Below are positions 1-64,000 of a DNA stretch of 64,000 nt, piece after piece. The notes under the pieces were generated by a model that made no database searches, was not told the DNA's origin, and saw only the letters and a list, made by a program, of their open reading frames with translations. Source of the DNA: Vulcanisaeta thermophila. Lineage in GTDB: Archaea > Thermoproteota > Thermoprotei > Thermoproteales > Thermocladiaceae. How positions within the stretch are numbered: position 1 is the stretch's first letter; every line of letters starts with the position of its first letter. The position numbers and the translations under genes are program-made. The stretch covers positions 599,177 through 663,176 of the forward strand of contig NZ_BCLI01000001.1 of the NCBI RefSeq assembly GCF_001748385.1, read 5' to 3'.

Positions 1-122
1 TCCCCAGGTGGTGGTGGTATTCAGTAATGCCAGGGCTTGTCATATTAATCATAGCAGTAGCATCAGCCCTAGTAGGCGATGGGTTAAGAGATATATTAGG
101 GGGTGAGGAGAGGTGGATTTAG
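1..122 (+). CDS. dppC: Peptide ABC transporter permease, C-terminal end (DppC/OppC-like, partial)
   Basis: The reading frame that begins at base 3 is open from the left edge to a TAG at 120-122. It encodes a run of tryptophans followed by PGL and a hydrophobic helix ending in GDGLRD. This is the usual C-terminus of DppC/OppC inner-membrane permeases, where GDxLRD lies at the cytoplasmic end of the last helix. The next gene (dppD) overlaps it by 10 bases, so the genes are translationally coupled. Only about 39 residues are inside the window. The assignment rests on this motif plus the two ATPase genes that follow. Confidence 0.8.
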   Translation, partial: PRWWWYSVMPGLVILIIAVASALVGDGLRDILGGEERWI

Positions 123-1093
123 TACTTAATATTGAAAACTTACACGTAGCATACACCACACAGGATGGTAATATAGAGGCCATTAGAGATGTATCACTTT
201 CATTAAGAAAGGGAGAAGTTCTGGGAATTGTCGGTGAATCTGGTAGTGGTAAATCAACATTGGCATTATTCATCACAGGATTATTACCTAAAAACGCCCA
301 GGTTAAGTTTAAGGAAGTAACAATCATGGGAAATACCGCCAATAATTATGCCCAATTACGTAGTATACTGAATAATTTACGTGGGACAGGGATTTTCATG
401 ATACCACAAGACCCATTCTCAAGCCTAAATCCATTAATGAAAATAAAAGAACAAATGGCCGAAGCATACATAACTAAACTAAAGAGAACAAAAGGCATTA
501 AGTTAAATATAAATGAAATTGAAGATAAAGAACTCACCGAATACCTAAAGAGAGTCAATATACCGGATCCCCAAATAACACTCTACAAATATCCACACCA
601 GCTATCAGGAGGGCAGATTCAAAGGATTATGATAGCAATGGCCTTAATACTGGAACCCAGGATATTAATAGCCGACGAACCCACAACCGCCCTCGACGTA
701 ATAACACAAATACAAATCCTTAATGAATTAAGAAAATTAATCAATGAACTTGAGACATCAATCATATTTATAACACACGACATAGCACTAGCAAGTATAA
801 TCAGCGATAGAGTAGCGGTTATGTACGGTGGTTTCTTCATGGAAACAGGTAATACACTGGAAATCCTAAAAGAACCATTACACCCATATACCAAAGGATT
901 AATAGCAAGCATACCCAATAAAAGGAAACATGAGGGACCCCTAAGTGAAATACAAGGAATTTACATACCCAGCAAATACGAGGGATGCCCATTCTGGCCC
1001 AGATGCCCACATACAACGGACACTTGTAAAGCGCAGACACCTATCCTCAGGAAAATCAACAATAGATTAGTGAGGTGCTTTCTCTATGAGTGA
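113..1093 (+). CDS. dppD: Peptide ABC transporter ATPase, DppD/OppD type
   Basis: This is a cytoplasmic ATPase that would power import of oligopeptides or other solutes through the DppB/DppC channel. Visible motifs are Walker A GESGSGKST at residues 41-49, the ABC signature LSGGQIQR near 163, and Walker B with ADEPTTALD near 188. The C-terminal oligopeptide-transporter extension contains GCPFWPRCP and further cysteines, which bind an iron-sulfur cluster in some homologues. The start is GTG at 113, overlapping the permease stop, and the next gene starts 8 bases before this one ends. At 326 aa the length is normal. Substrate class cannot be told from the ATPase; archaeal Dpp/Opp systems also carry sugars. 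Confidence 0.93.
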   Translation: MDLVLNIENLHVAYTTQDGNIEAIRDVSLSLRKGEVLGIVGESGSGKSTLALFITGLLPKNAQVKFKEVTIMGNTANNYAQLRSILNNLRGTGIFMIPQDPFSSLNPLMKIKEQMAEAYITKLKRTKGIKLNINEIEDKELTEYLKRVNIPDPQITLYKYPHQLSGGQIQRIMIAMALILEPRILIADEPTTALDVITQIQILNELRKLINELETSIIFITHDIALASIISDRVAVMYGGFFMETGNTLEILKEPLHPYTKGLIASIPNKRKHEGPLSEIQGIYIPSKYEGCPFWPRCPHTTDTCKAQTPILRKINNRLVRCFLYE

Positions 1094-2084
1094 GTTCCTA
1101 ATAGTAGAACACGTAATCAAGACATACCTTGCTCGTAGAAGAACAATAGTCGACGTTTTACTAAGAAGAAAAATACCACTAATATACGCCGTAAACGACG
1201 TATCCCTAACGCTAGACCGCGGAAAAACCCTAGTCCTGCTCGGCGAAAGTGGCTCAGGAAAAACAACCCTAGGGAGATTAATAGTCGGATTAGAAAAACC
1301 GGATTCAGGAAAAATAATAATCGACGGTGAGGAAGTAATATACGTAGGTAGTAAGGAATACCAAAAAAGCAAACTTAGGGGAAAACTCCAAATGGTATTT
1401 CAAGACCCATCATCATCACTAGACCCATTCATGACAATAAAGGACATAATAACGGAACCATTAGCAAAACTAGGTGTATCTAAGCACGAAGCATTAAGAA
1501 ATGCCATAGAAACGCTCGAACGTGTAGGACTGGACAAATCATACTTAAATAAAAAACCAAGTGAACTATCAGGTGGACAAAAACAAAGAATCGCAATCGC
1601 AAGAGCCATAATAACAAACCCAGAACTCGTGGTCCTCGACGAACCCACATCATCACTAGACGCCTCAATACAAGCACAAATACTAAACCTCCTCGTCAAA
1701 CTACAAAAAGAACTAAACCTAACATATGTGTTAATAACCCATGATGCCAGAGTGGCAAAATTCATGGCCGACTACATAGCCATCATGTACCTAGGCAAGA
1801 TAGTAGAGACCGGAACCGCAGACGACATACTCAACGAACCACTACACCCATACACCCAAGCCCTCCTCTCAGCAATCCCCACAATAGGCATGCAGGAAAC
1901 ACCAAAAGTAATAAGTGGAGAACCACCAAGTGCCACAAACCCACCCAAAGGATGCCCATTCTGGCCCAGATGCCCATATGCAACCAATACGTGCAAAACC
2001 GAATACCCACCACCGCAATTAATAAACAACAGAACAGTATACTGCTACCTATACAAAAACAAACACATAAACCACACGAAATAA
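1086..2084 (+). CDS. dppF: Peptide ABC transporter ATPase, DppF/OppF type
   Basis: This is the second ATPase of the same importer and would form a heterodimer with DppD. Walker A GESGSGKTT is at residues 53-61, followed by the Q-loop region FQDPSSSLDP, the signature LSGGQKQR and Walker B LDEPTSSLD. The C-terminal cysteine-rich extension (GCPFWPRCP...C...C) matches that of DppD. The 332-residue protein overlaps dppD by 8 bases and is the last gene of the operon. Wobble positions become very A- and C-rich towards the 3' end. No clear T-rich terminator follows the TAA; a TTAATTAA lies just downstream. Confidence 0.93.
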   Translation: MSEFLIVEHVIKTYLARRRTIVDVLLRRKIPLIYAVNDVSLTLDRGKTLVLLGESGSGKTTLGRLIVGLEKPDSGKIIIDGEEVIYVGSKEYQKSKLRGKLQMVFQDPSSSLDPFMTIKDIITEPLAKLGVSKHEALRNAIETLERVGLDKSYLNKKPSELSGGQKQRIAIARAIITNPELVVLDEPTSSLDASIQAQILNLLVKLQKELNLTYVLITHDARVAKFMADYIAIMYLGKIVETGTADDILNEPLHPYTQALLSAIPTIGMQETPKVISGEPPSATNPPKGCPFWPRCPYATNTCKTEYPPPQLINNRTVYCYLYKNKHINHTK

Positions 2085-2353
2085 ACATTAATTAACAGTG
2101 AGAGTATAAGCCTAACAGCACCACAGGTAACTAATTATCAAGCAATCAATATGAACTTTGTTGAGGGTAATTTCACCTGGATCTTCAAAATAAACAATGA
2201 CTAACAGCGGAGGGTTAATACATTCCAGCCTCCTCAGTGGAAGTTGCTACGCTTATTACGTATTCACTACCCCTTAATTCAGGCACTAGGACATTACCCA
2301 GTGGCGCGACTAAGGGGCCTTGCATCATGACTTAGTGTGTCGTAATTCCATGA
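2085..2353. other. Intergenic region after dppF
   Basis: This 269-base gap separates the plus-strand dpp operon from minus-strand genes, so it is a convergent terminator region. It contains only one short minus-strand reading frame (2215-2328, listed separately). I see no tRNA, repeat or C/D box motif here. Confidence 0.5.
2215..2328 (-). pseudogene. Short 37-codon ORF, possible relic of a larger gene
   Basis: Read on the minus strand, an ATG at 2328 opens a 37-codon frame ending in TAA at 2217-2215. The peptide starts MMQGPLVAP and ends STEEAGMY. It has protein-like composition and is preceded a few codons upstream by an in-frame stop. It could be a tiny gene or the C-terminal remnant of a lost one. 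No promoter is evident and no family is recognised, so this is a weak call. Confidence 0.2.
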
Positions 2354-2935
2354 TCATTGCCGTACCTGGTCTCGTTTGCCCATTATTGACCATACCTCAA
2401 CGGTGCAGGCTAGTATTGATAATGACTGTATGACCGCATCCACGTAGTTCACGAGGAGCCTATTTATTATCGCCAGTATCACCGCGGCCAGCATTAGTAA
2501 TGTGCCCATTAACCACATGTACATGGAGGCCTTGTTCGTTGCTATGCTTGTTAGTACGGCGTAGCTACCGATTTGCGACACCAGGGCAATTATTAAGACT
2601 GCCACCGCGGCTATGAACTGCCCAGCCAGGATTAGGGCCGTGCCCACTATTATTGATGCCACGAACACCATCGGTATGTAGCCCCTATTAAGGCCGCTGC
2701 GTATTAGCACAATGCCCAGGTATGCGTATAGGCTTAGGATTATGGCCATGGTGACTAGGGCGGTGATTGCTACGTTGCCCGTTGTGTAGAGTGTGAAGTA
2801 TGGTAATGGTAAGCCCGTGTATATTGTTAGGTAACCACTTATGAAGAGCCAGAGAAGCGATGCAAAGTTTACCATGACGAAACCCACATAGAACCAAGCG
2901 ACCCTGTTAAGCGCCCACGTGCTTAAACCCATCAA
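2354..2935 (-). CDS. Polytopic membrane protein of unknown function (193 aa)
   Basis: The sequence is almost entirely hydrophobic and shows about six transmembrane helices, starting with FYVGFVMVNFASLLW near residue 14. It ends in a short charged tail (GKRDQVRQ). There are no transporter signature motifs that I recognise. The start is the ATG at 2935. A TATA-like element (TACTTAAG, near 2960 on the complementary strand) lies at about the right distance upstream. It may be an integral-membrane accessory protein; the neighbouring coiled-coil gene has the same orientation but 140 bases separate them. Function unknown. Confidence 0.7.
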   Translation of the reverse strand: MMGLSTWALNRVAWFYVGFVMVNFASLLWLFISGYLTIYTGLPLPYFTLYTTGNVAITALVTMAIILSLYAYLGIVLIRSGLNRGYIPMVFVASIIVGTALILAGQFIAAVAVLIIALVSQIGSYAVLTSIATNKASMYMWLMGTLLMLAAVILAIINRLLVNYVDAVIQSLSILACTVEVWSIMGKRDQVRQ

Positions 2936-3077
2936 TTAACTTTCCTAACCTAACCCCTTAAGTACTTTTTGTGGCCAGTGTACATGGGTAATGTCATTGC
3001 GGTTCATGAAGGGCTTGGGTGCGTGCCAACGTACTGCGTGGCTCACTGGCTTATTTCTTGCTGTGTTGTGAGGGTGG

Positions 3078-3569
3078 TCATGATCGTGGTGGTGTTTGTG
3101 TTAGGCTGCTCTCCATTAACCTGGTCATAACCTTCGACGTCAGCTCGTACGTGGCTGCTATGTTTGAATTCAGAACCCTCAATTGATTACTTATGAGGTC
3201 TAGCCTATCAATAACCTCCTTACGTAGGTCATCAATCTTCCTCCCCAACTCATCGAATCCTACATCAATTCTCTTACTTAATTCATTAAATCCAGCATCA
3301 ATTCTTTTATTTAAATCGTTAATATCTATGTCAACCCTTTTACCTAAATCATCAATCTTCTTACCCAGCTCATCGAACTTACTACTAATTGCGTACATGA
3401 GTATTAACTCCGCATCATCCCTTGAAACCTCCTTCCTGCTAATCCAGCCTGGTAATTGAGACATCACGTAATCCACGCCCCTACTAATTAATAGGCTCAT
3501 TAACTCACTTAACTCCATAGTAAGTGAGGCATCAATTGTGCTTTTATGCCTTTCACTTGAAGGATTCAT
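3078..3569 (-). CDS. Coiled-coil protein with 11-residue repeats (163 aa)
   Basis: Residues 65-130 consist of about five hendecad repeats of the pattern [GNS]-K-R-[IV]-D-x-x-[FI]-x-[ED]-L. These predict a long amphipathic helix or a right-handed coiled coil. The N-terminal 60 residues contain a hydrophobic stretch (LMSLLISRGVDYVM) and the C-terminus is a Thr/Pro-rich tail. The repeats are visible in the DNA as near-identical 33-base units on the complement of 3240-3400. Similar small proteins occur near mobile or surface genes in Thermoproteales, but I do not recognise a characterised family. The start is ATG at 3569. Function unknown; scaffold or dimerisation roles would fit. Confidence 0.7.
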   Translation of the reverse strand: MNPSSERHKSTIDASLTMELSELMSLLISRGVDYVMSQLPGWISRKEVSRDDAELILMYAISSKFDELGKKIDDLGKRVDIDINDLNKRIDAGFNELSKRIDVGFDELGRKIDDLRKEVIDRLDLISNQLRVLNSNIAATYELTSKVMTRLMESSLTQTPPRS

Positions 3570-3709
3570 TATGCATTATTCATTAAGGAGCCTCATAAAT
3601 GCACCAATGAGTATTAACTAGCAATGAGTCAGTGTGGGCAAAGTATCAACTCACCACACCACATGGATCTTGAGAATTAGTGCGTAGTAGGTCAATGAAG
3701 TCATTATCC

Positions 3710-5395
3710 CTAACCTACAACCATCACCTTACCGTAACTACAGGTATACTCCTGCGGATTTCCGTAGTAATTCGTTGCATTGAGTATGAAGCCGTAGGTT
3801 GGTATCCCGAAGGGTTTGGATGCCACCACGACGGATATGTAAAGGCGAGTGCCGTTACTGATACCAGTCGTATCGAGAAATGTTTGAATGAAGGTGGTGC
3901 TCGATGGTGGTAGTATGATACCTGCCATTTCAAGCTCCGTCAACATAATATTTGTTATTTCATCTGCTATTGGACCATATATAATATTTGCTATAGCATT
4001 ATATGGTGGCGTTACAACATACGCCATAAGGCCCGTGCCAAACTGGGCCATGTTTACGGCGGATTCGGCCCCACCAAGGATAATGGTGTACGACGCTCCC
4101 GTTTTTAATCCCACCATATATGCAATGTTGACTGGACCGTTACACTCGTAGAGCTCCTCAACCCCAGTCAATGGGTTAGGTATAAAGTTTATGTAGTAAA
4201 TTACTGAAGATGTATTCAATACTGAGTAACCAATTAGTTTATTAAATATGGTAGTCGTATCATAGTATAACACGCTGATGGGTCCATTACCATAATCAAT
4301 ACCGCCCTCCACCGGTTTCTGACTGGGTACATAGAGGACTTCGGAAACCGTCACCGAACCCAGATACTCCGTAATGCCAGTCGTTGGGTCCACGTACCAT
4401 GCACTATAATTAATAATCGCCCACGTGCCATTGCATGCCCAATAAAGCGATCCAGGGCCCCTCACGAAGGACATATTTATTGGAAATCCCACTGCCCATG
4501 TCTCGTTAGCACTGTAGGACCGGCCTATCTCACCGTATTCCGTGGTCACTGCCTCCCAGGGCATCACACCAATATAGCCAATATCTAAAAAGACCTCTAA
4601 GTTACTATCCCTATGTACAACGCCATTACTCCATGTAACCCAGACCAGTGGTAATGAACCATTTATGCCCACACAGGTAATCTCTGGTATAAACCCATAG
4701 TGTGATGATACGTAAATCCCCGCCGGTTGCGGCCCGCTTACGGAGCAGTTATAGAGTACGTAGCCATCGTAAGTACCGAGGATCCGCGGGCCTTGCTTGT
4801 TCACGGTGCTCATCCTCACGACGCTAAATGGCTTTACCCCAGTCACGTTAATATATATGGCGGCCACGACGAACCTGGGCATGGCTGAACCAACGCCCCT
4901 GGAGGCAAGGACCCAACCAACGTTGTATGGGATGACCATGGGTACAATCCAGGACTTATTACCACTCACATAGGTTGCGAAAACCAGGAGTGATGTGTTG
5001 TAACTACCCACTGGCATGCCCGTACCCAACCACCTATTGATTACGAAGGACCATGCACCATCACTGAAGGGTAGCGTTACCACACTACCGTACGCATGCA
5101 TCATGGGCATGACCCCATTGGGTAAATTCGCATAGATGCTTATGAAGGCGTTGGCGGGCTTTATTGTTGAGCCGTTGATCACGTAAACCCTAATTACAAT
5201 GCCCGGCGCCGTGGACGGCAATGACCCGTAGTAGGATATCACACCAGTGCCAACCCTGACCAACTGTATTGGCGCAGGTTGAGCCTCAACGGTATCAAGT
5301 AGTAGCATGAGTATTGAGGCCACGGCCATGACCAGCATAATAACCAACAAAGCCCTGGCACTGCTCATCCGCATATTGAATATTCTCCTTGCCAT
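3710..5395 (-). CDS. Secreted surface glycoprotein-like protein (561 aa)
   Basis: The protein has a basic N-terminus (MARRIFNMR) and a hydrophobic segment (ALLVIMLVMAVASILMLLL) ending in VEAQPAP, which is a Sec-type signal peptide or anchor. The rest is Ser/Thr/Asn/Tyr-rich with many N-x-S/T sequons and predicted beta structure, as in extracellular glycoproteins of crenarchaea. There is no C-terminal anchor helix. A TATA element (CTTTATAAAT on the minus strand, 5430-5421) lies about 30 bases upstream of ATG 5395. It could be a cell-surface binding or S-layer-associated protein. The family is not recognised. Confidence 0.72.
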   Translation of the reverse strand: MARRIFNMRMSSARALLVIMLVMAVASILMLLLDTVEAQPAPIQLVRVGTGVISYYGSLPSTAPGIVIRVYVINGSTIKPANAFISIYANLPNGVMPMMHAYGSVVTLPFSDGAWSFVINRWLGTGMPVGSYNTSLLVFATYVSGNKSWIVPMVIPYNVGWVLASRGVGSAMPRFVVAAIYINVTGVKPFSVVRMSTVNKQGPRILGTYDGYVLYNCSVSGPQPAGIYVSSHYGFIPEITCVGINGSLPLVWVTWSNGVVHRDSNLEVFLDIGYIGVMPWEAVTTEYGEIGRSYSANETWAVGFPINMSFVRGPGSLYWACNGTWAIINYSAWYVDPTTGITEYLGSVTVSEVLYVPSQKPVEGGIDYGNGPISVLYYDTTTIFNKLIGYSVLNTSSVIYYINFIPNPLTGVEELYECNGPVNIAYMVGLKTGASYTIILGGAESAVNMAQFGTGLMAYVVTPPYNAIANIIYGPIADEITNIMLTELEMAGIILPPSSTTFIQTFLDTTGISNGTRLYISVVVASKPFGIPTYGFILNATNYYGNPQEYTCSYGKVMVVG

Positions 5396-5734
5396 ACAAG
5401 TACCCTTATATTATTATTTTATTTATAAAGTTCTCTTCATAAAGGTTTCTTCCAATTTTATGGATTTGAATGACCCCTTCCCTTTACCCTCCTTATGAAA
5501 ACGCACCCATCATACACCCATACATACTTCACCCCTCTACCACGAACCCCACGGACACCCTGACACCATAAAGTGAAGAGAAAAGACGCACCAATTACCA
5601 CAACTACCCGCACAACAAGAAACACGACATAAACATTCACCCCACTGAAATACCCACAAATTCCACGTGGGGCCTATGTCTTCCCACAAACCCTTTATCA
5701 CCCTAAACACAAATTTATCCTGCTCTGACGGGAA
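5396..5734. other. Intergenic region between surface protein and MinD-like gene
   Basis: This 339-base gap holds the promoter of the 3710-5395 gene at its left end. The middle (5480-5700) is very A/C-rich on the plus strand. A 60-codon minus-strand frame (5640-5458) begins with a hydrophobic stretch but has no convincing promoter, so I did not call it. CCACGTGGGG at 5663-5672, preceded by CCCACAAA, closely resembles the hairpin after tRNA-Gln at 45865-45895. Confidence 0.4.
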
Positions 5735-6529
5735 TTACGAATCCGTTAAACGCCTCCTGAATAGGCGTCTTAGTGAGCCTTCGGCCAGTCCTAAATTACC
5801 CAGGTACTCGGGGCTTATGAGGCTCCAAAGCCTCCTTATTGCCTCCCCTATGGTGGTTACCAGGGGTATGGCTACGTAGTACCACTTAACCTGCTCAATA
5901 CCAACCACACCATAGGGATCCCACCTACTAACTAGCTTAACCCTAAAACCACCAACATTAAACTCCCTACCCACCCTCTCAGCAAAGCCCTCACCAGCAA
6001 AACCAAGTTCATCAGCCACATTAAGCAGCGACTTGAAGTTCGATGGTTCACCAACCACGAAAAATGGCGACTCAGGGGTTAACTTTAGGTGGTACTTACA
6101 ATCACCCGCCGGCGCCCTATTACAAAGCCTAACAACCCTATTACCAGGGAAGGCCTGCAGGGCAGCCTCACCAGCCAGTATGGAGTCGGGCTCGTAGGAC
6201 TGAACGAGAACCAGGGCATCAGCCCTCCTAAGGAGCTCCACGAAGGACTCCTGGGCAACACTCATTGGGGGTAGATCCACGATGGAAACATCGCCAAAAC
6301 CATCACCCGAGGGGGCGCCCCTAACAATCCTGACCACCCTGGAAACCCTATTTATAGCATCAACCCAATCACCAAGGTAATAAGCCACGCCAGTACACTC
6401 ACCGTAAACGCAGGAGTAATCGTAAACGGTATGCCTATAACCACGCATGGAAAGAACCACGGAAAGACCCAGGGACACGGTACTCTTCCCAGTGCCTCCC
6501 TTGGCGCCCGACGTAACCACAATCATCAT
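5735..6529 (-). CDS. MinD/ParA-family P-loop ATPase (264 aa)
   Basis: The N-terminus carries the deviant Walker A KGGTGKST (residues 10-17), with the extra signature lysine at K10 and the catalytic K15 typical of the MinD/ParA/Mrp superfamily. A DLPP motif for switch II follows (VSIVDLPP). The closest look is to MinD/CooC-like ATPases rather than to plasmid ParA. No ParB, MinC or Mrp partner is adjacent. The start is ATG 6529 or 6526. It is transcribed divergently from the Lhr-type helicase; about 78 bases separate the two starts. The partner or cargo is unknown; it could position a membrane protein or insert a metal cofactor. Confidence 0.8.
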   Translation of the reverse strand: MMIVVTSGAKGGTGKSTVSLGLSVVLSMRGYRHTVYDYSCVYGECTGVAYYLGDWVDAINRVSRVVRIVRGAPSGDGFGDVSIVDLPPMSVAQESFVELLRRADALVLVQSYEPDSILAGEAALQAFPGNRVVRLCNRAPAGDCKYHLKLTPESPFFVVGEPSNFKSLLNVADELGFAGEGFAERVGREFNVGGFRVKLVSRWDPYGVVGIEQVKWYYVAIPLVTTIGEAIRRLWSLISPEYLGNLGLAEGSLRRLFRRRLTDS

Positions 6530-6607
6530 CAGCCCAATGCACCAACACCAAGGGGTCAGGCAAATATATTAATTACTTTTGCAAACACTAACCCGAAGCC
6601 ACCAACC

Positions 6608-9424
6608 ATGGTGATGGACCCATTCTGGAGCAAGCACCTAACTGGGGAGTTGGTTAGGGTACTCGAGAGGTACGGTTATGAAGAGCCCACACCAATACAG
6701 AGAAAGGCCATACCCCAGGTACTCACTGGAAAAAACACACTAATCATAGCACCCACGGGGAGTGGGAAAACCGAGGCCGCAATGCTACCAGTAATATCCG
6801 AGATAATAAGAAGGGGCTTGAAAAACCCCATAACCACACTATACATAACACCAGCAAGGGCCCTGAACAGGGACGTCAACATAAGGCTAAGCCAAATAGC
6901 CAACGAACTGGGAATAACCACGGCAGTAAGGCACGGAGACACACCAGAGAGTGAGAGGAGGAGGCAGGTGAGGAACCCACCAATGATACTGATAACCACG
7001 CCAGAAACCCTGCAGGTAATACTCACAATGAAAGCCATGAGGAGGCACCTAAAACACCTAAGGTGGGTAGTGGTTGATGAGATACACGAGTTAATAAACG
7101 ACGAAAGAGGAGCCCAACTGGCAATAGCCCTAGAAAGACTAGTAAACATAGCCGGTGAATTCCAAAGAATAGGTCTATCAGCCACGGTGGGGAACCCAGA
7201 ACTCACCGCCAAGTACCTAGCGGGCACGAACAGGGAAGCAACCATAGTAATAGACGACACACCCAGGAGCATGGAAATAAAGGTGGAACTACCACAACCC
7301 ACGGAGGACGATGTAAAGAACGCGGAGGAGCTAAACACAACCCCAGAAACCATGGCAAGAATAAGGAGAATAATCGAAATAATAAACCAACACAAAACCA
7401 CATTAATATTCACAAACACAAGGGACGAAGCAGAACTCCTAGGACACAGGCTAATGAAAATCCTAGGACCAGACAAAATCGGGGTATACCACGGATCCCT
7501 AGACAAAGAGGAGAGGGAGGAATTAGAGAGGAAACTGAGGAATGGTGAGGTCAAGGCCGTGGTAACCACATCAAGCCTAGAACTGGGCATAGACATAGGA
7601 CTAATAGAGGCGGTGATACAATACTCAAGCCCAAGACAAACAATAAAAATAATACAAAGAATAGGCAGAAGTGGACATACAATAAGCAAAAAAGCAATCG
7701 GATACATAATAACAAGAAACACAGACGACTACCTGGAATCAAAAGTAATAACGGAGAAGGCCCTAAAGGGCGAAATAGAAAGGGAGGTGGAATACCACGA
7801 AAAAGCACTAGACGTACTGCAACACCAAATAGCAGGGATAATAATAGACACAAAGACGGAGGGAAGAAACCCCACAATAGAGTGGATACTGGAAACCGTG
7901 AAAAGAGCACACCCATACAGGGACCTAACCAAGGAGGAACTAATGGAGGTAATAAAATTCATGGAACAAGAAAAATTAGTAAAGGTGGATAATGAGGAGG
8001 TAATACCAAGGAGGGGACTCCATAAGTATTACTACGAGAACATATCCATGATACCAGACCAAAAACACTACAAAGCCCTGGACATAACCACACAAAAAAC
8101 AGTGGGTGAACTAGACGAGGAATTCGTAGAAACCACAGAACCAGGAACACCAATAATACTCGCAGGAAAACCCTGGCGAGTAATAAGTATAGACAGGGAA
8201 AACACAGTGGTAAACCTAGAACCCATAACACAATCACTAAACACAGTACCCACATGGATAGGCGAAGAAATACCAGTACCCACAGACATAGCCCAGGAAA
8301 CATGCAAAGAAAGACAGGAAATAATAAACAAACTAAGAAGCGGCGAGGAACCAGACGAAACCCCAACACCAATAATCGAGGAACTAAAACAGCAAGCAAA
8401 CACCGAGGTCACGGAATTCACAAAAACCATAAACATAGAATGGAGGGGAAAGGACCTAATAATACACGCATGCCTAGGAACCAAGGGTAACCAGGCACTA
8501 GCCCTATACATAAGCAGGTACATAGGCACCAGGTACAAAACAAACATAAGCACAGCCACAGACCCATACAGAGTACTCATAACAGCACCAATAAACATAC
8601 CACCAAAAACCATAGAACAAGCACTCCAGGAAGACCCAAAAACAATAACCGAAACACTAAAAGAAGCCATAAGAGAAACAAGGCTCTACAGGTACAGGTT
8701 CATACACGTAGCAAGAAAACACGGAGTACTACCCAAGGAAAAAATAAACATAAACATAGACCGACTAATAAAAACCCTAGAAAACACAATAGTAGACAAA
8801 GAAACAATAAGAGAAATACTAACAGAAAAAATAGACCAAAAACCACTCATAGACCTAACAGAAAAAATCAAAAACAAACAAATAAACATAAAAATAATCG
8901 AAACAAACCAATACACACCACTGGCACAACACATACTAGAAACCAACGCCAAATACGACGCAATAATAACCACAATAACAACAACCACACTCATAAACAT
9001 AATAAAAACAAGAATCCAGGAAAAACAAATCACACTACTATGCCTAAACTGCGGGTGGAACACCACCACAAAAGTCAAATACACACCAAACGACATAAAA
9101 TGCCCAAGATGCGGAATGCGAATAATAGCAGTACTAAAATACGGCGAAGACCCAAGAAAAATGTACGAAATAACCAGGAAAGCAAAGAAAAAACTACCAA
9201 TGACGAGCGAGGAAAAACAAAAATGGGAAGAACTCACAGAAACCGCAAACGCAGTACTACAATACGGCAAAAAAGCCATAATAGCACTGGCAGCCCACGG
9301 AGTAGGACCAGCCACAGTAATAAGGAAAGTCCTCGCAAGGGCAAAAACCGAGGAGGAACTATACCAACAAATACTACAGGCGGAACGAGAATACTACGCC
9401 ACAAAACCCTTCTGGGAACACTAA
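6608..9424 (+). CDS. lhr: Lhr-type superfamily 2 DNA/RNA helicase
   Basis: This 938-residue helicase has Q-motif TPIQRKA, Walker A APTGSGKT (48-55), motif II DEIH near 155-160, motif III SAT, and motif VI QRIGRSG. These are followed by the winged-helix and Lhr-core elements (GKPWRVxSI, PTWIGEE). A C-terminal zinc ribbon is visible (LCLNCGW about 812, KCPRCGM about 835), followed by a helix-hairpin-like helical tail. Lhr-family enzymes unwind DNA or RNA-DNA hybrids in repair. I chose ATG 6608, not the longer open frame from 6431, because the upstream part is low-complexity, overlaps the divergent gene, and a TATA-like AAATATATTA lies near 6565. The last kilobase has extreme A/C wobble bias. 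Confidence 0.88.
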   Translation: MVMDPFWSKHLTGELVRVLERYGYEEPTPIQRKAIPQVLTGKNTLIIAPTGSGKTEAAMLPVISEIIRRGLKNPITTLYITPARALNRDVNIRLSQIANELGITTAVRHGDTPESERRRQVRNPPMILITTPETLQVILTMKAMRRHLKHLRWVVVDEIHELINDERGAQLAIALERLVNIAGEFQRIGLSATVGNPELTAKYLAGTNREATIVIDDTPRSMEIKVELPQPTEDDVKNAEELNTTPETMARIRRIIEIINQHKTTLIFTNTRDEAELLGHRLMKILGPDKIGVYHGSLDKEEREELERKLRNGEVKAVVTTSSLELGIDIGLIEAVIQYSSPRQTIKIIQRIGRSGHTISKKAIGYIITRNTDDYLESKVITEKALKGEIEREVEYHEKALDVLQHQIAGIIIDTKTEGRNPTIEWILETVKRAHPYRDLTKEELMEVIKFMEQEKLVKVDNEEVIPRRGLHKYYYENISMIPDQKHYKALDITTQKTVGELDEEFVETTEPGTPIILAGKPWRVISIDRENTVVNLEPITQSLNTVPTWIGEEIPVPTDIAQETCKERQEIINKLRSGEEPDETPTPIIEELKQQANTEVTEFTKTINIEWRGKDLIIHACLGTKGNQALALYISRYIGTRYKTNISTATDPYRVLITAPINIPPKTIEQALQEDPKTITETLKEAIRETRLYRYRFIHVARKHGVLPKEKININIDRLIKTLENTIVDKETIREILTEKIDQKPLIDLTEKIKNKQINIKIIETNQYTPLAQHILETNAKYDAIITTITTTTLINIIKTRIQEKQITLLCLNCGWNTTTKVKYTPNDIKCPRCGMRIIAVLKYGEDPRKMYEITRKAKKKLPMTSEEKQKWEELTETANAVLQYGKKAIIALAAHGVGPATVIRKVLARAKTEEELYQQILQAEREYYATKPFWEH

Positions 9425-9463
9425 GCACAAAGCAGTAATACGAAGAACCCACGAAAGAAAAAG

Positions 9464-9471
9464 CTTATAAA
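9464..9471 (+). promoter_or_regulatory. rRNA operon promoter TATA box
   Basis: CTTATAAA sits in a strong purine-rich BRE context (GAAAGAAAAAG). Counting about 26 bases downstream puts initiation near 9495, just before the leader hairpin. This fits an archaeal TBP/TFB promoter for a heavily transcribed operon. Confidence 0.75.
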
Positions 9472-9504
9472 CAACAAAAGCAAGGAAACCACCGCACAAT
9501 GAGT

Positions 9505-9550
9505 CCCCGAGGACGACACCCCGGGAAAGCCGGGGCGCCAAGACTCGGGG
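9505..9550 (+). other. rRNA leader double hairpin
   Basis: The leader RNA folds into an outer stem CCCCGAG (9505-9511) / CTCGGGG (9544-9550) and an inner stem CCCCGG (9519-9524) / CCGGGG (9530-9535) with a GAAAG loop. The stability and position just after the likely start site suggest a 5' cap structure or a processing/antitermination element of the rRNA transcript. Confidence 0.6.
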
Positions 9551-9574
9551 ATGATTAAACCCCAAACCCCACCA

Positions 9575-9605
9575 CCCAACCCAACCCTGAACAAACCCCG
9601 TCCCA
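9575..9605 (+). other. 16S processing stem, 5' strand
   Basis: This strand pairs with 11119-11150. ACCCCGTCCCA matches TGGGACGGGGT perfectly, and CCCAACCCAACCCT matches AGGGTTGGGTTGGG perfectly. Between them GAAC/GTTC forms a short helix flanked by A-rich unpaired bases on opposite strands. That is close to a bulge-helix-bulge, the substrate of the archaeal splicing endonuclease that excises pre-16S. Confidence 0.85.
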
Positions 9606-9608
9606 AGA

Positions 9609-11118
<1,510 letters not shown>

Positions 11119-11150
11119 TGGGACGGGGTGTTCAAAAGGGTTGGGTTGGG
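11119..11150 (+). other. 16S processing stem, 3' strand
   Basis: This is the partner of 9575-9605. It starts right after the 16S CACCTCCT end, so mature 16S release requires cutting in this helix. The 3'-side bulge is AAA after GTTC. Confidence 0.85.
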
Positions 11151-11166
11151 TTTATCCCCGCCCAAA

Positions 11167-11179
11167 CCACCACCCACAC

Positions 11180-11180
<1 letters not shown>
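11167..11180 (+). other. 23S processing stem, 5' strand
   Basis: CCACCACCCACACC pairs over 14 bases with GGTGTGGGTGGTGG at 14222-14235. The helix brackets the 23S gene immediately outside the mature ends, as in other archaeal rRNA operons. Additional weaker pairing beyond an AAA bulge is possible. Confidence 0.8.
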
Positions 11181-14217
<3,037 letters not shown>

Positions 14218-14221
14218 CCCA

Positions 14222-14235
14222 GGTGTGGGTGGTGG
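14222..14235 (+). other. 23S processing stem, 3' strand
   Basis: This is the complement of 11167-11180 and immediately follows the 23S 3' end. It lies 75 bases before the S17P start and ahead of the S17P TATA box. Confidence 0.8.
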
Positions 14236-14279
14236 GGGTTAGGGGTTTGGTGGGGTTTGGGGTTTTCCTGGTGGGAATG

Positions 14280-14288
14280 CTTTTAAAG
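14280..14288 (+). promoter_or_regulatory. S17P promoter TATA box
   Basis: CTTTTAAAG is centred 26 bases upstream of the ATG at 14310. This spacing predicts a leaderless mRNA and is the main reason for choosing that start over the longer open frame from 14223. Confidence 0.65.
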
Positions 14289-14309
14289 GGGGTTTGTCAT
14301 CGTTGCTTG

Positions 14310-14759
14310 ATGGTTGAGGTTAAGGAGTTGCCTGAGAGGCCTAGGCCTGGTGAGGAGGTTCAGTTGCCCAGTGGTAGGGTTGTTAGGGTTAGGCATGTGG
14401 GTATTCCCTGGGTTTTACCCCCTAAGAGGGTTTGTGATGATCCTGAGTGTCCGTGGCATGGTCATCTTAAGGTTAGGGGTGTGGTTTTTGAGGGTGTTGT
14501 GGAGGGTGTTTATGGTAAGACTGCGGTGGTTGTTCATGAGTGGCTTAAGTATGATGCTAAGTATAAGAGGTATGAGCGTAGGAGGCGTAAGATTCATGTT
14601 AGGGTTCCCCCGTGTATTGAGGTTAGGCCTGGTGATAGGGTTATTGTGGGTGAGACTAGGCCTTTGGCTAAGTCTGTGAGGCATGTGGTTATTGGTAGGG
14701 ATGAGGATAGGGTTGAGTATAAGTCGAGGATTATTAGGTTGGAGGGTAGTGGTGCTTAA
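14310..14759 (+). CDS. rps17: 30S ribosomal protein S17 (uS17, archaeal)
   Basis: uS17 binds the 5' domain of 16S rRNA. The core GVVFEGVVEGVYGKTAVVVHEW and the following basic region with RPGDRVIVGETRPLAKSVRHVVIG are classic for archaeal/eukaryal S17 (S11e). An N-terminal extension has a CxDPxCPWHGHL element with two cysteines, which is typical of the archaeal form. From ATG 14310 the protein is 149 aa. It sits alone behind the rRNA operon instead of in the S10/spc ribosomal cluster. It is followed by a TatD-like gene that overlaps by one base (TAATGA), so the two are co-translated. The coding strand is strikingly G/T-rich. Confidence 0.92.
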   Translation: MVEVKELPERPRPGEEVQLPSGRVVRVRHVGIPWVLPPKRVCDDPECPWHGHLKVRGVVFEGVVEGVYGKTAVVVHEWLKYDAKYKRYERRRRKIHVRVPPCIEVRPGDRVIVGETRPLAKSVRHVVIGRDEDRVEYKSRIIRLEGSGA

Positions 14760-15475
14760 TGACCTATTACGATGCCCATTGCCACCTTCATGAGTTCACG
14801 GACTCTAGGATTGAGGGGTTTAGGGACTTTATTATTGCCGCTGTCTCTGATGATTATCCATCGTCCAGGAGGACCCTTGAGTTGAGTGAGAGGTTTGGTA
14901 ATGTGGTTCCGTGTGTTGGTATTCATCCTTGGGTTGTGGGTAAGGTGGGTTTTGATGAGTTGAGGGCTTTGGAGGGGTTTTTGGATAGGGTTGGTTGTAT
15001 TGGTGAGGTGGGTCTTGATAGGAGGTTTGTTCCTGAGACCTTTGAGAGGCAGTTGGAGTTTTTTAGGGTTTTTGTGGGTTGGGCTAGGGATTATGGTCTT
15101 GTTCTTAATGTTCATGCTCCGGATGCTTGGCGTGATGTTTTTGATGTTGTTCGTAGGGTTGATGTGGATGTTGTGGTTTTTCACTGGTTCACTGGCCCCC
15201 TTGATCTGGTTGAGGAGATTGTTGGTGTTGGTTACTATGTTTCTGTGAATGCCGCTGTTAAGGTTCAGGAGAAGTCTAGGCTTGTTGCTAAGGTGGTTCC
15301 CCTGGATAGGCTTTTGCTTGAGAGTGATGGTCCCTATGAGTATAGGGGTATTACCCTGGAGCCTCCCATGGTTGTTGAGGCTGCGGAGTTGGTGGCTAGG
15401 ATTAAGGGGTTGGGTGTGGATGATCTTTGGGGTCGTGTTCGTGATAACTTCGTGAGGGTTTTTGGTGTGGGTTGA
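14759..15475 (+). CDS. tatD: TatD-like metal-dependent hydrolase/DNase
   Basis: The start shows YDAHCHLHE, the H-x-H metal pair of the TatD/amidohydrolase TIM barrel. Further ligands are visible in GEVGLD (about 87-92), the His of FHWFTG (about 141) and the Asp of LLESDGPY (about 194). TatD enzymes are 3'-5' exonucleases or endonucleases used in DNA repair and turnover. At 238 aa it is slightly short for the family (about 260) but has all ligands. The ATG overlaps the S17P stop by one base. The gene has the strongest G/T wobble bias in the window. Confidence 0.88.
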   Translation: MTYYDAHCHLHEFTDSRIEGFRDFIIAAVSDDYPSSRRTLELSERFGNVVPCVGIHPWVVGKVGFDELRALEGFLDRVGCIGEVGLDRRFVPETFERQLEFFRVFVGWARDYGLVLNVHAPDAWRDVFDVVRRVDVDVVVFHWFTGPLDLVEEIVGVGYYVSVNAAVKVQEKSRLVAKVVPLDRLLLESDGPYEYRGITLEPPMVVEAAELVARIKGLGVDDLWGRVRDNFVRVFGVG

Positions 15476-15565
15476 CGTGAAGTTTATCGGGACTCTTTGT
15501 TCGTGGTTTTGTTCATGCAGTATCAATGGTAATAGTTATTAAGGGGTTACTCGGCGCTGGTTTGT

Positions 15566-15892
15566 ATGGCGGAGAAGACAGGGCCCTTTGTTAAGGTGGT
15601 GGTGGATCAGGACATATGCATCGGCTGTGGTGCCTGTGTGAGTGTCTGTCCATACCAGGCCCTTGAGTTGGATGAGAATGGTAAGGCTAGGTTGATATGG
15701 GATCTGTGTAAGGATGATTTCAGCTGTGTCCCCGTTTGCCCAGTGAACTGCATATGGAAGACCCCCGACGCCCCTGATAGTGCCAAGGGTAAGGCTAATT
15801 GGTATAGGTTTAGTAAGGCTTTGAGTGATGCTGAGAGGAAGGAGTTTGAGGATTGGAAGTCTAAGTTTAAGATTGCCTGGGCTCCTGCGTGA
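15566..15892 (+). CDS. Ferredoxin, 4Fe-4S type
   Basis: This is a small soluble electron carrier of 108 aa. Cluster I ligands are clear: CIGCGACVSVCP at residues 18-29. The second set is atypical: C-x5-C-x3-C-x3-C (in CKDDFSCVPVCPVNC) instead of CxxCxxCxxxCP. One cluster may therefore differ in type or in ligation order. The C-terminus is an acidic/basic helical extension. The start is ATG 15566; GTTATTAAGGGG lies about 30 bases upstream and may be the promoter. It stands alone, without an oxidoreductase partner. Confidence 0.88.
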   Translation: MAEKTGPFVKVVVDQDICIGCGACVSVCPYQALELDENGKARLIWDLCKDDFSCVPVCPVNCIWKTPDAPDSAKGKANWYRFSKALSDAERKEFEDWKSKFKIAWAPA

Positions 15893-15977
15893 TGGTTTTG
15901 CTTAATGGTCTTCTTTAAATCCAGTCTTTCTTTTGTTTGTTGTTAGGTTAATAATACCCCTCTTTGCTTTCTTGTTT

Positions 15978-16493
15978 GTGGTTGTTCTTGATGGTTTGGA
16001 TAGGGATATTTTGAGGGAGGTTCAGAGGGATGGTAGGCTTCAGGTTAGTAAGTTGGCTGATTTGCTTAGGAGGCCTAGGACTACGGTGGCCTCTAGGCTT
16101 GAGAGGCTTGAGGGTGATGGTGTTATTAGGTCTTATAGGGCTGTTTTGGATCCTGTTAGGCTTGGTTTTTCCCTGCTTGCCTTTGTGCTTATTAGTGTTA
16201 GGAGGAGTGCGCCCAGTGGTGGTAAGTCTGCCCAGGTTTTGCTTGCTGAGAGGATTATTGGGGATTGTGATGCTGATCCTAAGCTTCCCTGGGTTGAGGA
16301 GGCCTTCGTGATCACGGGGCGTTATGATATTTTGCTTAAGGTTTGGGCTAGGGATCTTAGGCAGTTGAGTTACTTCCTTATTAATTACTTACCCAGTCAC
16401 CCTGATATTGCCCAGACTGAGACGATGATTGTTCTTGAGCTTGTTAGTGATTGGAGGGATAGGCTTCTACCTATTGATAAGGTTTTTACTTAG
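15978..16493 (+). CDS. Lrp/AsnC-family transcriptional regulator
   Basis: The N-terminal winged helix (LDGLDRDILREVQRDGRLQVSKLADLLRR with recognition region TTVASRLERLEGDGVI) is typical of Lrp/AsnC. It is followed by a C-terminal RAM-like domain containing the ITGRYDILLKVWARD strand-helix segment. Such proteins sense amino acids and bind DNA as dimers or octamers. The start is uncertain: GTG 15978 (used here), TTG 15972 and TTG 15933 are all in frame, and only the shorter products match the family N-terminus. A TATA-like CTTTAAAT is at 15913-15920. It converges with pyrF, overlapping it by 4 bases. Confidence 0.85.
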   Translation: MVVLDGLDRDILREVQRDGRLQVSKLADLLRRPRTTVASRLERLEGDGVIRSYRAVLDPVRLGFSLLAFVLISVRRSAPSGGKSAQVLLAERIIGDCDADPKLPWVEEAFVITGRYDILLKVWARDLRQLSYFLINYLPSHPDIAQTETMIVLELVSDWRDRLLPIDKVFT

Positions 16494-17152
16494 CATTCTG
16501 GGTTTTTTATTTGCTTTAAAATTCTTGCTGCTTCTTCCCTGGGGTTTTGGCTTTGTGTTATTGCCCTGCCCACTATTTCGAAGTCTGCGCCGTTTGCTAT
16601 GGCGCAGCCTGGTTTCCCTCCCTGGGCCCCAATTCCCGGTGATATTAATTGGTGCCTGGGCCCCGTGGCCTCCCTAACCCTCCTTATTACCCAGGGTTTT
16701 GTGGCTGGTACCACGAACCCCGTGACTCCCAGTTCCATGCCCATTTTCACGTTGTATTCCAGGTTTTTGTCGTAGAGTTCCCCTCCTGTTGTCATGGATA
16801 TGAGTAGGTACGTGTCCATGCCCTCCCTGTGCGCTGTTTCTATGGTTTTTTCTAGGTTTTCCCTGCCTGTTATTGCGTGTATTATTACTGCGTTTATTTT
16901 CATTTGGCTTAGTTTCCTTACTACGTACTGGTTTATGTGCGCCACGTCACCCAGTTTTATATCCATTATGTAGTACCCCGGCTCCTCCCTCACTAGCTCT
17001 GTTATTCCCGTGGGTCCGTGGTTCAGTATTTGGTACCAGCCCAGTTTTACTGCGTCTATGTAGTCCCTTAACTGGTTTATTAATTGTGCCTGCTCTTTAA
17101 TTGTGCCCTCATGGTCTAGGGCTAGGATTAAGCCTGCCCTCTTTATTATCAT
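16490..17152 (-). CDS. pyrF: Orotidine 5'-phosphate decarboxylase
   Basis: This enzyme performs the last step of UMP synthesis, decarboxylating OMP. Landmarks are LALDHEG near residue 10, DAVKLGW, the catalytic DIKLGDVAH (D-x-K-x-x-D set), ISMTTGG, and the phosphate-binding SPGIGAQGG ... EIVGRAI. The 220-aa length is normal for the archaeal enzyme. The ATG is at 17152 (a second ATG is not closer to the motif). No other pyr genes are nearby. The downstream end overlaps the Lrp-like gene by 4 bases in convergent orientation. Confidence 0.93.
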   Translation of the reverse strand: MIIKRAGLILALDHEGTIKEQAQLINQLRDYIDAVKLGWYQILNHGPTGITELVREEPGYYIMDIKLGDVAHINQYVVRKLSQMKINAVIIHAITGRENLEKTIETAHREGMDTYLLISMTTGGELYDKNLEYNVKMGMELGVTGFVVPATKPWVIRRVREATGPRHQLISPGIGAQGGKPGCAIANGADFEIVGRAITQSQNPREEAARILKQIKNPEC

Positions 17153-17204
17153 TTTGAATTTTGGGGTTGAGGGGATTTTTAAGATTTTAAGTGGGGTTTG
17201 TTTT

Positions 17205-18767
17205 TCACTTGCTTGTGCAGCTGCTTGGTGGTTGTATTCCCATGTCCCTTAGCACTATCTCTAGGTCCTTCGTGGGTATGCCACTGAATACGGACCATAT
17301 GAAGAGCCCCAGGGCCGCTATGGCCGCGGTCACGGTATCCCATGGGAAGGGTAGTGGTGGTGTTTTCCATATGCTGATGGGCCCCACAAAGTCTAGGATG
17401 AGTACTGAGAATATCATGGCCACTGCCCACCAGCCTGAGTCTATGTGTTGCTTGCCCTCCTCATTGGCCCAGTGCCTCACGATCATGGCGAATGCTATGG
17501 TTACCGCCAGCATTAGTACTACGTACTCTATGAAGGGTGTTATGTACTTCATGGATAGTGGTAGTGGGCCTATGCTGTTGTAGGGTACTATTATTGGTTG
17601 GTATATTAGGAACCACGTGGCCAGGCCCAGGATTACCCAGTAGATGACGCCGAGTATTGCTGCGTTGGATCTCTTTACGCCGAATCTATTGCTTGCTGTG
17701 TACATGTAGAATAGTGGTAGTCCCGCCAGGATTAGTGCCGCCACTCCCCACATGCTCGTGAAGCCTGACCAGTAGGGTATTAGGTATGCGAATATGAATG
17801 CCAGGCCACCCACTATGGCTGCTGTGGTGTAGTTGCCCAGTTTGAAGGGTCTTGGTGCGTGGGGTGCTGTTTTCCTGAGTACCAGCATTGAGGAGCCCAC
17901 CACGGTGTATGTTATTACTGTGGTTGTGGATATGAAGGTTGCTATGTAAATCCACGCTGGGTATGGTATTAGGAATAGGGCTCCGATTATTAGTGAGGCT
18001 ATTGCGGACCACTTGGGTATTTTCCAGCGGTTAAGTGTTAGGAACCAGCTGGGTAGGTGCCCGTCAGCCGCCATTCCGTAGAACGTCCTTGTTGTTGTCC
18101 CTATGTATATCCACCCTGTCCCTGATGGGGATACTATGGCGTCTATTAGGAGTATTATTGCGAATGCCATTAGTATTGGTATGCCGCTCACCTTCATGAT
18201 TTCGTAGAATGGCCCGCTGCTTAGTGCTGTGGATGTTAGGTCTGCCCAATCGCCTGGTTTTAGTCCTATCTTGCCCCAGTCTATGGCTCCTATGAAGGCT
18301 ACCTGTAGTAATACGTAGATTGCCATGGCTATTAGGAAGCCCATTATCGTACCCAGTGGTAGGTCCCTCTGTGGGTTCTTGGTCTCTCCCCCATACTCAA
18401 TGCCCTGCCTGAAGCCTAGGTATGCGAAGACCATCCCCGTGGTTGGTAGGGCTAGGAATACTGGTGCCCATACATAGGGTACCTGCGGGTACCTCACGAT
18501 CGCGCCTGACTTGGGTAGTATGCCTCCTATTTCTGCGAAGCTTATGGCTACGAATAGTAGGAATACACAGCCCAGGGCCCAGGCCACTATTGCGGCTGGC
18601 CCCTGCCGTGGATGCTGCGTAGAGTGAACCGAAGAGCCACCCGCTTCCTATCACTACCCCTATTACTAGGTATGCTATGTCGAAGATGTTTAGCGCCCTT
18701 CTAGTTGTTTGTCTGTTGACTCTGCTATTTCAGTGCTGATTTTTCTTTCCTCACCTGGTGCCGTTAT
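17205..18767 (-). pseudogene. APC-superfamily amino-acid permease, frameshifted and internally deleted
   Basis: The long intact part (GTG 18587 to 17205) encodes TM2 and TM6-TM12 of an APC transporter, including GETKNPQRDLP. Three lesions are visible. First, TM1 (IGVVIGSGWLFGS) is read in another frame at 18720-18605; the switch back to the main frame needs one base fewer in the CCCC run at 18600-18603. Second, a further N-terminal stretch (ERKISTEIAES) is back in the main frame but hits TAA at 18692, so a second, compensating shift lies near 18700. Third, RYPQ joins directly to the TM6 region, so roughly 110-130 residues covering TM3-TM5 are absent. The likely original start position reads ATA (18767), exactly 26 bases from CTTAAAAAG. 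Sequencing error could explain the indels but not the deletion. Confidence 0.8.
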
Positions 18768-18937
18768 GCTGTATTTTTCTCTCCTTCTTTTTAAGCATTA
18801 CCCTATTTTACTATTGATTTATTATTTTCATGAAGTTATTTGGTTTTGGCGTTGCTTATTTACGTAGTTTATATATTTATGTATTTTGTGGCAGCGTCCC
18901 TTAGTTATTTATTAGGCTTGTTGCTTTCTCTCCCTTG

Positions 18938-20404
18938 ATGAGTGAGGTATTGGGTAGGTGTTGTGTGGAGGTGGGTGTTACCACCAGTGGTGCCTCTGTG
19001 GGTGTGGTTCCTGTTCAATTCTTCAAGAGGGCTGAGCCCCTGGCTCTGGAGGAACAATTGGTTCTAATTAAGGATCCTGGCGTTGAGGATGAGTTGATCC
19101 TTGGTGTTGTTAGGGGGGTTACTAAGCTTGATCCTTTGGTTAGGGATAGGGTTAGGTCACCCTTTGTTGATAGGCCCGAGATACTTGATCAGTCAGTCCT
19201 CATGCCCTTCACCACTGCTTACGTCAAGCCCTACGCCACGCTTAGGCTTGGTGCCAGGGGGCTTGTGGAGGTTAGGCATGTCCCAACCCCTGGTTCCAGG
19301 GTTTACCTGGTTAGGGATGGTTCGTTCCTCAATGACTTCGTTAAGGTGGATAGGGGTGTTTTCCTGGGTCCTCATAAGTACAGTAATTGGCCCATTAGGC
19401 TTGATGCTAATTTTGTTAGGCAGCACGTGGGGGTCTTTGGGGCCACTGGTGTGGGTAAGTCTAGGCTTGTTAAGGCTTTGGTTGAGGAGTTGGTGAGGGT
19501 TGGTGAGCACGTTATTATCTTCGACCACAGTGGTGTGGATTATGCGCCCTTCTTTAGGGGGCACGTGGTTGGTTCGGGTTCTGTGGAGATTTCCCCTCCT
19601 ACCATTGCCTCGGTTATTGCGGAGAGGGCTAGGCTTAATTGGCAGACCTTTGGTGAGTACCTTGAGGTTGCTGCGTTGACCTACGTTAGGGGTGAGGGTA
19701 GGTCCAGGAAACAGCCTCAGTTGGTGGGTGATGTACAGGGTGTGCCTGGCCCTAGATGGGATAAGCAGTCCTTCCTGAGTCACCTGTCCAGTGAGATGAG
19801 GCGTTTGGGTGCTAGGGATTCCACGATTGAGAAGGCTCGGTTGTTCATTGATTACTTCATTGATGGTTCATTCTTTGAGGAGTTGAATAAGAGGGTTTTG
19901 AAGCCCCTGGACATCATAAACATGGCCATTAAGGATGGAATTGCGGTCATTGATTTGAGTGAGGATACGGAGTTGAGTGTTAAGCAGGCTATTGTTGCCG
20001 ATGTCATGGATGCCGCCTGGAGGTTGGTTAAGGGGTCTAGGAAGCCCGTTAACCTGGTCTTTGTTATTGATGAGGCCCAGAACTACGTTCCCGAGGGTGA
20101 GTGGACCATTTGTGGTGATGTTATTGAGACCACGGCGCGTGAGGGTAGGAAGTGGGGTTTGTCACTGGTGTTGGCTAGCCAGAGGATTGCTAGGGATGTT
20201 AGGGCCAGTGTTAGGGCTAACTTGGGCACTGTGTTCTTTAGTAGGTTGAGTGCCCAGGGTGATTTGAGGGAGATTGCGGCGTATATGGATTTGGCCGATA
20301 TCAGTGAGTCCACACTGGCCCAGTTGGGTACTAGGGAGTTCTTTGTGGCCGGTTTAATGAACCCGCTTAGGAGGCCCCTGCTCATTAGGGTTAGGGATGC
20401 CTGA
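18938..20404 (+). CDS. herA: HerA-type bipolar DNA helicase/translocase
   Basis: HerA is a hexameric ATP-driven translocase that works with NurA, and with Mre11-Rad50, in resection of double-strand breaks. The N-terminal HAS-barrel region runs to about residue 150, then Walker A GATGVGKS at about 168-175 and Walker B VFVIDEAQN near 376 with a following arginine-finger region (ETTAREGRKWGLSLVLASQR). I chose ATG 18938 over the preceding TTG 18935. At 488 aa it is normal. The nurA gene follows at 40 bases with its own TATA box. No mre11 or rad50 is in this window. Confidence 0.9.
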   Translation: MSEVLGRCCVEVGVTTSGASVGVVPVQFFKRAEPLALEEQLVLIKDPGVEDELILGVVRGVTKLDPLVRDRVRSPFVDRPEILDQSVLMPFTTAYVKPYATLRLGARGLVEVRHVPTPGSRVYLVRDGSFLNDFVKVDRGVFLGPHKYSNWPIRLDANFVRQHVGVFGATGVGKSRLVKALVEELVRVGEHVIIFDHSGVDYAPFFRGHVVGSGSVEISPPTIASVIAERARLNWQTFGEYLEVAALTYVRGEGRSRKQPQLVGDVQGVPGPRWDKQSFLSHLSSEMRRLGARDSTIEKARLFIDYFIDGSFFEELNKRVLKPLDIINMAIKDGIAVIDLSEDTELSVKQAIVADVMDAAWRLVKGSRKPVNLVFVIDEAQNYVPEGEWTICGDVIETTAREGRKWGLSLVLASQRIARDVRASVRANLGTVFFSRLSAQGDLREIAAYMDLADISESTLAQLGTREFFVAGLMNPLRRPLLIRVRDA

Positions 20405-20412
20405 CCCAGTGC

Positions 20413-20420
20413 TTTATATA
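20413..20420 (+). promoter_or_regulatory. nurA promoter TATA box
   Basis: TTTATATA is centred about 27 bases before ATG 20444, within the short herA-nurA gap. It suggests nurA can be transcribed independently of herA as a leaderless message. Confidence 0.6.
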
Positions 20421-20443
20421 CCCAAGGGGCGCCTTTATTATTG

Positions 20444-21637
20444 ATGCTTCCCAGTGACCTCAGCCCTGGGGATATTGAGTTTTGGCTTGAGCCTCCGGTG
20501 CTCCTGGCCCTTCAGTCCGGTGTTAGGGAGTTGATTGAGAGGGGCGTTGATAAGGAGGCCGCGAGCCTCGCTGTTGAGTTGAGGGACAAGCTAGGTGGTA
20601 TGATTAGGGAAGTGGGCCCGAGCCCCAAGCCCCTAAACGCCTACGCCATAGACTCCAGCTACCCAACACCGCCCCTGGAGCTCATTGGTGGGGTTCTCAC
20701 GGTCCTCTCCTACGGCTATGTGGGGTACCTCAATGGTTCGTATGATAGGTACGTCACCGGTGAGTTGTTTTTTGAGGATGTGGGTGAGTTTGAGAGGGCT
20801 ATTACCAGGAGGGCCCAGCTTAGGGAGAGGGAGTTGGGTGTTAGGCTCCTTAGGGAGAGGTCCAGGGGTAAGGCCATAGACCTTATTATTCTAGATGGTG
20901 AGATAACCATACACCCACTACCCTACAACCTACCCATTGAGGGTGGTTTATTGGCCCCGGTGGGTAAGGTGATCAATGAGTTCCTGGCCCTGGCCCAGTC
21001 CACGGGGGTCCCCATTGTGGGTGTGGTTAAGAGGGTTAGGTCTAGGCTCCTCTCTGTATTCACTGGCAAGTGCCTGCCCGTTAATGATAAGTTAATGATG
21101 AGCCTAATCCTCAAGCCCGGTGAGTACGTGGTCCTTGGTAGGCATGGGGATTTACTGCCCAGGTGGCTTGAGATTAACTATAATGATTGTGAGTTGAGGA
21201 AGCACTGCAGGGGTGGTGATTGCCCCGAGGTCAGGGCCTTGATGAGGCGCAGGCTTGAGGAGGGTCTTGAGAACCTCGGTAGGGTCTTCACAGGCGATGA
21301 TGGCAGGTTGCGGGGTATCTCGTTAGTTAAGGACATAACCACGGTGTTCTACAGGCCGCGTAATGGGGCCCCGGCGGTTAAGCTCGAGGTTCTAAACCCA
21401 GGGGGTGCACTGGGCATTGAGGACCTGGTCTCTTACCTAGAGTCCCAGACCACGGATACCGGTTACCCATTCCTACTGGATAGGGTTGATGAGTACGTTA
21501 GGCTTAACCCCAGTATCCTGGATTACGTGAGGAGCATGGTCCTTAGGGAGTCTACGGAGTTGAGTGAGGCGTTGGTGACAATGCTGCAATTAACAAATCC
21601 GCAGAAGGCCTACCTGGTTAGGAGGCTTGAGGCATGA
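20444..21637 (+). CDS. nurA: NurA 5'-3' nuclease
   Basis: NurA is a toroidal dimeric nuclease that docks on HerA. The RNase H-like core is recognisable from YAIDSSYPTPPLEL (metal Asp about residue 69) and IILDGEI (second Asp about 150). The C-terminus contains the conserved PFLLDRVDEYVRL region. The protein is 397 aa from ATG 20444. Its position directly behind herA is the standard archaeal arrangement and supports the assignment. Confidence 0.9.
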   Translation: MLPSDLSPGDIEFWLEPPVLLALQSGVRELIERGVDKEAASLAVELRDKLGGMIREVGPSPKPLNAYAIDSSYPTPPLELIGGVLTVLSYGYVGYLNGSYDRYVTGELFFEDVGEFERAITRRAQLRERELGVRLLRERSRGKAIDLIILDGEITIHPLPYNLPIEGGLLAPVGKVINEFLALAQSTGVPIVGVVKRVRSRLLSVFTGKCLPVNDKLMMSLILKPGEYVVLGRHGDLLPRWLEINYNDCELRKHCRGGDCPEVRALMRRRLEEGLENLGRVFTGDDGRLRGISLVKDITTVFYRPRNGAPAVKLEVLNPGGALGIEDLVSYLESQTTDTGYPFLLDRVDEYVRLNPSILDYVRSMVLRESTELSEALVTMLQLTNPQKAYLVRRLEA

Positions 21638-21668
21638 GTTTAAAAGGGGGGCCTTCTCACCAGTCCCT

Positions 21669-22055
21669 GTGAGGTTTGGTTTGGGGTTTAGGGCTTTGTT
21701 GATTAAGACCCTGGCCTTTCTATCCATGGCCGTGGCCGCCGGCCTCTCCATAACCCTCCTTAGCCACGTCTTCATACCCCTGGTCTTCACGGCCCTGGTC
21801 ATCCTCATAATCATCACCAATAAACTCCTGAATAGGAGGTTGTGGGGTTACCTGGGTAATGAGGTGGCTAGGGTTGGTGATTACGTTATTTATGAGAGGG
21901 GTGTTTACATTAGGCCCCTTGATGCCCTGTACCTCTGGGATGACGTTGTTAGGGTTGTTGATGATTCCTCCGGCGTAACCCTCGTGTTCTCTGACGGTAG
22001 TTCCCTAACGCTTCCCAGGGGTTTTGTGGAGGGTTTCCTGCATAGTAAGCGTTAA
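21669..22055 (+). CDS. Small membrane protein with PH-like C-terminal domain
   Basis: After a short basic N-terminus the protein has two transmembrane helices (LAFLSMAVAAGLSITLL and FIPLVFTALVILIIIT). A roughly 70-residue cytoplasmic part follows with beta-strand pattern (DYVIYERGVYIRPLDALYLWDDVVRVVDD) like bacterial PH domains. I prefer GTG 21669 because TTTAAAAGG at 21640-21648 is about 26 bases upstream; a longer frame opens at TTG 21627, inside the end of nurA. Function unknown. Confidence 0.6.
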   Translation: MRFGLGFRALLIKTLAFLSMAVAAGLSITLLSHVFIPLVFTALVILIIITNKLLNRRLWGYLGNEVARVGDYVIYERGVYIRPLDALYLWDDVVRVVDDSSGVTLVFSDGSSLTLPRGFVEGFLHSKR

Positions 22056-22092
22056 ATACTCCCGGCACACCCACTCCCTGGGTGGTTTGTAA

Positions 22093-23418
22093 TTGCGGCG
22101 GGTGATAATACTGGGTGCGGGTGGTCGTGATCTCCACGTCTTCAACATGTACTATAGGCGCAACCCCAATTACAGGGTTGTGGCTGTGGCCCAGGTTCAA
22201 ATACCCGGTATTGGTGGTAAGCGGTATGTTAAGGGTGCCGGTGAGCTTTACCAACCCGGTGGTGTACCCCTCATTGGGCTTAGGGACCTTGAGGAGTTGG
22301 GTAGGTTGATAAGGGACCTGGGGGCTGATGAGGTTGTCCTGGCATACAGTGACCTTCTCTATAGTGATGTGGGTAGGATAATAAGCATAGTACTCTCCAG
22401 CGGTGCCTCCTTCACAATCCTCGGTCCCAGGGATACCATGATTAAGTCCTCAAAGCCCATGATTGGGGTTGTGGCCACGAGGACTGGCGCCGGTAAGTCC
22501 ACGGTCTCCCATGAGGTCACCCTGGAGCTTATCAGGAGGGGTTTGAGGGTTGTCTCCATTAGGCACCCCATGATCTACATGAACCCCGATGACATGTTGG
22601 TGCAGGTTTTCAGGACTAGGGAGGACCTGGCGAAGATAACGTTTGAGGAGAGGGAGGAGTACGAGCACTACATTGACATGGGGATTCCCGTAATGGCTGG
22701 TGTGGATTATGAGGAGATACTGAGGCAGGCGGAGTCCATGGCTGACGTGCTCCTGTGGGACGGTGGTAACAATGATTTCCCCTTCTACTACACGGACTTC
22801 CTTATAACTGTGACTGACGCCAGGAGGCCTGGTCATGAGGTGGGTAGCTTCCCCGGTGAGGTTAATACTAGGCTTGCGGATGCCGTTATAATAACCAAGG
22901 TCTCCGACTCAAGCCCCGAGAGCGTCAAGTCCATTATTAATAATGTCAGGGCTGTGAATCCAAGGGCCTCGATAACCCAGGCCGACCTTGAGGTTTATAT
23001 TGATGATCCCAGTAAAATCTCGGGTAGGAGGGTCCTTGTGATTGAGGATGCGCCCACGGTGACCCACGGCGGCCTACCCTACGCGGCTGGTTTTATTGCG
23101 GCTAGGAAGTACAATGCTGAGGTTGTGGATCCAAGGCCCTACGCGGTGGGTGTGATTAAGGAGACATACGCCAAGTACCAGCACATGGGTCCCGTCCTGC
23201 CAAGCCTTGGCTATACCCCTGAGCAGGTGAGGGATTTGGAGGAGACCATTAGGAGGGTTCCTGTGGATGTTGTGGTTATGGGTACGCCGGCTAGGATTGA
23301 GGATGTGGTTAGGATTGATAAGCCCATTGTTAGGGTTAGGTGGAGGCTTAAGGTTCTTGAGGGCCCCACGGTCCCCCAGTTAATTGATGAGTTCCTGGAG
23401 CGCGTGGGGCTTAAGTGA
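22093..23418 (+). CDS. COG2403-type GTPase-like protein, probable cyclic 2,3-diphosphoglycerate synthetase
   Basis: The protein (441 aa) combines an N-terminal Rossmann-like domain (VIILGAGGRDLHVFN) with a P-loop domain whose Walker A is ATRTGAGKST at about 128-137. It also has an LLWDGGNNDFPF motif and a conserved VVKE/VIKETYAKYQHMGPVLPSLGY-like region near 355. Homologues in thermophilic archaea are annotated as cyclic 2,3-diphosphoglycerate synthetase, which makes a thermoprotectant from 2,3-DPG; other annotations simply say predicted GTPase. TTG 22093 is the start. The general family is clear; the exact substrate is inferred from family naming. Confidence 0.75.
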   Translation: MRRVIILGAGGRDLHVFNMYYRRNPNYRVVAVAQVQIPGIGGKRYVKGAGELYQPGGVPLIGLRDLEELGRLIRDLGADEVVLAYSDLLYSDVGRIISIVLSSGASFTILGPRDTMIKSSKPMIGVVATRTGAGKSTVSHEVTLELIRRGLRVVSIRHPMIYMNPDDMLVQVFRTREDLAKITFEEREEYEHYIDMGIPVMAGVDYEEILRQAESMADVLLWDGGNNDFPFYYTDFLITVTDARRPGHEVGSFPGEVNTRLADAVIITKVSDSSPESVKSIINNVRAVNPRASITQADLEVYIDDPSKISGRRVLVIEDAPTVTHGGLPYAAGFIAARKYNAEVVDPRPYAVGVIKETYAKYQHMGPVLPSLGYTPEQVRDLEETIRRVPVDVVVMGTPARIEDVVRIDKPIVRVRWRLKVLEGPTVPQLIDEFLERVGLK

Positions 23419-23463
23419 TTGATCACTTACACGCCTTGTTAAACCCCCTTAATTCCAAAGGAA

Positions 23464-24162
23464 TTACGTGACTACTTCCCCCTCGCTCACTATCAGAATG
23501 GGCTCACCAATTGGTTCTCCCCCTAGGTATTCCCGGGCCGTTCTCATTATGAAGCCCGTGGACTCCCTGAGCACGTTTTGATCCACCCCCGGCACTCCAG
23601 CGGTTATTATGAGTACGTCCCTCGTGTTCTCATCTATCTTTGTTAATTCCGAGTCCCTGTATGGGTATATGTGGAGTATTAAGTTGTCCACCGTGGCCAG
23701 GACTATCTGATTCCTGGTTAATTTCCTAACTGGCGACCCTATTGGGTTGAAGGTCTCCCCATCCACCGCGTACCTAATCACCAAGTCCCTTCCCTGGAAC
23801 TTCCCAATGTCATAAAGCCCCACTGGGACTAGGTACTTTATGCTTGCCACGTTGCCAATGTCCACCATGGGGTTTATCCTGGGCAGCCCCTCACCCCTGA
23901 GGATCCTCCTCAGCAGAGCCTCCTGGGCTGGCCTCTGCTTTGTGGGGTCTATGCCCAGTTCATGCCAGTAGAAGTCCCTGTACGCCCTTATTACCCTGTC
24001 ATCCTTCAGAGCCTCCAGTGTGTACCTGCCCCTTATGTTATTCACTTCACTCTTTATGTAGTTCTCAAGTTCCCCTGGGTATTGCCTATTGTTTATGCCC
24101 TTAATCACGCCGACGCCTATGAAGACCTTGCCTCTGAGCTCCTCCTTTATCAATATCCTCAT
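23464..24162 (-). CDS. B3/B4 tRNA-binding-domain protein
   Basis: This stand-alone copy of the B3/B4 domain is otherwise found in the beta subunit of phenylalanyl-tRNA synthetase, where it edits Tyr-tRNA(Phe). The core RPAQEALLRRILRGEGLPRINPMVDIGNVASI and later EVFNPIGSP-like segment are characteristic of COG3382. Such free-standing proteins may trans-edit mischarged tRNA or act on D-amino acids. The start is ATG 24162, 232 aa. It is divergent from the small gene at 24262 across a 100-base promoter region. Confidence 0.8.
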   Translation of the reverse strand: MRILIKEELRGKVFIGVGVIKGINNRQYPGELENYIKSEVNNIRGRYTLEALKDDRVIRAYRDFYWHELGIDPTKQRPAQEALLRRILRGEGLPRINPMVDIGNVASIKYLVPVGLYDIGKFQGRDLVIRYAVDGETFNPIGSPVRKLTRNQIVLATVDNLILHIYPYRDSELTKIDENTRDVLIITAGVPGVDQNVLRESTGFIMRTAREYLGGEPIGEPILIVSEGEVVT

Positions 24163-24224
24163 TGCTTAATCCCCATAACTAATTCTTTTAATGATTTCCC
24201 CTCATTACTTTGATAGGAGTAAGG

Positions 24225-24234
24225 CTTATATATG
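24225..24234 (+). promoter_or_regulatory. TATA box of the 55-codon gene
   Basis: CTTATATATG after a GGAGTAAGG context lies about 30 bases upstream of ATG 24262. It is one of the better archaeal promoter matches in the window and argues that the small gene is real. Confidence 0.55.
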
Positions 24235-24261
24235 GTTTTTCTATTTCTAATCTGATGCACA

Positions 24262-24429
24262 ATGGTTACGAAGACAGAGTATTACATAGAGAAGGCCCTA
24301 GCGCTCATTGTAAAGGCCAGGAGGGGCATGGTGGATTATGTCGAGGCCTTGGATAGTTTGTGGGAGCTCCTGGTTAATATTGAGTATGAGGTTAAGCGTG
24401 GCTCCAGGATTAGGAGGGTTAGGCATTGA
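24262..24429 (+). CDS. Small basic helical protein, 55 aa
   Basis: An ATG at 24262 opens 55 codons ending in TGA at 24427-24429. The peptide starts MVTKTEYYIEKALALIV and ends RRVRH. It has a heptad-like pattern of hydrophobic residues (ALALIVKARR, YVEALDSLWELLVNI) and a basic C-terminus, which suggests a helical hairpin or nucleic-acid-binding protein. A strong TATA element precedes it and the codon use matches the neighbours. I do not recognise the family. Confidence 0.55.
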   Translation: MVTKTEYYIEKALALIVKARRGMVDYVEALDSLWELLVNIEYEVKRGSRIRRVRH

Positions 24430-24500
24430 TCAGCTCTGGTGTCCCTCCTCATGGTTACGGCAATACCAACTCTCATCACTTATTAACCAACCTGGTTAAG

Positions 24501-24510
24501 GCTTTTAAAA
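24501..24510 (+). promoter_or_regulatory. TATA box of the C/D box sRNA
   Basis: GCTTTTAAAA is centred about 26 bases before the expected 5' end of the sRNA (near 24530). This is the expected spacing for an independently transcribed archaeal sRNA. Confidence 0.5.
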
Positions 24511-24529
24511 CACTCGCTAGTGGGGGTTT

Positions 24530-24584
24530 AGGTGATGTGCACCTCGACCACTGAGCGGTGATTGGAGGTATTACGGCTGACCTC
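24530..24584 (+). ncRNA. C/D box sRNA (2'-O-methylation guide)
   Basis: All four boxes are in order: C box GTGATGT (24532-24538), D' box CTGA (24551-24554), C' box GGTGATT (24557-24563) and D box CTGA (24577-24580). The spacers are 12 and 13 nt, the size required by the L7Ae/Nop5/fibrillarin particle. AGG/CCT at the ends can form the short terminal stem. The D guide (GGAGGTATTACGG) is complementary over 8 nt to GTAATACC in the 530 loop of the 16S gene in this window, which would place a methyl group on the first A of that run. The alternative 23S match (CCGTAAT near 12825) is shorter. The D' target was not found. It overlaps the csl4 stop by 2 bases on the other strand. Confidence 0.75.
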
Positions 24585-25149
24585 ACCTAATCCAGTACTC
24601 GCTCATACTCACCTTCTTACTGGTTACGTAATTGCACACGGTGCACCTTAACTGCTCGTAGTTAATGAGCCTCATGGGGCCGCCGCACCTGGGGCATGCC
24701 CCATAGACAACGCCCAGTTGTGGGTCCCTCATGGTTAGTATGTACGGCGGTCCCCTGGATATCACCCTAGCCTTTACGATATCGCCGATACCCACCAACC
24801 TACTGGCCCCGTCAACCCTGCCATTCGTTAGTTGGGACAGTGGTATTAGGCCTGTGAATTTGTTTTTTAACTCCACCAAGCCCCCATCACTGCCCACTGA
24901 GGTTATTCTTACGATGACCACCCTATCGTTGGGTATGGCCACGACCCTGCCGTAAACCACGGTATTCACACTAAGCAGTTGGGCGTCCTTTATGGGCTTC
25001 ACATGTACTATGTGGGCCTTGGCATCCCTAACCACGGTGCCCATTACCGTGGACCTGAGCTTCCCATCGCTATCGCTGTCCACGTTATTCCCAGGCAGAA
25101 ACTCCTCAGCAACACCCACAACATCACCTGGCATTACAAATTCACTCAT
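24583..25149 (-). CDS. csl4: Exosome RNA-binding subunit Csl4
   Basis: Csl4 caps the archaeal exosome (Rrp41/Rrp42) and feeds RNA into it. The three-domain order is visible: an N-terminal barrel ([16 protein letters not shown]), a central S1 domain (about residues 60-140, with [18 protein letters not shown]), and a C-terminal zinc ribbon CPRCGG ... CTVCN. I use ATG 25149 (MSEFV); a GTG 6 bases upstream is also in frame. The 188-residue length is normal. It is divergent from surE. Confidence 0.9.
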
Positions 25150-25192
25150 TACCACTCACCGTACCCTCCTCCTTGAAACCGCCCGCTGAAAC

Positions 25193-25200
25193 CCTTTATA
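25193..25200 (+). promoter_or_regulatory. surE promoter TATA box
   Basis: CCTTTATA at 25193-25200 (AAGCC follows) is 24-30 bases before ATG 25224. It supports that start over the longer frame opening at 25173. Confidence 0.55.
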
Positions 25201-25223
25201 AGCCTATGTCTTACTGGGGCTTG

Positions 25224-26060
25224 ATGGTTAAGATCTTGGTTACCAATGATGATGGTATCTACAGCCCAGGGCTTAGGATGCTCTATGAGTATGTTAAGGA
25301 CCTGGGCGAGGTTTACGTAGTGGCCCCTGAAACCCCAAAGTCAGCCTCTGGACTGGGCATAACGCTACATAAGCCCCTCAGGGTTAATAGGATGAATCTC
25401 TGCGGCTTCGAGGTGCACGCAACCTCGGGCACGCCATCGGACACTATTTACTTGGCCACCCTGGAGATAACCGGTAATGTGGACCTGGTGCTCTCTGGGA
25501 TTAACATTGGTGATAACACATCACTGCAGGTTATACTTTCCTCGGGGACCCTGGGAGCCGCATTCCAAGCTGCCCTGTTGGGTATACCGGCTATTGCGTA
25601 CTCCGTGGATGTTAGTGATGGTGATGAGCTTGTGGGTAATGAGGAGTTGACACCGATACTAAGGGCTGTGGTTAGGGAGTCCGCATTGTTCATTATTAGG
25701 AATGGTATGCCGAGGGGTGTGGACGTCATTAGTATTAACTTCCCAAGGACCGTGAGTAGGGACGTCAGGGTTAGGCTGGTCAAGGCTTCCAAGCTTAAAT
25801 TCTCAGAGAAGGTGGATGCCAGGGTTGACCCTAGGGGCGGTAGGTACTACTGGCTTTTTGGTTCCCTGATAGAGCCTGAGCCTGGCACGGACACGTACGT
25901 GGTCCATAGGGAGGGAAACATAGCCCTCACACCCCTTACCCTGGATATGAACGCCCTGGGCCCCCGTGTGGAGGTTGATGTTGATGGCCTTGTTAAGCTT
26001 ACGGATCACCTAAACTCCGTGGTGAGGGGCCTGGTTTCCCGTGAATATGGATATGGATAA
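25224..26060 (+). CDS. surE: 5'-nucleotidase SurE
   Basis: SurE is a metal-dependent nucleoside monophosphate phosphatase. The N-terminal metal site ILVTNDDGI, the [14 protein letters not shown] segment and the [10 protein letters not shown] and [11 protein letters not shown] motifs are all diagnostic. The ATG at 25224 puts NDDG at residues 8-11, as in the family; upstream codons from 25173 are not conserved-looking. At 278 aa it is normal. It has its own promoter, divergent from csl4. Confidence 0.93.
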
Positions 26061-26090
26061 TAGGTTTTAAAAAGGGGGTGGTTTTAGGGG

Positions 26091-26666
26091 TTGAATGTGT
26101 CCCATGCGGAATTGTACGTTGAGGAATTAAGGAGGGGTAATTACCAGGTGTTTGTGGATCACGTGATTAGTCAATTACCGCCAGCCCTTAGGGTTAGTAG
26201 CGTTGATGTTGAGGTCATCAATAGGTATAGGGATGAGTTACTAAGTATGGCTAGGGACATTACCGAGTCATACTGTACTGTAATGTCCACACTGGGCATG
26301 GAATTCTTCAGGGGTAGTGAGTGTAATGATGTGGTTAGTAAGTGGTGGGTTGAGTTCATAAGCGACTTGGAAAGCCCCAGGCACTGGATTAGGCTCATCA
26401 CCATTGCCCTGGACCTATTCAGCAGGGGTGTGGGTGTGGCTGCGTTGATAACCATGCCCATACAAATGGCTTATGTAGCCGCCTCAAGCATTAACAATCC
26501 CCAGTTCACGGGTGCTATGGCTAAACTCGCCGCGTTAACCACAGCCTTCTACACAGAGGCCCTTATTCACCTCCTCACCGAGGAGACGGGTACACCGTTG
26601 AGTGCCTTCATGGTCCTGGCTGGTAGGGCTGTTGAGGATTTGCTTAGGGTCTATGGTGTTTCATGA
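26091..26666 (+). CDS. Conserved-looking hypothetical protein, 191 aa
   Basis: The product is helical, with a mixed N-terminal part and a hydrophobic second half (VGVAALITMPIQMAYVAASS; AKLAALTTAFYTEALIHLL). No family is recognised. Start TTG 26091 is favoured because TTTTAAAAAGG (26063-26073) is centred about 23-26 bases upstream; GTG 26097 is the alternative. It lies between surE and ileS on the same strand, each with a separate promoter. Function unknown. Confidence 0.6.
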   Translation: MNVSHAELYVEELRRGNYQVFVDHVISQLPPALRVSSVDVEVINRYRDELLSMARDITESYCTVMSTLGMEFFRGSECNDVVSKWWVEFISDLESPRHWIRLITIALDLFSRGVGVAALITMPIQMAYVAASSINNPQFTGAMAKLAALTTAFYTEALIHLLTEETGTPLSAFMVLAGRAVEDLLRVYGVS

Positions 26667-26673
26667 CGTGAAA

Positions 26674-26682
26674 TTTTTAAAT
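26674..26682 (+). promoter_or_regulatory. ileS promoter TATA box
   Basis: TTTTTAAAT lies about 26 bases upstream of TTG 26704 / GTG 26707. It fixes the ileS start well inside the open frame that begins at 26602. Confidence 0.55.
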
Positions 26683-26706
26683 AGCCTCTTTATAACCACC
26701 CCCTTG

Positions 26707-29700
26707 GTGTCTGTTATTGATTCGGGCTTCACATTAAATACCCAATTTGATGTGAAGGGGATTGAGGAGAGGGTTAGGCGTTTTTGGCTTGAGAATAGGA
26801 TTGAGGAGAAGTGGCGTAGGGGCCCTGAGAAGCCCCTTGGACGCTTCACGTTCCTTGAGGGACCCCCGACGACTAATGGCTTCCCCCACGTGGGCCACAT
26901 TAGGGGTAGGACGTACAAGGACGCGGTCCTTAGGTACCATAGGCTCCTGGGGCTTTGGGTATGGGCTCAGGGTGGTTGGGATGAGCAGGGGTTGCCAGTG
27001 GAGATTGAGGTGGAGAAGAAGCTGGGGCTTAGGAGTAAGAAGGATATTGAGAAGGTGGGTTATGACAGGTTCAGCCTGGAGTGCAACTCCCTGGTGGATT
27101 ACTACCTTGAGAGGTGGAGGGAGGTGGGCACGAGGAGGCTTGGACTCTGGCTTGATTTGGAGGGCGCCTACGAGACCAGGAGGGCCCATTACATAGAGCA
27201 TGTTTGGGCATTCCTAAAGGATGCGTGGCAGAAGGGGGCTTTGTTCGAGGACTACAGGGTACTGCCCTTCTGCCCCAGGTGTGAGACGGCCCTCAGCGAT
27301 GCGGAGGTGGATCAGGGTTATGAGGATAGGGAGGACCCGTCAATATTCGTTAAGTTCCCTGTGGAGGGTTCCCAGGACACTTACCTAGTCATTTGGACCA
27401 CCACGCCCTGGACCCTCGTGGATAACGAGGCGGTTGCCGTACACCCAGACTTTGACTATGCCCTGGTCAGGGCCAACATTAACGGTAAAAACGAGTACTT
27501 ATGGCTAGCCCAGAGGCTGGTTCCCCAGTTAATGGAGAGGTTTGGGGTTAGGGATTACGAGATTGTTAAGGTTGTTAAGGGTAGGGAATTACAGGGCATT
27601 AGGTATAGGCACATCTACCTGGACCAGGTGCCCGTGCATAGAGAGCACCTTGAGAGAGCCCATTACGTGGTCACGGCGGACTTCGTGACCCTGGAGGAGG
27701 GTACTGGCCTGGTCCACATAGCCCCTGCCCATGGCCCTGAGGACTTCGAGGTCGCTAGGAAGTATGGGCTACCCATTACCAATTCCGTTGAGATTAATGG
27801 TGTGTTTAATGAGTTGGGTGGTGTGTTTAGTGGTAAGTACTGGCTCGATGTATCCCAAATGGTGATTAAGGACTTGAGGGATAGGGGCTTGCTCCTGCGT
27901 CACGAAACCATCGTCCACGCATACCCGCACTGCTGGAGGTGTGGGACGCCCCTTATTTACAGGTCTGATAGGCAGTGGTTCATCAGGGTGAGCGCCTTTA
28001 GGGATAGGATGGTTGAGGAGTTAAGGAAGGTCAGGATATACCCGGAGCACCTAAGGGATAGGTTTGACAACTGGGTCGCAAACGCCAGGGACTGGACAAT
28101 ATCCAGGAGTAGGGTTTGGGGGACACCACTACCCATTTGGCGCTGTAAGGATGACCCCAGTAAGATACTGGTCATAGGCTCCATAGAGGAGTTGAGGCGC
28201 TACGCGGATTACGTGCCCAACGTGCCCCTGGACATGCTGGTACACAGGCCCTGGATCGACATGGTTAGGATAAAAACCCAGGACTGCAGTGAGTGGGTTA
28301 GGGAGCCCTTCGTGGTTGATGTTTGGATGGATAGTGGTGTTGCCTGGATCGCGAGCGTGGACGGCCTTAGAAATAGGGAGTTCTTCAATGAGTTGTACCC
28401 GTATGACTGGGTTACGGAGGCCATAGACCAGACAAGGGGTTGGTTCTACTCATTACTGGCCACTTCGGTGGTTTGGATGGGCAGGGCACCCTACAAGTCA
28501 ATACTGATCACGGGCCACGTGGTTGATAAGTACGGTCAGAAAATGAGTAAGTCTAAGGGCAACGTGGTTTGGGCTGAGGACCTATTCAACAGGTGGGGTG
28601 CGGACCCCGTGAGGCTTTACCTACTGGCTAAGTCCGCCCCCTGGGACACCATGTCCGTGGACCCCGACGAGGTTGTTGATTATAGGGGTGTGCTCTCCAT
28701 ACTCTGGAATGTGGTTAAGTTCGCAGATACCTACATGGAGCTTGACAAGTTCAACCCCAGGATACACAGGCTCGAGGAGTTGTTGGGTAAGGGCTTGGTT
28801 GAGGATAGGTGGATCCTCAGTAGGTTCTACACCAGGTTGAGGAACTTCCTGAGGTACATGGACAACTTCGAGCTCCACATGGCGGCCAGGGAGTGGATTA
28901 ACCTAGTTGTTGAGGATTTGAGCCACGGCTACATAAGGCTCATTAGGCGTAGGGTTTGGTCTGAGGAGAGCCGTGAGGATAAGTACGCAGCATACGCGGT
29001 GCTTTACCACGTGGTCAAGGGCGCCCTGATCATGGGCTCAGCCCTGGTTCCCCACATAACCGAGTACCTCTGGCAGGCCTTTGTGAGGAAGTACGAGGAT
29101 GACGAGGTGGAAAGCGTCCACCTCAGTAGGATGCCCCAGGTGGTTGAGGGCTACATAGACCAGGACCTGGAGAGGGTCTTTGACACCTTATTCAGTGTGT
29201 TCTCCGACATTGCGGAGCTTAGGAATAGAATAAGGGTCAAGCTCAGGTGGCCCCTGGCCACTGCAATGATCAAGGTGCAGGATGAGGGGCTGGCCAAGGG
29301 GCTCGAGGGCGTGAAGAACCTCCTGGCCTACCTGGCCAATGTTAAGAATGTGATCATCACCAGGGAGTTGGGCCAGTGCGATGAGAGTAGTTTCGCCAGG
29401 CTTCAGGGCAAGGATTACGAAGTATGCCTATCCAGAGTTGTGGATAAGGAGCTGTACTACGAGGGCCTGGCTAGGGAGGTTGTTAGGAGGATCCAGAGCA
29501 TGAGGGCCAGGGCTAACCTGAGGGTTGATGATAGGGTTAGGGTTTACCTGTACACGGACAATGAGGACATAGTGAATGCCGTGGCTAGGTTTAGGGATTA
29601 CATACTCGGTGAGGTTAGGGGTGTGGAGATAGTGATAAAGGAGGCACCGCAGGATGCCCTGTCCATGGATTGGGAGATTGAGGATGCCAGAGTTAGGATA

Positions 29701-29718
29701 GGTATAGAGAGGGTTTAG
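26707..29718 (+). CDS. ileS: Isoleucyl-tRNA synthetase
   Basis: This class I synthetase of about 1,003 aa carries the HIGH-type motif PHVGHIRG near residue 60 and KMSKSKGN near 611. The CP1 editing domain is visible with WTTTPWTLVDNEAVAVHP and THVTADFVTLEEGTGLVHIAPAHG-like elements. The tail has the anticodon-binding domain (REWINLVVEDLSHGYIRLIRRR) and a C-terminal RNA-binding region. The GLPVEIEVEK and GWDEQGLPVE elements identify IleRS rather than ValRS or LeuRS. The end overlaps the convergent ASCH gene by 4 bases. Confidence 0.95.
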   Translation: MSVIDSGFTLNTQFDVKGIEERVRRFWLENRIEEKWRRGPEKPLGRFTFLEGPPTTNGFPHVGHIRGRTYKDAVLRYHRLLGLWVWAQGGWDEQGLPVEIEVEKKLGLRSKKDIEKVGYDRFSLECNSLVDYYLERWREVGTRRLGLWLDLEGAYETRRAHYIEHVWAFLKDAWQKGALFEDYRVLPFCPRCETALSDAEVDQGYEDREDPSIFVKFPVEGSQDTYLVIWTTTPWTLVDNEAVAVHPDFDYALVRANINGKNEYLWLAQRLVPQLMERFGVRDYEIVKVVKGRELQGIRYRHIYLDQVPVHREHLERAHYVVTADFVTLEEGTGLVHIAPAHGPEDFEVARKYGLPITNSVEINGVFNELGGVFSGKYWLDVSQMVIKDLRDRGLLLRHETIVHAYPHCWRCGTPLIYRSDRQWFIRVSAFRDRMVEELRKVRIYPEHLRDRFDNWVANARDWTISRSRVWGTPLPIWRCKDDPSKILVIGSIEELRRYADYVPNVPLDMLVHRPWIDMVRIKTQDCSEWVREPFVVDVWMDSGVAWIASVDGLRNREFFNELYPYDWVTEAIDQTRGWFYSLLATSVVWMGRAPYKSILITGHVVDKYGQKMSKSKGNVVWAEDLFNRWGADPVRLYLLAKSAPWDTMSVDPDEVVDYRGVLSILWNVVKFADTYMELDKFNPRIHRLEELLGKGLVEDRWILSRFYTRLRNFLRYMDNFELHMAAREWINLVVEDLSHGYIRLIRRRVWSEESREDKYAAYAVLYHVVKGALIMGSALVPHITEYLWQAFVRKYEDDEVESVHLSRMPQVVEGYIDQDLERVFDTLFSVFSDIAELRNRIRVKLRWPLATAMIKVQDEGLAKGLEGVKNLLAYLANVKNVIITRELGQCDESSFARLQGKDYEVCLSRVVDKELYYEGLAREVVRRIQSMRARANLRVDDRVRVYLYTDNEDIVNAVARFRDYILGEVRGVEIVIKEAPQDALSMDWEIEDARVRIGIERV

Positions 29719-30317
29719 TCAAGGTCCCTAAACCCTGCATTGCCAATGACGCCCATCCTAACGAGCCTCTTAAGAACCCTATTAAGCACCCTCCTAATCA
29801 CGAACCTACCATCCAATGAATTAAATAACTTAATGGCAGCCCTCCTAACACTACCTTCACTAATCAACGTGGTGAGTATGACCCTCTCCTCATCACCATA
29901 GTACGCATTGTACCTCAGGGCCAACCTGGCTATGTCGATGGGGGCCAGGCCCTCGGTACCGTCATCCTTAACCCCAATGAACCTGGTAACCTCAAGGGTT
30001 AGTATAGTTACCCAATCATCAATCCCCACATCGCCGTATATCCCCCTCAACTCCCTAATTAGGTCGTCCTTACTCATGAACCCATCAACCCTGGCATCCT
30101 CATCCGTTAACTCACCAACCCTCTTATACCTGATGTCCACTATCCTTGCCCTGGCAATCACCATGCCACCACTGTGTATGAAGACCTCCCTGTACCTGGG
30201 CCTCACAATGCCCAGTCTGATGGTTGTGAACCTTCCATTCCTCACCTTATCCAGGTACTTGGACCTAAGCATTAGGTGCCTACCCAGGTAAACAACCCTA
30301 CGCGTCACGCCAACCAC
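29715..30317 (-). CDS. ASCH-domain protein with C-terminal winged-helix-like part
   Basis: The N-terminal about 120 residues match the ASCH (PUA-like) fold: LMLRSKYLDKVRNGRFTTIRLG, then a beta-rich core and WVTILTLEVTRF. ASCH domains bind RNA or modified nucleotides. The remaining 80 residues (LAPIDIARLALRYNAYYGDEERVILTTLISEGSVRRAAIKLF) look like a helix-turn-helix. The start is GTG 30317 or GTG 30308; a TTTAAAAC element near 30335 is at the expected distance for 30308. Function unknown beyond probable RNA binding. Confidence 0.7.
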   Translation of the reverse strand: MVGVTRRVVYLGRHLMLRSKYLDKVRNGRFTTIRLGIVRPRYREVFIHSGGMVIARARIVDIRYKRVGELTDEDARVDGFMSKDDLIRELRGIYGDVGIDDWVTILTLEVTRFIGVKDDGTEGLAPIDIARLALRYNAYYGDEERVILTTLISEGSVRRAAIKLFNSLDGRFVIRRVLNRVLKRLVRMGVIGNAGFRDLD

Positions 30318-30392
30318 TAATCAACACCACCGGTTTTAAACATTTGCTCGGTAGTAAGCAATTTTTAAAAAACCCAGCTCCCACATGTCCCG

Positions 30393-30710
30393 ATGAAGTT
30401 GGAGGATGTGGTTAAGTATGCAAACGTGGCCTACGCAGGGCTTATGATTGGGATTGCGGCATACGTAATAGTGCTCCTGAGGGAGGGTTACTACTTCGTA
30501 CCCAACACGCAGACCGTAAGCCTTAATTACATCTTTGGCTCTGGCCCACTTGGACCCCTTGCCCTGGGCATAATACCCTCACTCCTGGTGGTTATGATAA
30601 TATCCACAGTATTCATAGTCCTACTAAACCTATACTACGAGTACTCAGTGGCACCTCAGCGCCAGGCCCAGAGGAGGGCTGGGGGCAGGGGTAAGGGTGG
30701 TAAGAGGTGA
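30393..30710 (+). CDS. Two-helix membrane protein with basic tail, 105 aa
   Basis: Two transmembrane segments are clear (YANVAYAGLMIGIAAYVIVLL and LALGIIPSLLVVMIISTVFIVLL), followed by a C-terminal Arg/Lys/Gly-rich cytoplasmic tail. TTTTTAAAA at 30361-30369 gives a TATA box 26 bases before ATG 30393. The arrangement resembles small membrane subunits that tether nucleic-acid or ribosome-binding partners, but no family is recognised. Confidence 0.65.
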   Translation: MKLEDVVKYANVAYAGLMIGIAAYVIVLLREGYYFVPNTQTVSLNYIFGSGPLGPLALGIIPSLLVVMIISTVFIVLLNLYYEYSVAPQRQAQRRAGGRGKGGKR

Positions 30711-30734
30711 CTTTTTGAATTCCTGATCCAGGCT

Positions 30735-31013
30735 TCACTCGAGCTCCTTCTCCGTGGCCCTGCGCTTCACGGCTTTATCGAAGACGATCCAGTTCCTGTA
30801 CCACTCCTCATTGATCTTCCTCAACTCTGTTAGTATTGCCTTGGTTAGGTCTTTGGCTGTGACCTTGTCTACGTCTGAGAACTGGCACTCTATCTTCCTT
30901 GCAATCCTCCTGGCCACGTCCACGGGAGCCCCGGTCTTCAATATGCTGACCACGATCTTCTCTATTACGAAGTCCTCCTCCGTACCATCCCTCTTTATAA
31001 CCTTAACCACCAT
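30735..31013 (-). CDS. ATP-cone domain protein, 92 aa
   Basis: Almost the whole protein is an ATP-cone: VKVIKRDGTEEDFVIEKIVVSILKTGAP followed by a helical bundle ending in WYRNWIVFDKAVKRR. ATP-cones are allosteric nucleotide sensors in ribonucleotide reductases and in NrdR. This is a free-standing copy with no zinc ribbon, so it is not NrdR. The ATG at 31013 follows a TTG at 31016. Its target is unknown. Confidence 0.78.
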   Translation of the reverse strand: MVVKVIKRDGTEEDFVIEKIVVSILKTGAPVDVARRIARKIECQFSDVDKVTAKDLTKAILTELRKINEEWYRNWIVFDKAVKRRATEKELE

Positions 31014-31063
31014 CAATGCGCATTAGCCTTGGTGCAATTAAATCCTTACTCCCCGTGAGAATG

Positions 31064-32383
31064 CTAGGGGTTGAGTATGGTCTGTGGTTTCGCCGTTAGT
31101 AGGCTCTCAACCCTACTTATGTAGACGGCCTTCTCCACCTCCTCGAAATTCTCATTGAGCCTGACCATGCCAAGCCTTATGTGGTGTATTTCGCCTTCCC
31201 TGTCGAAGGTTCTTGGTACGGCTATCACGGCCTTACCATTGCTGTAGTAAATCCTCCTTAAAACCCCCAGCGTTAGTAAGTAATTATCCCTGTCCTCTAA
31301 AGCCACTAGTAATCCTCTCTCCCAGTCGTTGGGTAGTAGGAGTACTGTGACGCCCCCTATGTTCCTGAATTGAGCCTCCTTAACGTGCCCCACGGCAATG
31401 GCAACACCACCCCATTGCTCCATGTATGATATGGGCCCCAGGCTCTTCCTAATTATCCTGAGCATGTTATTATCGTAGATGGAGCCATGTAGGATGGGCA
31501 TGTTAACTATTGGTGTCCTCCTGAGGCTTAGGCTTAATTCCCTTGGTGGCATTATGTACCTTCCATAGCCCATCTCCCTCCTAATCTTCCTATCCTCCCT
31601 ATCCCTAATCCTGGCATTTGGTGGTGATGGTAATACGTACACGTTCTTGAATTCCCCACGAACCCTCTCTATCAACTCATCAGTCTCATTATTCCTCCTG
31701 AGAATTATTACGTGTGTGGCCCCAACACTCCTTATCAACTCCAGCTTATAATTAATCGCGTCCTCCCCCGAGACCCAGCCATCGGTATTTATCACCACCA
31801 TGTCAACCCCGTGCCTGTTTAGTAAGTCGTTACGTAGTTTAGTAATGCCGTTAATCACATCCCTCCACACGTGCTCCACACTCGTGGTCTTAACAAAGAC
31901 TGACTTGTCCATCTTTAATTGGCTCAGGTGTGTTATGTAATTCGTGGCCACTGCCGAGGATACCGTGGTGGGCGGGCCTATGTCATTCTGCCCCGGATCC
32001 CCATCTATCACACCAACCTTTAGCTTCCTAGCCACGCCCTTGTTAACGAGTATCGTGGTTATCGTGGTTTTTCCCACGTCCATTGCTCCCAGGATCACGT
32101 ATGTGGAGCCCCTACTTACTATACTGTTTAGTGTGGTCTCCCACTGGTTGATTAGTTGGTCCTCCTCATTGGCCAATTCCGCGTTTCCCTCGGGCCCTAT
32201 TATGAGTTCCAGGGTTGACTTTTCCAGGGTCTTTATTATGACCCTCCTACCCCTCATTATTGTTATCCTATCATTAACTCCATACTCAACACCCAGTACG
32301 TAGATTCTCCCTGTGATTACCCTCACGGTGGCTGGTCCATCTACCCTTAGGATGGAGCCAGCCTCAAGGGTGTATGAATCCAC
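31064..32383 (-). CDS. Clp1/Grc3-family polynucleotide 5'-kinase-like protein
   Basis: The P-loop is GAMDVGKTT near residue 98, followed by VIDGDPGQNDIGPP, the lid and clasp motifs of Clp1/Grc3 RNA 5'-kinases. An N-terminal beta-rich domain (residues 1-80) and a C-terminal domain of about 130 residues complete the eukaryotic-like Clp1 order. Archaeal Clp1 phosphorylates RNA or DNA 5' ends. The protein is 439 aa, and the start ATG 32383 is supported by the MDSYTLEAGS N-terminus. The gene is in a row with the next one, 39 bases away. Confidence 0.82.
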   Translation of the reverse strand: MDSYTLEAGSILRVDGPATVRVITGRIYVLGVEYGVNDRITIMRGRRVIIKTLEKSTLELIIGPEGNAELANEEDQLINQWETTLNSIVSRGSTYVILGAMDVGKTTITTILVNKGVARKLKVGVIDGDPGQNDIGPPTTVSSAVATNYITHLSQLKMDKSVFVKTTSVEHVWRDVINGITKLRNDLLNRHGVDMVVINTDGWVSGEDAINYKLELIRSVGATHVIILRRNNETDELIERVRGEFKNVYVLPSPPNARIRDREDRKIRREMGYGRYIMPPRELSLSLRRTPIVNMPILHGSIYDNNMLRIIRKSLGPISYMEQWGGVAIAVGHVKEAQFRNIGGVTVLLLPNDWERGLLVALEDRDNYLLTLGVLRRIYYSNGKAVIAVPRTFDREGEIHHIRLGMVRLNENFEEVEKAVYISRVESLLTAKPQTILNP

Positions 32384-32422
32384 GTTGATTTTAATGACCG
32401 CTGCTTATTTAAGTTTGATTCC

Positions 32423-32743
32423 TTAGTATATCGTTAGGTCCCTGAAGTCGTAGGGTATGGGCTTACCCTTGCTCTTAAGCTCATCATACCTCTGGGCCAG
32501 GAATCTCTCCAGTACTGGGCACCCCTCGTACTTACCCTCCCTTGGGCATTTGTGGTTTTCCGTGCTGAACATTATGAAGCAGTCGCTGGTTTTTGTGTCG
32601 TAGTATGGGCATTTCTTGTAGTAGTCCTTCATGGATCTTATGATCCTAATTACCCACCTCTGCTTTGGATCCCTTATCTCCCTCTTCAATTCGTACTCGT
32701 TTAAGTCATCCTCATCCGAGTACCCATACCTCACAACAACCAC
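32423..32743 (-). CDS. Small Cys-containing hypothetical protein, 106 aa
   Basis: Charged at both ends, with four cysteines (CPYYDTKTSDC, NHKCPREGKYEGC) in a C-x9-C-x10-C-x8-C pattern that could bind zinc or an Fe-S cluster. The remainder is helical. It is transcribed in the same direction as the Clp1-like gene, 39 bases upstream of it. The family is not recognised. Confidence 0.65.
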   Translation of the reverse strand: MVVVRYGYSDEDDLNEYELKREIRDPKQRWVIRIIRSMKDYYKKCPYYDTKTSDCFIMFSTENHKCPREGKYEGCPVLERFLAQRYDELKSKGKPIPYDFRDLTIY

Positions 32744-32826
32744 CTACCCGGACTACCCAGTTAACCGCACATCCCGTATTAAAATACCTTTCTTCCCCAG
32801 TTGTCTGTGCGCCCATTGGGCATACT

Positions 32827-32836
32827 CTTTTTAAAT
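32827..32836 (+). promoter_or_regulatory. MoxR gene promoter TATA box
   Basis: CTTTTTAAAT is about 27 bases before ATG 32859, again consistent with a leaderless message. Confidence 0.55.
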
Positions 32837-32858
32837 GCCTCAGTACTTCGTTATATGA

Positions 32859-33860
32859 ATGGCAAGCGGTAAGGATTTAACGGCATTCCTACCAAAACTC
32901 TCGGACTTAATCAAGAGGGAGGAGGTTGATGTGGGGAGGTTGGTCACGGACGCCATAAGGACCAAGGGCGTTAAGAAAATACTCAGTGAGCTTGAGAGGG
33001 AGTTGAAGGGGTTGGGTGATGTTGCCATGGACATACTAAGCAGCCTCGCCGTGGGTAGGCACGTGTTGATAATGGGCCCCGTGGGCATTGGGAAGACAAC
33101 CCTAGCCGAGGCCCTGGCTGAGGCCCTCCACATATCAGACCCACCATACATAGAGGTTGCGTGCCACAGCCACATGACGGCCACCGAGCTCACTGGGGAC
33201 ATAGACATAGCCGTGGCATTGCAGGCGGGCCTTGATCACCCACTGGCGTACATACCAGGGCCCCTCGTGATGGCCCACGGTGGGATATTAATACTCGATG
33301 AGATTAATAGGCTCAACCCATACAGCCAGGCAGCCCTGCTCCAATCGCTTCAGGAGCATTACGTCTTCATTAGGGGGTTTAGGATTAGGAGTGACTTCCT
33401 GGTCATAGCCACGTCAAACCCTGCGGAGTACTCGGGGGTTTACGAGCTCAGTGAGGCCCTTGCTGATAGGATGAAGGTTGTGGAGATACAGTACCCAGAT
33501 AAGGAGTTACTCAAGTCAATACTTAGTTGGAAGAGTAATATGTATGTGGAGCACCTGGGCGTTAAGGTTCCTGACACCCTGACGGAGGTGGTGGCAACGT
33601 TCATGACCCTAGTGGCCCAGGATGGTAATGTGGAAGTGGGCCCAAGCATTAGGTCAGCCATTTACTCACTAACCACCGCAATGTCCAGGGCGTGGCTTGA
33701 GGGCAGGGACGTAACGCTCAACGACCTGAAGAGGGAGGTGATTAGCAACATGGTCAATGTGATTAGGGGGAACTTCACCAGCGAGGCTGAGAAGAAGGAC
33801 TACCTAGCCCGTAAGTTTGATGAGGCAGCCATGATAAGTAGGAGGTACTCAAGGAAGTAA
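32859..33860 (+). CDS. MoxR-family AAA+ ATPase
   Basis: The AAA+ core starts with Walker A GPVGIGKTTLAEALA near residue 73, Walker B GGILILDEINRL, and sensor 1 VIATSNPAEYSG. MoxR ATPases act as chaperones that insert cofactors or mature protein complexes together with a VWA protein. The next gene (VWA/CoxE-like) starts 41 bases downstream on the same strand and is the expected partner. The ATG at 32859 gives a 333-residue protein. A second ATG four bases earlier is out of frame. Confidence 0.88.
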   Translation: MASGKDLTAFLPKLSDLIKREEVDVGRLVTDAIRTKGVKKILSELERELKGLGDVAMDILSSLAVGRHVLIMGPVGIGKTTLAEALAEALHISDPPYIEVACHSHMTATELTGDIDIAVALQAGLDHPLAYIPGPLVMAHGGILILDEINRLNPYSQAALLQSLQEHYVFIRGFRIRSDFLVIATSNPAEYSGVYELSEALADRMKVVEIQYPDKELLKSILSWKSNMYVEHLGVKVPDTLTEVVATFMTLVAQDGNVEVGPSIRSAIYSLTTAMSRAWLEGRDVTLNDLKREVISNMVNVIRGNFTSEAEKKDYLARKFDEAAMISRRYSRK

Positions 33861-33901
33861 GTTATTTTAATAACCAACACCAGTTAGGCTGGGGTTTAAC
33901 C

Positions 33902-35428
33902 TTGAGTAAGGAGTTGGACCCTGGCGAGCTAACGGCGAAGATACTCAGTAGGGTCTATGCCTACTTAAAGGAGGACTCGAGGGTTGTGAGGCCTGGCTCC
34001 GTGAGGAGTTTCGAGGCCGCGCTTAACGATATAATGATGAGGATAGTCCTGGAGGGTGGGGTTGATTATGAGAAGTATAAAGAGATAGTAACCAGGGTTG
34101 GTATAGAGAACCTATACCTCTCGGTGGAGACAGTAAACCCCGAGGATAAGGTCTACGTGCTCAGGGAAGCCTTCATGAGAGCCTTCGAGGAATTTGAAAC
34201 AAGCCCGGCGCAATTAAGTAGTGAGGAGAGTGGTGGTGGGGAGAGTGGTGGGGTTAGTGGTTACAGAGTAAGTGAGGGTGAGGGGAGTGAGGAGCAGGGT
34301 GAAGGTGGCTCTCAAGAGGTTGGTGTTGATTATAGGCTTGGTGAGGAGCAGAGGGGAAATGCTGGCGGTAATGAGAGTCCCACGGTTAGCGGGCTGGTCA
34401 GTAGTGGTAATAAGGAGAGTACTGCGAACTTCGACTCCGTGGTCACCACAATATACGAGATACTCTACGGCGGGGTTGGTACCGTGAACTTCCTAAACCT
34501 GGCCCAGTTGATAAACATGTTCATAGACCCCTACGCAAACATAACGGAGAAGGTTAAGGTGCTCAGGAAGATAGAGCCCTACCTAAGGAGTTACGGCCTG
34601 GTGCCCACTGAGGGTAGGAGGGGTAGGGAGGGTGAGAGGGTGTTTGAGGCGTTGAGGAATGTGGTTAGGAATGCCATGAGTGGTGTGGGTCAGGTTAAGG
34701 TGGTTAGGTTCACAGACGTGGATAGGTACCCAACGTACGTGGTTAGTATTAGGGAGTATAAGATAGGTGATAGTTACTTCGATATGGACATGCAGAGGAC
34801 ATCCATGAACATAGCCAGGAAGGTTATGATGAACAAACCCTTCACAAGCAGGGACATAGTGGTTAAGGAGTACGCTAATATAAAGACCATAGACATAGTA
34901 CTATGCCTAGACGTGTCCGGGAGCATGAGGGAGCTCAGCAACGGCATGCCCAAGATAGAGATTGCGAAGGATGCCATAACCCAGTACATACAATTCCTGG
35001 CAAAAACCAACGATAGGCTAGCCATGGTACTCTTCAACTTCAGGGCAGACGTACTCTGGCCCCTAGCACCCGTTAGGAAGTATTGGAGCCAGATGAAGTA
35101 CATGCTCAAGTACGTATACGCTGGAGGCGGTACAAACCTAGCCAACGCCCTGGAGAAGTCCAGGGACGTCCTCACCAGGTCCAGGAGCAACTCCAAGCAC
35201 GTCATATGCGTGACTGATGGTAGGACCGTGAACTCGAGCATGTGCATTAGGGAGGCTGTGAGGCTTAGGAGGGGTGGCACCACCATATCCACCATAGCCA
35301 TTGGCGAGAATAGTGATGATGAGTTACTCATGAGGCTCTCCAAGCTTGGTGGCGGCTTGTTCATAAAGATTAGCAATATTCATGACCTGGGCAGGGCATT
35401 GATAATGGATAAGCTACATGGCATGTAA
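33902..35428 (+). CDS. VWA-domain (CoxE-like) protein, MoxR partner
   Basis: The C-terminal 190 residues form a von Willebrand factor A domain with a complete MIDAS: DVSGSM (near residue 336), a conserved Thr in GGGTNLANALE and Asp in VTDG. Residues 100-160 are a low-complexity Gly/Ser/Glu linker. The N-terminal helical region is unassigned. Start TTG 33902, 508 aa. MoxR-VWA pairs help mature metalloenzymes or other complexes; the client here is not known. Confidence 0.85.
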   Translation: MSKELDPGELTAKILSRVYAYLKEDSRVVRPGSVRSFEAALNDIMMRIVLEGGVDYEKYKEIVTRVGIENLYLSVETVNPEDKVYVLREAFMRAFEEFETSPAQLSSEESGGGESGGVSGYRVSEGEGSEEQGEGGSQEVGVDYRLGEEQRGNAGGNESPTVSGLVSSGNKESTANFDSVVTTIYEILYGGVGTVNFLNLAQLINMFIDPYANITEKVKVLRKIEPYLRSYGLVPTEGRRGREGERVFEALRNVVRNAMSGVGQVKVVRFTDVDRYPTYVVSIREYKIGDSYFDMDMQRTSMNIARKVMMNKPFTSRDIVVKEYANIKTIDIVLCLDVSGSMRELSNGMPKIEIAKDAITQYIQFLAKTNDRLAMVLFNFRADVLWPLAPVRKYWSQMKYMLKYVYAGGGTNLANALEKSRDVLTRSRSNSKHVICVTDGRTVNSSMCIREAVRLRRGGTTISTIAIGENSDDELLMRLSKLGGGLFIKISNIHDLGRALIMDKLHGM

Positions 35429-35512
35429 GCACCGCGCAGGGTGTTTTCAGGATATTACGGCAATTTCTGCAATGAGTACCTTATAAGCATTCCTGGGTAT
35501 TAACTACTGGTA

Positions 35513-36592
35513 ATGATTAGGTGCTTTAATAATCTCACGGACTTCATGATCAAGTACCCCTTTAGTAAGGAGGGACTTAATAGATTTAGGCGAATCACGG
35601 AGACCGAGGGCCTATACGTAAACGACCTACCAAACATGGAAGAAGGCAGGAAACTACTCAAGAGGGCCCATGAAATACTAAAGGAAGCACTGATTAATCA
35701 CACCATTAGGGATAATTGGGACCTTGGGGATTACGAAGTCGTGGCACACTACGTGGCAATAATACTTGCATCGCACCTAGACAAGTCGCTATGGAGGAGG
35801 TTCGCTGATGTCGAGAGTAAGAGGTTTTCCGCAAGGCTTGGGTCTGAGGATCTAGAGTGTGTTCTCTATATTGCCCGTGAGTTTGACATTAGGATTGCCA
35901 GGGTTAGGGACTTGGATTTAGGTGAAAGATTCACTGAGGCCTTTGACATAGGTGTCAGGGTTTGGGATTACCTCAGGTTCATGCCGAAGAACGACCCGAA
36001 CTGGAAGCTGGTGAATAGGTACTTAGTTAATGGCTGGGTTCTCATGGACATTAAGGACCTGGTTAGGCTTGTGGAGGAGGCTGTGGAGGGCATGGTCATG
36101 AACCTAATAGAAAGGGCCAGTGAAGATAAAGAGGCTACTGAGAAATTAGTTGAGGCATTGGGTGGGCTCAACGACTTAATGAAGCTGAGTATTAAGCCCA
36201 GGATCAAGATCCAACCAAGGGGTGGTTTACCTCCGTGCATGGAGGCAATAATCAACGAGATAAGGAGCGGGGGCAACCCGAGTCACCAGGCTAGGTTTGC
36301 CCTGGCCTCCTTCATGCTCAGGAAGTGCCACGACGTCGAGGGTAGGCCCGTTGAGGAGTGTGTGGAGGATGTGGTGAACTTGTTCAGAACTGTGGCTGAC
36401 TTCGACGAGAAGGTCACCAGATACCAGGTGGAGCACATTGCGGGCCTCAGGGGTGGTCGTAAATTCTACATGCCACCATCCTGCGAGGAAATGAACTCAT
36501 TGGGGCTATGCCCCACAAACATGGGGTGCGGCGTGAAAAACCCACTACAGTACGCCTCCAGGGCCGTTGCGAGGCAAGCGGCAGGGAATTAA
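35513..36592 (+). CDS. priL: DNA primase large subunit PriL
   Basis: PriL pairs with PriS to make primers for replication and repair. The C-terminal domain with four iron-sulfur cysteines is recognisable: PPCMEAI (about 241), RKCHD (about 272), and CEEMNSLGLC (about 323-332). The N-terminal helical domain (residues 1-200) follows the archaeal pattern. The small subunit PriS is not in the window. ATG 35513 is preceded by ACCTTATAAGC (35478-35488) about 27 bases upstream. At 359 aa the length is normal. Confidence 0.9.
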   Translation: MIRCFNNLTDFMIKYPFSKEGLNRFRRITETEGLYVNDLPNMEEGRKLLKRAHEILKEALINHTIRDNWDLGDYEVVAHYVAIILASHLDKSLWRRFADVESKRFSARLGSEDLECVLYIAREFDIRIARVRDLDLGERFTEAFDIGVRVWDYLRFMPKNDPNWKLVNRYLVNGWVLMDIKDLVRLVEEAVEGMVMNLIERASEDKEATEKLVEALGGLNDLMKLSIKPRIKIQPRGGLPPCMEAIINEIRSGGNPSHQARFALASFMLRKCHDVEGRPVEECVEDVVNLFRTVADFDEKVTRYQVEHIAGLRGGRKFYMPPSCEEMNSLGLCPTNMGCGVKNPLQYASRAVARQAAGN

Positions 36593-36596
36593 TGCC

Positions 36597-37019
36597 CTAA
36601 GCATAGAGCGGCCCACCTCCGCCCTGCCTCTGCTGTGGCTGTGGTACCACGGGCATGGCCGGTGGTATGCCCAGTTCCTTAAGGAGTAGGTTAACCTCAA
36701 ACAACACGTACTGGCTGATCATGGCTTGGACGAACTGCGGCGCCTTGCCCGAGTTCACGGACTTGGCAATCTCCTCGGCCTCCCTGGGCTCTGTTTGAAC
36801 CATGAGGGCGCCCCTTATGGATACATTGACTATTGATGGGTTTGTGGTGGCCACTAGGGAGAAGGGTATCTCCACGAACTCACCCCTCGCCGTGGCGTTG
36901 GGTCCTATGACTAGGTTTATATTAAACGCCACCTGCAACTGCTGGGGCATTACCTGAAGCCTCTCCGCATGTAGGTAATCATACCTTATGCCCACGGTTT
37001 TGAAACTGGCACCCGCCAT
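36597..37019 (-). CDS. Hypothetical beta-rich protein, 140 aa (SecB-like fold possible)
   Basis: The N-terminal part has beta-strands (VAFNINLVIGPNATARGEFVEIPFS; SIVNVSIRGALMV), then a helix with many Gln and Met, and a low-complexity Pro/Gln/Gly tail (PVVPQPQQRQGGGGP). The strand order is reminiscent of SecB-like chaperone domains, but I would not assert that. The ATG at 37019 is the only reasonable start. The stop is 5 bases from the priL stop (convergent). Confidence 0.5.
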   Translation of the reverse strand: MAGASFKTVGIRYDYLHAERLQVMPQQLQVAFNINLVIGPNATARGEFVEIPFSLVATTNPSIVNVSIRGALMVQTEPREAEEIAKSVNSGKAPQFVQAMISQYVLFEVNLLLKELGIPPAMPVVPQPQQRQGGGGPLYA

Positions 37020-37104
37020 ACACGTGTTAATCTAAGCTACATGTATAAGCATTTCTCAGCATGCATTGTCCCTGGGCAAAATGCTTTAAATATTAATTAT
37101 TGGG

Positions 37105-37716
37105 GTGCAAGGCGTGTCCGCTGGGGATGTTGATAAGCTACTTAATTACATAAGGAGGGTTTTGATTAAGGTGGGCTCTGAATTGATGAAGAGGGGTGTG
37201 GAGTTCATACTCATTGGTAGTGCCATAATACCCCTCATTTACAGGGTGAATTGGAACGTCCACGACATAGACCTATTCATAATAAATAAGTCCACGGTGG
37301 AGGACCCGGAACTCTTTGAGGAGATAGCCAGGGAGAATGATTGGGACGTGGGCACGGACATGAGCGGTATGATGTACTACGAGGTCCTGGTGGATGCCGA
37401 GGTCTTTAGGGTGGACCTCATGGAGAACCTACTGGACATATACATACCGGCCGAGATGATAAGTAACGCCATAAGGATTAAGCTTGATGGGCTTGAGGTG
37501 AGGAGTATAAGGCTTGAGGACCTACTGGTGCTAAAGGCTAGGGAGGCCAGTGAGGAGGGTGATGAATTCCTCTCGAAAATAGCCGAGTTACTGGCGGATC
37601 CAGAAAGTGGGTTGAGCATTGATAGGGATTACCTAAAGAGGGCCATTAATTACTACCCGGACGAGGCGGAGTCCATAGCCAGGAGGCTTGAGAAGTCGGG
37701 AATATACCTAGAATAA
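37105..37716 (+). CDS. Nucleotidyltransferase-like protein (pol-beta superfamily)
   Basis: The GS...DxD signature is visible: FILIGSAIIPLIYRVNWNVHDIDLF. This is the pol-beta nucleotidyltransferase fold with catalytic Asp pair in HDIDLF, and a later DVGTDMS and EVFRVDLM supply another acidic residue. The family includes minimal nucleotidyltransferases, AbiEii and MNT-type toxin-antitoxin enzymes; no antitoxin partner gene (HEPN) is adjacent. GTG 37105 or GTG 37114 are possible starts; CTTTAAATATT at 37085-37095 favours 37114. Confidence 0.7.
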   Translation: MQGVSAGDVDKLLNYIRRVLIKVGSELMKRGVEFILIGSAIIPLIYRVNWNVHDIDLFIINKSTVEDPELFEEIARENDWDVGTDMSGMMYYEVLVDAEVFRVDLMENLLDIYIPAEMISNAIRIKLDGLEVRSIRLEDLLVLKAREASEEGDEFLSKIAELLADPESGLSIDRDYLKRAINYYPDEAESIARRLEKSGIYLE

Positions 37717-37719
37717 ATT

Positions 37720-38292
37720 TTACTTAATATTTTCGAATGCGTACACGTAGATACCATCAAGCACGCCAGGGCCACCCTCACGCCCATGCGGGCTAATCCT
37801 CTCCTCACCCCTGAGTGTCGTGGCCAATTCAATATTCGCTGCGAATTGACTAACCAACTCCTTATCTATACCCTCCACCACTATGTCATCCTTAGTGGTG
37901 CTCACCTTAATACCCTTGGGTATCTCCAGGGTTATCTTGGACCTCCTGCCCAGGAAGTTCTCAATTACCAATTGATTACCCTGAACCTTAACGCTAATGG
38001 GGAAGTGCGAGTAAACAATCTTCAACTTATACCTCCAGCCCCTGGTCACCCCCGTAATCATATTCCTAATATGACCAGCAATGGTACCAACCAGGGCCTT
38101 CTCCCTCCTACCAGCGAAGTGGGACTCCACAACCACTGTGTTGCCATCAAGCCTAATTATAACGGGTACATTCCCAAAATCCCTCTCCAGCGCTCCAAGG
38201 GGGCCCTTAACACTAACCCTGCTACCCACAACCTCCACCTTAACATTACTGGGCACCTCCACAACCTCCGACACATAAGGCTGCCTAGACAT
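37720..38292 (-). CDS. rpl6: 50S ribosomal protein L6 (uL6, archaeal)
   Basis: uL6 binds domain VI of 23S rRNA near the sarcin-ricin loop. Diagnostic segments are VKGPLGALERDFGNVPV, the ALVGTIAGHIRNMITGVTRGWRYKLK region, and FLGRRSKITLEIPKGI. ATG 38292 (MSRQPYV) is preferred over 38307 because ACTTTAAATAAG (38326-38315 on this strand) is about 26 bases upstream. It is 190 aa and isolated from other ribosomal protein genes. It is divergent from the pilin-like operon. Confidence 0.93.
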   Translation of the reverse strand: MSRQPYVSEVVEVPSNVKVEVVGSRVSVKGPLGALERDFGNVPVIIRLDGNTVVVESHFAGRREKALVGTIAGHIRNMITGVTRGWRYKLKIVYSHFPISVKVQGNQLVIENFLGRRSKITLEIPKGIKVSTTKDDIVVEGIDKELVSQFAANIELATTLRGEERISPHGREGGPGVLDGIYVYAFENIK

Positions 38293-38353
38293 GCCAATCA
38301 AGCCCATTGAGGGGCTTATTTAAAGTATTCGCCCCCGTGCGGGTTGAGGGGTA

Positions 38354-38363
38354 GGGTTTTTAA
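38354..38363 (+). promoter_or_regulatory. Promoter of the pilin-like operon
   Basis: GGGTTTTTAA gives a TATA element about 26 bases before ATG 38387. The six genes are tightly packed and no other strong promoter was seen between them, so one message is likely. Confidence 0.6.
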
Positions 38364-38386
38364 GGATTTCATTCAATTTATTAGTA

Positions 38387-39895
38387 ATGTTCAATCCCAG
38401 CAGGGGCCAATCAAGCGCCGTGGAGCTCATCATAATAATACCAGTGATTATAGCAGTCATTCTAGTAATAGCCCTGGCACTCCCCAACTACCTATACCCA
38501 GCGGGGTCTGAGGTAAACACATACCAATTAACGACCATGGCACAGTCACTACTAGACTACATAATAACGAGCCCCGGAAACCCACCCAACTGGGGATTAA
38601 ACGCAACCCAAATAACATCCTTCGGGCTAGCCCAACCCAACGAACCATACCACCTAGACCCATTCAAGGTGTTGGCCCTTGTTTATTGGGAATACGAAAA
38701 TGGCCTAGTACCGCCGGGCTCACTCCAGGGCTACTGCCCAGTGAGTGCCATAAGTGGGAGCGGGTTCCAGCAGTACCTAAGTAATGAGGGTATCTCCGCA
38801 ATAAGCATCTCCAACTGGCTAATAACCCCATACTCCCACACACCCTGGGGCCTAAACTACACCGAGGTCAAGGAATTACTGGGCCTAGGGAACAATTATG
38901 AATTCCAGCTAATAATAATGCCATTATTCAACGTATCAATCATAAACTTCCCACCAGGACCTGGGGTTAACCCATTCACCGTGTACTTCAGGGTGATCAA
39001 CCAAGAGACGGGGCAACCAGCGGCTAACGCCACGGTTACGCTCACGTACTTCGCCACCGACCAAGCCAGTAACGACCTAGCCTGCCAGTATGGATTAACA
39101 ACGCCCTGCACACCGGCACCGCTTGGAACCGAGTTACCACCACAGGGCACATTCACAATACTCAGCACATCACCATTGATCCTAGAGGGTACTGAGGTGA
39201 ATGTGACGGATATTAATGGCACCGTGGAATTCACACTACCCCTATCCTTTGATGGGGACAACTCGTACTTCTTCATAACCTACGTGGAGTCCGGGGGCCT
39301 TGGAGACTACGCCTACTTCCAATACCCACCACAATCAACACCACTACTACTAGCCGCAATACTACCCAATGGTACCTCCATGAACTCCGTGGTCTTCGCA
39401 GACCCACACCTATTCACCAACTGCCTAATCAATGCCGGCGTAGTCAGTAACCCCGGGGCCACGGCGCTTGGTCTTAGGATAGTGGCTGTTTTTAAGTCGG
39501 TGTATGGCTATGTGTTTCAATCCATAAACTTCACCATAAACCCAGGGAGGGGATCCAAGTCATACCCAGTCCCATGCACCTACCTATCCACCCTAAACAA
39601 CCCAAGCTACTCAGCCTGTTACTGGAACCTACCAAGCACACCCATGCTACTGATAGCCTACGTAGTAAGGAACTCACAGGGCCAGGCGGGTAATACGCCC
39701 ACCTCCCAAGTCCTCGTCATACCCTACGGAATATGGCCCGAGTACTACCTGAGCAATAGAGTCATAATCTTTGGCGAAACCGTTAAGAACGCCCCAATGG
39801 CATCCTCAAGCGCCGTGGTTAATATTGGGGACTCCGCATACATCATAACCCTGAGGCTCTACTACAGGGGTAATGTCTACGCACCCACTGGGTGA
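38387..39895 (+). CDS. Class III signal (prepilin-like) secreted protein 1, 502 aa
   Basis: The N-terminus MFNPSRGQSSAVELIIIIP is a textbook class III leader: basic residue, Gly at the cleavage site, Gln at +1, a Glu at +6, then a long hydrophobic helix (about residues 13-35). PibD/FlaK-type prepilin peptidase would cut between G and Q. The extracellular body of about 460 aa is rich in Thr/Asn/Tyr/Pro with N-x-S/T sequons and Ig-like beta pattern. Cysteines such as QYGLTTPC may form disulfides. First gene of the operon, overlapping the next by 4 bases. Confidence 0.75.
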   Translation: MFNPSRGQSSAVELIIIIPVIIAVILVIALALPNYLYPAGSEVNTYQLTTMAQSLLDYIITSPGNPPNWGLNATQITSFGLAQPNEPYHLDPFKVLALVYWEYENGLVPPGSLQGYCPVSAISGSGFQQYLSNEGISAISISNWLITPYSHTPWGLNYTEVKELLGLGNNYEFQLIIMPLFNVSIINFPPGPGVNPFTVYFRVINQETGQPAANATVTLTYFATDQASNDLACQYGLTTPCTPAPLGTELPPQGTFTILSTSPLILEGTEVNVTDINGTVEFTLPLSFDGDNSYFFITYVESGGLGDYAYFQYPPQSTPLLLAAILPNGTSMNSVVFADPHLFTNCLINAGVVSNPGATALGLRIVAVFKSVYGYVFQSINFTINPGRGSKSYPVPCTYLSTLNNPSYSACYWNLPSTPMLLIAYVVRNSQGQAGNTPTSQVLVIPYGIWPEYYLSNRVIIFGETVKNAPMASSSAVVNIGDSAYIITLRLYYRGNVYAPTG

Positions 39896-42117
39896 TTAGC
39901 GTGAGGTACCACAGCAATAAGGGTCAGGGCTTACTCCTCATTGCCATGGTCATAGTACTCATGATACTGGTGATAGCCGTGCTCTATAGGGTATTCACCA
40001 TGACCCCAGCCTACATTTACCAGAGGAGCATTTACTACGCCTTCAAATACACACCCCAGGTAATTGTTCAGGAAATTGTGAACGCCATTCAATCCATAGT
40101 CCTGGGCTACGCAAGGAACTACAGCCAATTCCTAGTAAACAACGGGGTACTACTCTACATACACGCCCTAACCCAATACCCCACACCCTACTCCCTAGCC
40201 AACGTAATAAACACCCAGGTAAACCTACTCATAAACAGCATGTTCGTACCCACGGGACTAGCCGTACCCACCACCGAACCCAGCACCAGGGTCACCCTGG
40301 TCACGGGATTCTACGGAGCCCTATCAATACCCGGAATACACTACGTGTACTCAGGGGGCACGAGCTCCATGATAAGCGTACTAGTGAACAGCACGTATGA
40401 CATGCCCACCCTGGGCATACAGGGGTTAACAATACAGGGACTGGCAAACCTAACGGCAACCATCATAAACCCATCCACATCCACATGCAACGGAGGAATA
40501 AACCCAGAAACCCTCTACAGCAACGTAACATGCAAATTCAACTTCACAACAAACAACTACACATGCACGGGACCCAGCATAAACGCCAGCGGCCAAGCCA
40601 ATAACCTATGGGCACCAAGCCAATACGCCATAAACAACGGCGCACTCCAGTGGGTGAGAGGCAGTGGTTGGGTGGACAGTAACAAGAACGGCTTCGACGT
40701 ACTGGTCTTCGCGTACCCAGTCGATGAAATCACAGGAAACGCCGGATTCAGAGTAAGCGCATTATTCAGAATATTACCCAGCAGCAATAACTATGTAATG
40801 GGCTTTGAATTACTGACACCATGCCCCGCAGGAACCATGATAGCCAACACACTGGGTAGTTGCAACGGGGGCTATACCATTTACATTAAGAATAACTACC
40901 TCTACGTGAATAACAATCAAATAACCAAGTTTAAATCAATAAGTAACGTTAACGTGACAGTGATTGTTACCTGGAACCAACCAATACAACTAATAAGCAG
41001 CTCACAAAGCGCCCAAATGACCATCTACATAAACGGAACCCCATACTACCCAGGAACAGTAACACTACCCACACTCCACCAAATACCAAACACCGTGTTC
41101 GGAAACACCGCATACATGATGAGCGGAAACACAGGGCAGAGACCACTGGGTTCCTGGATGGGCATAATACTCCAGAACGCCGCGGTCACCTCAGCCTCCG
41201 TGTCCTTCATCAATAAGTACACGCTGCCTAGGAACGTCTACGTGGAGGTATCCTACAACAACGCACCCGCACTGGGCACCGAGATTAACCTCTACAGGGT
41301 AACCCCAATAACCGGCGCCGTGACCAGCAGCGTTAATTACACGGCATGCAACATAACGAGCAACGCCATAATCTTCAACGTAACAATGCCCTGGCCACCC
41401 AGGGGATACCCCACAACCCAGTACCTACTGGCAATTAACTACAGCGGCATAGTACTACTCCTAAACCCATGGTCCCCAGGGGCACTGGCGCAAATGGGCA
41501 TTAGCAACCCCACGGGACTACCCAGTGGGTACTCAGCATCCTCAATAGTACCGTACATAGCCTACCTACTCAATGAAACCAGCAACTCCCTAATTGAGTT
41601 AGTATACTTCGCAAACCCAGGAATACCCACCCTGCTCAGCATCTACGGCGGCACCACGGGGCTCTACATAACCAACATAATAACGCAGGCAAACTACGCA
41701 GTACTGGGCAATGTCGCGCCATTAACCACACTGAACATTATGAGGATTAACAATAAAATACCCATGGGGCTCCTAAGGATATTCACATTCAACGAATCAC
41801 TGTACAACCTAGCCACTGGGTACACGGTCATAGGCCAGGTCATACCACCAAAGCAAACACAGGAGGCTGGAATAAACACACAGAACTACCCGGGTGCATT
41901 CTACAACTTAATAGTCGAGTACATGCGCTTCCCAAACCAAACGCTACCATACACGTACTTCAACTACACAATACTCAACTGCCGAGGCACATCAATAGGC
42001 GGTAACCAATACAGCAACTACGCCATATACTTCACATACAACAACGGGCAATTAATGTACCTGGGCTACACACCACCATCAAAATTACCACCATGCCAAC
42101 AAGAGCAGTGGTGGTGA
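39892..42117 (+). CDS. Class III signal (prepilin-like) secreted protein 2, 741 aa
   Basis: The N-terminus is ...HSNKGQGLLLIAMVIVLMILVIAVL, with KG|Q leader processing expected, although the usual Glu is absent. A very long Thr/Asn-rich extracellular domain follows, with several putative N-glycosylation sequons. It may contain a jelly-roll/lectin-like domain (SGWVDSNKNGFDVLVFAYPVDEITGNAGFRVSALFRI, then NVTVIVTWNQP). It is the largest of the set. The start is GTG 39892, or GTG 39901, overlapping gene 1. It overlaps gene 3 by one base (TGATGA). A major adhesin or tip protein is a reasonable guess. Confidence 0.7.
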   Translation: MISVRYHSNKGQGLLLIAMVIVLMILVIAVLYRVFTMTPAYIYQRSIYYAFKYTPQVIVQEIVNAIQSIVLGYARNYSQFLVNNGVLLYIHALTQYPTPYSLANVINTQVNLLINSMFVPTGLAVPTTEPSTRVTLVTGFYGALSIPGIHYVYSGGTSSMISVLVNSTYDMPTLGIQGLTIQGLANLTATIINPSTSTCNGGINPETLYSNVTCKFNFTTNNYTCTGPSINASGQANNLWAPSQYAINNGALQWVRGSGWVDSNKNGFDVLVFAYPVDEITGNAGFRVSALFRILPSSNNYVMGFELLTPCPAGTMIANTLGSCNGGYTIYIKNNYLYVNNNQITKFKSISNVNVTVIVTWNQPIQLISSSQSAQMTIYINGTPYYPGTVTLPTLHQIPNTVFGNTAYMMSGNTGQRPLGSWMGIILQNAAVTSASVSFINKYTLPRNVYVEVSYNNAPALGTEINLYRVTPITGAVTSSVNYTACNITSNAIIFNVTMPWPPRGYPTTQYLLAINYSGIVLLLNPWSPGALAQMGISNPTGLPSGYSASSIVPYIAYLLNETSNSLIELVYFANPGIPTLLSIYGGTTGLYITNIITQANYAVLGNVAPLTTLNIMRINNKIPMGLLRIFTFNESLYNLATGYTVIGQVIPPKQTQEAGINTQNYPGAFYNLIVEYMRFPNQTLPYTYFNYTILNCRGTSIGGNQYSNYAIYFTYNNGQLMYLGYTPPSKLPPCQQEQWW

Positions 42118-43706
42118 TGAGCATGGCTTCCAGGGGTCAGGCCAGGGTCTTGGAGGCAATAGCAGCCATAGTGATACTGATAATCACCACGGCCCTACTA
42201 CCCACACTACTCAAAAGCCCCACAACAAACCTCCAAAGCCAGGTGGAAGTGGGCAGCGAGGCATACGCCTACAACGTACTGGGCCTCCTGGTTGGTAACC
42301 CACAATTCATAAACGTAGTATACACCAACAACTGGCCCGGGCTATACTCACTAATGAACACAGTGATCGGGCCCCAGTACAACTGGTACATAGCCATAAT
42401 ACCCTACTCCAAATTACTAACCACAGTACCCACACAGACCAGCAACTACGTGGCACTACCCATAGACCTAGTACAGGAATGGCTTGGGTACATACCCATG
42501 ACAAGCCCCGGGCAGTCGAGGATTGTGATAAACCTATACACAATAAACGAATTACTACCCACAGGCTACACCATAAACACCACGGCGCCCATGTCAAACA
42601 TAGCCTTCGAACAATGCCAGGGAGGAAACTGCAAACTAATCAACTGGTGGCTAGAGAGCTTCGACCCAAGGACCGGGGTTGCGGTGGTTTGGCTAAACAC
42701 CACGGGCGTGGTCAACATGATAATCTCAAGGAACCCCACATACCCATACAACCCAATAACCAACCAATACTGCACACAACCCTACTGCTACCCAGTGGGT
42801 GGGGTTAGCAACTTCATGAGCTCCACATACAACCTAAACCTAAACAACAAACCAGGATTCCTAAACTACACAACCCAATTAACATGCAACGGGCAACCCC
42901 AGTCACTACCAACACAGCTAATCACCAACGCCTACAGCGGGCCATTAACATCAACATGCACATACACACCAGGCAATAAAGTATACAACAACTACTACGG
43001 GTTCACCACGTACATGATTGGCCAATTAATAAATGCAATACCCGAATCCAGCGTATCACTGATGCTCAGTAACGGAGCGGCCACACTATACTCATGCACA
43101 CCCATATCCTGCAACCAAGTGGGGTCCGTGAACATTGGCAACATAGCCCTAGTCCTGACCTACGGCTACTCGCATGAGTACCTAGGCCTAGAGGTTAATA
43201 ACCAGTTGGCCCAGCAAATCCAGCTACCCACGTACTACTACACGTACCTACTTAGCCTCCACATACAACCAGAACCACTACTCTGCGCCATAACCATAAA
43301 CGCCACGTTCTACGACTACGTAACCACCACATCATACACACTAAACTACACATACAACCTTGGGAACTGCAACGGAGCCAATGAAATGACACTAACCTTC
43401 AGCGGGGTAACAGTGAGCCAGGAAACACCGAGCAACCCCATCGGCGGTGTGTACTACCTATACAGCATGAGGAGCATCATCTACGACATATGGACAACAC
43501 CCACACCCACCACCAACTACTACATGCCAGTCTACACAAACTACAGCCTAACCAGAATCGCACAACTCAACGTAGTCCCACCACAGTACAGCATGAGGAT
43601 ACCCACCACCCAGTTAATACCCACGGCAACGGCCATGGGGATAGTACAACTACCCAACGGAACATACTACCTAGTAATCCTAGAACTAATGAGCCTCGGC
43701 GGGTGA
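42117..43706 (+). CDS. Class III signal (prepilin-like) secreted protein 3, 529 aa
   Basis: MSMASRGQARVLEAIAAIVILIITTALLP shows RG|Q with Glu at +6 followed by a hydrophobic helix. The start is ATG 42117, overlapping gene 2's stop by one base; ATG 42123 is also possible. The body is about 480 aa, Thr/Asn/Tyr-rich, with paired cysteines (for example NQYCTQPYC) that may form disulfides. It ends LVILELMSLGG. No known domain recognised. Confidence 0.72.
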   Translation: MSMASRGQARVLEAIAAIVILIITTALLPTLLKSPTTNLQSQVEVGSEAYAYNVLGLLVGNPQFINVVYTNNWPGLYSLMNTVIGPQYNWYIAIIPYSKLLTTVPTQTSNYVALPIDLVQEWLGYIPMTSPGQSRIVINLYTINELLPTGYTINTTAPMSNIAFEQCQGGNCKLINWWLESFDPRTGVAVVWLNTTGVVNMIISRNPTYPYNPITNQYCTQPYCYPVGGVSNFMSSTYNLNLNNKPGFLNYTTQLTCNGQPQSLPTQLITNAYSGPLTSTCTYTPGNKVYNNYYGFTTYMIGQLINAIPESSVSLMLSNGAATLYSCTPISCNQVGSVNIGNIALVLTYGYSHEYLGLEVNNQLAQQIQLPTYYYTYLLSLHIQPEPLLCAITINATFYDYVTTTSYTLNYTYNLGNCNGANEMTLTFSGVTVSQETPSNPIGGVYYLYSMRSIIYDIWTTPTPTTNYYMPVYTNYSLTRIAQLNVVPPQYSMRIPTTQLIPTATAMGIVQLPNGTYYLVILELMSLGG

Positions 43707-44425
43707 TGGGCATGGACAAGGGCCTAAGCGAGTCCCTGGTCCTGATGATAATAATCACAGTAACCATAACACTGGCCCTACTATTCTACGCCTTCGCATA
43801 CTACGGACTAGGCTCAGTACTCTCAAACGCCTTCATAGCGCAGGCTGAGAACACCATGGAGAACATGGCCTACGACCTAGGCGCCGCACTCTCAGGACCC
43901 AGCGTGGGCAACTCCATAACATACCCAATACCCAACTCCCTAGTGAACACAATGCTCGTAGCCCAAAACTACTGCAACCTAACAATAAACGGGACCCAAT
44001 ACCCAAGCCACGCATTAATAATAGGCGTACCACCCACATACACATCACTACCCACGGGATTCAGGGAATCACTAATAGGTGAGAACCTAACCATAGCCAA
44101 CAACACACCACCCTTCAACGTAGCCCTAATGGGAGCCACGAAAATAAACGGCATAAACCTAGGCGAGTACCTAGTCCTATACCCAAGACTCTCAATTTAC
44201 GGCTCAGGAAACAACTACCTAATAATCTACCCAAGATTCAACGCAGCACTCACAAGCTCAGTGCCGGGGCTAGTCATACTCAACATAACTGGGGTAACGA
44301 CAATAAGCCTCAGCAACGCCACAATAACGTACACCTGCGGGTTCGGCGCCCAATCCTTCAGTTGGGGGATAAGCAATATAAGTGGGGAAATTGAAATAAT
44401 AAACATAGTGATCCAGTATGGGTAA
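43706..44425 (+). CDS. Class III signal (prepilin-like) secreted protein 4, 239 aa
   Basis: MGMDKGLSESLVLMIIITVTITLALLFYAF has KG|L with Glu at +3 and a hydrophobic helix, then a Thr/Asn-rich extracellular part with cysteines (NYCNLTINGT). The start ATG 43706 overlaps gene 3's stop by one base. A longer upstream open frame from 43490 lies inside gene 3 and is not coding. It is a mid-size pilin-like protein and may be the major structural subunit together with gene 5. Confidence 0.72.
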   Translation: MGMDKGLSESLVLMIIITVTITLALLFYAFAYYGLGSVLSNAFIAQAENTMENMAYDLGAALSGPSVGNSITYPIPNSLVNTMLVAQNYCNLTINGTQYPSHALIIGVPPTYTSLPTGFRESLIGENLTIANNTPPFNVALMGATKINGINLGEYLVLYPRLSIYGSGNNYLIIYPRFNAALTSSVPGLVILNITGVTTISLSNATITYTCGFGAQSFSWGISNISGEIEIINIVIQYG

Positions 44426-45191
44426 GGGCCAGAGCGAGGTACTATCCACAGTAATACTAGTAGCCACAATACTCACAATAAGCGCGATATTCCTAGCCCT
44501 ATCCATGATGAACATGGTTAGAACATCAACTTACTACTCAATAACCTACGTAGCATCATTCCTAACAAACATAGCCGACGACCTGGACACCTTCATGCTA
44601 AGCCCAGGCACAGTACTCACATACCCACTACCAAAAACAGGCACGGGAGTATTCAACACAGTGAGCAATGAATGCACAATAACAATAACCACGGGAGGCA
44701 CGGAAATACTAAGGGAGGAATCAGCGGCACTAGTATACGGAGTACCACCAAACCAATACTCACTACCCAGCAACTACGCCTACGTATGGAGAGGAACCAA
44801 CAAACAGGGCTACCCAGTAACCACCACAAACCAACTCTCACTAGTACTGAAACCCAGTGGGTACACACCCATGGGCACCATAACCACAGTAATCCAGTAC
44901 GGCTACGGACAGGTGGACGGCATCGCCTACGGAACATACATAATCCTAATCCCCAGGGTCCTAGTACTCACGGGACCCATAAACTACGTCTACATACCCA
45001 CAATACACACAATACTAAACACAGGCAGGAACACACTCTACATAAAAATAATCACCATATCCTCAACATCCATAACCCTAAACCAACCCATGGAAATCAC
45101 GGAGAACTGCAACAACGAAACAAGCACAGCCACAGTACCCCCAGGAACCACATACATAATAAACATAAACATCGGCATGGGCATGGGGTGA
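44418..45191 (+). CDS. Class III signal (prepilin-like) secreted protein 5, 257 aa
   Basis: MGKGQSEVLSTVILVATILTISAIFLAL is the clearest archaeal prepilin leader in the set: KG|Q with Glu at +3, as in the DUF361/class III consensus. The rest is a Thr/Tyr-rich extracellular domain with at least one cysteine pair (ECTITITT; ENCNNET) near each end. It resembles gene 4 in layout (for example YGVPPNQYSLPSNYAY versus VGVPPTYTSLPTGF), so the two look like paralogues. It overlaps gene 4 by 8 bases. Confidence 0.75.
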   Translation: MGKGQSEVLSTVILVATILTISAIFLALSMMNMVRTSTYYSITYVASFLTNIADDLDTFMLSPGTVLTYPLPKTGTGVFNTVSNECTITITTGGTEILREESAALVYGVPPNQYSLPSNYAYVWRGTNKQGYPVTTTNQLSLVLKPSGYTPMGTITTVIQYGYGQVDGIAYGTYIILIPRVLVLTGPINYVYIPTIHTILNTGRNTLYIKIITISSTSITLNQPMEITENCNNETSTATVPPGTTYIININIGMGMG

Positions 45192-45195
45192 CAGC

Positions 45196-45741
45196 ATGAA
45201 CACCCTAGCCTTCATAATAACCACCGTGGCCCTAATGGCCCTCGTAATATTCTACACATACTACACCTACTACTACACAGCACAGAACCTAGTGAACACC
45301 GTAGACTACGTACAATCCCTCGTAACCACCGCACTAAGGCACGAAATAACAAACGCCATATCCATAGCATCCATGGGCAACGTAGCGGGAACCTTCAACT
45401 ACACCCTCATAATGCCCACATCAGCACTCTCCACACAGGGAATAGCCATAAACTACGTAGTAAACCTATACCAGGAAAACAACAACGGAGTCTACGAACT
45501 AATGGCAAACATAACCGTAACAGCAAGCATAGGACCCATAACAAAAACAACACAACAAACCACCACACTATACGCAGCACAACAACCATACACAATAACC
45601 GCCTACAACTGCCAAAACACAAACCAACCAACAACCATAATGTCACCAAACCAACAAACACAAACATGCACATGGACCACCACCACATTCCTACAGGGAA
45701 AAGCAACCATAAGCATAACAAAACCACAAAGAAAACCTTAA
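45196..45741 (+). CDS. Small secreted or membrane-anchored protein of the pilin operon, 181 aa
   Basis: MNTLAFIITTVALMALVIFYTYYTYYY is a hydrophobic N-terminal segment without the K/R-G processing site seen in the other five, so it is probably a signal anchor. The C-terminal 100 residues are Thr/Gln/Asn-rich with two cysteines and end in a basic KPQRKP. The start is 4 bases after gene 5's stop. It is last in the operon; its stop codon overlaps the tRNA-Gln TATA box. The DNA is extremely A/C-rich. Confidence 0.65.
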   Translation: MNTLAFIITTVALMALVIFYTYYTYYYTAQNLVNTVDYVQSLVTTALRHEITNAISIASMGNVAGTFNYTLIMPTSALSTQGIAINYVVNLYQENNNGVYELMANITVTASIGPITKTTQQTTTLYAAQQPYTITAYNCQNTNQPTTIMSPNQQTQTCTWTTTTFLQGKATISITKPQRKP

Positions 45742-45745
45742 AAGG
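45736..45745 (+). promoter_or_regulatory. tRNA-Gln promoter TATA box
   Basis: CCTTAAAAGG overlaps the TAA of the last pilin-operon gene and precedes the tRNA by about 31 bases. Operon and tRNA are therefore packed without a spacer. Confidence 0.55.
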
Positions 45746-45775
45746 AAAAACACAACCCAACACATGCACCGCAAA

Positions 45776-45851
45776 AGCCGGGTCGTCTAGCGGCCAAGGA
45801 TGGCGGGCTCTGGACCCGCAGACCCCGGTTCGAATCCGGGCCCGGCTACCA
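45776..45851 (+). tRNA. trnQ: tRNA-Gln (anticodon CUG)
   Basis: The acceptor stem is AGCCGGG/CCCGGCT, with A1-U72 and an encoded CCA. The anticodon stem-loop is GCGGG CTCTGGA CCCGC, giving anticodon CTG (reads CAG), and the T arm is CCCGG TTCGAAT CCGGG. No intron is present. The gene is immediately followed by a perfect hairpin (45865-45895) and then the TnpB-like element. Confidence 0.93.
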
Positions 45852-45864
45852 AACCCATCCTCAC

Positions 45865-45895
45865 CCCACAAAACACCCCACGTGGGGTTTGTGGG
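45865..45895 (+). terminator. Perfect hairpin after tRNA-Gln
   Basis: CCCACAAA and TTTGTGGG pair around an ACA bulge and the palindrome CCCCACGTGGGG (45876-45887). It may terminate the tRNA transcript or mark the edge of the mobile element. Similar CACGTGGGG palindromes occur at 5663-5672 and 47545-47556. Confidence 0.5.
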
Positions 45896-45937
45896 CGTGG
45901 GTTGTAGGCGTAAAACTTATTAGGTGGTTTATTGTCG

Positions 45938-46160
45938 TTATCTCAGCCCGGGGCTTTGGGTGGCTCCGGGCTGTTTCAGTGAGCCGTTTGTGGCGGGCTC
46001 GGACCCTTCCGCTATACGGCTCCCGCCGCATAGCGGACTGCCAATCATTTGACGCATCACGTATCCCATGTTCATCATTCTTTTCCCCAGCCCGGGGTGG
46101 GTGGGCCCCGGGCTGGGTGCCCGGAGCCCCTGCCCACCCCGGGCCGGGCCTATGTGTTTC
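45938..46160 (-). ncRNA. Possible omegaRNA region at the 3' end of the TnpB-like gene
   Basis: In TnpB elements the guide RNA overlaps the 3' end of tnpB. Here that part is very GC-rich and contains a 9-bp perfect hairpin AGCCCGGGG / CCCCGGGCT (46089-46097 and 46106-46114) with an 8-nt loop. The scaffold and guide junction cannot be seen directly. This is an inference from the family. Confidence 0.35.
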
Positions 46161-46948
46161 CTGAGTGCTAGATACGCTAAGGCTGTGATGTAGCTTATTA
46201 CCATGGTTGCGTTGTAATCTCTATCTATGACGTACAAGCCGCATTTTACTAATCGGTGGGTTAGTTTTGTTGCGGGTGTTGTTTTTCCGTGGAGCCATAG
46301 GTTTGGTCCGCATATTGATGATGTGTATTCTGGGTTTATTTGTAGTAGGTGGTAGTAGTTGTGTTTGTGTGTTTTTGTGTCGTATTTTATGTATTTGGTT
46401 TTTCCGTTTTCTTCCTCGATTAGTATTGGTATTGAGGTGTGTATTGGTACTTCAGTGGTTTGGTTGGTTAGTGTATTGTAGATTTGTCTATATGCTAAGT
46501 AATCAATTTGGCGTTTTTTGTGTATTCCTCTCAGGTCTTCCAGACCAATTATCAGCGTTGTGTTTTTAGTGTTCTTTAACCTCCTGCCCAGCTTTATTAG
46601 TTGTGTTGTTAATACAGTAATTAGAATTTTTCTGTGCCTTCTTACGTGCTTTCTATTCGATAGTGGCAGGAATGCCTTTAGGTAGATGAAGGCGTGGTCT
46701 CCGTAAGGCCACGTGTGTATTACGTAGTTGTTGAGTGCTCGTGTCCTCTTAACATCCTGTATATAACTGGTGACGTCATTGAATAGGGGCTTCGGCACGT
46801 AGAACACCATGTCAATAGACCTCTTGTTTTGGTCAATCCCCACGACCACGACTGGGGCCCGGCGGGCCGGGTTTCCCCCGTTGGTGCTTGAGGCATTTGA
46901 GGCGCCTCGCCCCGGGGTTCCCTCGTTTTCGTTCTTTGGGTTCGCCAT
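45938..46948 (-). CDS. RuvC-only TnpB-like nuclease (OrfB family), N-terminally reduced
   Basis: The RuvC catalytic residues are present: D39 in VVVVGIDQN, E137 in LIIGLEDLRGI and D242 (or D244) in VIDRDYNATMVI. Only two of the usual zinc-finger cysteines remain (C213, C236). The normal 150-180 residue N-terminal WED/REC part is missing; the protein opens with a Gly/Asn/Ser/Pro linker and the first RuvC strand. The tail (NGSLKQPGATQSPGLR) is like the TnpB C-terminus that overlaps the guide RNA. ATG 46948 is used; the open frame runs on upstream to 47089. No TnpA transposase is adjacent. Function may be decayed or repurposed. Confidence 0.75.
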   Translation of the reverse strand: MANPKNENEGTPGRGASNASSTNGGNPARRAPVVVVGIDQNKRSIDMVFYVPKPLFNDVTSYIQDVKRTRALNNYVIHTWPYGDHAFIYLKAFLPLSNRKHVRRHRKILITVLTTQLIKLGRRLKNTKNTTLIIGLEDLRGIHKKRQIDYLAYRQIYNTLTNQTTEVPIHTSIPILIEEENGKTKYIKYDTKTHKHNYYHLLQINPEYTSSICGPNLWLHGKTTPATKLTHRLVKCGLYVIDRDYNATMVISYITALAYLALRKHIGPARGGQGLRAPSPGPTHPGLGKRMMNMGYVMRQMIGSPLCGGSRIAEGSEPATNGSLKQPGATQSPGLR

Positions 46949-46953
46949 ACACT

Positions 46954-47122
46954 CCACCTGGGATAGACTACCCGGGCCCTTGAGCGCAGTGCAACCCAGG
47001 GTTTTGCTCTGGGCTGCACTGCACCGGGCCCTATTGAGAAGGAAGGATTTGGAGGTTGGTGGGCCCGGGCGTGGGTTTCCCCACGCCAAGGCCCAAGGGC
47101 CAGGGTAGTCTATCCCAGGTGG
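46954..47122. repeat. 20-bp perfect inverted repeat enclosing a three-way junction
   Basis: CCACCTGGGATAGACTACCC (46954-46973) is the exact reverse complement of 47103-47122; with one mismatch the repeat extends by about 5 more bases. Inside are GCAGTGCA/TGCACTGC with CCCAG/CTGGG (46986-47022), GGGCCC boxes, and GGCGTGGG/CCCCACGCC. It ends 6 bases upstream of the TnpB-like start. It could be a MITE-like insertion, the end of an IS, or a structured leader RNA. Confidence 0.7.
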
Positions 47123-47131
47123 GGTGTGCCT

Positions 47132-47177
47132 AACTATTCCTCTGGGTTGCTTATGAGTTTACTGCTTCGTTGCCCCC
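47132..47177 (-). pseudogene. Relic of a TnpB C-terminus
   Basis: On the minus strand GGC-AAC-GAA-GCA-GTA-AAC-TCA (GNEAVNS, inside 47154-47177) is followed, after a stop and a shift of one frame, by KQPRGIV (47152-47132). These two pieces are the usual tail of archaeal TnpB proteins (NEAVNSLKQPRG). The rest of that gene is gone. An older TnpB element was therefore present here. Confidence 0.55.
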
Positions 47178-47228
47178 TACGCGTTAATGCGCCTTTATGC
47201 ATTGGTGCTTTGGTGCGTTGGGTGTCAA

Positions 47229-47476
47229 GCCCCGGGTTGTCCCGTCCCCCTCTCCCTCGGTCCGTGGGCTCGCGTCCTCCCCTACCTCATCCGTGAGTCC
47301 ACGGACCAGCCCGTGGGGTTTACCAGCTCCTCCCCTACCTCATCACTGGCACCACCACGGGCCCAGGCCCCCCTCGCGAGGGGCCCTTTCCTTTATGGGC
47401 GGCCCCCACGAGGGATTAAGCATGAAAAGGGAGTGGGAGGGAGAGAGGAGTGGGTTTTAACGGGCAACCCCGGGGC
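47229..47476. ncRNA. Predicted closed multibranched RNA (~250 nt), class unknown
   Basis: The ends pair: GCCCCGGGTTG-T-CCCGT (47229-47245) with ACGGG-CAACCCCGGGGC (47460-47476), 16 bp with two single bulges. A second helix is CTCTCCCTC (47250-47258) / GAGGGAGAG (47437-47445). Enclosed are hairpin A GGTCCGTGG/CCACGGACC (47259-47267, 47299-47307), hairpin B GCCCGTGG/CCACGGGC (47309-47316, 47355-47362) and palindrome C CCCCTCGCGAGGGG (47370-47383). A and B carry the same 16-nt loop CCTCCCCTACCTCATC (47276-47291, 47329-47344). The strand is unknown. It lacks SRP helix 8 and RNase P P4 motifs. No ORF fits. Confidence 0.6.
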
Positions 47477-47565
47477 GCAGTGGGTTTTGTTGCTGAGGCG
47501 CTAAGCAACTAAGCCGCTGAATCCTCATTACCCACGCTACCCACCCCCACGTGGGGCTTGAATCA

Positions 47566-47612
47566 ACCCCGAGTAGTGCACCCTGGCTACACCAGGGGGC
47601 CGACCTCGGGGT
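47566..47612. ncRNA. Imperfect hairpin with a symmetrical internal loop
   Basis: ACCCCGAG (47566-47573) pairs with CTCGGGGT (47605-47612); inside a 7 x 7 internal loop (TAGTGCA / GGCCGAC), CCCTGG (47581-47586) pairs with CCAGGG (47592-47597). The outline resembles an H/ACA guide hairpin, but I see no ACA box or K-turn, so it may instead be a terminator of the structured RNA or an element end. Confidence 0.35.
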
Positions 47613-47707
47613 CTCATTGTGTGGTTGTTTACTTATATGATGGGGTATGGGTTTAAAAGGGGGGTATTGTTGTTGGGTGTTTTATGGGGTGTGGTTATGG
47701 GTGGGTT

Positions 47708-48595
47708 TTACTTTTTGATTATCACGGTCATGTTGGTCGTTATGTACCAGTACCACGTTGTGGGGAAAAGAGTGGTGAAGCTCTTTGGTTCTCCAATGGA
47801 TACCTCCAGTGTTATTGGGTATGTGGTGCCGTTGACCAACGGGCCGATTGGTTCTGTGTAGCAGTAACCCGTTGGTGAGGACCTCAACTGCTCACTAACA
47901 TACGTCCCTGGCGCCACCTCAGTGAGCGACTGGATGTTTGGGTACCCAGTGAGGTAGGTGACTGTGCCGTTGACATTGGCGTTGAAGTAGACCAGGTAGT
48001 ACCAGTAGGTGCTGTTCCATAGGATGCGTGTTGTTGATAATGGCCAGTACTGCCCGTCGCAGAGCCAGTAACTCCTAACCCACAGTGCACTTAGGTTCTC
48101 TGGGTCGTAAACAATGAAAACAAGCGAGCCTATGCCCACTCCTATGGGTTCGCCGTAGCTGAAGACGCCGGGTAACTCATTGCCGTTTATGAGCCAGGTG
48201 GCGTTCTGCGAGAGCAAAGCCCTCAGCATGGGCGTCACCGTGACCGGGACCTTGAGCACAGCCGTCCCGTTCTGGTAAACCTCTAGGACTGCGTTGCCCA
48301 TGCAGAGTCCATTGATGCATTGGGGTACGGTTTTGTTGATGTAGATGGGCACGTAGACGGTTTTGTTTATGTAAACGGGCACTGTTTGGTTCACGTAAAC
48401 GGTCCTGTTTATGTACTCAACCACGGTCCTATTCACGTAAATAATCTCGGTGCTTGTTAGGTGGAGGGTGTTGGTTATTGGCCTTAGCTGGGGTACGTAG
48501 TTGCTCAGGACTGCCATGGCCAGTAGGGCAGCGAGCACGGCGGCTATGGTGACTGCGGTGTAGAGTTTTCCCTTTCCTGGGTCTCCCTGCTGCAT
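47708..48595 (-). CDS. Membrane-anchored extracellular protein with N-x-T tandem repeats
   Basis: The N-terminus has a hydrophobic segment (LYTAVTIAAVLAALLAMAVL) and then five or six tandem copies of the pattern [VI]-N-[RQK]-T-V, each an N-glycosylation sequon (about residues 58-100 of the 295-residue product). A globular extracellular part with Trp-rich strands and cysteines follows. ATG 48595 is exactly 26 bases from the TATA element (48616-48626), so I shorten the open frame from 48661. It lies just downstream of the cedB-like gene on the same strand. It may be a glycosylated collar or adhesin of the transfer apparatus. Confidence 0.65.
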   Translation of the reverse strand: MQQGDPGKGKLYTAVTIAAVLAALLAMAVLSNYVPQLRPITNTLHLTSTEIIYVNRTVVEYINRTVYVNQTVPVYINKTVYVPIYINKTVPQCINGLCMGNAVLEVYQNGTAVLKVPVTVTPMLRALLSQNATWLINGNELPGVFSYGEPIGVGIGSLVFIVYDPENLSALWVRSYWLCDGQYWPLSTTRILWNSTYWYYLVYFNANVNGTVTYLTGYPNIQSLTEVAPGTYVSEQLRSSPTGYCYTEPIGPLVNGTTYPITLEVSIGEPKSFTTLFPTTWYWYITTNMTVIIKK

Positions 48596-48697
48596 ACTTA
48601 CCCTAATCATGTGCGTATTTAAAATAATTCTGCCCACCCCCACAACATCACACCAAACCACTGTCGTAAAGCGGTGACTCTTGTTTTGATGGGTTTG

Positions 48698-50776
48698 TTA
48701 TTGGTTTTGTTTTATTGTTGGTTCTAATTCTATGTAGCCGAGTCTCTTTATGGGGCCTGTTATTATGAGTGCCTTTGTGGTTAGGGCTTGCATGTGGGGT
48801 GGGAGTGCCGTGCTCAACCACTTAATGTCCTCATCGGTGAGTTTGTACTTCTCGGCTACGCTTAGCACGTACGGGTCCGGCCCGCCTAAAATCACGGCCA
48901 GTGGTATGTTTCTGATTATGTCATCGTCGATGTCGGATAGTGTTTGTGTTATGAAGATTGTACCAAGTCCGAACTTCCTGAGGCCCCTAACGTAGAGTTG
49001 GCTCAGTGGGTTTCTCAGGACGTAGTAGGCCTCATCAACCACCAGCAACTGCTGTAGGTGTTCGCCGATGTTCCTGCTCATTGTGTAGGTATATGTGTGG
49101 TCTATGATGTTGAGCATCATGAATTCCATGATGTCTGGTACGGGCCTGGTGTTGGTGAAGAGTAGGGCTTTGTTGTTGAGTAGTTCTGGGGTGCCCACGA
49201 TCTTTGCATCGCCTAGGTAGCTCATGATTTTGTCCAGCACAAGCCCTGTTCGTGTATCCTCAACCTCTAGGCGAAGCTTCCTCATTGCTTCGTGGAAGTC
49301 GTGGTATGTGTCGTCTAGGTATAATGTCCTTAATGCTGGGATTAGGGAGTTTGGATCCACGCCGAACACTGTGGTGAATGTGTTGGCTATGCGGTCTATG
49401 CGTTCTATGTCGGTTACTCCGTCGAGCTCGAATATGTTTATGAAGGTCTTGGTTGCGTCGATGGGCTCGATACCGGGTATCCTTAGGTACTCACCGTGTG
49501 GGTCCAAAATGAGGACCTTGATTCCGCTCTTCATCAATCTGTACAGTATTGTTGAGACTGTCCAGGTTTTGCCCATACCCGTTGGGCCCACCACCAGTGC
49601 GTGCCCACTCGGTAGTGCGTCCAGGTCTATGGTTAAGTCCCTATTCTCCCTATCCCTGCCGAGCTTAACCACTGCCCTCGTGGAGGTGCTCACTAGCTTG
49701 CCCCCGTGGAATATGGGTATCACGGCTATGTCGAAGCTCAACTCGTTAATGCTGGGCTCAACCCACAGGTGTAACTGGGTTGTTGATGCCCTGAAGACCA
49801 TGTACGGGTTATTCAGCGGCTTGTCCAGTGCGATCATCACCTTCACAGGCTCCTCGGCCCTTTGTGTAATTCGATCAAGAACCACTCTCCACTGCTGGCT
49901 CCTCGCCAGGGACTTACCCCTCTCCTGCACAACGAACCTCTCGTACTCCCTAGCCACCCTAGCCACCACCTCGCCACGGAACTCCGGGTTGCTAGTTATG
50001 GCAATGGCGTAATTACTCACTAACGAGGCGTTGGACTCCGCAATCTGCTTGATGTCCTCCTCCTCGGGCATTGTGAAGTACATAACAGACCCAGCAAGCC
50101 TAAACCTAAGTGTGCTGAGCATGCCACCCCTCACAACGCTGTAATTACCCAGGGACTTTACGGTGAGTGCTGTAAAGGGTATTGTGAAAGCCAGTGAGTA
50201 TGGGCCCATGAGAAGGTAAGCAACCAAGGCCAGGACAGCCAGGGCAGCGGCATTCCTGGCCCTACTAAGGGGTTTGGGGAAGCCCATGAGTTTCCTCAGC
50301 TCGGGCCCGTCGAGTGGAGTTAGTATGAAGTACTGCCTAAGCACAGCCTCTATGGCGCTTAGCCTGGTGCGTACTGAATCCGCATCATTCCCCGAACCCC
50401 TCAGTGAGGCCCTCACGTACTTCTGTCCATTCACGCTCATGAATGTTACGTACTCGCCATGGCCTAGGCCCAGCCTACGTAGTAGTTCTGACCATAGGTT
50501 TGTGTACTGAGGCCCGGTGAGCCTGGCTAAGTCGTAAAGCGGTTCTGCTTTGTACACCACGTGGAATACGCCGTTCTTTGCGTCGTAGACGTAGTCCTCC
50601 ATAACCACGAGCCTAGGCGCCAAACCAGGATTCACCAGCGACAGGAAGCCCTCAATGAGCCAGTCCCTAACGTCCTTAATAATTAGTAATAGGGGTAGTA
50701 GCAGGGCCAGTGGGTGGTAGGCGATTCCAATGATTAGTAGTGTGGTTAGGAGTGTCCATTTGAGTGTGGGGTTCAC
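48698..50776 (-). CDS. Membrane-anchored VirB4/HerA ATPase (CedB/TedB-like)
   Basis: Two N-terminal transmembrane helices (about residues 7-33) and another pair near 175-200 are followed by an accessory domain. A HerA/VirB4-type motor comes next: Walker A GPTGMGKTW near 397, Walker B QLLVVDEAYY near 577, and a sensor region (TIFITQTLSDID). This layout matches CedB of Sulfolobales and TedB of Thermoproteales, ATPases that import DNA between cells. The 692-residue protein overlaps the giant gene by 4 bases (ATGA). CedA/TedA-like gene is at 61996; the small pilin (CedA1/TedC) was not found in the window. Confidence 0.8.
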   Translation of the reverse strand: MNPTLKWTLLTTLLIIGIAYHPLALLLPLLLIIKDVRDWLIEGFLSLVNPGLAPRLVVMEDYVYDAKNGVFHVVYKAEPLYDLARLTGPQYTNLWSELLRRLGLGHGEYVTFMSVNGQKYVRASLRGSGNDADSVRTRLSAIEAVLRQYFILTPLDGPELRKLMGFPKPLSRARNAAALAVLALVAYLLMGPYSLAFTIPFTALTVKSLGNYSVVRGGMLSTLRFRLAGSVMYFTMPEEEDIKQIAESNASLVSNYAIAITSNPEFRGEVVARVAREYERFVVQERGKSLARSQQWRVVLDRITQRAEEPVKVMIALDKPLNNPYMVFRASTTQLHLWVEPSINELSFDIAVIPIFHGGKLVSTSTRAVVKLGRDRENRDLTIDLDALPSGHALVVGPTGMGKTWTVSTILYRLMKSGIKVLILDPHGEYLRIPGIEPIDATKTFINIFELDGVTDIERIDRIANTFTTVFGVDPNSLIPALRTLYLDDTYHDFHEAMRKLRLEVEDTRTGLVLDKIMSYLGDAKIVGTPELLNNKALLFTNTRPVPDIMEFMMLNIIDHTYTYTMSRNIGEHLQQLLVVDEAYYVLRNPLSQLYVRGLRKFGLGTIFITQTLSDIDDDIIRNIPLAVILGGPDPYVLSVAEKYKLTDEDIKWLSTALPPHMQALTTKALIITGPIKRLGYIELEPTIKQNQ

Positions 50777-53700
50777 GGTTTTTTGTTTCGGTTGTTTTTA
50801 AGGGGTTCCTGCCCCGCCCCCTCCTTATCACCTCCTCCCTCGCCCCTGAGTTTTTCTAGGGTTTCTGTGGATATCCTCGTCATGTCCTCCCCCACCCTTT
50901 CCGCGTAATTGGTCTTTGCCTTTATGTACTCGTTATGCATTCTCCATGGTGGGTACTCGCTTGGTGCTATTTGTGATTTAATCAGTGCAATGCCCACGGC
51001 GTTTAATCCTAATAATTGCGTGAGTATTACTAGGCGTGAGTAGGGCTCCTCCCTGATTAGGTCGGGGTTTTTCGATAGTCTCTTTGAGAGAGCGTTTGTG
51101 AGTATCTCGGTTACTGAGTATATTAACTCCGCTGCCTCCCTTTCATTCTCCATCTTCTTTGGGTCAAACCTGTAGCCCGTGCGTTTCTCTATCTCATCAG
51201 CCTTAATACCGCCTAGGCTTGCCAATGCCTCGGCTATGTGCAGCATGAGTATGTCGTAGGGTAGGGCCCAGTCCCAATAACTGGGCCTCTCCTTACGCTC
51301 CTTAATGTAGTTCTCGTAGGCATTCACATCCCTCTCCCATAACTCATGAACTATGTTGAGTAGGTGTAGTAGGTTTTCCCTGGCCGTATTCTTTAGGAGT
51401 CCCAGGTGTGGTTCTAGGAATGAGTCCATGCCCTTAATCACCATGTTCTTTAAATCCTCGGGCTTTATCGACCAGACATTACCACCAAACCACATAACCA
51501 ACTCCCTAAGCCTGTTTATGTCGGGGTTTGGCGCGCTCCTTGCGTAGTCCATTACGGCTAGGTAGTACCGCTCCTCACCTTTCCTTAGGTACTTGCCCGC
51601 CCTCTTGAATATCTCCTCGGCTATTGGGTTATTCCTCATTAGGTAGCCTATTGCCTTCCCCAGCTCGGGAAGTAGCTCTGGGTGCTTCTTAATTGCGCTC
51701 CACTTAAGTGTTGCTGCGTACCTAGCCGCCCTCTCCAAGTCCTCCTCGCTCAATTCCCCAGGGGGTTTGTCCATGGCTTTCAATCCCTCGGTTAGCGGCG
51801 TCATGGAGAGTAGTACTGGTATGTAGTTCTCAAGCAGTACTGCGTGGTATGAGGGGCCTATGCTCAGGGCCTCGTTTAGTACTGCGTATGGTCCGTACAT
51901 GATTATCCTAGCCCTCCACCTGGGTGCGCTGTGGTTTATTACCAACTCCCTAATGACATCCACGATGCCACCCTCATTGGGTATGCCCAGTACCTTCGCC
52001 AGTTCATTGAATGGTTCGTCCTCATTGATTGCGTATAGCACCACGTCCTCTATGACCTTCCTGGACATGTCCATGGCCACCAGGTTAAGGGGTGCCTCGA
52101 GAACCCACTTGGGTAGTTCCTTGGAGAGTAACCCCATGAACTCCTCATTTAACCTCTTCATCAACCTATCCACTACGCCGTAGGCCTCTAGGGCCTTATT
52201 CACTGCGTACTGAATGGCCTCGTCTAGGTAACCCTCACGCTTAAATTTCTCGGTTAACTCATTGAGTACGGCCTTAACATCCTCCACATCAGCCGTGGGT
52301 GTGCGGATTACCGAGAGGATGCGGGATAGGGCCTCCCTGAGTAATTGGTTGTACCTGGCCTCCCTGGCAATGTTGTAAAGCTTACCCGCGTCGCGGTCCA
52401 GGTGCGCCATGATTATTGCCTTGAGGCCCGCTGCAGCGTTCACGTTTTTGGAGAGTTCCTCATCCATGACGCTCCTCAGTATTGCTGTGATGATGGACCT
52501 CAGCGCCTCATCCCTGGCCTGCCCCAGGACCTCGGTCTTGTACTCCATAATGCGCCTGGCGCGGTTAGCCTTGAAGTCGTTCTCTGCCATTATGGGTATT
52601 CTAACGGTCACCTCACTCACGAGGGCCCTAATCCTCTCCTCAATGGGCACCTTGGCAACCCTGGCGAGTATGGAATCCACCTCATCCACATCGCCCCTCA
52701 TAATCGCATTGTACCACCTCCTCCTGAGCTCCTCATCCCTCTGTATCATGTAGGCTCCCGTTAGGTAATGGGCTATGAGCCCCATGGGGTTGGCAACACC
52801 GGCAATCTTCAGGAGCCCAGCTAACTCCTCAAGGGCTTTAAGCACCGTCAAGCCCTCATTACTCTTCCTGAGTTGGTTGAGGGTTTCGCCAAAGAGGTTC
52901 ATTGACTCCTCCATTGCCTTCTTCAATGTTTCAGTTCCACTATTAATCACGCCCATTATCCTCACGAACTCCTCACTATACCTATTGATTAAACGCTGCA
53001 ATGCCCTCCTCTCCAGGTTCTTACTCTCGAAGTCACCCCTCAACACCCTAGCCTTCAACCTAATCCCCAGCTCATGGAGGTACCACTGCCTGAAGAGGTC
53101 GGGCTTTGACGTATCGAGCCTTGGGTAGCCCCTTATCCTCTCCCTCATCATCCTCAATGCGCGCTCCACAGTGGGTAGGAAGCCCCTACTCCAGACTGCG
53201 TTGTACGTGTTCACCGAAGCCTCCGTTACGTTCCATGTGGTGCGGAATGTGTTAAATATACTCACCAACTCATTGGCCCTTGATATGAACGGTGACATGG
53301 AGGTTTCGAAGGAGCCCTCAATAACCCCAGCCAACGCCTTGGCGGGGTTCACCAACGCCAATGCCGTGTCTATGGGAGCGCCCATCCTACGAGCCCTACC
53401 CAGGGCCCACCCTGGCAACCCACTCATTGAATCCCTGGCGGGCACCCTCATCGCACCCCTAGGAGTTTGCACCAGGTTATTCAAGGTTTTTGTGGAACCC
53501 ACGGTCACAGCCCTGACATCAAGCCCCTCAAGACCTCTAATCCTGCCCCGCCACCTACTCATGAACATTAACCTATAATCATTACTATATATGAAACGCC
53601 CACCCTGCATTGCATCCCTATAGTAATTCCACCTGGCCATGTGGTGGAGGGCCCCGGAGAACCTTAGGAGTAGGTTAGCCCTCCTGGTATTACCACTAAC

Positions 53701-56139
53701 CAAGGCCTTACTAGCCCTCCTCCTTAACTCCCCAGATGCCATTTCCAAACCCGCCTCCCACGGATCAACAACAAGCCTAACCCACTTATTGTTCAACCTC
53801 CTAGACACCTCGCCAACCAGGGTGTTGGCCCTCATGCCCACGTATTGAATGGACTCCACAGCCCTCAATACGTGTATACCCAACCTAAGCGATGATGAGG
53901 CAAGGGCCCTCCTAACCCTACCCAACCTAGTGCTTGGTTCGGGCGCATACGTCAGTTGGCTCAACCTCCTCGCTAGGCCCTCCCTGGCCTTCCTAGCCCC
54001 ACTGCCCACTGTCCTTAATGATTTCCTAACCACTCTCCCAACGACCCTGGTAAGCCCCGTCATCCTTAGGTACAGCACCAGGGATAAGTCGTAAATCACA
54101 TCCTGCAGTAGGCCCCAGACAGGGTTTAGGAGTGCTGGTAGGCCCACTGTGTATGCCCCCGCGTCTAGTAAGCCGATTACTGACACCGTCCATGCCACCC
54201 ACTTAAAGACGTACCAACCCACGGAAGCCAATAGTGAGTTGGTCCCGCTCATGCTTAGTACGGTATTCCATGCCGTGGATAACCACGTGAGGTTTCCATA
54301 AATTAGTGAATTCACAATCCAGGAGGTTAGGGGCGTTATTACCAGTGGTGCCTCCCCATACCACGGATTTGCGGCATTACCCACCAATGTTAATGAGCCA
54401 TTCACCCAGTCAATCACCCAGTAATCCTCAACGGGGCTGCAAATCACCACCTCATGGGGCGCCGGTGAACAGTAGCTCCAGTACTCGGATGAATTACCTG
54501 GATAGGACACGTAGGCAAACCACATAAACTGCCCATAGCCCAGGGGCTTGGGGTTAGGAAGTGATGCGGTGATGGATGGACTTCCCCAGTGCAGCTTCTC
54601 TGCCATGAATTCCGTCTCATTGCGCACCTTCCCAATGAATTGCCTGATTAGGCTTAGTTGTGGCCCTATGTCCACCTGCCTATACAGTGTTGAGTTCGTG
54701 ACCCACTGCCCGTAGGTTATGTTGTACCCAGGAATGAGGTGAGTGGTTTGTGGGCTTGGTATTAGCTTCAAACCCCAGAACCAAAGCCTCGCCTCCCTAC
54801 TTTCTGACTGGCACAGCGTTATGGTTTGTGTGGTTGTTTCGTTTGTTAACTCGTTGATCCTGGTTACGTTGTAGACCGTACACTCAATATTCAACTGTAA
54901 ACCGTAGTTTATGTACACGGTATTATTGGTCTCATTAACCGAGAAGTAACTGGGCGCCTCAAGCCACTTCCAAGCACCCGAATAACCACTCACATTCGTA
55001 CTAACCCGTATTAACTCAAACGGCGCCCCACTTATGCTCTCCACAACCATGTACGTCTCATTAGGGTATGTAATCGAGCGGTAAAGCCAGTGGGCGCTGG
55101 AGCATGGTTCTGACACGGGACTCCCAATCAATGATTGGTTCTTCACACTCACCTCATAAATGATTAATTGACACGACTCACTTACCGAGTGTGTTACATC
55201 AAGCCAGAGTAGTGTGACGTTATTTATGAATATGGGGCCTAGAACTGGGGCTACACCAATGGCCCCCGTACCGTATGCTAGGAACCAGGTTTGATTACCC
55301 AGTATGGCGTACCAAGTGCCATTCAAATTCTCAACCTTGTTATAGACATAGCCCGAGACCAGGACAGGCACTGGGCTTTGAAATGCCACGAACCCCGCTA
55401 GGGTTTGGTTATGGGGTAGGTTATTCCCTACGGTCATGGTTATGTTGGTCAGTGTCTCATTCCAGTAATGAAGTAATTCCTCATTCTGGGCAGCCCCTAT
55501 CGTTGCCGCAGCCAGGCCTGTGAAGAACATTATGGCCATCGCCATCAGTGCAAGGGCCCAACCCAGTGACCTGGTACCCCTAACTATAAGTAGTGGTATT
55601 GCCACCGCTATTATGACTGGTACCCAGTGGGTTGTGAACCAAGCCGTCCATGCTATTGTGTGAAGTACCGCAACCATTAACTGGGCAAAGTGGTTAATCG
55701 CCGAGAGTACATCGGCAATGGGATCCAACACCCATCCTAACCCCATGGGCGTTGCATAGTAAGGTATTGGTTGGGGGATTATGAAGTTCCTCAATACCCA
55801 ACTGGCTATGGTTGGTATGGGCATTGCGAGTAGGGCGATTATGTTAAGTACTGTCATTGTAACCGCCACTAGGAACCATATTGATGCTGTGACGTAGGCA
55901 ATACCGTACCAGTCTTCCTCAGCGGTAACAGCCCACTTGTATACTCCCTCAAAGCCCATTAATGGCGCCCCAATCAAGTCCGGTATCACGTATGCTGTTA
56001 ATGCGTAGATAATGAGTATAGAGGCCCCTGCGTAGAACAACCTCACGTACTCCCTACTACCCCTCCTAAGTAGTGAGTACACTAGGATTATAACTGCCTC
56101 TATGGGTACCACATACTGGAGTAACCAGGAATCCATCAC
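50773..56139 (-). CDS. Giant polytopic membrane protein with large cytoplasmic helical domain (1,788 aa)
   Basis: The N-terminal 220 residues contain about five transmembrane helices. An extracellular region of about 400 residues with many N-x-S/T sites follows (for example WNETLTNITMTV), then two more helices (VGWYVFKWVAWTVSVIGLLDAG, and VLYLRMTG). The last 1,080 residues are soluble, charged and mostly alpha-helical (numerous Glu/Lys/Arg heptads). The protein sits between, and is translationally coupled to, the CedB-like ATPase. The topology recalls VirB6 or TraG-like channel proteins of conjugation systems with very long cytoplasmic extensions, but no specific family is recognised. The start is ATG 56139 or 56136. 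Confidence 0.7.
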   Translation of the reverse strand: MMDSWLLQYVVPIEAVIILVYSLLRRGSREYVRLFYAGASILIIYALTAYVIPDLIGAPLMGFEGVYKWAVTAEEDWYGIAYVTASIWFLVAVTMTVLNIIALLAMPIPTIASWVLRNFIIPQPIPYYATPMGLGWVLDPIADVLSAINHFAQLMVAVLHTIAWTAWFTTHWVPVIIAVAIPLLIVRGTRSLGWALALMAMAIMFFTGLAAATIGAAQNEELLHYWNETLTNITMTVGNNLPHNQTLAGFVAFQSPVPVLVSGYVYNKVENLNGTWYAILGNQTWFLAYGTGAIGVAPVLGPIFINNVTLLWLDVTHSVSESCQLIIYEVSVKNQSLIGSPVSEPCSSAHWLYRSITYPNETYMVVESISGAPFELIRVSTNVSGYSGAWKWLEAPSYFSVNETNNTVYINYGLQLNIECTVYNVTRINELTNETTTQTITLCQSESREARLWFWGLKLIPSPQTTHLIPGYNITYGQWVTNSTLYRQVDIGPQLSLIRQFIGKVRNETEFMAEKLHWGSPSITASLPNPKPLGYGQFMWFAYVSYPGNSSEYWSYCSPAPHEVVICSPVEDYWVIDWVNGSLTLVGNAANPWYGEAPLVITPLTSWIVNSLIYGNLTWLSTAWNTVLSMSGTNSLLASVGWYVFKWVAWTVSVIGLLDAGAYTVGLPALLNPVWGLLQDVIYDLSLVLYLRMTGLTRVVGRVVRKSLRTVGSGARKAREGLARRLSQLTYAPEPSTRLGRVRRALASSSLRLGIHVLRAVESIQYVGMRANTLVGEVSRRLNNKWVRLVVDPWEAGLEMASGELRRRASKALVSGNTRRANLLLRFSGALHHMARWNYYRDAMQGGRFIYSNDYRLMFMSRWRGRIRGLEGLDVRAVTVGSTKTLNNLVQTPRGAMRVPARDSMSGLPGWALGRARRMGAPIDTALALVNPAKALAGVIEGSFETSMSPFISRANELVSIFNTFRTTWNVTEASVNTYNAVWSRGFLPTVERALRMMRERIRGYPRLDTSKPDLFRQWYLHELGIRLKARVLRGDFESKNLERRALQRLINRYSEEFVRIMGVINSGTETLKKAMEESMNLFGETLNQLRKSNEGLTVLKALEELAGLLKIAGVANPMGLIAHYLTGAYMIQRDEELRRRWYNAIMRGDVDEVDSILARVAKVPIEERIRALVSEVTVRIPIMAENDFKANRARRIMEYKTEVLGQARDEALRSIITAILRSVMDEELSKNVNAAAGLKAIIMAHLDRDAGKLYNIAREARYNQLLREALSRILSVIRTPTADVEDVKAVLNELTEKFKREGYLDEAIQYAVNKALEAYGVVDRLMKRLNEEFMGLLSKELPKWVLEAPLNLVAMDMSRKVIEDVVLYAINEDEPFNELAKVLGIPNEGGIVDVIRELVINHSAPRWRARIIMYGPYAVLNEALSIGPSYHAVLLENYIPVLLSMTPLTEGLKAMDKPPGELSEEDLERAARYAATLKWSAIKKHPELLPELGKAIGYLMRNNPIAEEIFKRAGKYLRKGEERYYLAVMDYARSAPNPDINRLRELVMWFGGNVWSIKPEDLKNMVIKGMDSFLEPHLGLLKNTARENLLHLLNIVHELWERDVNAYENYIKERKERPSYWDWALPYDILMLHIAEALASLGGIKADEIEKRTGYRFDPKKMENEREAAELIYSVTEILTNALSKRLSKNPDLIREEPYSRLVILTQLLGLNAVGIALIKSQIAPSEYPPWRMHNEYIKAKTNYAERVGEDMTRISTETLEKLRGEGGGDKEGAGQEPLKNNRNKKP

Positions 56140-56172
56140 TTGATGGGAGGCCCGCTTTAAAACGCTTGATCA

Positions 56173-56688
56173 TCACCTGAGAACCACCTTAACCTTAGGG
56201 GCGTTTATGCCAGTTGCAATCCTTGGGTCGTGATTATACCCATTTATACCTAGGATCTTGTGTAGTAATTTCACGGGCTTAACACCCATGAACCTAGCCA
56301 ACCCTTTGACCCTGGGCATTAATGCGTCCATGTAAGCGATGTTTCTATGGGCATCGGTTTTAGAGTCAACCTTGATGGGTGTGGTCCAGGGGTTTGCGTT
56401 GATGTAATTAACATGGTTACGTAGGTACCTCCTAACATAGTACTCAAACAGGGGTGAGTACATTGATGGTATTGCCGTAATCACCCTAGCATTACCCCTA
56501 AGGACTGCCTCATTAAAGTGCTTAAGTGTGACATCACTCACATTCAAAACTACCGCGTTAATCATGATTGCATCTCCATCAATGCGCATGGTCACGCCTA
56601 CCTCAGCCGCACTAACCACCGCATCAAGCCCCTCCATCGCAAGCGCCCCTGGATCAATAAGTAGTGTGAGGACCCTCCTCATACCCAT
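56173..56688 (-). CDS. Hypothetical protein, 171 aa
   Basis: The product has a mixed alpha/beta pattern (TLLIDPGALAMEGLDAVVSAAEVGVTMRIDGDAIMINAVVLNV), which might be a small Rossmann-like or ferredoxin-like domain, and a basic C-terminus ending in KVKVVLR. I chose ATG 56688 because the open frame from 56724 overlaps the ATPase gene more. It overlaps that gene by 35 bases and is probably co-translated. No family recognised. Confidence 0.55.
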   Translation of the reverse strand: MGMRRVLTLLIDPGALAMEGLDAVVSAAEVGVTMRIDGDAIMINAVVLNVSDVTLKHFNEAVLRGNARVITAIPSMYSPLFEYYVRRYLRNHVNYINANPWTTPIKVDSKTDAHRNIAYMDALMPRVKGLARFMGVKPVKLLHKILGINGYNHDPRIATGINAPKVKVVLR

Positions 56689-57919
56689 CACCAATGCATT
56701 GCCAAACCTCCCGTAACTTCTCATTCAAATTCACATTATCAGCCCTAAACCCAAACTCATAAATGATACTGGGATCCACACCCAGAGCCTTACAGCAGGC
56801 CTTAAGGGTTATCGCCGTGATCTTAGGCTCCTCATTAACATTCACCCGTATCGGCAACTCAACAAATGTCCCCCCAAATGCGTCAACGAGCTCCGGCCTT
56901 GTTAAGTGCGCATGCATTAATGCCGTGAATGATTCACGCCATGGTATATCAGGTGGGGCCACAACACCAGCACCCCCTTGGTAATAGGCCTCCCTACCGA
57001 AACGCCTTAACCATGGTTTCTCATGAAACAGCATTTCCCTGGGCTCACTATAGGCTATGGGGAATTCCACAAAGAGCTTATTACTACTTATTAATTCATT
57101 AGGTATATCGAGGGGTGACTGGGTAATTAGTACGAAGTACCTACGCCTATTCCTACCAGTCCTTATTGCAAATGTTAATGTGGACTCCCCAGTCCTGAAA
57201 TAAAGGTGTGCCTCGTCGATTATGAGTATGATGTTTGTGGTGCCTGCCGAATCGAGGGAGGCTATGAATGATAGCACGTAGAACCACCTCTGTAGTGGTG
57301 AGGTTAGGAAGTGTAGGTCTATACCCACGGAGAGGCCCCTTAACCCACCACTGAGAAGCTTCGCAATTAATGGGTGCGTCTCATTAAATATCCAATGCCT
57401 AAAGTACTCAAGCCTCCTTAGAAGACCCCTTGTTGAATTAACCTCATCCTCAGTGTTTATAATCCCCACCTTAATGGCGTCCCTCAATACCTTAATCAAG
57501 CCCTCAATATTCTTAGGATAAGCCCCTGAATCAATACCCTTCACGGGCTCCTCAAACCATGAATAAGCCCTCATTAACAACTCATCCATGGCAGGCGTCA
57601 TTATGTACTGAAGCCGTGGAAACCTAATACTCAGGACCTCCCTGATAATGTCAGTGAGCTCCAGCCCGCTTAGGTAGTCCAGGGGGTTGAATGGGTATGG
57701 TGCGTAGTAATCCGTGTAGCCCTCGTAATTACCAACCACATCGAAAACAATTACTGAGTAATCACTTGGAATATTAACCAGGGCATTCCTCATGAGACTT
57801 GATTTACCGGTCCCGATGGCACCAAACACTATCATATGGGTTTCATTCAGAATCATTAATTGAAACAGGTGATGTGATGGATCCTCCCTCAAATTTGCAA
57901 CCCATTTCAAATCCTCCAT
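56654..57919 (-). CDS. HerA/TraD-like ATPase, second copy (421 aa)
   Basis: Walker A GAIGTGKSS (residues 33-41 from the ATG used) and Walker B IILIIDEAHLYF near 235, followed by RTGRNRRRYFVLITQSPLDI, are typical of HerA/VirB4/TraG-type motors. No membrane helix is evident, so this could be a soluble coupling ATPase that feeds DNA to the membrane motor. The ATG at 57919 is used; a GTG is two codons upstream. Divergent from the plus-strand gene at 57966. Confidence 0.78.
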   Translation of the reverse strand: MEDLKWVANLREDPSHHLFQLMILNETHMIVFGAIGTGKSSLMRNALVNIPSDYSVIVFDVVGNYEGYTDYYAPYPFNPLDYLSGLELTDIIREVLSIRFPRLQYIMTPAMDELLMRAYSWFEEPVKGIDSGAYPKNIEGLIKVLRDAIKVGIINTEDEVNSTRGLLRRLEYFRHWIFNETHPLIAKLLSGGLRGLSVGIDLHFLTSPLQRWFYVLSFIASLDSAGTTNIILIIDEAHLYFRTGESTLTFAIRTGRNRRRYFVLITQSPLDIPNELISSNKLFVEFPIAYSEPREMLFHEKPWLRRFGREAYYQGGAGVVAPPDIPWRESFTALMHAHLTRPELVDAFGGTFVELPIRVNVNEEPKITAITLKACCKALGVDPSIIYEFGFRADNVNLNEKLREVWQCIGDGYEEGPHTTY

Positions 57920-57965
57920 CACCACTTAGGTCTGGGCGTTTAAAAAGCCGCAACTCACTAAGTTG

Positions 57966-58874
57966 ATGATTGGCCTCGTTATTGGAAGACAGGACTTACT
58001 AATCATTAAGAGGGGCTTCACGTTCAAGAGCATTGACGGCATTAATAAGCTGGGCTTTATCCCAGACGTTGAACTAAGCCCATTATCAGCAGCCATAATG
58101 CTAAGAATAGCCGAATTACTCAATGAGAGAATCACACCACCACTAAACAATGTTAGACTCAGTGAGTACACCGAGGATTGTAACATAGGTAGTTTCATTT
58201 GCATGGGGCTTAAGATGCTCAGGTACGGTGATGCCGACCTAGACAAACTCAGGGACTCCATTAACTCAATACCCCTACCCACCATTGAGCCCGTAAGCAC
58301 AATGGTCGGCATCATACTATCCATAGAGACTGGCTTACCCATCGAAGTATACTCAGACATATGGCCAATGCTCGTCGACGTACTAGCCGAGGTTAAGGGC
58401 CTTGGCCGTGACGTTGTGGTGCATAGTAATGTGTTCGATATTAACAGGGTCTATGTGTTTGATTACGTGATTAGGAGGTTCATAAGGATCCCACGCATTG
58501 ATGATGTTTACAGGCATGAGGAGGGTGGTGATGACACCGTTGAATTAATCGATAAGAGCTTTAGAAGGGACACCAGGGCGTTCAGTAAATACTCAACAGC
58601 AGCACCTGCCAGGTTCATAGAACCACCCAAGGGTTTAGTTCACTTACTGAAGGTCCTAATAGGTGAACTTAATGGTGTTACCACATTGAAATCCCTAACC
58701 GATATATTGAGCAGGGACGGCTTTGGCTTAGGGGACATCATGAGCGCCGTTGATAATGGCTATGTTACCTACAACCCCATGGACCTCACGGTCAGGGTAA
58801 CCCCGGCCGGCTTGGCCATGGCTAGGCACCTAGGCATTATAACCAGCACGGGTGATGCAAATGCTCAGGGTTAA
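57966..58874 (+). CDS. Hypothetical protein, 302 aa, C-terminal winged helix
   Basis: The N-terminal 200 residues form an alpha/beta domain that I do not recognise. The last 70 (LTDILSRDGFGLGDIMSAVDNGYVTYNPMDLTVRVTPAGLAMARHL) look like a winged helix-turn-helix. ATG 57966 follows a TTG at 57963. It is divergent from the ATPase gene by under 50 bases, so the two could share a control region. The next gene overlaps its end by about 20 bases. A regulator or relaxosome role is possible but not shown. Confidence 0.6.
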   Translation: MIGLVIGRQDLLIIKRGFTFKSIDGINKLGFIPDVELSPLSAAIMLRIAELLNERITPPLNNVRLSEYTEDCNIGSFICMGLKMLRYGDADLDKLRDSINSIPLPTIEPVSTMVGIILSIETGLPIEVYSDIWPMLVDVLAEVKGLGRDVVVHSNVFDINRVYVFDYVIRRFIRIPRIDDVYRHEEGGDDTVELIDKSFRRDTRAFSKYSTAAPARFIEPPKGLVHLLKVLIGELNGVTTLKSLTDILSRDGFGLGDIMSAVDNGYVTYNPMDLTVRVTPAGLAMARHLGIITSTGDANAQG

Positions 58875-59415
58875 GGTAGGGCTTATTAGAAGGAGGGAGT
58901 TGTTGATTTACTCGTTAAGGCCAAGCCCAACATTAAACCTCAGGTTAATGGCTGGGGATCTACTATTCATAGACCCCTTAAGTAGGAGCATGGTTATTGC
59001 CAGGGAAACCCCATTGGTAATACCCAGTACCTACCTTCTGGATAGGGTTGATTACATGATTAAAGCCAAACCCCTAAAGGGCCACTGCTTCCTCAACGCA
59101 TTCCTACTCAATGACAGTACCTACGAGGCCTTGGTTCAACACGCATTTGTTAATTACTACGTAATAATCACCAGGGCATTAAAGGCACCAAACCTGAATA
59201 GGCTAATTAAGAGCTTGGCTAGGGAGAATGTGTCCGTGGCAATATCAATGGAGAGGTTCAGGAACGCACTAACTGCATGCCCATTACTAATAACCTTTGC
59301 ACAACCAAACTCCAAGGCAAAACCAACACCATTTTGGAAACTACTAAAATATGCGTGTTATGCGCCATGCACAATGATTATCCCATACGTTAACCAATTC
59401 GGAATAATAATTTGA
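58855..59415 (+). CDS. Hypothetical protein, 186 aa
   Basis: A mixed alpha/beta protein with strands such as YSLRPSPTLNLRLMAGDLLFID and four cysteines spread through the C-terminal half (HCFLN, TACPLL, KYACYAPC). The reading frame starts with GTG 58852, ATG 58855 or ATG 58861, overlapping the previous gene. No known domain. It precedes a 100-base promoter region for the TFB-like gene. Confidence 0.55.
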   Translation: MQMLRVKVGLIRRRELLIYSLRPSPTLNLRLMAGDLLFIDPLSRSMVIARETPLVIPSTYLLDRVDYMIKAKPLKGHCFLNAFLLNDSTYEALVQHAFVNYYVIITRALKAPNLNRLIKSLARENVSVAISMERFRNALTACPLLITFAQPNSKAKPTPFWKLLKYACYAPCTMIIPYVNQFGIII

Positions 59416-59495
59416 GTAGATTACCCCGCACTGGGCAGAAGACTATATATATTACTTTCAGTCTAGTGTACTGGATTTTCCAACTATTTTAACTA

Positions 59496-59505
59496 TATAA
59501 TACCT
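59496..59505 (+). promoter_or_regulatory. Promoter of the TFB-like gene
   Basis: CTATATAATA is a strong TATA box about 26 bases upstream of ATG 59524. An imperfect inverted repeat (CAGTCTAGTGTACTGG, 59459-59474) lies just upstream and could be an operator. Confidence 0.5.
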
Positions 59506-59520
59506 ATTTAACGAGTATTG

Positions 59521-60294
59521 ATGATGTCGGCTACAAACAATGGTGCGAGAAGGAGACTAGATGCCCTTAAGAGAATAAGCAATGCATTAATGCACAGACG
59601 TTTTGAGTTCAATGAGGATGAGCATGATAAGTACACATGCCCTTACTGTGGTATGCCAACCTTAAGCTTAAACGATCACGGTGAGTGGGTTTGTAAACAC
59701 TGCGGCACAGTGGTCAGGGAGGCCATGGATTACGAAGTAGACACCAAAGCCGGTGTTATCAATAGGCTTGGTGGGTATAGAGCCCTTAATAGGACTGTCA
59801 ATAATGTGGTTGGTGGTGTTATGGAGATAGGTGTTAGGAATCCCCCGGATAAGTATGAGGCCGTCCTCAATATACTGCGGGAATACCTATCATCCGCTGC
59901 TGACATCTACATACTCAAAAACTTGGCGAAGGCAGCAATTAAGTGCGATGCCAATGCATCATTATTAGCTAAGGCGTTGGCCTGCATCATAAATGGTAGG
60001 TTTGGTAAGAGGTCATCATGCATAGTTGTGCATAGGGTTAATGATGGCGCCATCGAGGAGGAGTTAAGGATCAGGGGCCTGGACACCTTTAGGGAACTCA
60101 ATGAGTGGGCCAGGGCCATTGGTGAGGAGCTTGGAGTGAGGCTACTTAGTATTATTGAATTAGCCATATATATCGTAACACGCAGTGAGGTGGCGATTAT
60201 GGAGTATAGGAGATCGAGGGGCAATAATATCAGGCAGAACATAATGAGGGCTAGATACATCATGAAAAAGTATGTTAACGCGTCGATCGTATGA
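59521..60294 (+). CDS. TFB-like transcription factor with N-terminal zinc ribbon
   Basis: The zinc ribbon is CPYCGMPTLSLNDHGEWVCKHCG (two CxxC pairs, about residues 40-62), the TFIIB/TFB signature, followed by REAMDYE in the B-reader/linker position. The C-terminal 190 residues look like divergent cyclin-like repeats. At 257 aa it is shorter than canonical TFB (about 300), so the second cyclin repeat may be degenerate. ATG 59521 or 59524. Encoded inside the DNA-transfer block, it may be an alternative initiation factor for these genes. Confidence 0.65.
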   Translation: MMSATNNGARRRLDALKRISNALMHRRFEFNEDEHDKYTCPYCGMPTLSLNDHGEWVCKHCGTVVREAMDYEVDTKAGVINRLGGYRALNRTVNNVVGGVMEIGVRNPPDKYEAVLNILREYLSSAADIYILKNLAKAAIKCDANASLLAKALACIINGRFGKRSSCIVVHRVNDGAIEEELRIRGLDTFRELNEWARAIGEELGVRLLSIIELAIYIVTRSEVAIMEYRRSRGNNIRQNIMRARYIMKKYVNASIV

Positions 60295-60330
60295 TTGCAC
60301 GTACGGTGTCGAGGGCATGTTCGTGAGGTC

Positions 60331-60357
60331 GTGGAACGGTCTTCGTAAGCGTTCCAC
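60331..60357. repeat. Perfect 8-bp inverted repeat, operator or terminator
   Basis: GTGGAACG (60331-60338) pairs with CGTTCCAC (60350-60357) around GTCTTCGTAAG, with CTT/AAG extending the stem. It lies between the TFB-like gene and the next gene. As a DNA palindrome it could be an operator; as RNA a terminator. Confidence 0.4.
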
Positions 60358-60503
60358 GTAATTTAGAGAATTTGTGTAAAATCAACGTGAATTAACCCGT
60401 AGGTTCAAAATAATGTTCATGATAACGATTCAATTCCAAATAGACCATACGCACGGCGCCGGCCCTTTTTAAATCCTTTTAAACCCTTATAAGGAATAAA
60501 TTG

Positions 60504-61973
60504 ATGTCTAATCTTCTGCTTAAGATACTCGAACCCATAAGGAGTAAGGTTGAGGTTAAGGAGATTTTAAATTACTACGTACTTCCAAGTGACCATCCAT
60601 GTCCATGCAATATAGAGGACGATACTATTAATAGAATGGCCCTAAACATCCAGGACAATAAGCAAGTGCATAGCTTAGTCCTAGTTAAAGCACCAATAAC
60701 TTTAGTGAAGGTGCTTAACGAAAACATTAAGCCCTACGTGAAGGGTATTGTTATAGGTCCTCCCTGCCTCTACGAGGCGTTGAAAAGTATTGACCCAAAC
60801 ACTAAGGTTAGGGTCGATATTTACGAATTTCATGGGCAAGAGGATTTACCCATTATTAGGGCCTTAATGTACGAGGCATGTATTGAGGAAGGACATGACA
60901 TAAGAAATCAGAGGCTGGACTTTATTAAGAATAGAATTGCAGCAATCCTAAGGATATCGAGTTGCGAGGATGCCATGGATATACTGAGGATGGGTCCTCG
61001 TGCAAATGTTGTGATTAACGAATTAACCTCTTTATTGGCACTTAAGAAAGAAACCATTGAGAGATATGTAAAGACAGTAATAGATGTATACAATGATGAG
61101 TTAATTAAGTACATACCAAAGGATTGCGCTAATGATTTCGATAAGCATTACCAAAGCCAAAGATTAATAATAGATGAAAAGAGTACCGAAGTTGATAATG
61201 CTGCAGCTATCTCAATACAGAAGGTTAGTATTCGTAGACTCATTACTGCTAAGAAGATAGTGGAGTATTTATCCATAGATAATAAGGATGAGGGGGTTAA
61301 GAATCTCATTTCGAAATTAAGTTACAGTGAACTTGAGCGTATAAATGCTAGGATTAGCGATGATAATGTTAGGAGGGTTGTTGAGGAATTCGCTAAAAAC
61401 CCAACCGATGAGGCCCTGTCTAGGCTTAGGGACATTATTGAGCAGGGGTCTAGTTCCACAGTACCCATTGGTGCAAAGCCGTTGGGCACATTTAAAATTG
61501 AGTGCTATAATGCGGATGATTGTGAGGTAATTAGGAGGTTTGTTGAGTGTTATAGAGCCACCTCCGCCACTGCTATTCAGTGTATGGAGAGTGCCGTTAA
61601 ATCTGATGACTTCTATAGCGATGCTTTTCTGACAGAGTTCATGGAAAGACTTAGGAAGTTACCTAGGGATAGGCTTGACCTAGCCCTTAACTCCTCAATA
61701 AAGCTTGTAAGCATAATAGATATGCTTGATGATACGAGGTATGCCCAGTACATGCTCAACACTCTCAGGTTACTTGCTAATGTAAATGATGCCGAGGGCT
61801 TGGGTGATTTAATACGTGTAATAAACTCGATGGTGCCCTTACTCATTGATAAGGATATTAAAGAGCTCATAATAAGGTTGGTCTCGGAATATGCGGAGCG
61901 TGATGATCTGCCCAGTGGTGTTAAGGAGTGGTTGGGTGAATTAATTAAATTCCTCGATTTAAATCCCCCTTAA
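60504..61973 (+). CDS. Hypothetical protein with possible ParB-like N-terminal domain, 489 aa
   Basis: Residues 1-200 show the pattern of ParB/Srx-like proteins: IQDNKQVHSLVLVKAP, then a nucleotide-pocket-like VRVDIYEFHGQED, then a DNA-binding-like helical region (CEDAMDILRMGPRANVVINELTSLLALKKETIERYV). The remaining 280 residues are helical and rich in Asp/Glu/Lys. The ParB motif GxRR is not evident, so the assignment is weak. A MinD-like ATPase is in this genome at 5735 but far away. Promoter: TTTTAAACCC about 26 bases upstream. Confidence 0.5.
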   Translation: MSNLLLKILEPIRSKVEVKEILNYYVLPSDHPCPCNIEDDTINRMALNIQDNKQVHSLVLVKAPITLVKVLNENIKPYVKGIVIGPPCLYEALKSIDPNTKVRVDIYEFHGQEDLPIIRALMYEACIEEGHDIRNQRLDFIKNRIAAILRISSCEDAMDILRMGPRANVVINELTSLLALKKETIERYVKTVIDVYNDELIKYIPKDCANDFDKHYQSQRLIIDEKSTEVDNAAAISIQKVSIRRLITAKKIVEYLSIDNKDEGVKNLISKLSYSELERINARISDDNVRRVVEEFAKNPTDEALSRLRDIIEQGSSSTVPIGAKPLGTFKIECYNADDCEVIRRFVECYRATSATAIQCMESAVKSDDFYSDAFLTEFMERLRKLPRDRLDLALNSSIKLVSIIDMLDDTRYAQYMLNTLRLLANVNDAEGLGDLIRVINSMVPLLIDKDIKELIIRLVSEYAERDDLPSGVKEWLGELIKFLDLNPP

Positions 61974-61995
61974 AAACACGGTATCCCTCTTCACG

Positions 61996-62859
61996 ATGAG
62001 TGAGTCCCTAGTAAGCCTGGGGCTTTATGGTACATTGGCTGGGATTGGCACCCTCTATGGCATTGTTAAGTACGTAAGTGGCGTAACGCCTGAGGATAGG
62101 CGTGAGGGGCTTGACATACTAATGGATACTGCAGTGGGTACATTGATGTACGTGGTTATGTGGGTAGTTATCATGAAGAGCAGCTTATTACCGAACCTCA
62201 CCTACAGCATTGGCTCAGCCTTTAACCTAACCAACTACGCACCACTAAACCAAACCCAGTACCTAAGCAGTGGTGACACCTTACTTAGTGGCACAGCAAT
62301 TGCGAGTAAGGAGTACTTCAATGTGGTGACCCAGGTTTATGGTAATTTCTGGGGTATCATACTTGCCCTGAACATGGTCCCCATCACATCACCACTGGCT
62401 TGGTACCTGCAAAATGCGACGTGGTATTGGCAAACTACGATTCAGTGGACCATCATAAATATAGGATTCATATACGCACTAAGCATCATAGCGGGCTTAG
62501 CCTGGGCATTAATCCCTGCGGCCTCGGGACTCCTAATACTGAGGCAGACCAGGATTGTGGGCACCGTAATACTAAGCCTCATCATAGTCTCGGTAATCAC
62601 GGCACCATTACTGGCAAGCCTAGCTGGACAGGCATTAACCACATCGGGTATTGCCAGCATCTCTAGCGTGAACCCAGCACAAGCCGCCGAGAACCCAGGC
62701 ATATTCGTGAATTCAATACTCAACGGGGCAATGCAAAGCGGACTTAAACTCCAGAGCTTCGACGTCACCGTTGACGTTGTCCTAGCGTTTGCGGTTGCCG
62801 TGGCCATGGGCATTAATAGAGCCCTTAGTGAGGTGGAGCACGTAATATTCCCATACTGA
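61996..62859 (+). CDS. VirB6/CedA-like polytopic membrane protein (287 aa)
   Basis: About seven hydrophobic segments are visible, beginning SLVSLGLYGTLAGIGTLYGIV and including TTIQWTIINIGFIYALSIIAGLAWALIPAASGLLIL. An extracellular loop with N-x-T sites (NLTNYAPLNQTQYL) lies between helices 2 and 3. The size and topology match CedA of Sulfolobales and the corresponding channel subunit (VirB6-like) of Thermoproteales. It is 23 bases downstream of the previous gene. The C-terminus ends in EVEHVIFPY. Family assignment is by topology and context. Confidence 0.6.
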   Translation: MSESLVSLGLYGTLAGIGTLYGIVKYVSGVTPEDRREGLDILMDTAVGTLMYVVMWVVIMKSSLLPNLTYSIGSAFNLTNYAPLNQTQYLSSGDTLLSGTAIASKEYFNVVTQVYGNFWGIILALNMVPITSPLAWYLQNATWYWQTTIQWTIINIGFIYALSIIAGLAWALIPAASGLLILRQTRIVGTVILSLIIVSVITAPLLASLAGQALTTSGIASISSVNPAQAAENPGIFVNSILNGAMQSGLKLQSFDVTVDVVLAFAVAVAMGINRALSEVEHVIFPY

Positions 62860-62950
62860 AGCACTCAATCCCGTCTAATAATGACAAAGCCCTTACCACA
62901 ACCATGCCAAATAACCTCAACTTAAAAGCACTAAATCCCATTATATTGTA

Positions 62951-63562
62951 ATGGAAAACATAAACCCCAAAATACTACGGCTCGCCCTTGACTCATTGAG
63001 GAGAGATTTCCCAAATAAGTCCCGTTCATGGATCAGGAGAGCCCTTAGGCGTTTGCCCAGGGTGAGGCCCCACCCCAGGCTGCCTAATGTCTGGATTGTG
63101 GAGGGCGACCCGTCCCTGGGCGATAGGTACCCCACGTACGTGGTTAGGCTTAGGCCTGATGGGAGGTATGCATGTAGTTGTTTCGAGACTCCCTGGGGAA
63201 TGAGGAGGAAGAGCGAGATTTGTACTCACATAGCCGCAGTAATGCTTTGGCGTAGGTACCACGCACTCCTCAACGAGGTTGTTTACGCGGACACAATCAC
63301 CATAAAATGCAGTGATTACAATCTACTGATTGATAAGTCAGTTAGGGACAAGGTGAGAATGGAGAAGAGGGTCAGGGTCCTCAACAACGACCTAATCAAC
63401 CCACTTTACGAAATCACCTACGTCATCTGGTCCAAAGAACCAATGAGAGTCAGGGCCAAGGTTGTGTGCAACGAAGACATAGAGGAAATAAAGATGGATT
63501 TAAAGCCCACACCCAGGTACATGATTGAAGTCGTTAGTGAAGCCCGTCATTCTCAATGGTGA
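62951..63562 (+). CDS. SWIM zinc-finger protein, 203 aa
   Basis: The SWIM motif C-x-C-xn-C-x-H is seen in YACSCFETPWGMRRKSEICTHI (residues 74-95). SWIM proteins partner with Rad51/RadA paralogues (Sws1/Shu-type complexes), and here the convergent neighbour is a RadA-family gene. The N-terminal 60 residues are basic (LRRLPRVRPHPRLP), suggesting DNA binding. ATG 62951. The 3' end overlaps the radA-like gene by 29 bases in the opposite direction. Confidence 0.85.
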   Translation: MENINPKILRLALDSLRRDFPNKSRSWIRRALRRLPRVRPHPRLPNVWIVEGDPSLGDRYPTYVVRLRPDGRYACSCFETPWGMRRKSEICTHIAAVMLWRRYHALLNEVVYADTITIKCSDYNLLIDKSVRDKVRMEKRVRVLNNDLINPLYEITYVIWSKEPMRVRAKVVCNEDIEEIKMDLKPTPRYMIEVVSEARHSQW

Positions 63563-64000
63563 ACTTAGCCTCGGCGCCACTGGGCACCCCAGGCACGTCT
63601 AGTGCCTTGATTACGCCCTCGTTTTTTGATTTCGGTTTCTGCATGAGCCACCTCTGATTTACCGTGTGAGCTAGGACGTTGCCTCCAACGGGCATTTTAA
63701 GCTCTATGTACCCCGTGGGCATGGTCATTACTTGATTTGTGTAAATCACCAACACCCCCTCCCTTATGGTGAGCCTCCTGAGCCAGTCTAGGACGTAGTG
63801 GAGCCTTTGCTGCCTCTCCGCAAGCCTCTCACGACCCCTGAACTGGGCCCTGTAGAGGGCTGTGACTGAGTCAACAATGATTACCCTGGCGGAGCCACCA
63901 GTCACCAGTCCCGAGACCCTCACCCTGATGAACTCCTCGAGCTCATCAACAGTGGCAGGGTTGTAGGTGAGTAGGTGCTTGTCAAGGAACTCATCGTAAT
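63534..64000 (-). CDS. radA: RadA-family recombinase, C-terminal half (partial)
   Basis: The frame is open from the right edge (YDEFLDKH near 63998) to the stop at 63534-63536. It contains the ATPase landmarks VIIVDSVTALYRAQFRGRERLAERQQ, the YTNQVM strand, and the MPVGGNVLAH loop region near L2. It ends in ALDVPGVPSGAEAKFTIENDGL, which diverges from canonical RadA (DSPHLPE). This could be the main RadA or a RadA paralogue. The N-terminus with Walker A is outside the window. Confidence 0.85.
   Translation of the reverse strand, partial: YDEFLDKHLLTYNPATVDELEEFIRVRVSGLVTGGSARVIIVDSVTALYRAQFRGRERLAERQQRLHYVLDWLRRLTIREGVLVIYTNQVMTMPTGYIELKMPVGGNVLAHTVNQRWLMQKPKSKNEGVIKALDVPGVPSGAEAKFTIENDGLH

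Follow-up and report, generated by a model that had tools for sequence, protein, structure and literature searches.

The bulge-helix-bulge (BHB) of archaea, a 4-bp helix between two 3-nt bulges, is a substrate of the splicing endonuclease, rRNA precursors included (PMC7714728), and BHB introns carrying LAGLIDADG homing endonucleases are known from the 16S and 23S rRNA genes of Thermoproteales (PMC4496867). In the 64-kb stretch of Vulcanisaeta thermophila DNA analysed here (the window), we found an element of roughly 1.8 kb (45876-47659) that resembles these introns in having a BHB stem at both ends, in enclosing a LAGLIDADG ORF in its relatives and in occurring in ORF-less versions. Unlike them, it interrupts no rRNA, tRNA or protein gene, being flanked upstream by its own rRNA-type promoter and leader and downstream by an opposing tRNA gene; it also holds a large structured domain with matched twin loops, and its nuclease may be TnpB-like. 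We rejected an ordinary BHB intron as a classification for the window's copy, which has the BHB stem but neither an interrupted host gene nor a LAGLIDADG ORF.

Two other systems bear comparison on grounds of layout. With archaeal pre-16S rRNA the element shares a leader hairpin, the type of TATA spacing and a BHB stem around the RNA, but the enclosed RNA has no Rfam match, is thus not rRNA, and contains an ORF; having the same leader as the 16S operon, the locus would work like an rRNA-type transcription unit rather than being a member of that class. As in HEARO/IscB, the nuclease ORF of a mobile element is preceded by a structured RNA, but here a BHB and an rRNA leader are present, and HEARO/IscB was rejected because the element has no gathering-level HEARO match and the Pfam scans returned no HNH match.

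The best reading is that of a free-standing, intron-like element with interchangeable nucleases. Comparison of its copies leads us to favour, with some confidence, the view that the structured region is the core RNA domain of a multi-copy Vulcanisaeta mobile element built like a miniature rRNA operon, with an RNA released through the BHB, swappable nucleases, and loops that share a copy-specific partner. Our search of mostly open-access literature found no description of such an element. Were transcript and processing confirmed, it would represent a new class among the large structured RNAs of archaea, borne by mobile elements that borrow the leader and processing stem of rRNA.

An rRNA-type leader and a BHB stem

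The twin-loop RNA region is one domain of the element, which is multi-copy in its own genome. Read on the minus strand, the element runs from a TATA box through a 5′ leader hairpin, a BHB arm, the twin-loop domain and a TnpB-like RuvC ORF to the matching BHB arm, past which it faces the 3′ end of tRNA-Gln (45776-45851, plus strand), a neighbour outside the element, 24 nt away. The initial annotation had placed the RNA on the plus strand; the leader, the TATA box, the ORF and the strand of every relative put it on the minus strand instead.

The TATA-like promoter box lies at 47650-47659 (minus strand, CTTTTAAACC) and, in the minus-strand reading of the right flank, is followed by CACAATGAGACCCCGAGG...CTCGGGGTTGAT; the 16S rRNA operon of the same window opens with CACAATGAGTCCCCGAGG...CTCGGGGATGAT, about as far from its own TATA box. 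Wherever a copy's region is covered, the position of the box is conserved: it precedes the leader by about 25-30 nt, a spacing also seen at the 16S rRNA operon. The leader hairpin itself (47553-47622, minus strand, ACACAATGAGACCCCGAGG...ACTCGGGGTTGATT) was identified by a leader pattern and by a covariance model of the leader (R1), and its counterpart at the 16S rRNA operon occupies 9494-9564 on the plus strand. Across the whole genome the strict pattern has five exact occurrences, namely the 16S rRNA operon and four element copies, and R1 gives seven strong matches, six elements and the rRNA operon, which are the same seven loci on which it was trained; its scores of 87.0 bits at the element leader and 87.2 at the rRNA leader are accordingly scores for members of the training set. 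The model also detects the leader before 16S in other Thermoproteales.

In Thermocladiaceae and some of the Thermoproteaceae, 16S rRNA operons are preceded by this conserved hairpin, which also stands before non-rRNA loci (9494-9564, L037-L065); a description of it was not found in the literature search. In other genomes (L075, L077, L078, L079, L080) it occurs as well, several times per island, before genes of what may be a larger mobile or defence island, one that encodes a HerA-like ATPase and a DinG-like helicase. We regard the rRNA leader hairpin of Thermoproteales as a portable element. A kink-turn reading of the leader was rejected: G-A/G-A flanks are present, but an outer stem is not evident, and the leader is therefore called a 5′-terminal hairpin only.

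The BHB arms lie at 47531-47556 (CCCCACGTGGGG-GTGG-[GTA]-GCGTGGG) and 45876-45901 (CCCACGC-CCAC-[AAA]-CCCCACGTGGGG), both on the minus strand. In a strict BHB scan the window scored 21, against a shuffled maximum of 11-12, and two further copies of the same genome scored 22 (C1b) and 19 (C4), each against 15 for shuffled sequence. The strict 3-nt/4-bp/3-nt form also exceeds shuffles at three loci of other Vulcanisaeta (L084, L081, L085), where the outer BHB helices are quite different yet complementary. Two extra bases lie beside the helix in copies C1c and C7, and L077 likewise has a BHB with two extra bases; L083 and L159 are borderline, and the scan of L154, L173, L078 and L087 did not find the motif. 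The end of contig C4 and the start of contig C3 look like two halves of one copy, with an inner helix that is changed but complementary (GCCTGGG/CCCAGGC).

The RNA domain occurs in at least 8 places in its own genome, the other seven being 78-95% identical to that of the window. Half of these copies (four of eight) sit at contig ends, so the true number may be higher; contigs C3, C4, C6, C7 and C9 of this genome (G000) end inside element copies. No copy of the domain was found by BLAST in 60 related genomes, and a model of the window's family (R2) had no match in 39 relatives; nor did viral contigs, searched with the twin-loop and leader patterns, or phages and plasmids, searched by BLAST, give any match.

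The structured domain and its twin loops

The region folds better than shuffled sequence on both strands (z of -3.6 on the plus and -2.7 on the minus strand); folding energies do not separate the strands, and the z-score is better on the plus strand in most copies. Both closing helices of the initial annotation are present. The 5′ strand of P1 (47460-47476) pairs with 47229-47245 over 17 nt (82% complementary), and the P2 strand that is pyrimidine-rich in the minus-strand reading (47437-47448) pairs with 47247-47258 over 12 nt (92% complementary), so that the purine-rich 3′ strands of P2 and P1 together occupy 47229-47258. The sequence of P1 is swapped between copies while complementarity is kept, with GCCCCGGGGTTG/CAACCCCGGGGC in C4, to which the window is similar, and TGGGTTCCCTGCC/GGCAGGGAACCCA in C1b and C7. 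Comparing closing-helix energies across copies did not discriminate, since every pyrimidine strand can pair with every purine strand; by the longest perfect closing helix, which we used in place of energies, a copy's own partner is clearly best in only some copies. Pairing of the loops with the purine-rich 3′ side, which had been suggested, is unlikely because that strand already makes the closing helix.

Compensatory changes in other copies (two G-C/A-U pairs) define a long hairpin C at 47371-47414. The 14-nt palindrome CCCCTCGCGAGGGG that had been taken for this hairpin does exist at 47370-47383, but it is not the conserved pairing. Hairpin B, the first loop hairpin in the minus-strand reading, spans 47309-47362 and has in copy C9 a different stem that still pairs; hairpin A, the second, spans 47259-47307, and its G-U pairs on the plus strand become A-C on the minus strand. 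The two 16-nt loops were correctly described as identical: CCTCCCCTACCTCATC is exact at 47276-47291 and 47329-47344, so that loop 1 (47329-47344) and loop 2 (47276-47291) both read GATGAGGTAGGGGAGG on the minus strand, with no third match at up to 2 mismatches within the 64-kb window. A second structured domain (46949-47127, minus strand), a 37-nt inverted-repeat stem with arms 92% complementary around two inner hairpins, lies directly before the ORF start and is partly common to copies C1b, C6 and C7.

A gathering-level Rfam scan of the whole window returned rRNA and tRNA only, with no match in the element, and an E-value scan of the element gave chance-type matches only; the exclusion of SRP RNA, RNase P RNA and tRNA therefore stands, and extends to rRNA. 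In other Vulcanisaeta, non-rRNA leader matches are often upstream of a GC-rich structured stretch and a nuclease ORF, and these stretches follow a common plan of a long pyrimidine/purine closing helix, a hairpin C and two loop hairpins. With R3, a model built on seven such stretches, 14 copies came up in six further Vulcanisaeta genomes, each preceded by the leader on the same strand; the other genera searched gave none. The window's own family is not among the R3 matches, and by covariance model neither family detects the other, so the homology of the two families rests on the leader, the BHB, the order of the hairpins and the twin loops. The proposal of a new structured RNA is thus supported by an element that has no Rfam match, is multi-copy, has covarying helices and recurs with the same architecture in six other Vulcanisaeta genomes.

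The evidence on the loops goes further than identity in one copy. In a first set, aligning a copy's two hairpins with each other gave scores of 16-21 in 11 of 13 copies, versus a between-species mean of 9.2; in the R3 set the within-copy score is 14-21 in 12 of 14 copies, versus a between-species mean of 9.9 (sd 3.2). The hairpin windows were picked after seeing the first seven copies, so the six held-out copies are a fair test, and all six show matching loops. When partners were permuted, the observed sum was reached in 0 of 100,000 trials. In one genome (G005), each of the four copies has a loop pair of its own; at L188 and L197 the twin loops are not clear. The loops of a copy therefore change together while the underlying stems differ, and the earlier idea of a conserved loop function is not merely supported by these scores and the permutation but strengthened. 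L083 and L173 have the same loops and a 96.7% identical domain, yet their ORFs are about 25% identical; loop sequence is therefore not tied to the ORF beside it.

Both loops of a copy probably bind one copy-specific partner, and because the loop sequence is independent of the neighbouring ORF, a nucleic acid is a more likely partner than a protein. Loops that are alike within a copy and free to vary between copies form a strong and unusual evolutionary signature of recognition, which offers a direct means of searching for the partner. Three specific readings were tried and rejected. Pairing with rRNA was represented in the window by a single chance-type site at 3 mismatches, outside rRNA; a box C/D reading, suggested by the resemblance of GATGA to box C, lacked a box D in the right place by eye; and loop palindromes or kissing hold true for L189 and are not general.

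Nuclease genes and rival readings

The window's ORF (45938-46948, minus strand, 336 aa) matches Cas12f1-like_TNB of Pfam with an E of 2.3e-5, just below the cut-off, which is passed in two other copies (3e-8 and 3.6e-7), and alignment places D, E and DRD RuvC motifs in it. Its structure model reached a pLDDT of 68.9, and Foldseek gave no significant match to it; used as a protein query against the genome contigs, the ORF likewise gave no match. The ORF proteins of four copies are 36-60% identical to that of the window, against 88-95% for the RNA domain when full copies of the same genome are compared; by this measure conservation is stronger in the RNA than in the protein. Downstream of the ORF lies a conserved 3′ region. 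In copy C4, read by eye, the same N-terminal segment is joined to a TnpB of a different kind, whose frame is apparently broken. C1c has no ORF, yet keeps the leader, the domain, the 3′ region and both BHB arms. Also by eye, a 3′ arm elsewhere in the genome (L207, G000:C1:181543) stands after an ORF with the LAGLIDADG-like motifs YGDGS and FADGT.

In the relatives the ORF family is a LAGLIDADG homing endonuclease, whose AlphaFold model (pLDDT 90.7) matched I-Tsp061I and I-DmoI in Foldseek at a target TM of about 0.55. Vulcanisaeta genomes contain about 20 or more members of this family apiece, most of which lack leader or RNA and some of which are broken (L145-L184). Two unrelated nuclease families, TnpB-like and LAGLIDADG, are thereby linked to one type of RNA scaffold. 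The initial annotation had offered the RNA as a partner of the TnpB-like gene. The RNA does usually precede a nuclease ORF, but an exclusive TnpB-like partnership does not hold, since another TnpB or a LAGLIDADG enzyme can take the place of the TnpB-like protein, and C1c lacks an ORF altogether.

Under the mobile-element reading that we favour, transcription would start from the leader promoter, and the splicing endonuclease would cut the BHB, freeing an RNA that contains the structured domain and the ORF. The freed RNA would probably be circularised, as archaeal rRNA is and as some omega-RNAs are reported to be (PMC12558985). The encoded nuclease would drive the spread of the element, and the two loops of a copy would both bind the same copy-specific partner. 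One could go further and envision a new RNA-guided homing system in which the twin loops serve as a programmable module for two-fold recognition, with two identical guides on a circular BHB-released RNA that would position two nuclease molecules or two DNA sites, and with free exchange of both nuclease ORFs (TnpB-like or LAGLIDADG) and loop sequences; we consider this doubtful.

Alternatively, the domain may be a regulatory 5′ untranslated region of the ORF behind it, in which a host protein binds the twin loops. The domain does precede the ORF on the same strand, and two identical loops would suit a protein that binds twice. However, C1c keeps the RNA without an ORF, and the loops differ among copies within G005, which a single host protein would not favour, so this explanation is unlikely.

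It is quite unlikely that the RNA is the guide of the TnpB-like nuclease (OMEGA), the domain being the scaffold and the loops or an RNA end guiding cleavage. As in IS200/IS605 TnpB-omega-RNA systems, a TnpB-like nuclease with RuvC motifs and a Cas12f1-like_TNB match adjoins a structured RNA in a repeated element, and circular isoforms of IS200/IS605 omega-RNAs have been reported in archaea (PMC12558985). The guide RNA of those systems sits at the 3′ end of tnpB and matches the element flank, and the conserved 3′ region after the window's ORF may leave room for such an RNA. The twin-loop RNA, however, precedes the ORF instead of overlapping its 3′ end; moreover, one loop sequence is common to copies at different sites, and no guide match was found, the loop having no match at up to 1 mismatch outside elements in its own genome. 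The same architecture also occurs with LAGLIDADG enzymes in place of the TnpB-like one, and LAGLIDADG enzymes need no guide.

Two variable loops on neighbouring hairpins, matched per copy, resemble the two-loop logic of IS110 bridge RNA (PMC11208160), and the loops could be identical because donor and target share one sequence. Such a two-site recombination guide is very unlikely here: bridge RNA loops vary between elements as these do, but those of the element are identical rather than donor and target specific, and its ORFs are RuvC/TnpB-like or LAGLIDADG. We rejected IS110 bridge RNA as a class since there is no IS110 Pfam match, and hence no IS110-type recombinase, and since the search of the genome with the loop at up to 2 mismatches gave exact and 1-mismatch sites in elements only.

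The structure might also act as DNA, its hairpins and palindromes serving as a transposon end or replication origin while the RNA is functionless, and GC-rich inverted repeats, similar folding energies on both strands and high copy number would agree with this. Against it stand three features that are hard to explain at the DNA level: an rRNA-type leader that is linked to a promoter and confined to one strand in 14 of 14 relatives, a stem of the splicing-endonuclease type, and loop identity that is kept while stems change; we regard a DNA-level role as highly improbable, and the plasmid-type origin of the initial annotation is not supported. An RNA on the plus strand is hardly credible, for although G-U pairs form there in hairpin A and in P1 of C1c and the z-score is better in most copies, the conserved promoter is absent on that side, and leader, TATA box, BHB and ORF are all on the minus strand, as on the equivalent strand of every relative.

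Placement and surroundings

Element 3′ arms, searched at up to 3 mismatches, number 12 in the own genome, with none in the 12 relatives searched. In nine of the 12 cases, the gene opposite is a tRNA or 5S rRNA gene whose 3′ end points at the arm, with a spacing of 21-26 nt in five of them, and the chance of one arm facing such a gene within 300 nt is estimated at well under 1% (about 50 genes in 2 Mb). The placement looks like an insertion preference directly downstream of stable RNA genes, and from copy number and placement we infer that the element is mobile.

Three 3′ arms (L095, L205, L208) lie 235-260 nt from a tRNA, not 21-26 nt, and in two of these the gap between arm and tRNA holds a segment with CCATGGTTCACAGG-type sequence. 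At L209 (about 600-1250), a CRISPR-like array with the repeat GAAGATTTCACAAGAAGATTGAAA and variants is located between copy C1b and another element 3′ arm, which adjoins tRNA-Tyr. In the window, the flanks of the element (42093-45741 and 47708-56139) encode small proteins resembling pilins, a HerA/VirB4-like ATPase (48698-50776) and a membrane protein of 1788 aa, a set reminiscent of crenarchaeal DNA-import (Ced/Ted) loci.

What the first reader, a model, noticed from the sequence alone, without database searches (positions are those of the whole stretch)
59521..60294. TFB-like factor embedded in the transfer block
A CxxC...CxxC zinc ribbon in TFB position within a non-core gene block suggests a dedicated initiation factor. 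The protein is short and its cyclin-like part is divergent.
Basis: partly seen in the sequence, partly recalled or inferred. Interest (0 to 1): 0.5.

Follow-up and report, generated by a model that had tools for sequence, protein, structure and literature searches.

The report
TFB-like gene in archaeal DNA-exchange locus
A heat-loving archaeon carries, inside the gene cluster it probably uses to swap DNA between cells, a gene that looks like a remodelled copy of the general factor that starts transcription, perhaps a private switch for that cluster, although its function is untested.

Summary
The ORF (59521-60294, 257 aa) and its CxxC...CxxC ribbon are real. Against models from its own order the ribbon scores as TFB type (39.6 bits) rather than ribosomal eL43 (7.2), though general libraries are split. 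The block is a Ted DNA-exchange locus of a Vulcanisaeta. The C-terminal part matches no family and its own model is poor (pLDDT 41). Related loci hold a gene of the same size beside the same partner gene (p490); its model has TFIIB-family proteins as weak top matches in two libraries and at the head of the realigned list (Z 8.3). The window's C-terminal part ranks first of 257 proteins for similarity to that family. All 10 relatives aligned lack the ribbon cysteines. The pair was found only in this genus, beside Ted or pilus genes, usually with an inverted repeat between the two (8 of 10 tandem loci). Most likely it is a TFB-derived regulator private to the locus, analogous to Sulfolobales TFB3; function untested. 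TFIIB homologues in archaeal pilus loci are published (PMC4858521), so this is a new variant of a known kind.

The parts
59521..60294 (+). TFB-like protein, 257 aa (end includes the stop codon)
   Evidence: open frame; TFB-type ribbon
59638..59703 (+). zinc ribbon, C40-x2-C43-x14-C58-x2-C61
59764..60273 (+). C-terminal all-helical part (residues 82-251), proposed divergent cyclin region
   Evidence: helices in a low-confidence model; first of 257 in similarity to the TFIIB-like family
59486..59502 (+). A+T-rich TATA-like stretch about 20-35 bases before the ATG, possible promoter for a leaderless message
   Evidence: read from the sequence; not tested
60295..60500 (+). gap between the TFB-like gene and p490, with an inverted repeat at 60330-60358
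60257..60499 (.). dispersed repeat: five clear copies in this genome counting this one, overlapping the last ~12 codons of the ORF
60501..61973 (+). p490, partner gene of the TFB-like gene; HPCPC motif and four further invariant cysteines
61996..62859 (+). TedA-like membrane protein (287 aa)
   Evidence: relatives 37-43% identical; weak T4SS_pilin match; name after PMC9905601
48698..50776 (-). TedB-like (VirB4/HerA-type) ATPase
   Evidence: 57% identical to the G018 protein, which has DUF87
50773..56139 (-). 1788-aa protein of the Ted locus
   Evidence: homologues in related loci
56654..57925 (-). HerA-like ATPase, 423 aa
   Evidence: DUF87, TrwB_AAD_bind
57963..59415 (+). two further conserved genes of the locus (303 aa and 187 aa, overlapping)
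62951..63998 (.). 203-aa protein (+, 62951-63562; SWIM-like motif recalled, no Pfam match) and RadA-like gene (-, from 63534, runs past the window end)

Best explanation
The gene encodes a TFB-derived (TFIIB-superfamily) factor that belongs to the Ted DNA-exchange locus of a Vulcanisaeta. It most likely works as TFB3 does for the Ced and Ups genes of Sulfolobales: made under some signal, it joins RNA polymerase through its zinc ribbon, while its cyclin-like part and/or its neighbour p490 steers it to promoters of the Ted and pilus genes. Shown: the ORF, the TFB-type ribbon, the place in a conserved transfer locus, and a recurrent gene pair with p490. Predicted only: the cyclin folds, seen in models of relatives. 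Inferred: promoter control, the signal and p490's role. In 10 of 10 relatives aligned the ribbon cysteines are gone, so in those lineages RNA polymerase would have to be contacted in another way, perhaps through p490.
For: TFB ribbon 39.6 bits against eL43 7.2 in same-order models. Family with the same size and partner gene at the same place in related Ted loci and in pilus loci. TFIIB-family proteins as first structure matches of a relative's model. Window C-terminus first of 257 against that family. Module found only in this genus, the same eight genomes for both genes counting the window's. dN below dS in six of six pairs of copies. In Sulfolobales, TFB3 co-regulates Ced, Ups and HerA genes (passages). 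TFIIB homologues recur in archaeal pilus loci (PMC4858521).
Against: No whole-length sequence match to TFB, and no profile match of the window protein to its proposed family (E 18, rank 89). The window protein's own model is poor and retrieves no cyclin. Structure matches of the relative have E 0.08 or worse, Z at most 8.3, and unrelated folds follow close behind in the Foldseek lists. Family-against-TFB profile comparison is not significant: a pilin control scored better. The relatives lack the zinc site, so a ribbon-based mechanism is not conserved. No expression or binding data.
Confidence: 0.5

Rival explanations
1. The ribbon is of another kind (eL43-like or a generic ribbon) and the protein is an unrelated helical zinc protein; sharing place and size with the relatives is coincidence or displacement.
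For: Ribosomal_L37ae passes its Pfam cut-off; the best PDB matches are eL43; NCBIfam eL43 33.9 bits against TFIIB 19.3, both far below their cut-offs; the 14-residue spacing also fits eL43.
Against: Same-order models favour TFB by 32 bits; the GGA(W/Y) motif after the eL43 ribbon is missing; the genome has its own eL43 (106.9 bits); the C-terminus ranks first of 257 against the TFIIB-like family.
Confidence: 0.13
2. It is a competitor rather than an initiation factor: it occupies the polymerase dock or the TBP-promoter site and damps host transcription, or keeps the locus silent.
For: TFB3 competes with TFB1 for polymerase in vitro (PMC2246294, passages); no reader/linker region is recognisable after the ribbon.
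Against: Later work has TFB3 as an activator of ced and ups genes (passages); no data here separate the two.
Confidence: 0.15
3. A TFIIB-like fold reused for something other than transcription, for example a cytoplasmic partner of p490 in pilus or DNA-transfer work.
For: Constant pairing with p490 (10 of 13 loci in tandem) and loss of the ribbon cysteines in 10 of 10 relatives aligned; PMC4858521 raises a changed function for a pilus-like operon that holds a TFIIB homologue (passage).
Against: The window copy keeps the full ribbon; transcription is the only role I know for TFB relatives in archaea (recalled).
Confidence: 0.15

Closest known systems
Archaeal TFB / TFIIB
   Same: Zinc ribbon of TFB type; relatives predicted to have TFIIB-like tandem cyclin folds
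   Different: 257 aa against 342 aa for the genome's TFB; no recognisable reader/linker; C-terminus undetectable by sequence; relatives have no cysteines in the ribbon region
TFB3 of Sulfolobales (PMC2246294, PMC6934391, passages)
   Same: Variant TFB tied to DNA-exchange genes; ribbon kept in the window copy
   Different: TFB3 lacks the B-finger and the BRE-binding helix-turn-helix and regulates in trans; here the gene lies in the locus, and the relatives keep the cyclin-like part and lose the ribbon. TFB3's sequence was not compared here
arCOG01981 and arCOG05559 TFIIB homologues in archaeal T4P loci (PMC4858521)
   Same: TFIIB homologue encoded in a pilus-type locus, predicted regulator
   Different: arCOG05559 has a ribbon and one cyclin domain, is specific to Pyrobaculum/Thermoproteus and lies by RPB8; in this genome a different gene (C4, 276 aa) sits by what looks like RPB8 (by inspection)
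Ted system of Thermoproteales (PMC9905601)
   Same: The surrounding locus: VirB4-like, CedA-like, pilin, HerA and ParA genes
   Different: The passages read mention no TFB-like or p490 gene in it

Membership tests
TFB/TFIIB | N-terminal zinc ribbon of TFIIB type with four cysteines | tested here: met
   39.6 bits, hhalign 98%; Pfam 26.8 bits, 2 bits under the cut-off; eL43 also matches
TFB/TFIIB | two cyclin folds | tested here: inconclusive
   window model too poor; relatives' model TFIIB-like; no Pfam cyclin
TFB/TFIIB | B-reader/B-linker (PEWR region) after the ribbon | tested here: not met
   alignment to TFB ends at residue 69; so filed as TFB-like, not as TFB
TFB/TFIIB | binds TBP-promoter complex and RNA polymerase | not testable with these tools
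   needs biochemistry
TFB3 | truncated after the ribbon, no BRE-binding helix-turn-helix | tested here: inconclusive
   the protein continues for about 190 residues after the ribbon; their fold is unproven
TFB3 | induced by DNA damage and activates ced/ups-type genes | not testable with these tools
   no expression data
arCOG05559 (ribbon, one cyclin domain, by RPB8 and a pilus-type ATPase) | neighbourhood of RPB8 and T2SSE-type ATPase | tested here: not met
   neighbours are Ted genes; another gene of this genome (C4, 276 aa) lies by a gene resembling the one read as RPB8 (by inspection)
eL43 (L37Ae) | whole eL43 length and GGA(W/Y) motif after the ribbon | tested here: not met
   motif absent; 7.2 bits to same-order eL43; NCBIfam 33.9 of 95.8 bits; real eL43 elsewhere in the genome
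Ted system locus | TedA, TedB, TedC together with HerA and ParA genes | tested here: inconclusive
   all five kinds present, the TedC- and ParA-like genes just right of the window; names rest on homology to other Vulcanisaeta loci, weak Pfam matches and the description in PMC9905601, not on comparison with the Pyrobaculum proteins

The most novel reading that the evidence does not exclude
A genus-restricted, two-part initiation factor for DNA exchange: a TFB-derived protein that keeps the cyclin half and, in most lineages, has discarded the zinc ribbon, working with a constant partner (p490, with invariant cysteines) that supplies the lost polymerase contact. The inverted repeat between the two genes would be its autoregulatory site. 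The window copy, with an intact ribbon, would be the intermediate that shows how the split arose.
Probability: 0.12. Interest if true: 0.75.

Novelty: new variant of a known kind. Interest (0 to 1): 0.5.

Why it matters
How Thermoproteales switch on DNA exchange is, to my knowledge, unknown; in Sulfolobales a truncated TFB takes part. A TFB-like gene inside the Ted locus gives a concrete candidate, suggests that control of DNA exchange by modified TFBs may have arisen more than once, and shows that degenerate TFB relatives can hide below sequence detection.

Tried and rejected
Whole-length relatives of the window protein by sequence: in the order (45 genomes) the matches other than itself were confined, but for one weak longer one (G043, residues 26-139, stop inside), to the ribbon region; none in viral contigs, plasmids or phages. 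Residues 71-257 alone in 398 Thermoproteota genomes gave, besides the gene itself, four matches of E 5.5e-4 to 0.0098, two of them with stops inside; not pursued. Family and p287 scans of viral contigs found nothing.

eL43 ribbon: considered seriously because Pfam, PDB and NCBIfam searches favour or tie it; set aside on same-order models. Caveat: the 16 TFB rows were picked from loci that the window protein had hit, which helps TFB somewhat; the 30 eL43 rows are the 30 loci of a family search.

The structure of the window protein alone is too poor to use; its matches contain no cyclin, which says nothing either way. Profile comparison of the 10-member family with TFB puts ribbon on ribbon and first repeat on first repeat (P 0.019), but a pilin control scored better (P 0.0087), so it is not counted. 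The TFB cyclin-core model ranks the G018 copy third of 2228 ORFs after the two true TFBs, but at E 0.43; partial copies rank 11, 18, 19 and 32, other full copies 80 and lower, the window copy 147.

Dispersed repeat as a regulon: the two internal copies (C4, C1) lie beside TnpB-like genes and the other two at contig ends, with no common downstream gene; rejected as a regulon.

Only the first six of ten family members were used in the global-alignment test. In the phylum search, 11 of 398 genomes matched; four of these (E 1.9e-4 to 0.0093) were dropped as weak. Copies at contig ends (L060, L066) were left out of the count of tandem pairs. One search stopped with an error after writing its models; one search read the results.

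Full report
Observation. The ORF at 59521-60294 (+) encodes 257 aa with CxxC at residues 40 and 58. Pfam's TFIIB ribbon matches residues 38-67 (E 3.8e-6, 26.8 bits, cut-off 29); the eL43 ribbon matches as well (26.7 bits, cut-off 21.9). In the PDB and NCBIfam eL43 scores best. To decide, I built ribbon models from the same order: 16 TFBs give 39.6 bits (hhalign 98%), 30 eL43 proteins 7.2 bits (77%) (the TFB rows came from loci that the window protein had hit, a bias towards TFB). The genome has a normal eL43 (106.9 bits), a canonical TFB on C8 (342 aa) and two further genes on C4, one with TFIIB repeats (322-aa frame) and one with a ribbon (276 aa). The alignment to TFB stops at residue 69, before the PEWR-type reader motif.

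Genome and locus. The window is C1:599177-663176 of a 2.02 Mb genome. Parts of the block around the gene recur in G015, G017, G018, G020 and G023: a VirB4-type ATPase, the 1788-aa protein, a HerA-like ATPase, p303, p187, the 287-aa membrane protein, a 203-aa protein and RadA. This fits the Ted system described for Thermoproteales including Vulcanisaeta (PMC9905601; passages read). A TedC-like pilin and a ParA-like gene lie just right of the window (L072:5736-6161 and 6190-6993).

A family at the same place. In related Ted loci the place next to p490 or RadA is taken by a 257-258 aa gene (G018 L051:15470-16243, G015 L058:9859-10635, G020 L054:2350-3123, G017 L065:2575-3351), with broken or cut copies elsewhere. 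These four reach no Pfam cut-off. Their N-terminus reads like the second half of a TFB ribbon without cysteines (VNDDGFPVDALSGLVLRDYVIEGTE). A wider search (398 genomes) found a second set in G015, G017, G019, G020, G021 and G023, again beside p490 and near a type IV pilus operon with pilin-, TadC-, T2SSE- and ParA-like genes (T2SSE and ParA-type domains were confirmed on the G018 homologues). None of the 10 full-length members aligned has a cysteine in its first 60 residues or a CxxC anywhere.

Distribution. p490 is found in 8 of 81 genomes of the class, all of this genus; a ninth row type, a 28-residue fragment, lies elsewhere in the window's own genome. Strong matches of the TFB-like family (best E 2.1e-39 or lower) are in 7 of 398 genomes, the same eight minus the window's, which carries the ribbon-bearing version; four more genomes match only at E 1.9e-4 to 0.0093. 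TedA-like genes are in 17 of 81 genomes at E 1e-5; G019, G021 and G023 carry the pair without a TedA match there (G021 and G023 are incomplete), so the pair follows the pilus operon as much as Ted. Of 13 loci where both genes can be placed, 10 have them in tandem on one strand, 157-281 bp apart; the exceptions are G015 and G017-C8 in the Ted locus (RadA between) and G020-C16 (divergent). Six of six pairs of copies compared have dN below dS (ratios about 0.08-0.57; two partial copies among them).

Fold. AlphaFold2 on a relative (L097, four rows) gives pLDDT 62.6: residues 1-87 are under 50, ten-residue means are 57-90 from residue 91 on; a short hairpin at 13-23 and helices 66-78, 85-106, 113-126, 131-142, 147-164, 166-180, 189-205, 212-228, 230-240 and 244-256. 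Foldseek against the PDB puts chain M of two Pol II initiation complexes (TFIIB, chain name recalled and in line) at ranks 1 and 2, E 0.40 and 0.42, followed from E 1.1 by unrelated helical proteins and some cyclin H. VIA-align puts TFIIB of T. brucei first (3h4c, Z 8.3, 160 residues, rmsd 7.5) and yeast TFIIB second (Z 7.4, 142 residues, rmsd 5.1); I read all 50 rows shown as cyclin-box proteins, some names recalled. The tool warns that Z under 8, or under about 13 for helical bundles, may mean only a common arrangement. Against viral models the top three are Brf1/TFIIB, TFIIB and an archaeal virus TFB (E 0.08-0.29), with unnamed and unrelated proteins after them. Single values are weak; the agreement of the lists is what I rely on. 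The window protein alone gives pLDDT 41 and uninformative matches, apart from ribbons: TFIIB 1pft at rank 3 and many eL43.

Link of the window protein to the family. By profile it is not found (E 18, rank 89). Smith-Waterman of residues 70-257 reaches p 0.012 and 0.029 for 2 of 10 members, along the main diagonal, and 0.10-0.44 for the other eight. In a global-alignment test against 256 control proteins it ranks first (mean z 2.61; controls mean 0.51, sd 0.60, max 2.28, six of ten members used). With place, length and partner in common I take it as a divergent member that has kept the ribbon; probable, not proven.

The gap. The TFB-like/p490 gap holds an inverted repeat scoring 9 or more in 8 of 10 tandem loci, against 19 of 480 random 190-bp windows, coding included; G019 and G023 fall short although they share the motif of their relatives. 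Arms differ between lineages, and each was found once, in the gap, in the loci searched. In the window genome the gap is a dispersed repeat: five clear copies counting this one and a short sixth match, none in the other 11 of 12 genus genomes. The hairpin has four pairs kept through double changes, but the overall covariation term is slightly unfavourable (+0.48). The repeat overlaps about the last 12 codons of the ORF, so the protein's end may have been reshaped by it.

Mechanism. In Sulfolobales, TFB3 keeps the ribbon but lacks the B-finger and the BRE-binding helix-turn-helix and competes with TFB1 for polymerase (PMC2246294, passages); TFB3 is reported to co-regulate Ced, Ups and HerA genes (passages of PMC9905601, and PMC6934391). 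A locus-encoded TFB-like protein is a natural Thermoproteales counterpart. The relatives' pattern is opposite to TFB3 (cyclin part kept, ribbon lost), and p490 has an invariant H-P-C-x-C and four further invariant cysteines in 7 of 7 sequences aligned, so a two-part factor is conceivable.

What is known. Makarova, Koonin and Albers (PMC4858521; abstract, section 16 whole, passages elsewhere) already list TFIIB homologues as predicted regulators in archaeal T4P loci, and a single-cyclin variant with RPB8 in Pyrobaculum/Thermoproteus. In this genome the counterpart of that variant is perhaps the 276-aa gene on C4 (by inspection). My searches (open-access library held here only) listed no paper that describes the Vulcanisaeta pair, judging by titles, abstracts and the passages read; the supplements of PMC4858521 could not be read. 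Verdict: a real, moderately interesting new variant of a known kind.

Noticed in passing
window 60257-60499; C4:171889-172130, C1:316381-316626, C10:88062-88237, C4:11-155: Dispersed ~240-bp repeat with a hairpin whose stem changes on both sides between copies; two copies at contig ends; the C4 copy also holds the first ~30 codons of p490. No Rfam match at gathering scores in the window.
   Followed up: partly
window 60330-60358 and the equivalent gaps in related loci: Inverted repeat between the TFB-like gene and p490 in 8 of 10 tandem loci, with different arms in different lineages.
   Followed up: partly
window 63534-63998, L072:4710-5684: A RadA-like recombinase gene is a constant part of the Vulcanisaeta Ted loci seen here; the passages of PMC9905601 that were read name rad50, not RadA.
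   Followed up: no
L004 (own genome C4:15.8 kb) and L010 (G032): Ribbon-bearing TFB-like gene beside what looks like an RPB8-type subunit gene in both genomes; probably the TFIIB/RPB8 operon of PMC4858521.
   Followed up: no
window 45776-47089: tRNA-Gln (45776-45851) directly beside a TnpB-like gene on the minus strand (45938-47089), at the left edge of the Ted block; a possible insertion hot spot.
   Followed up: no
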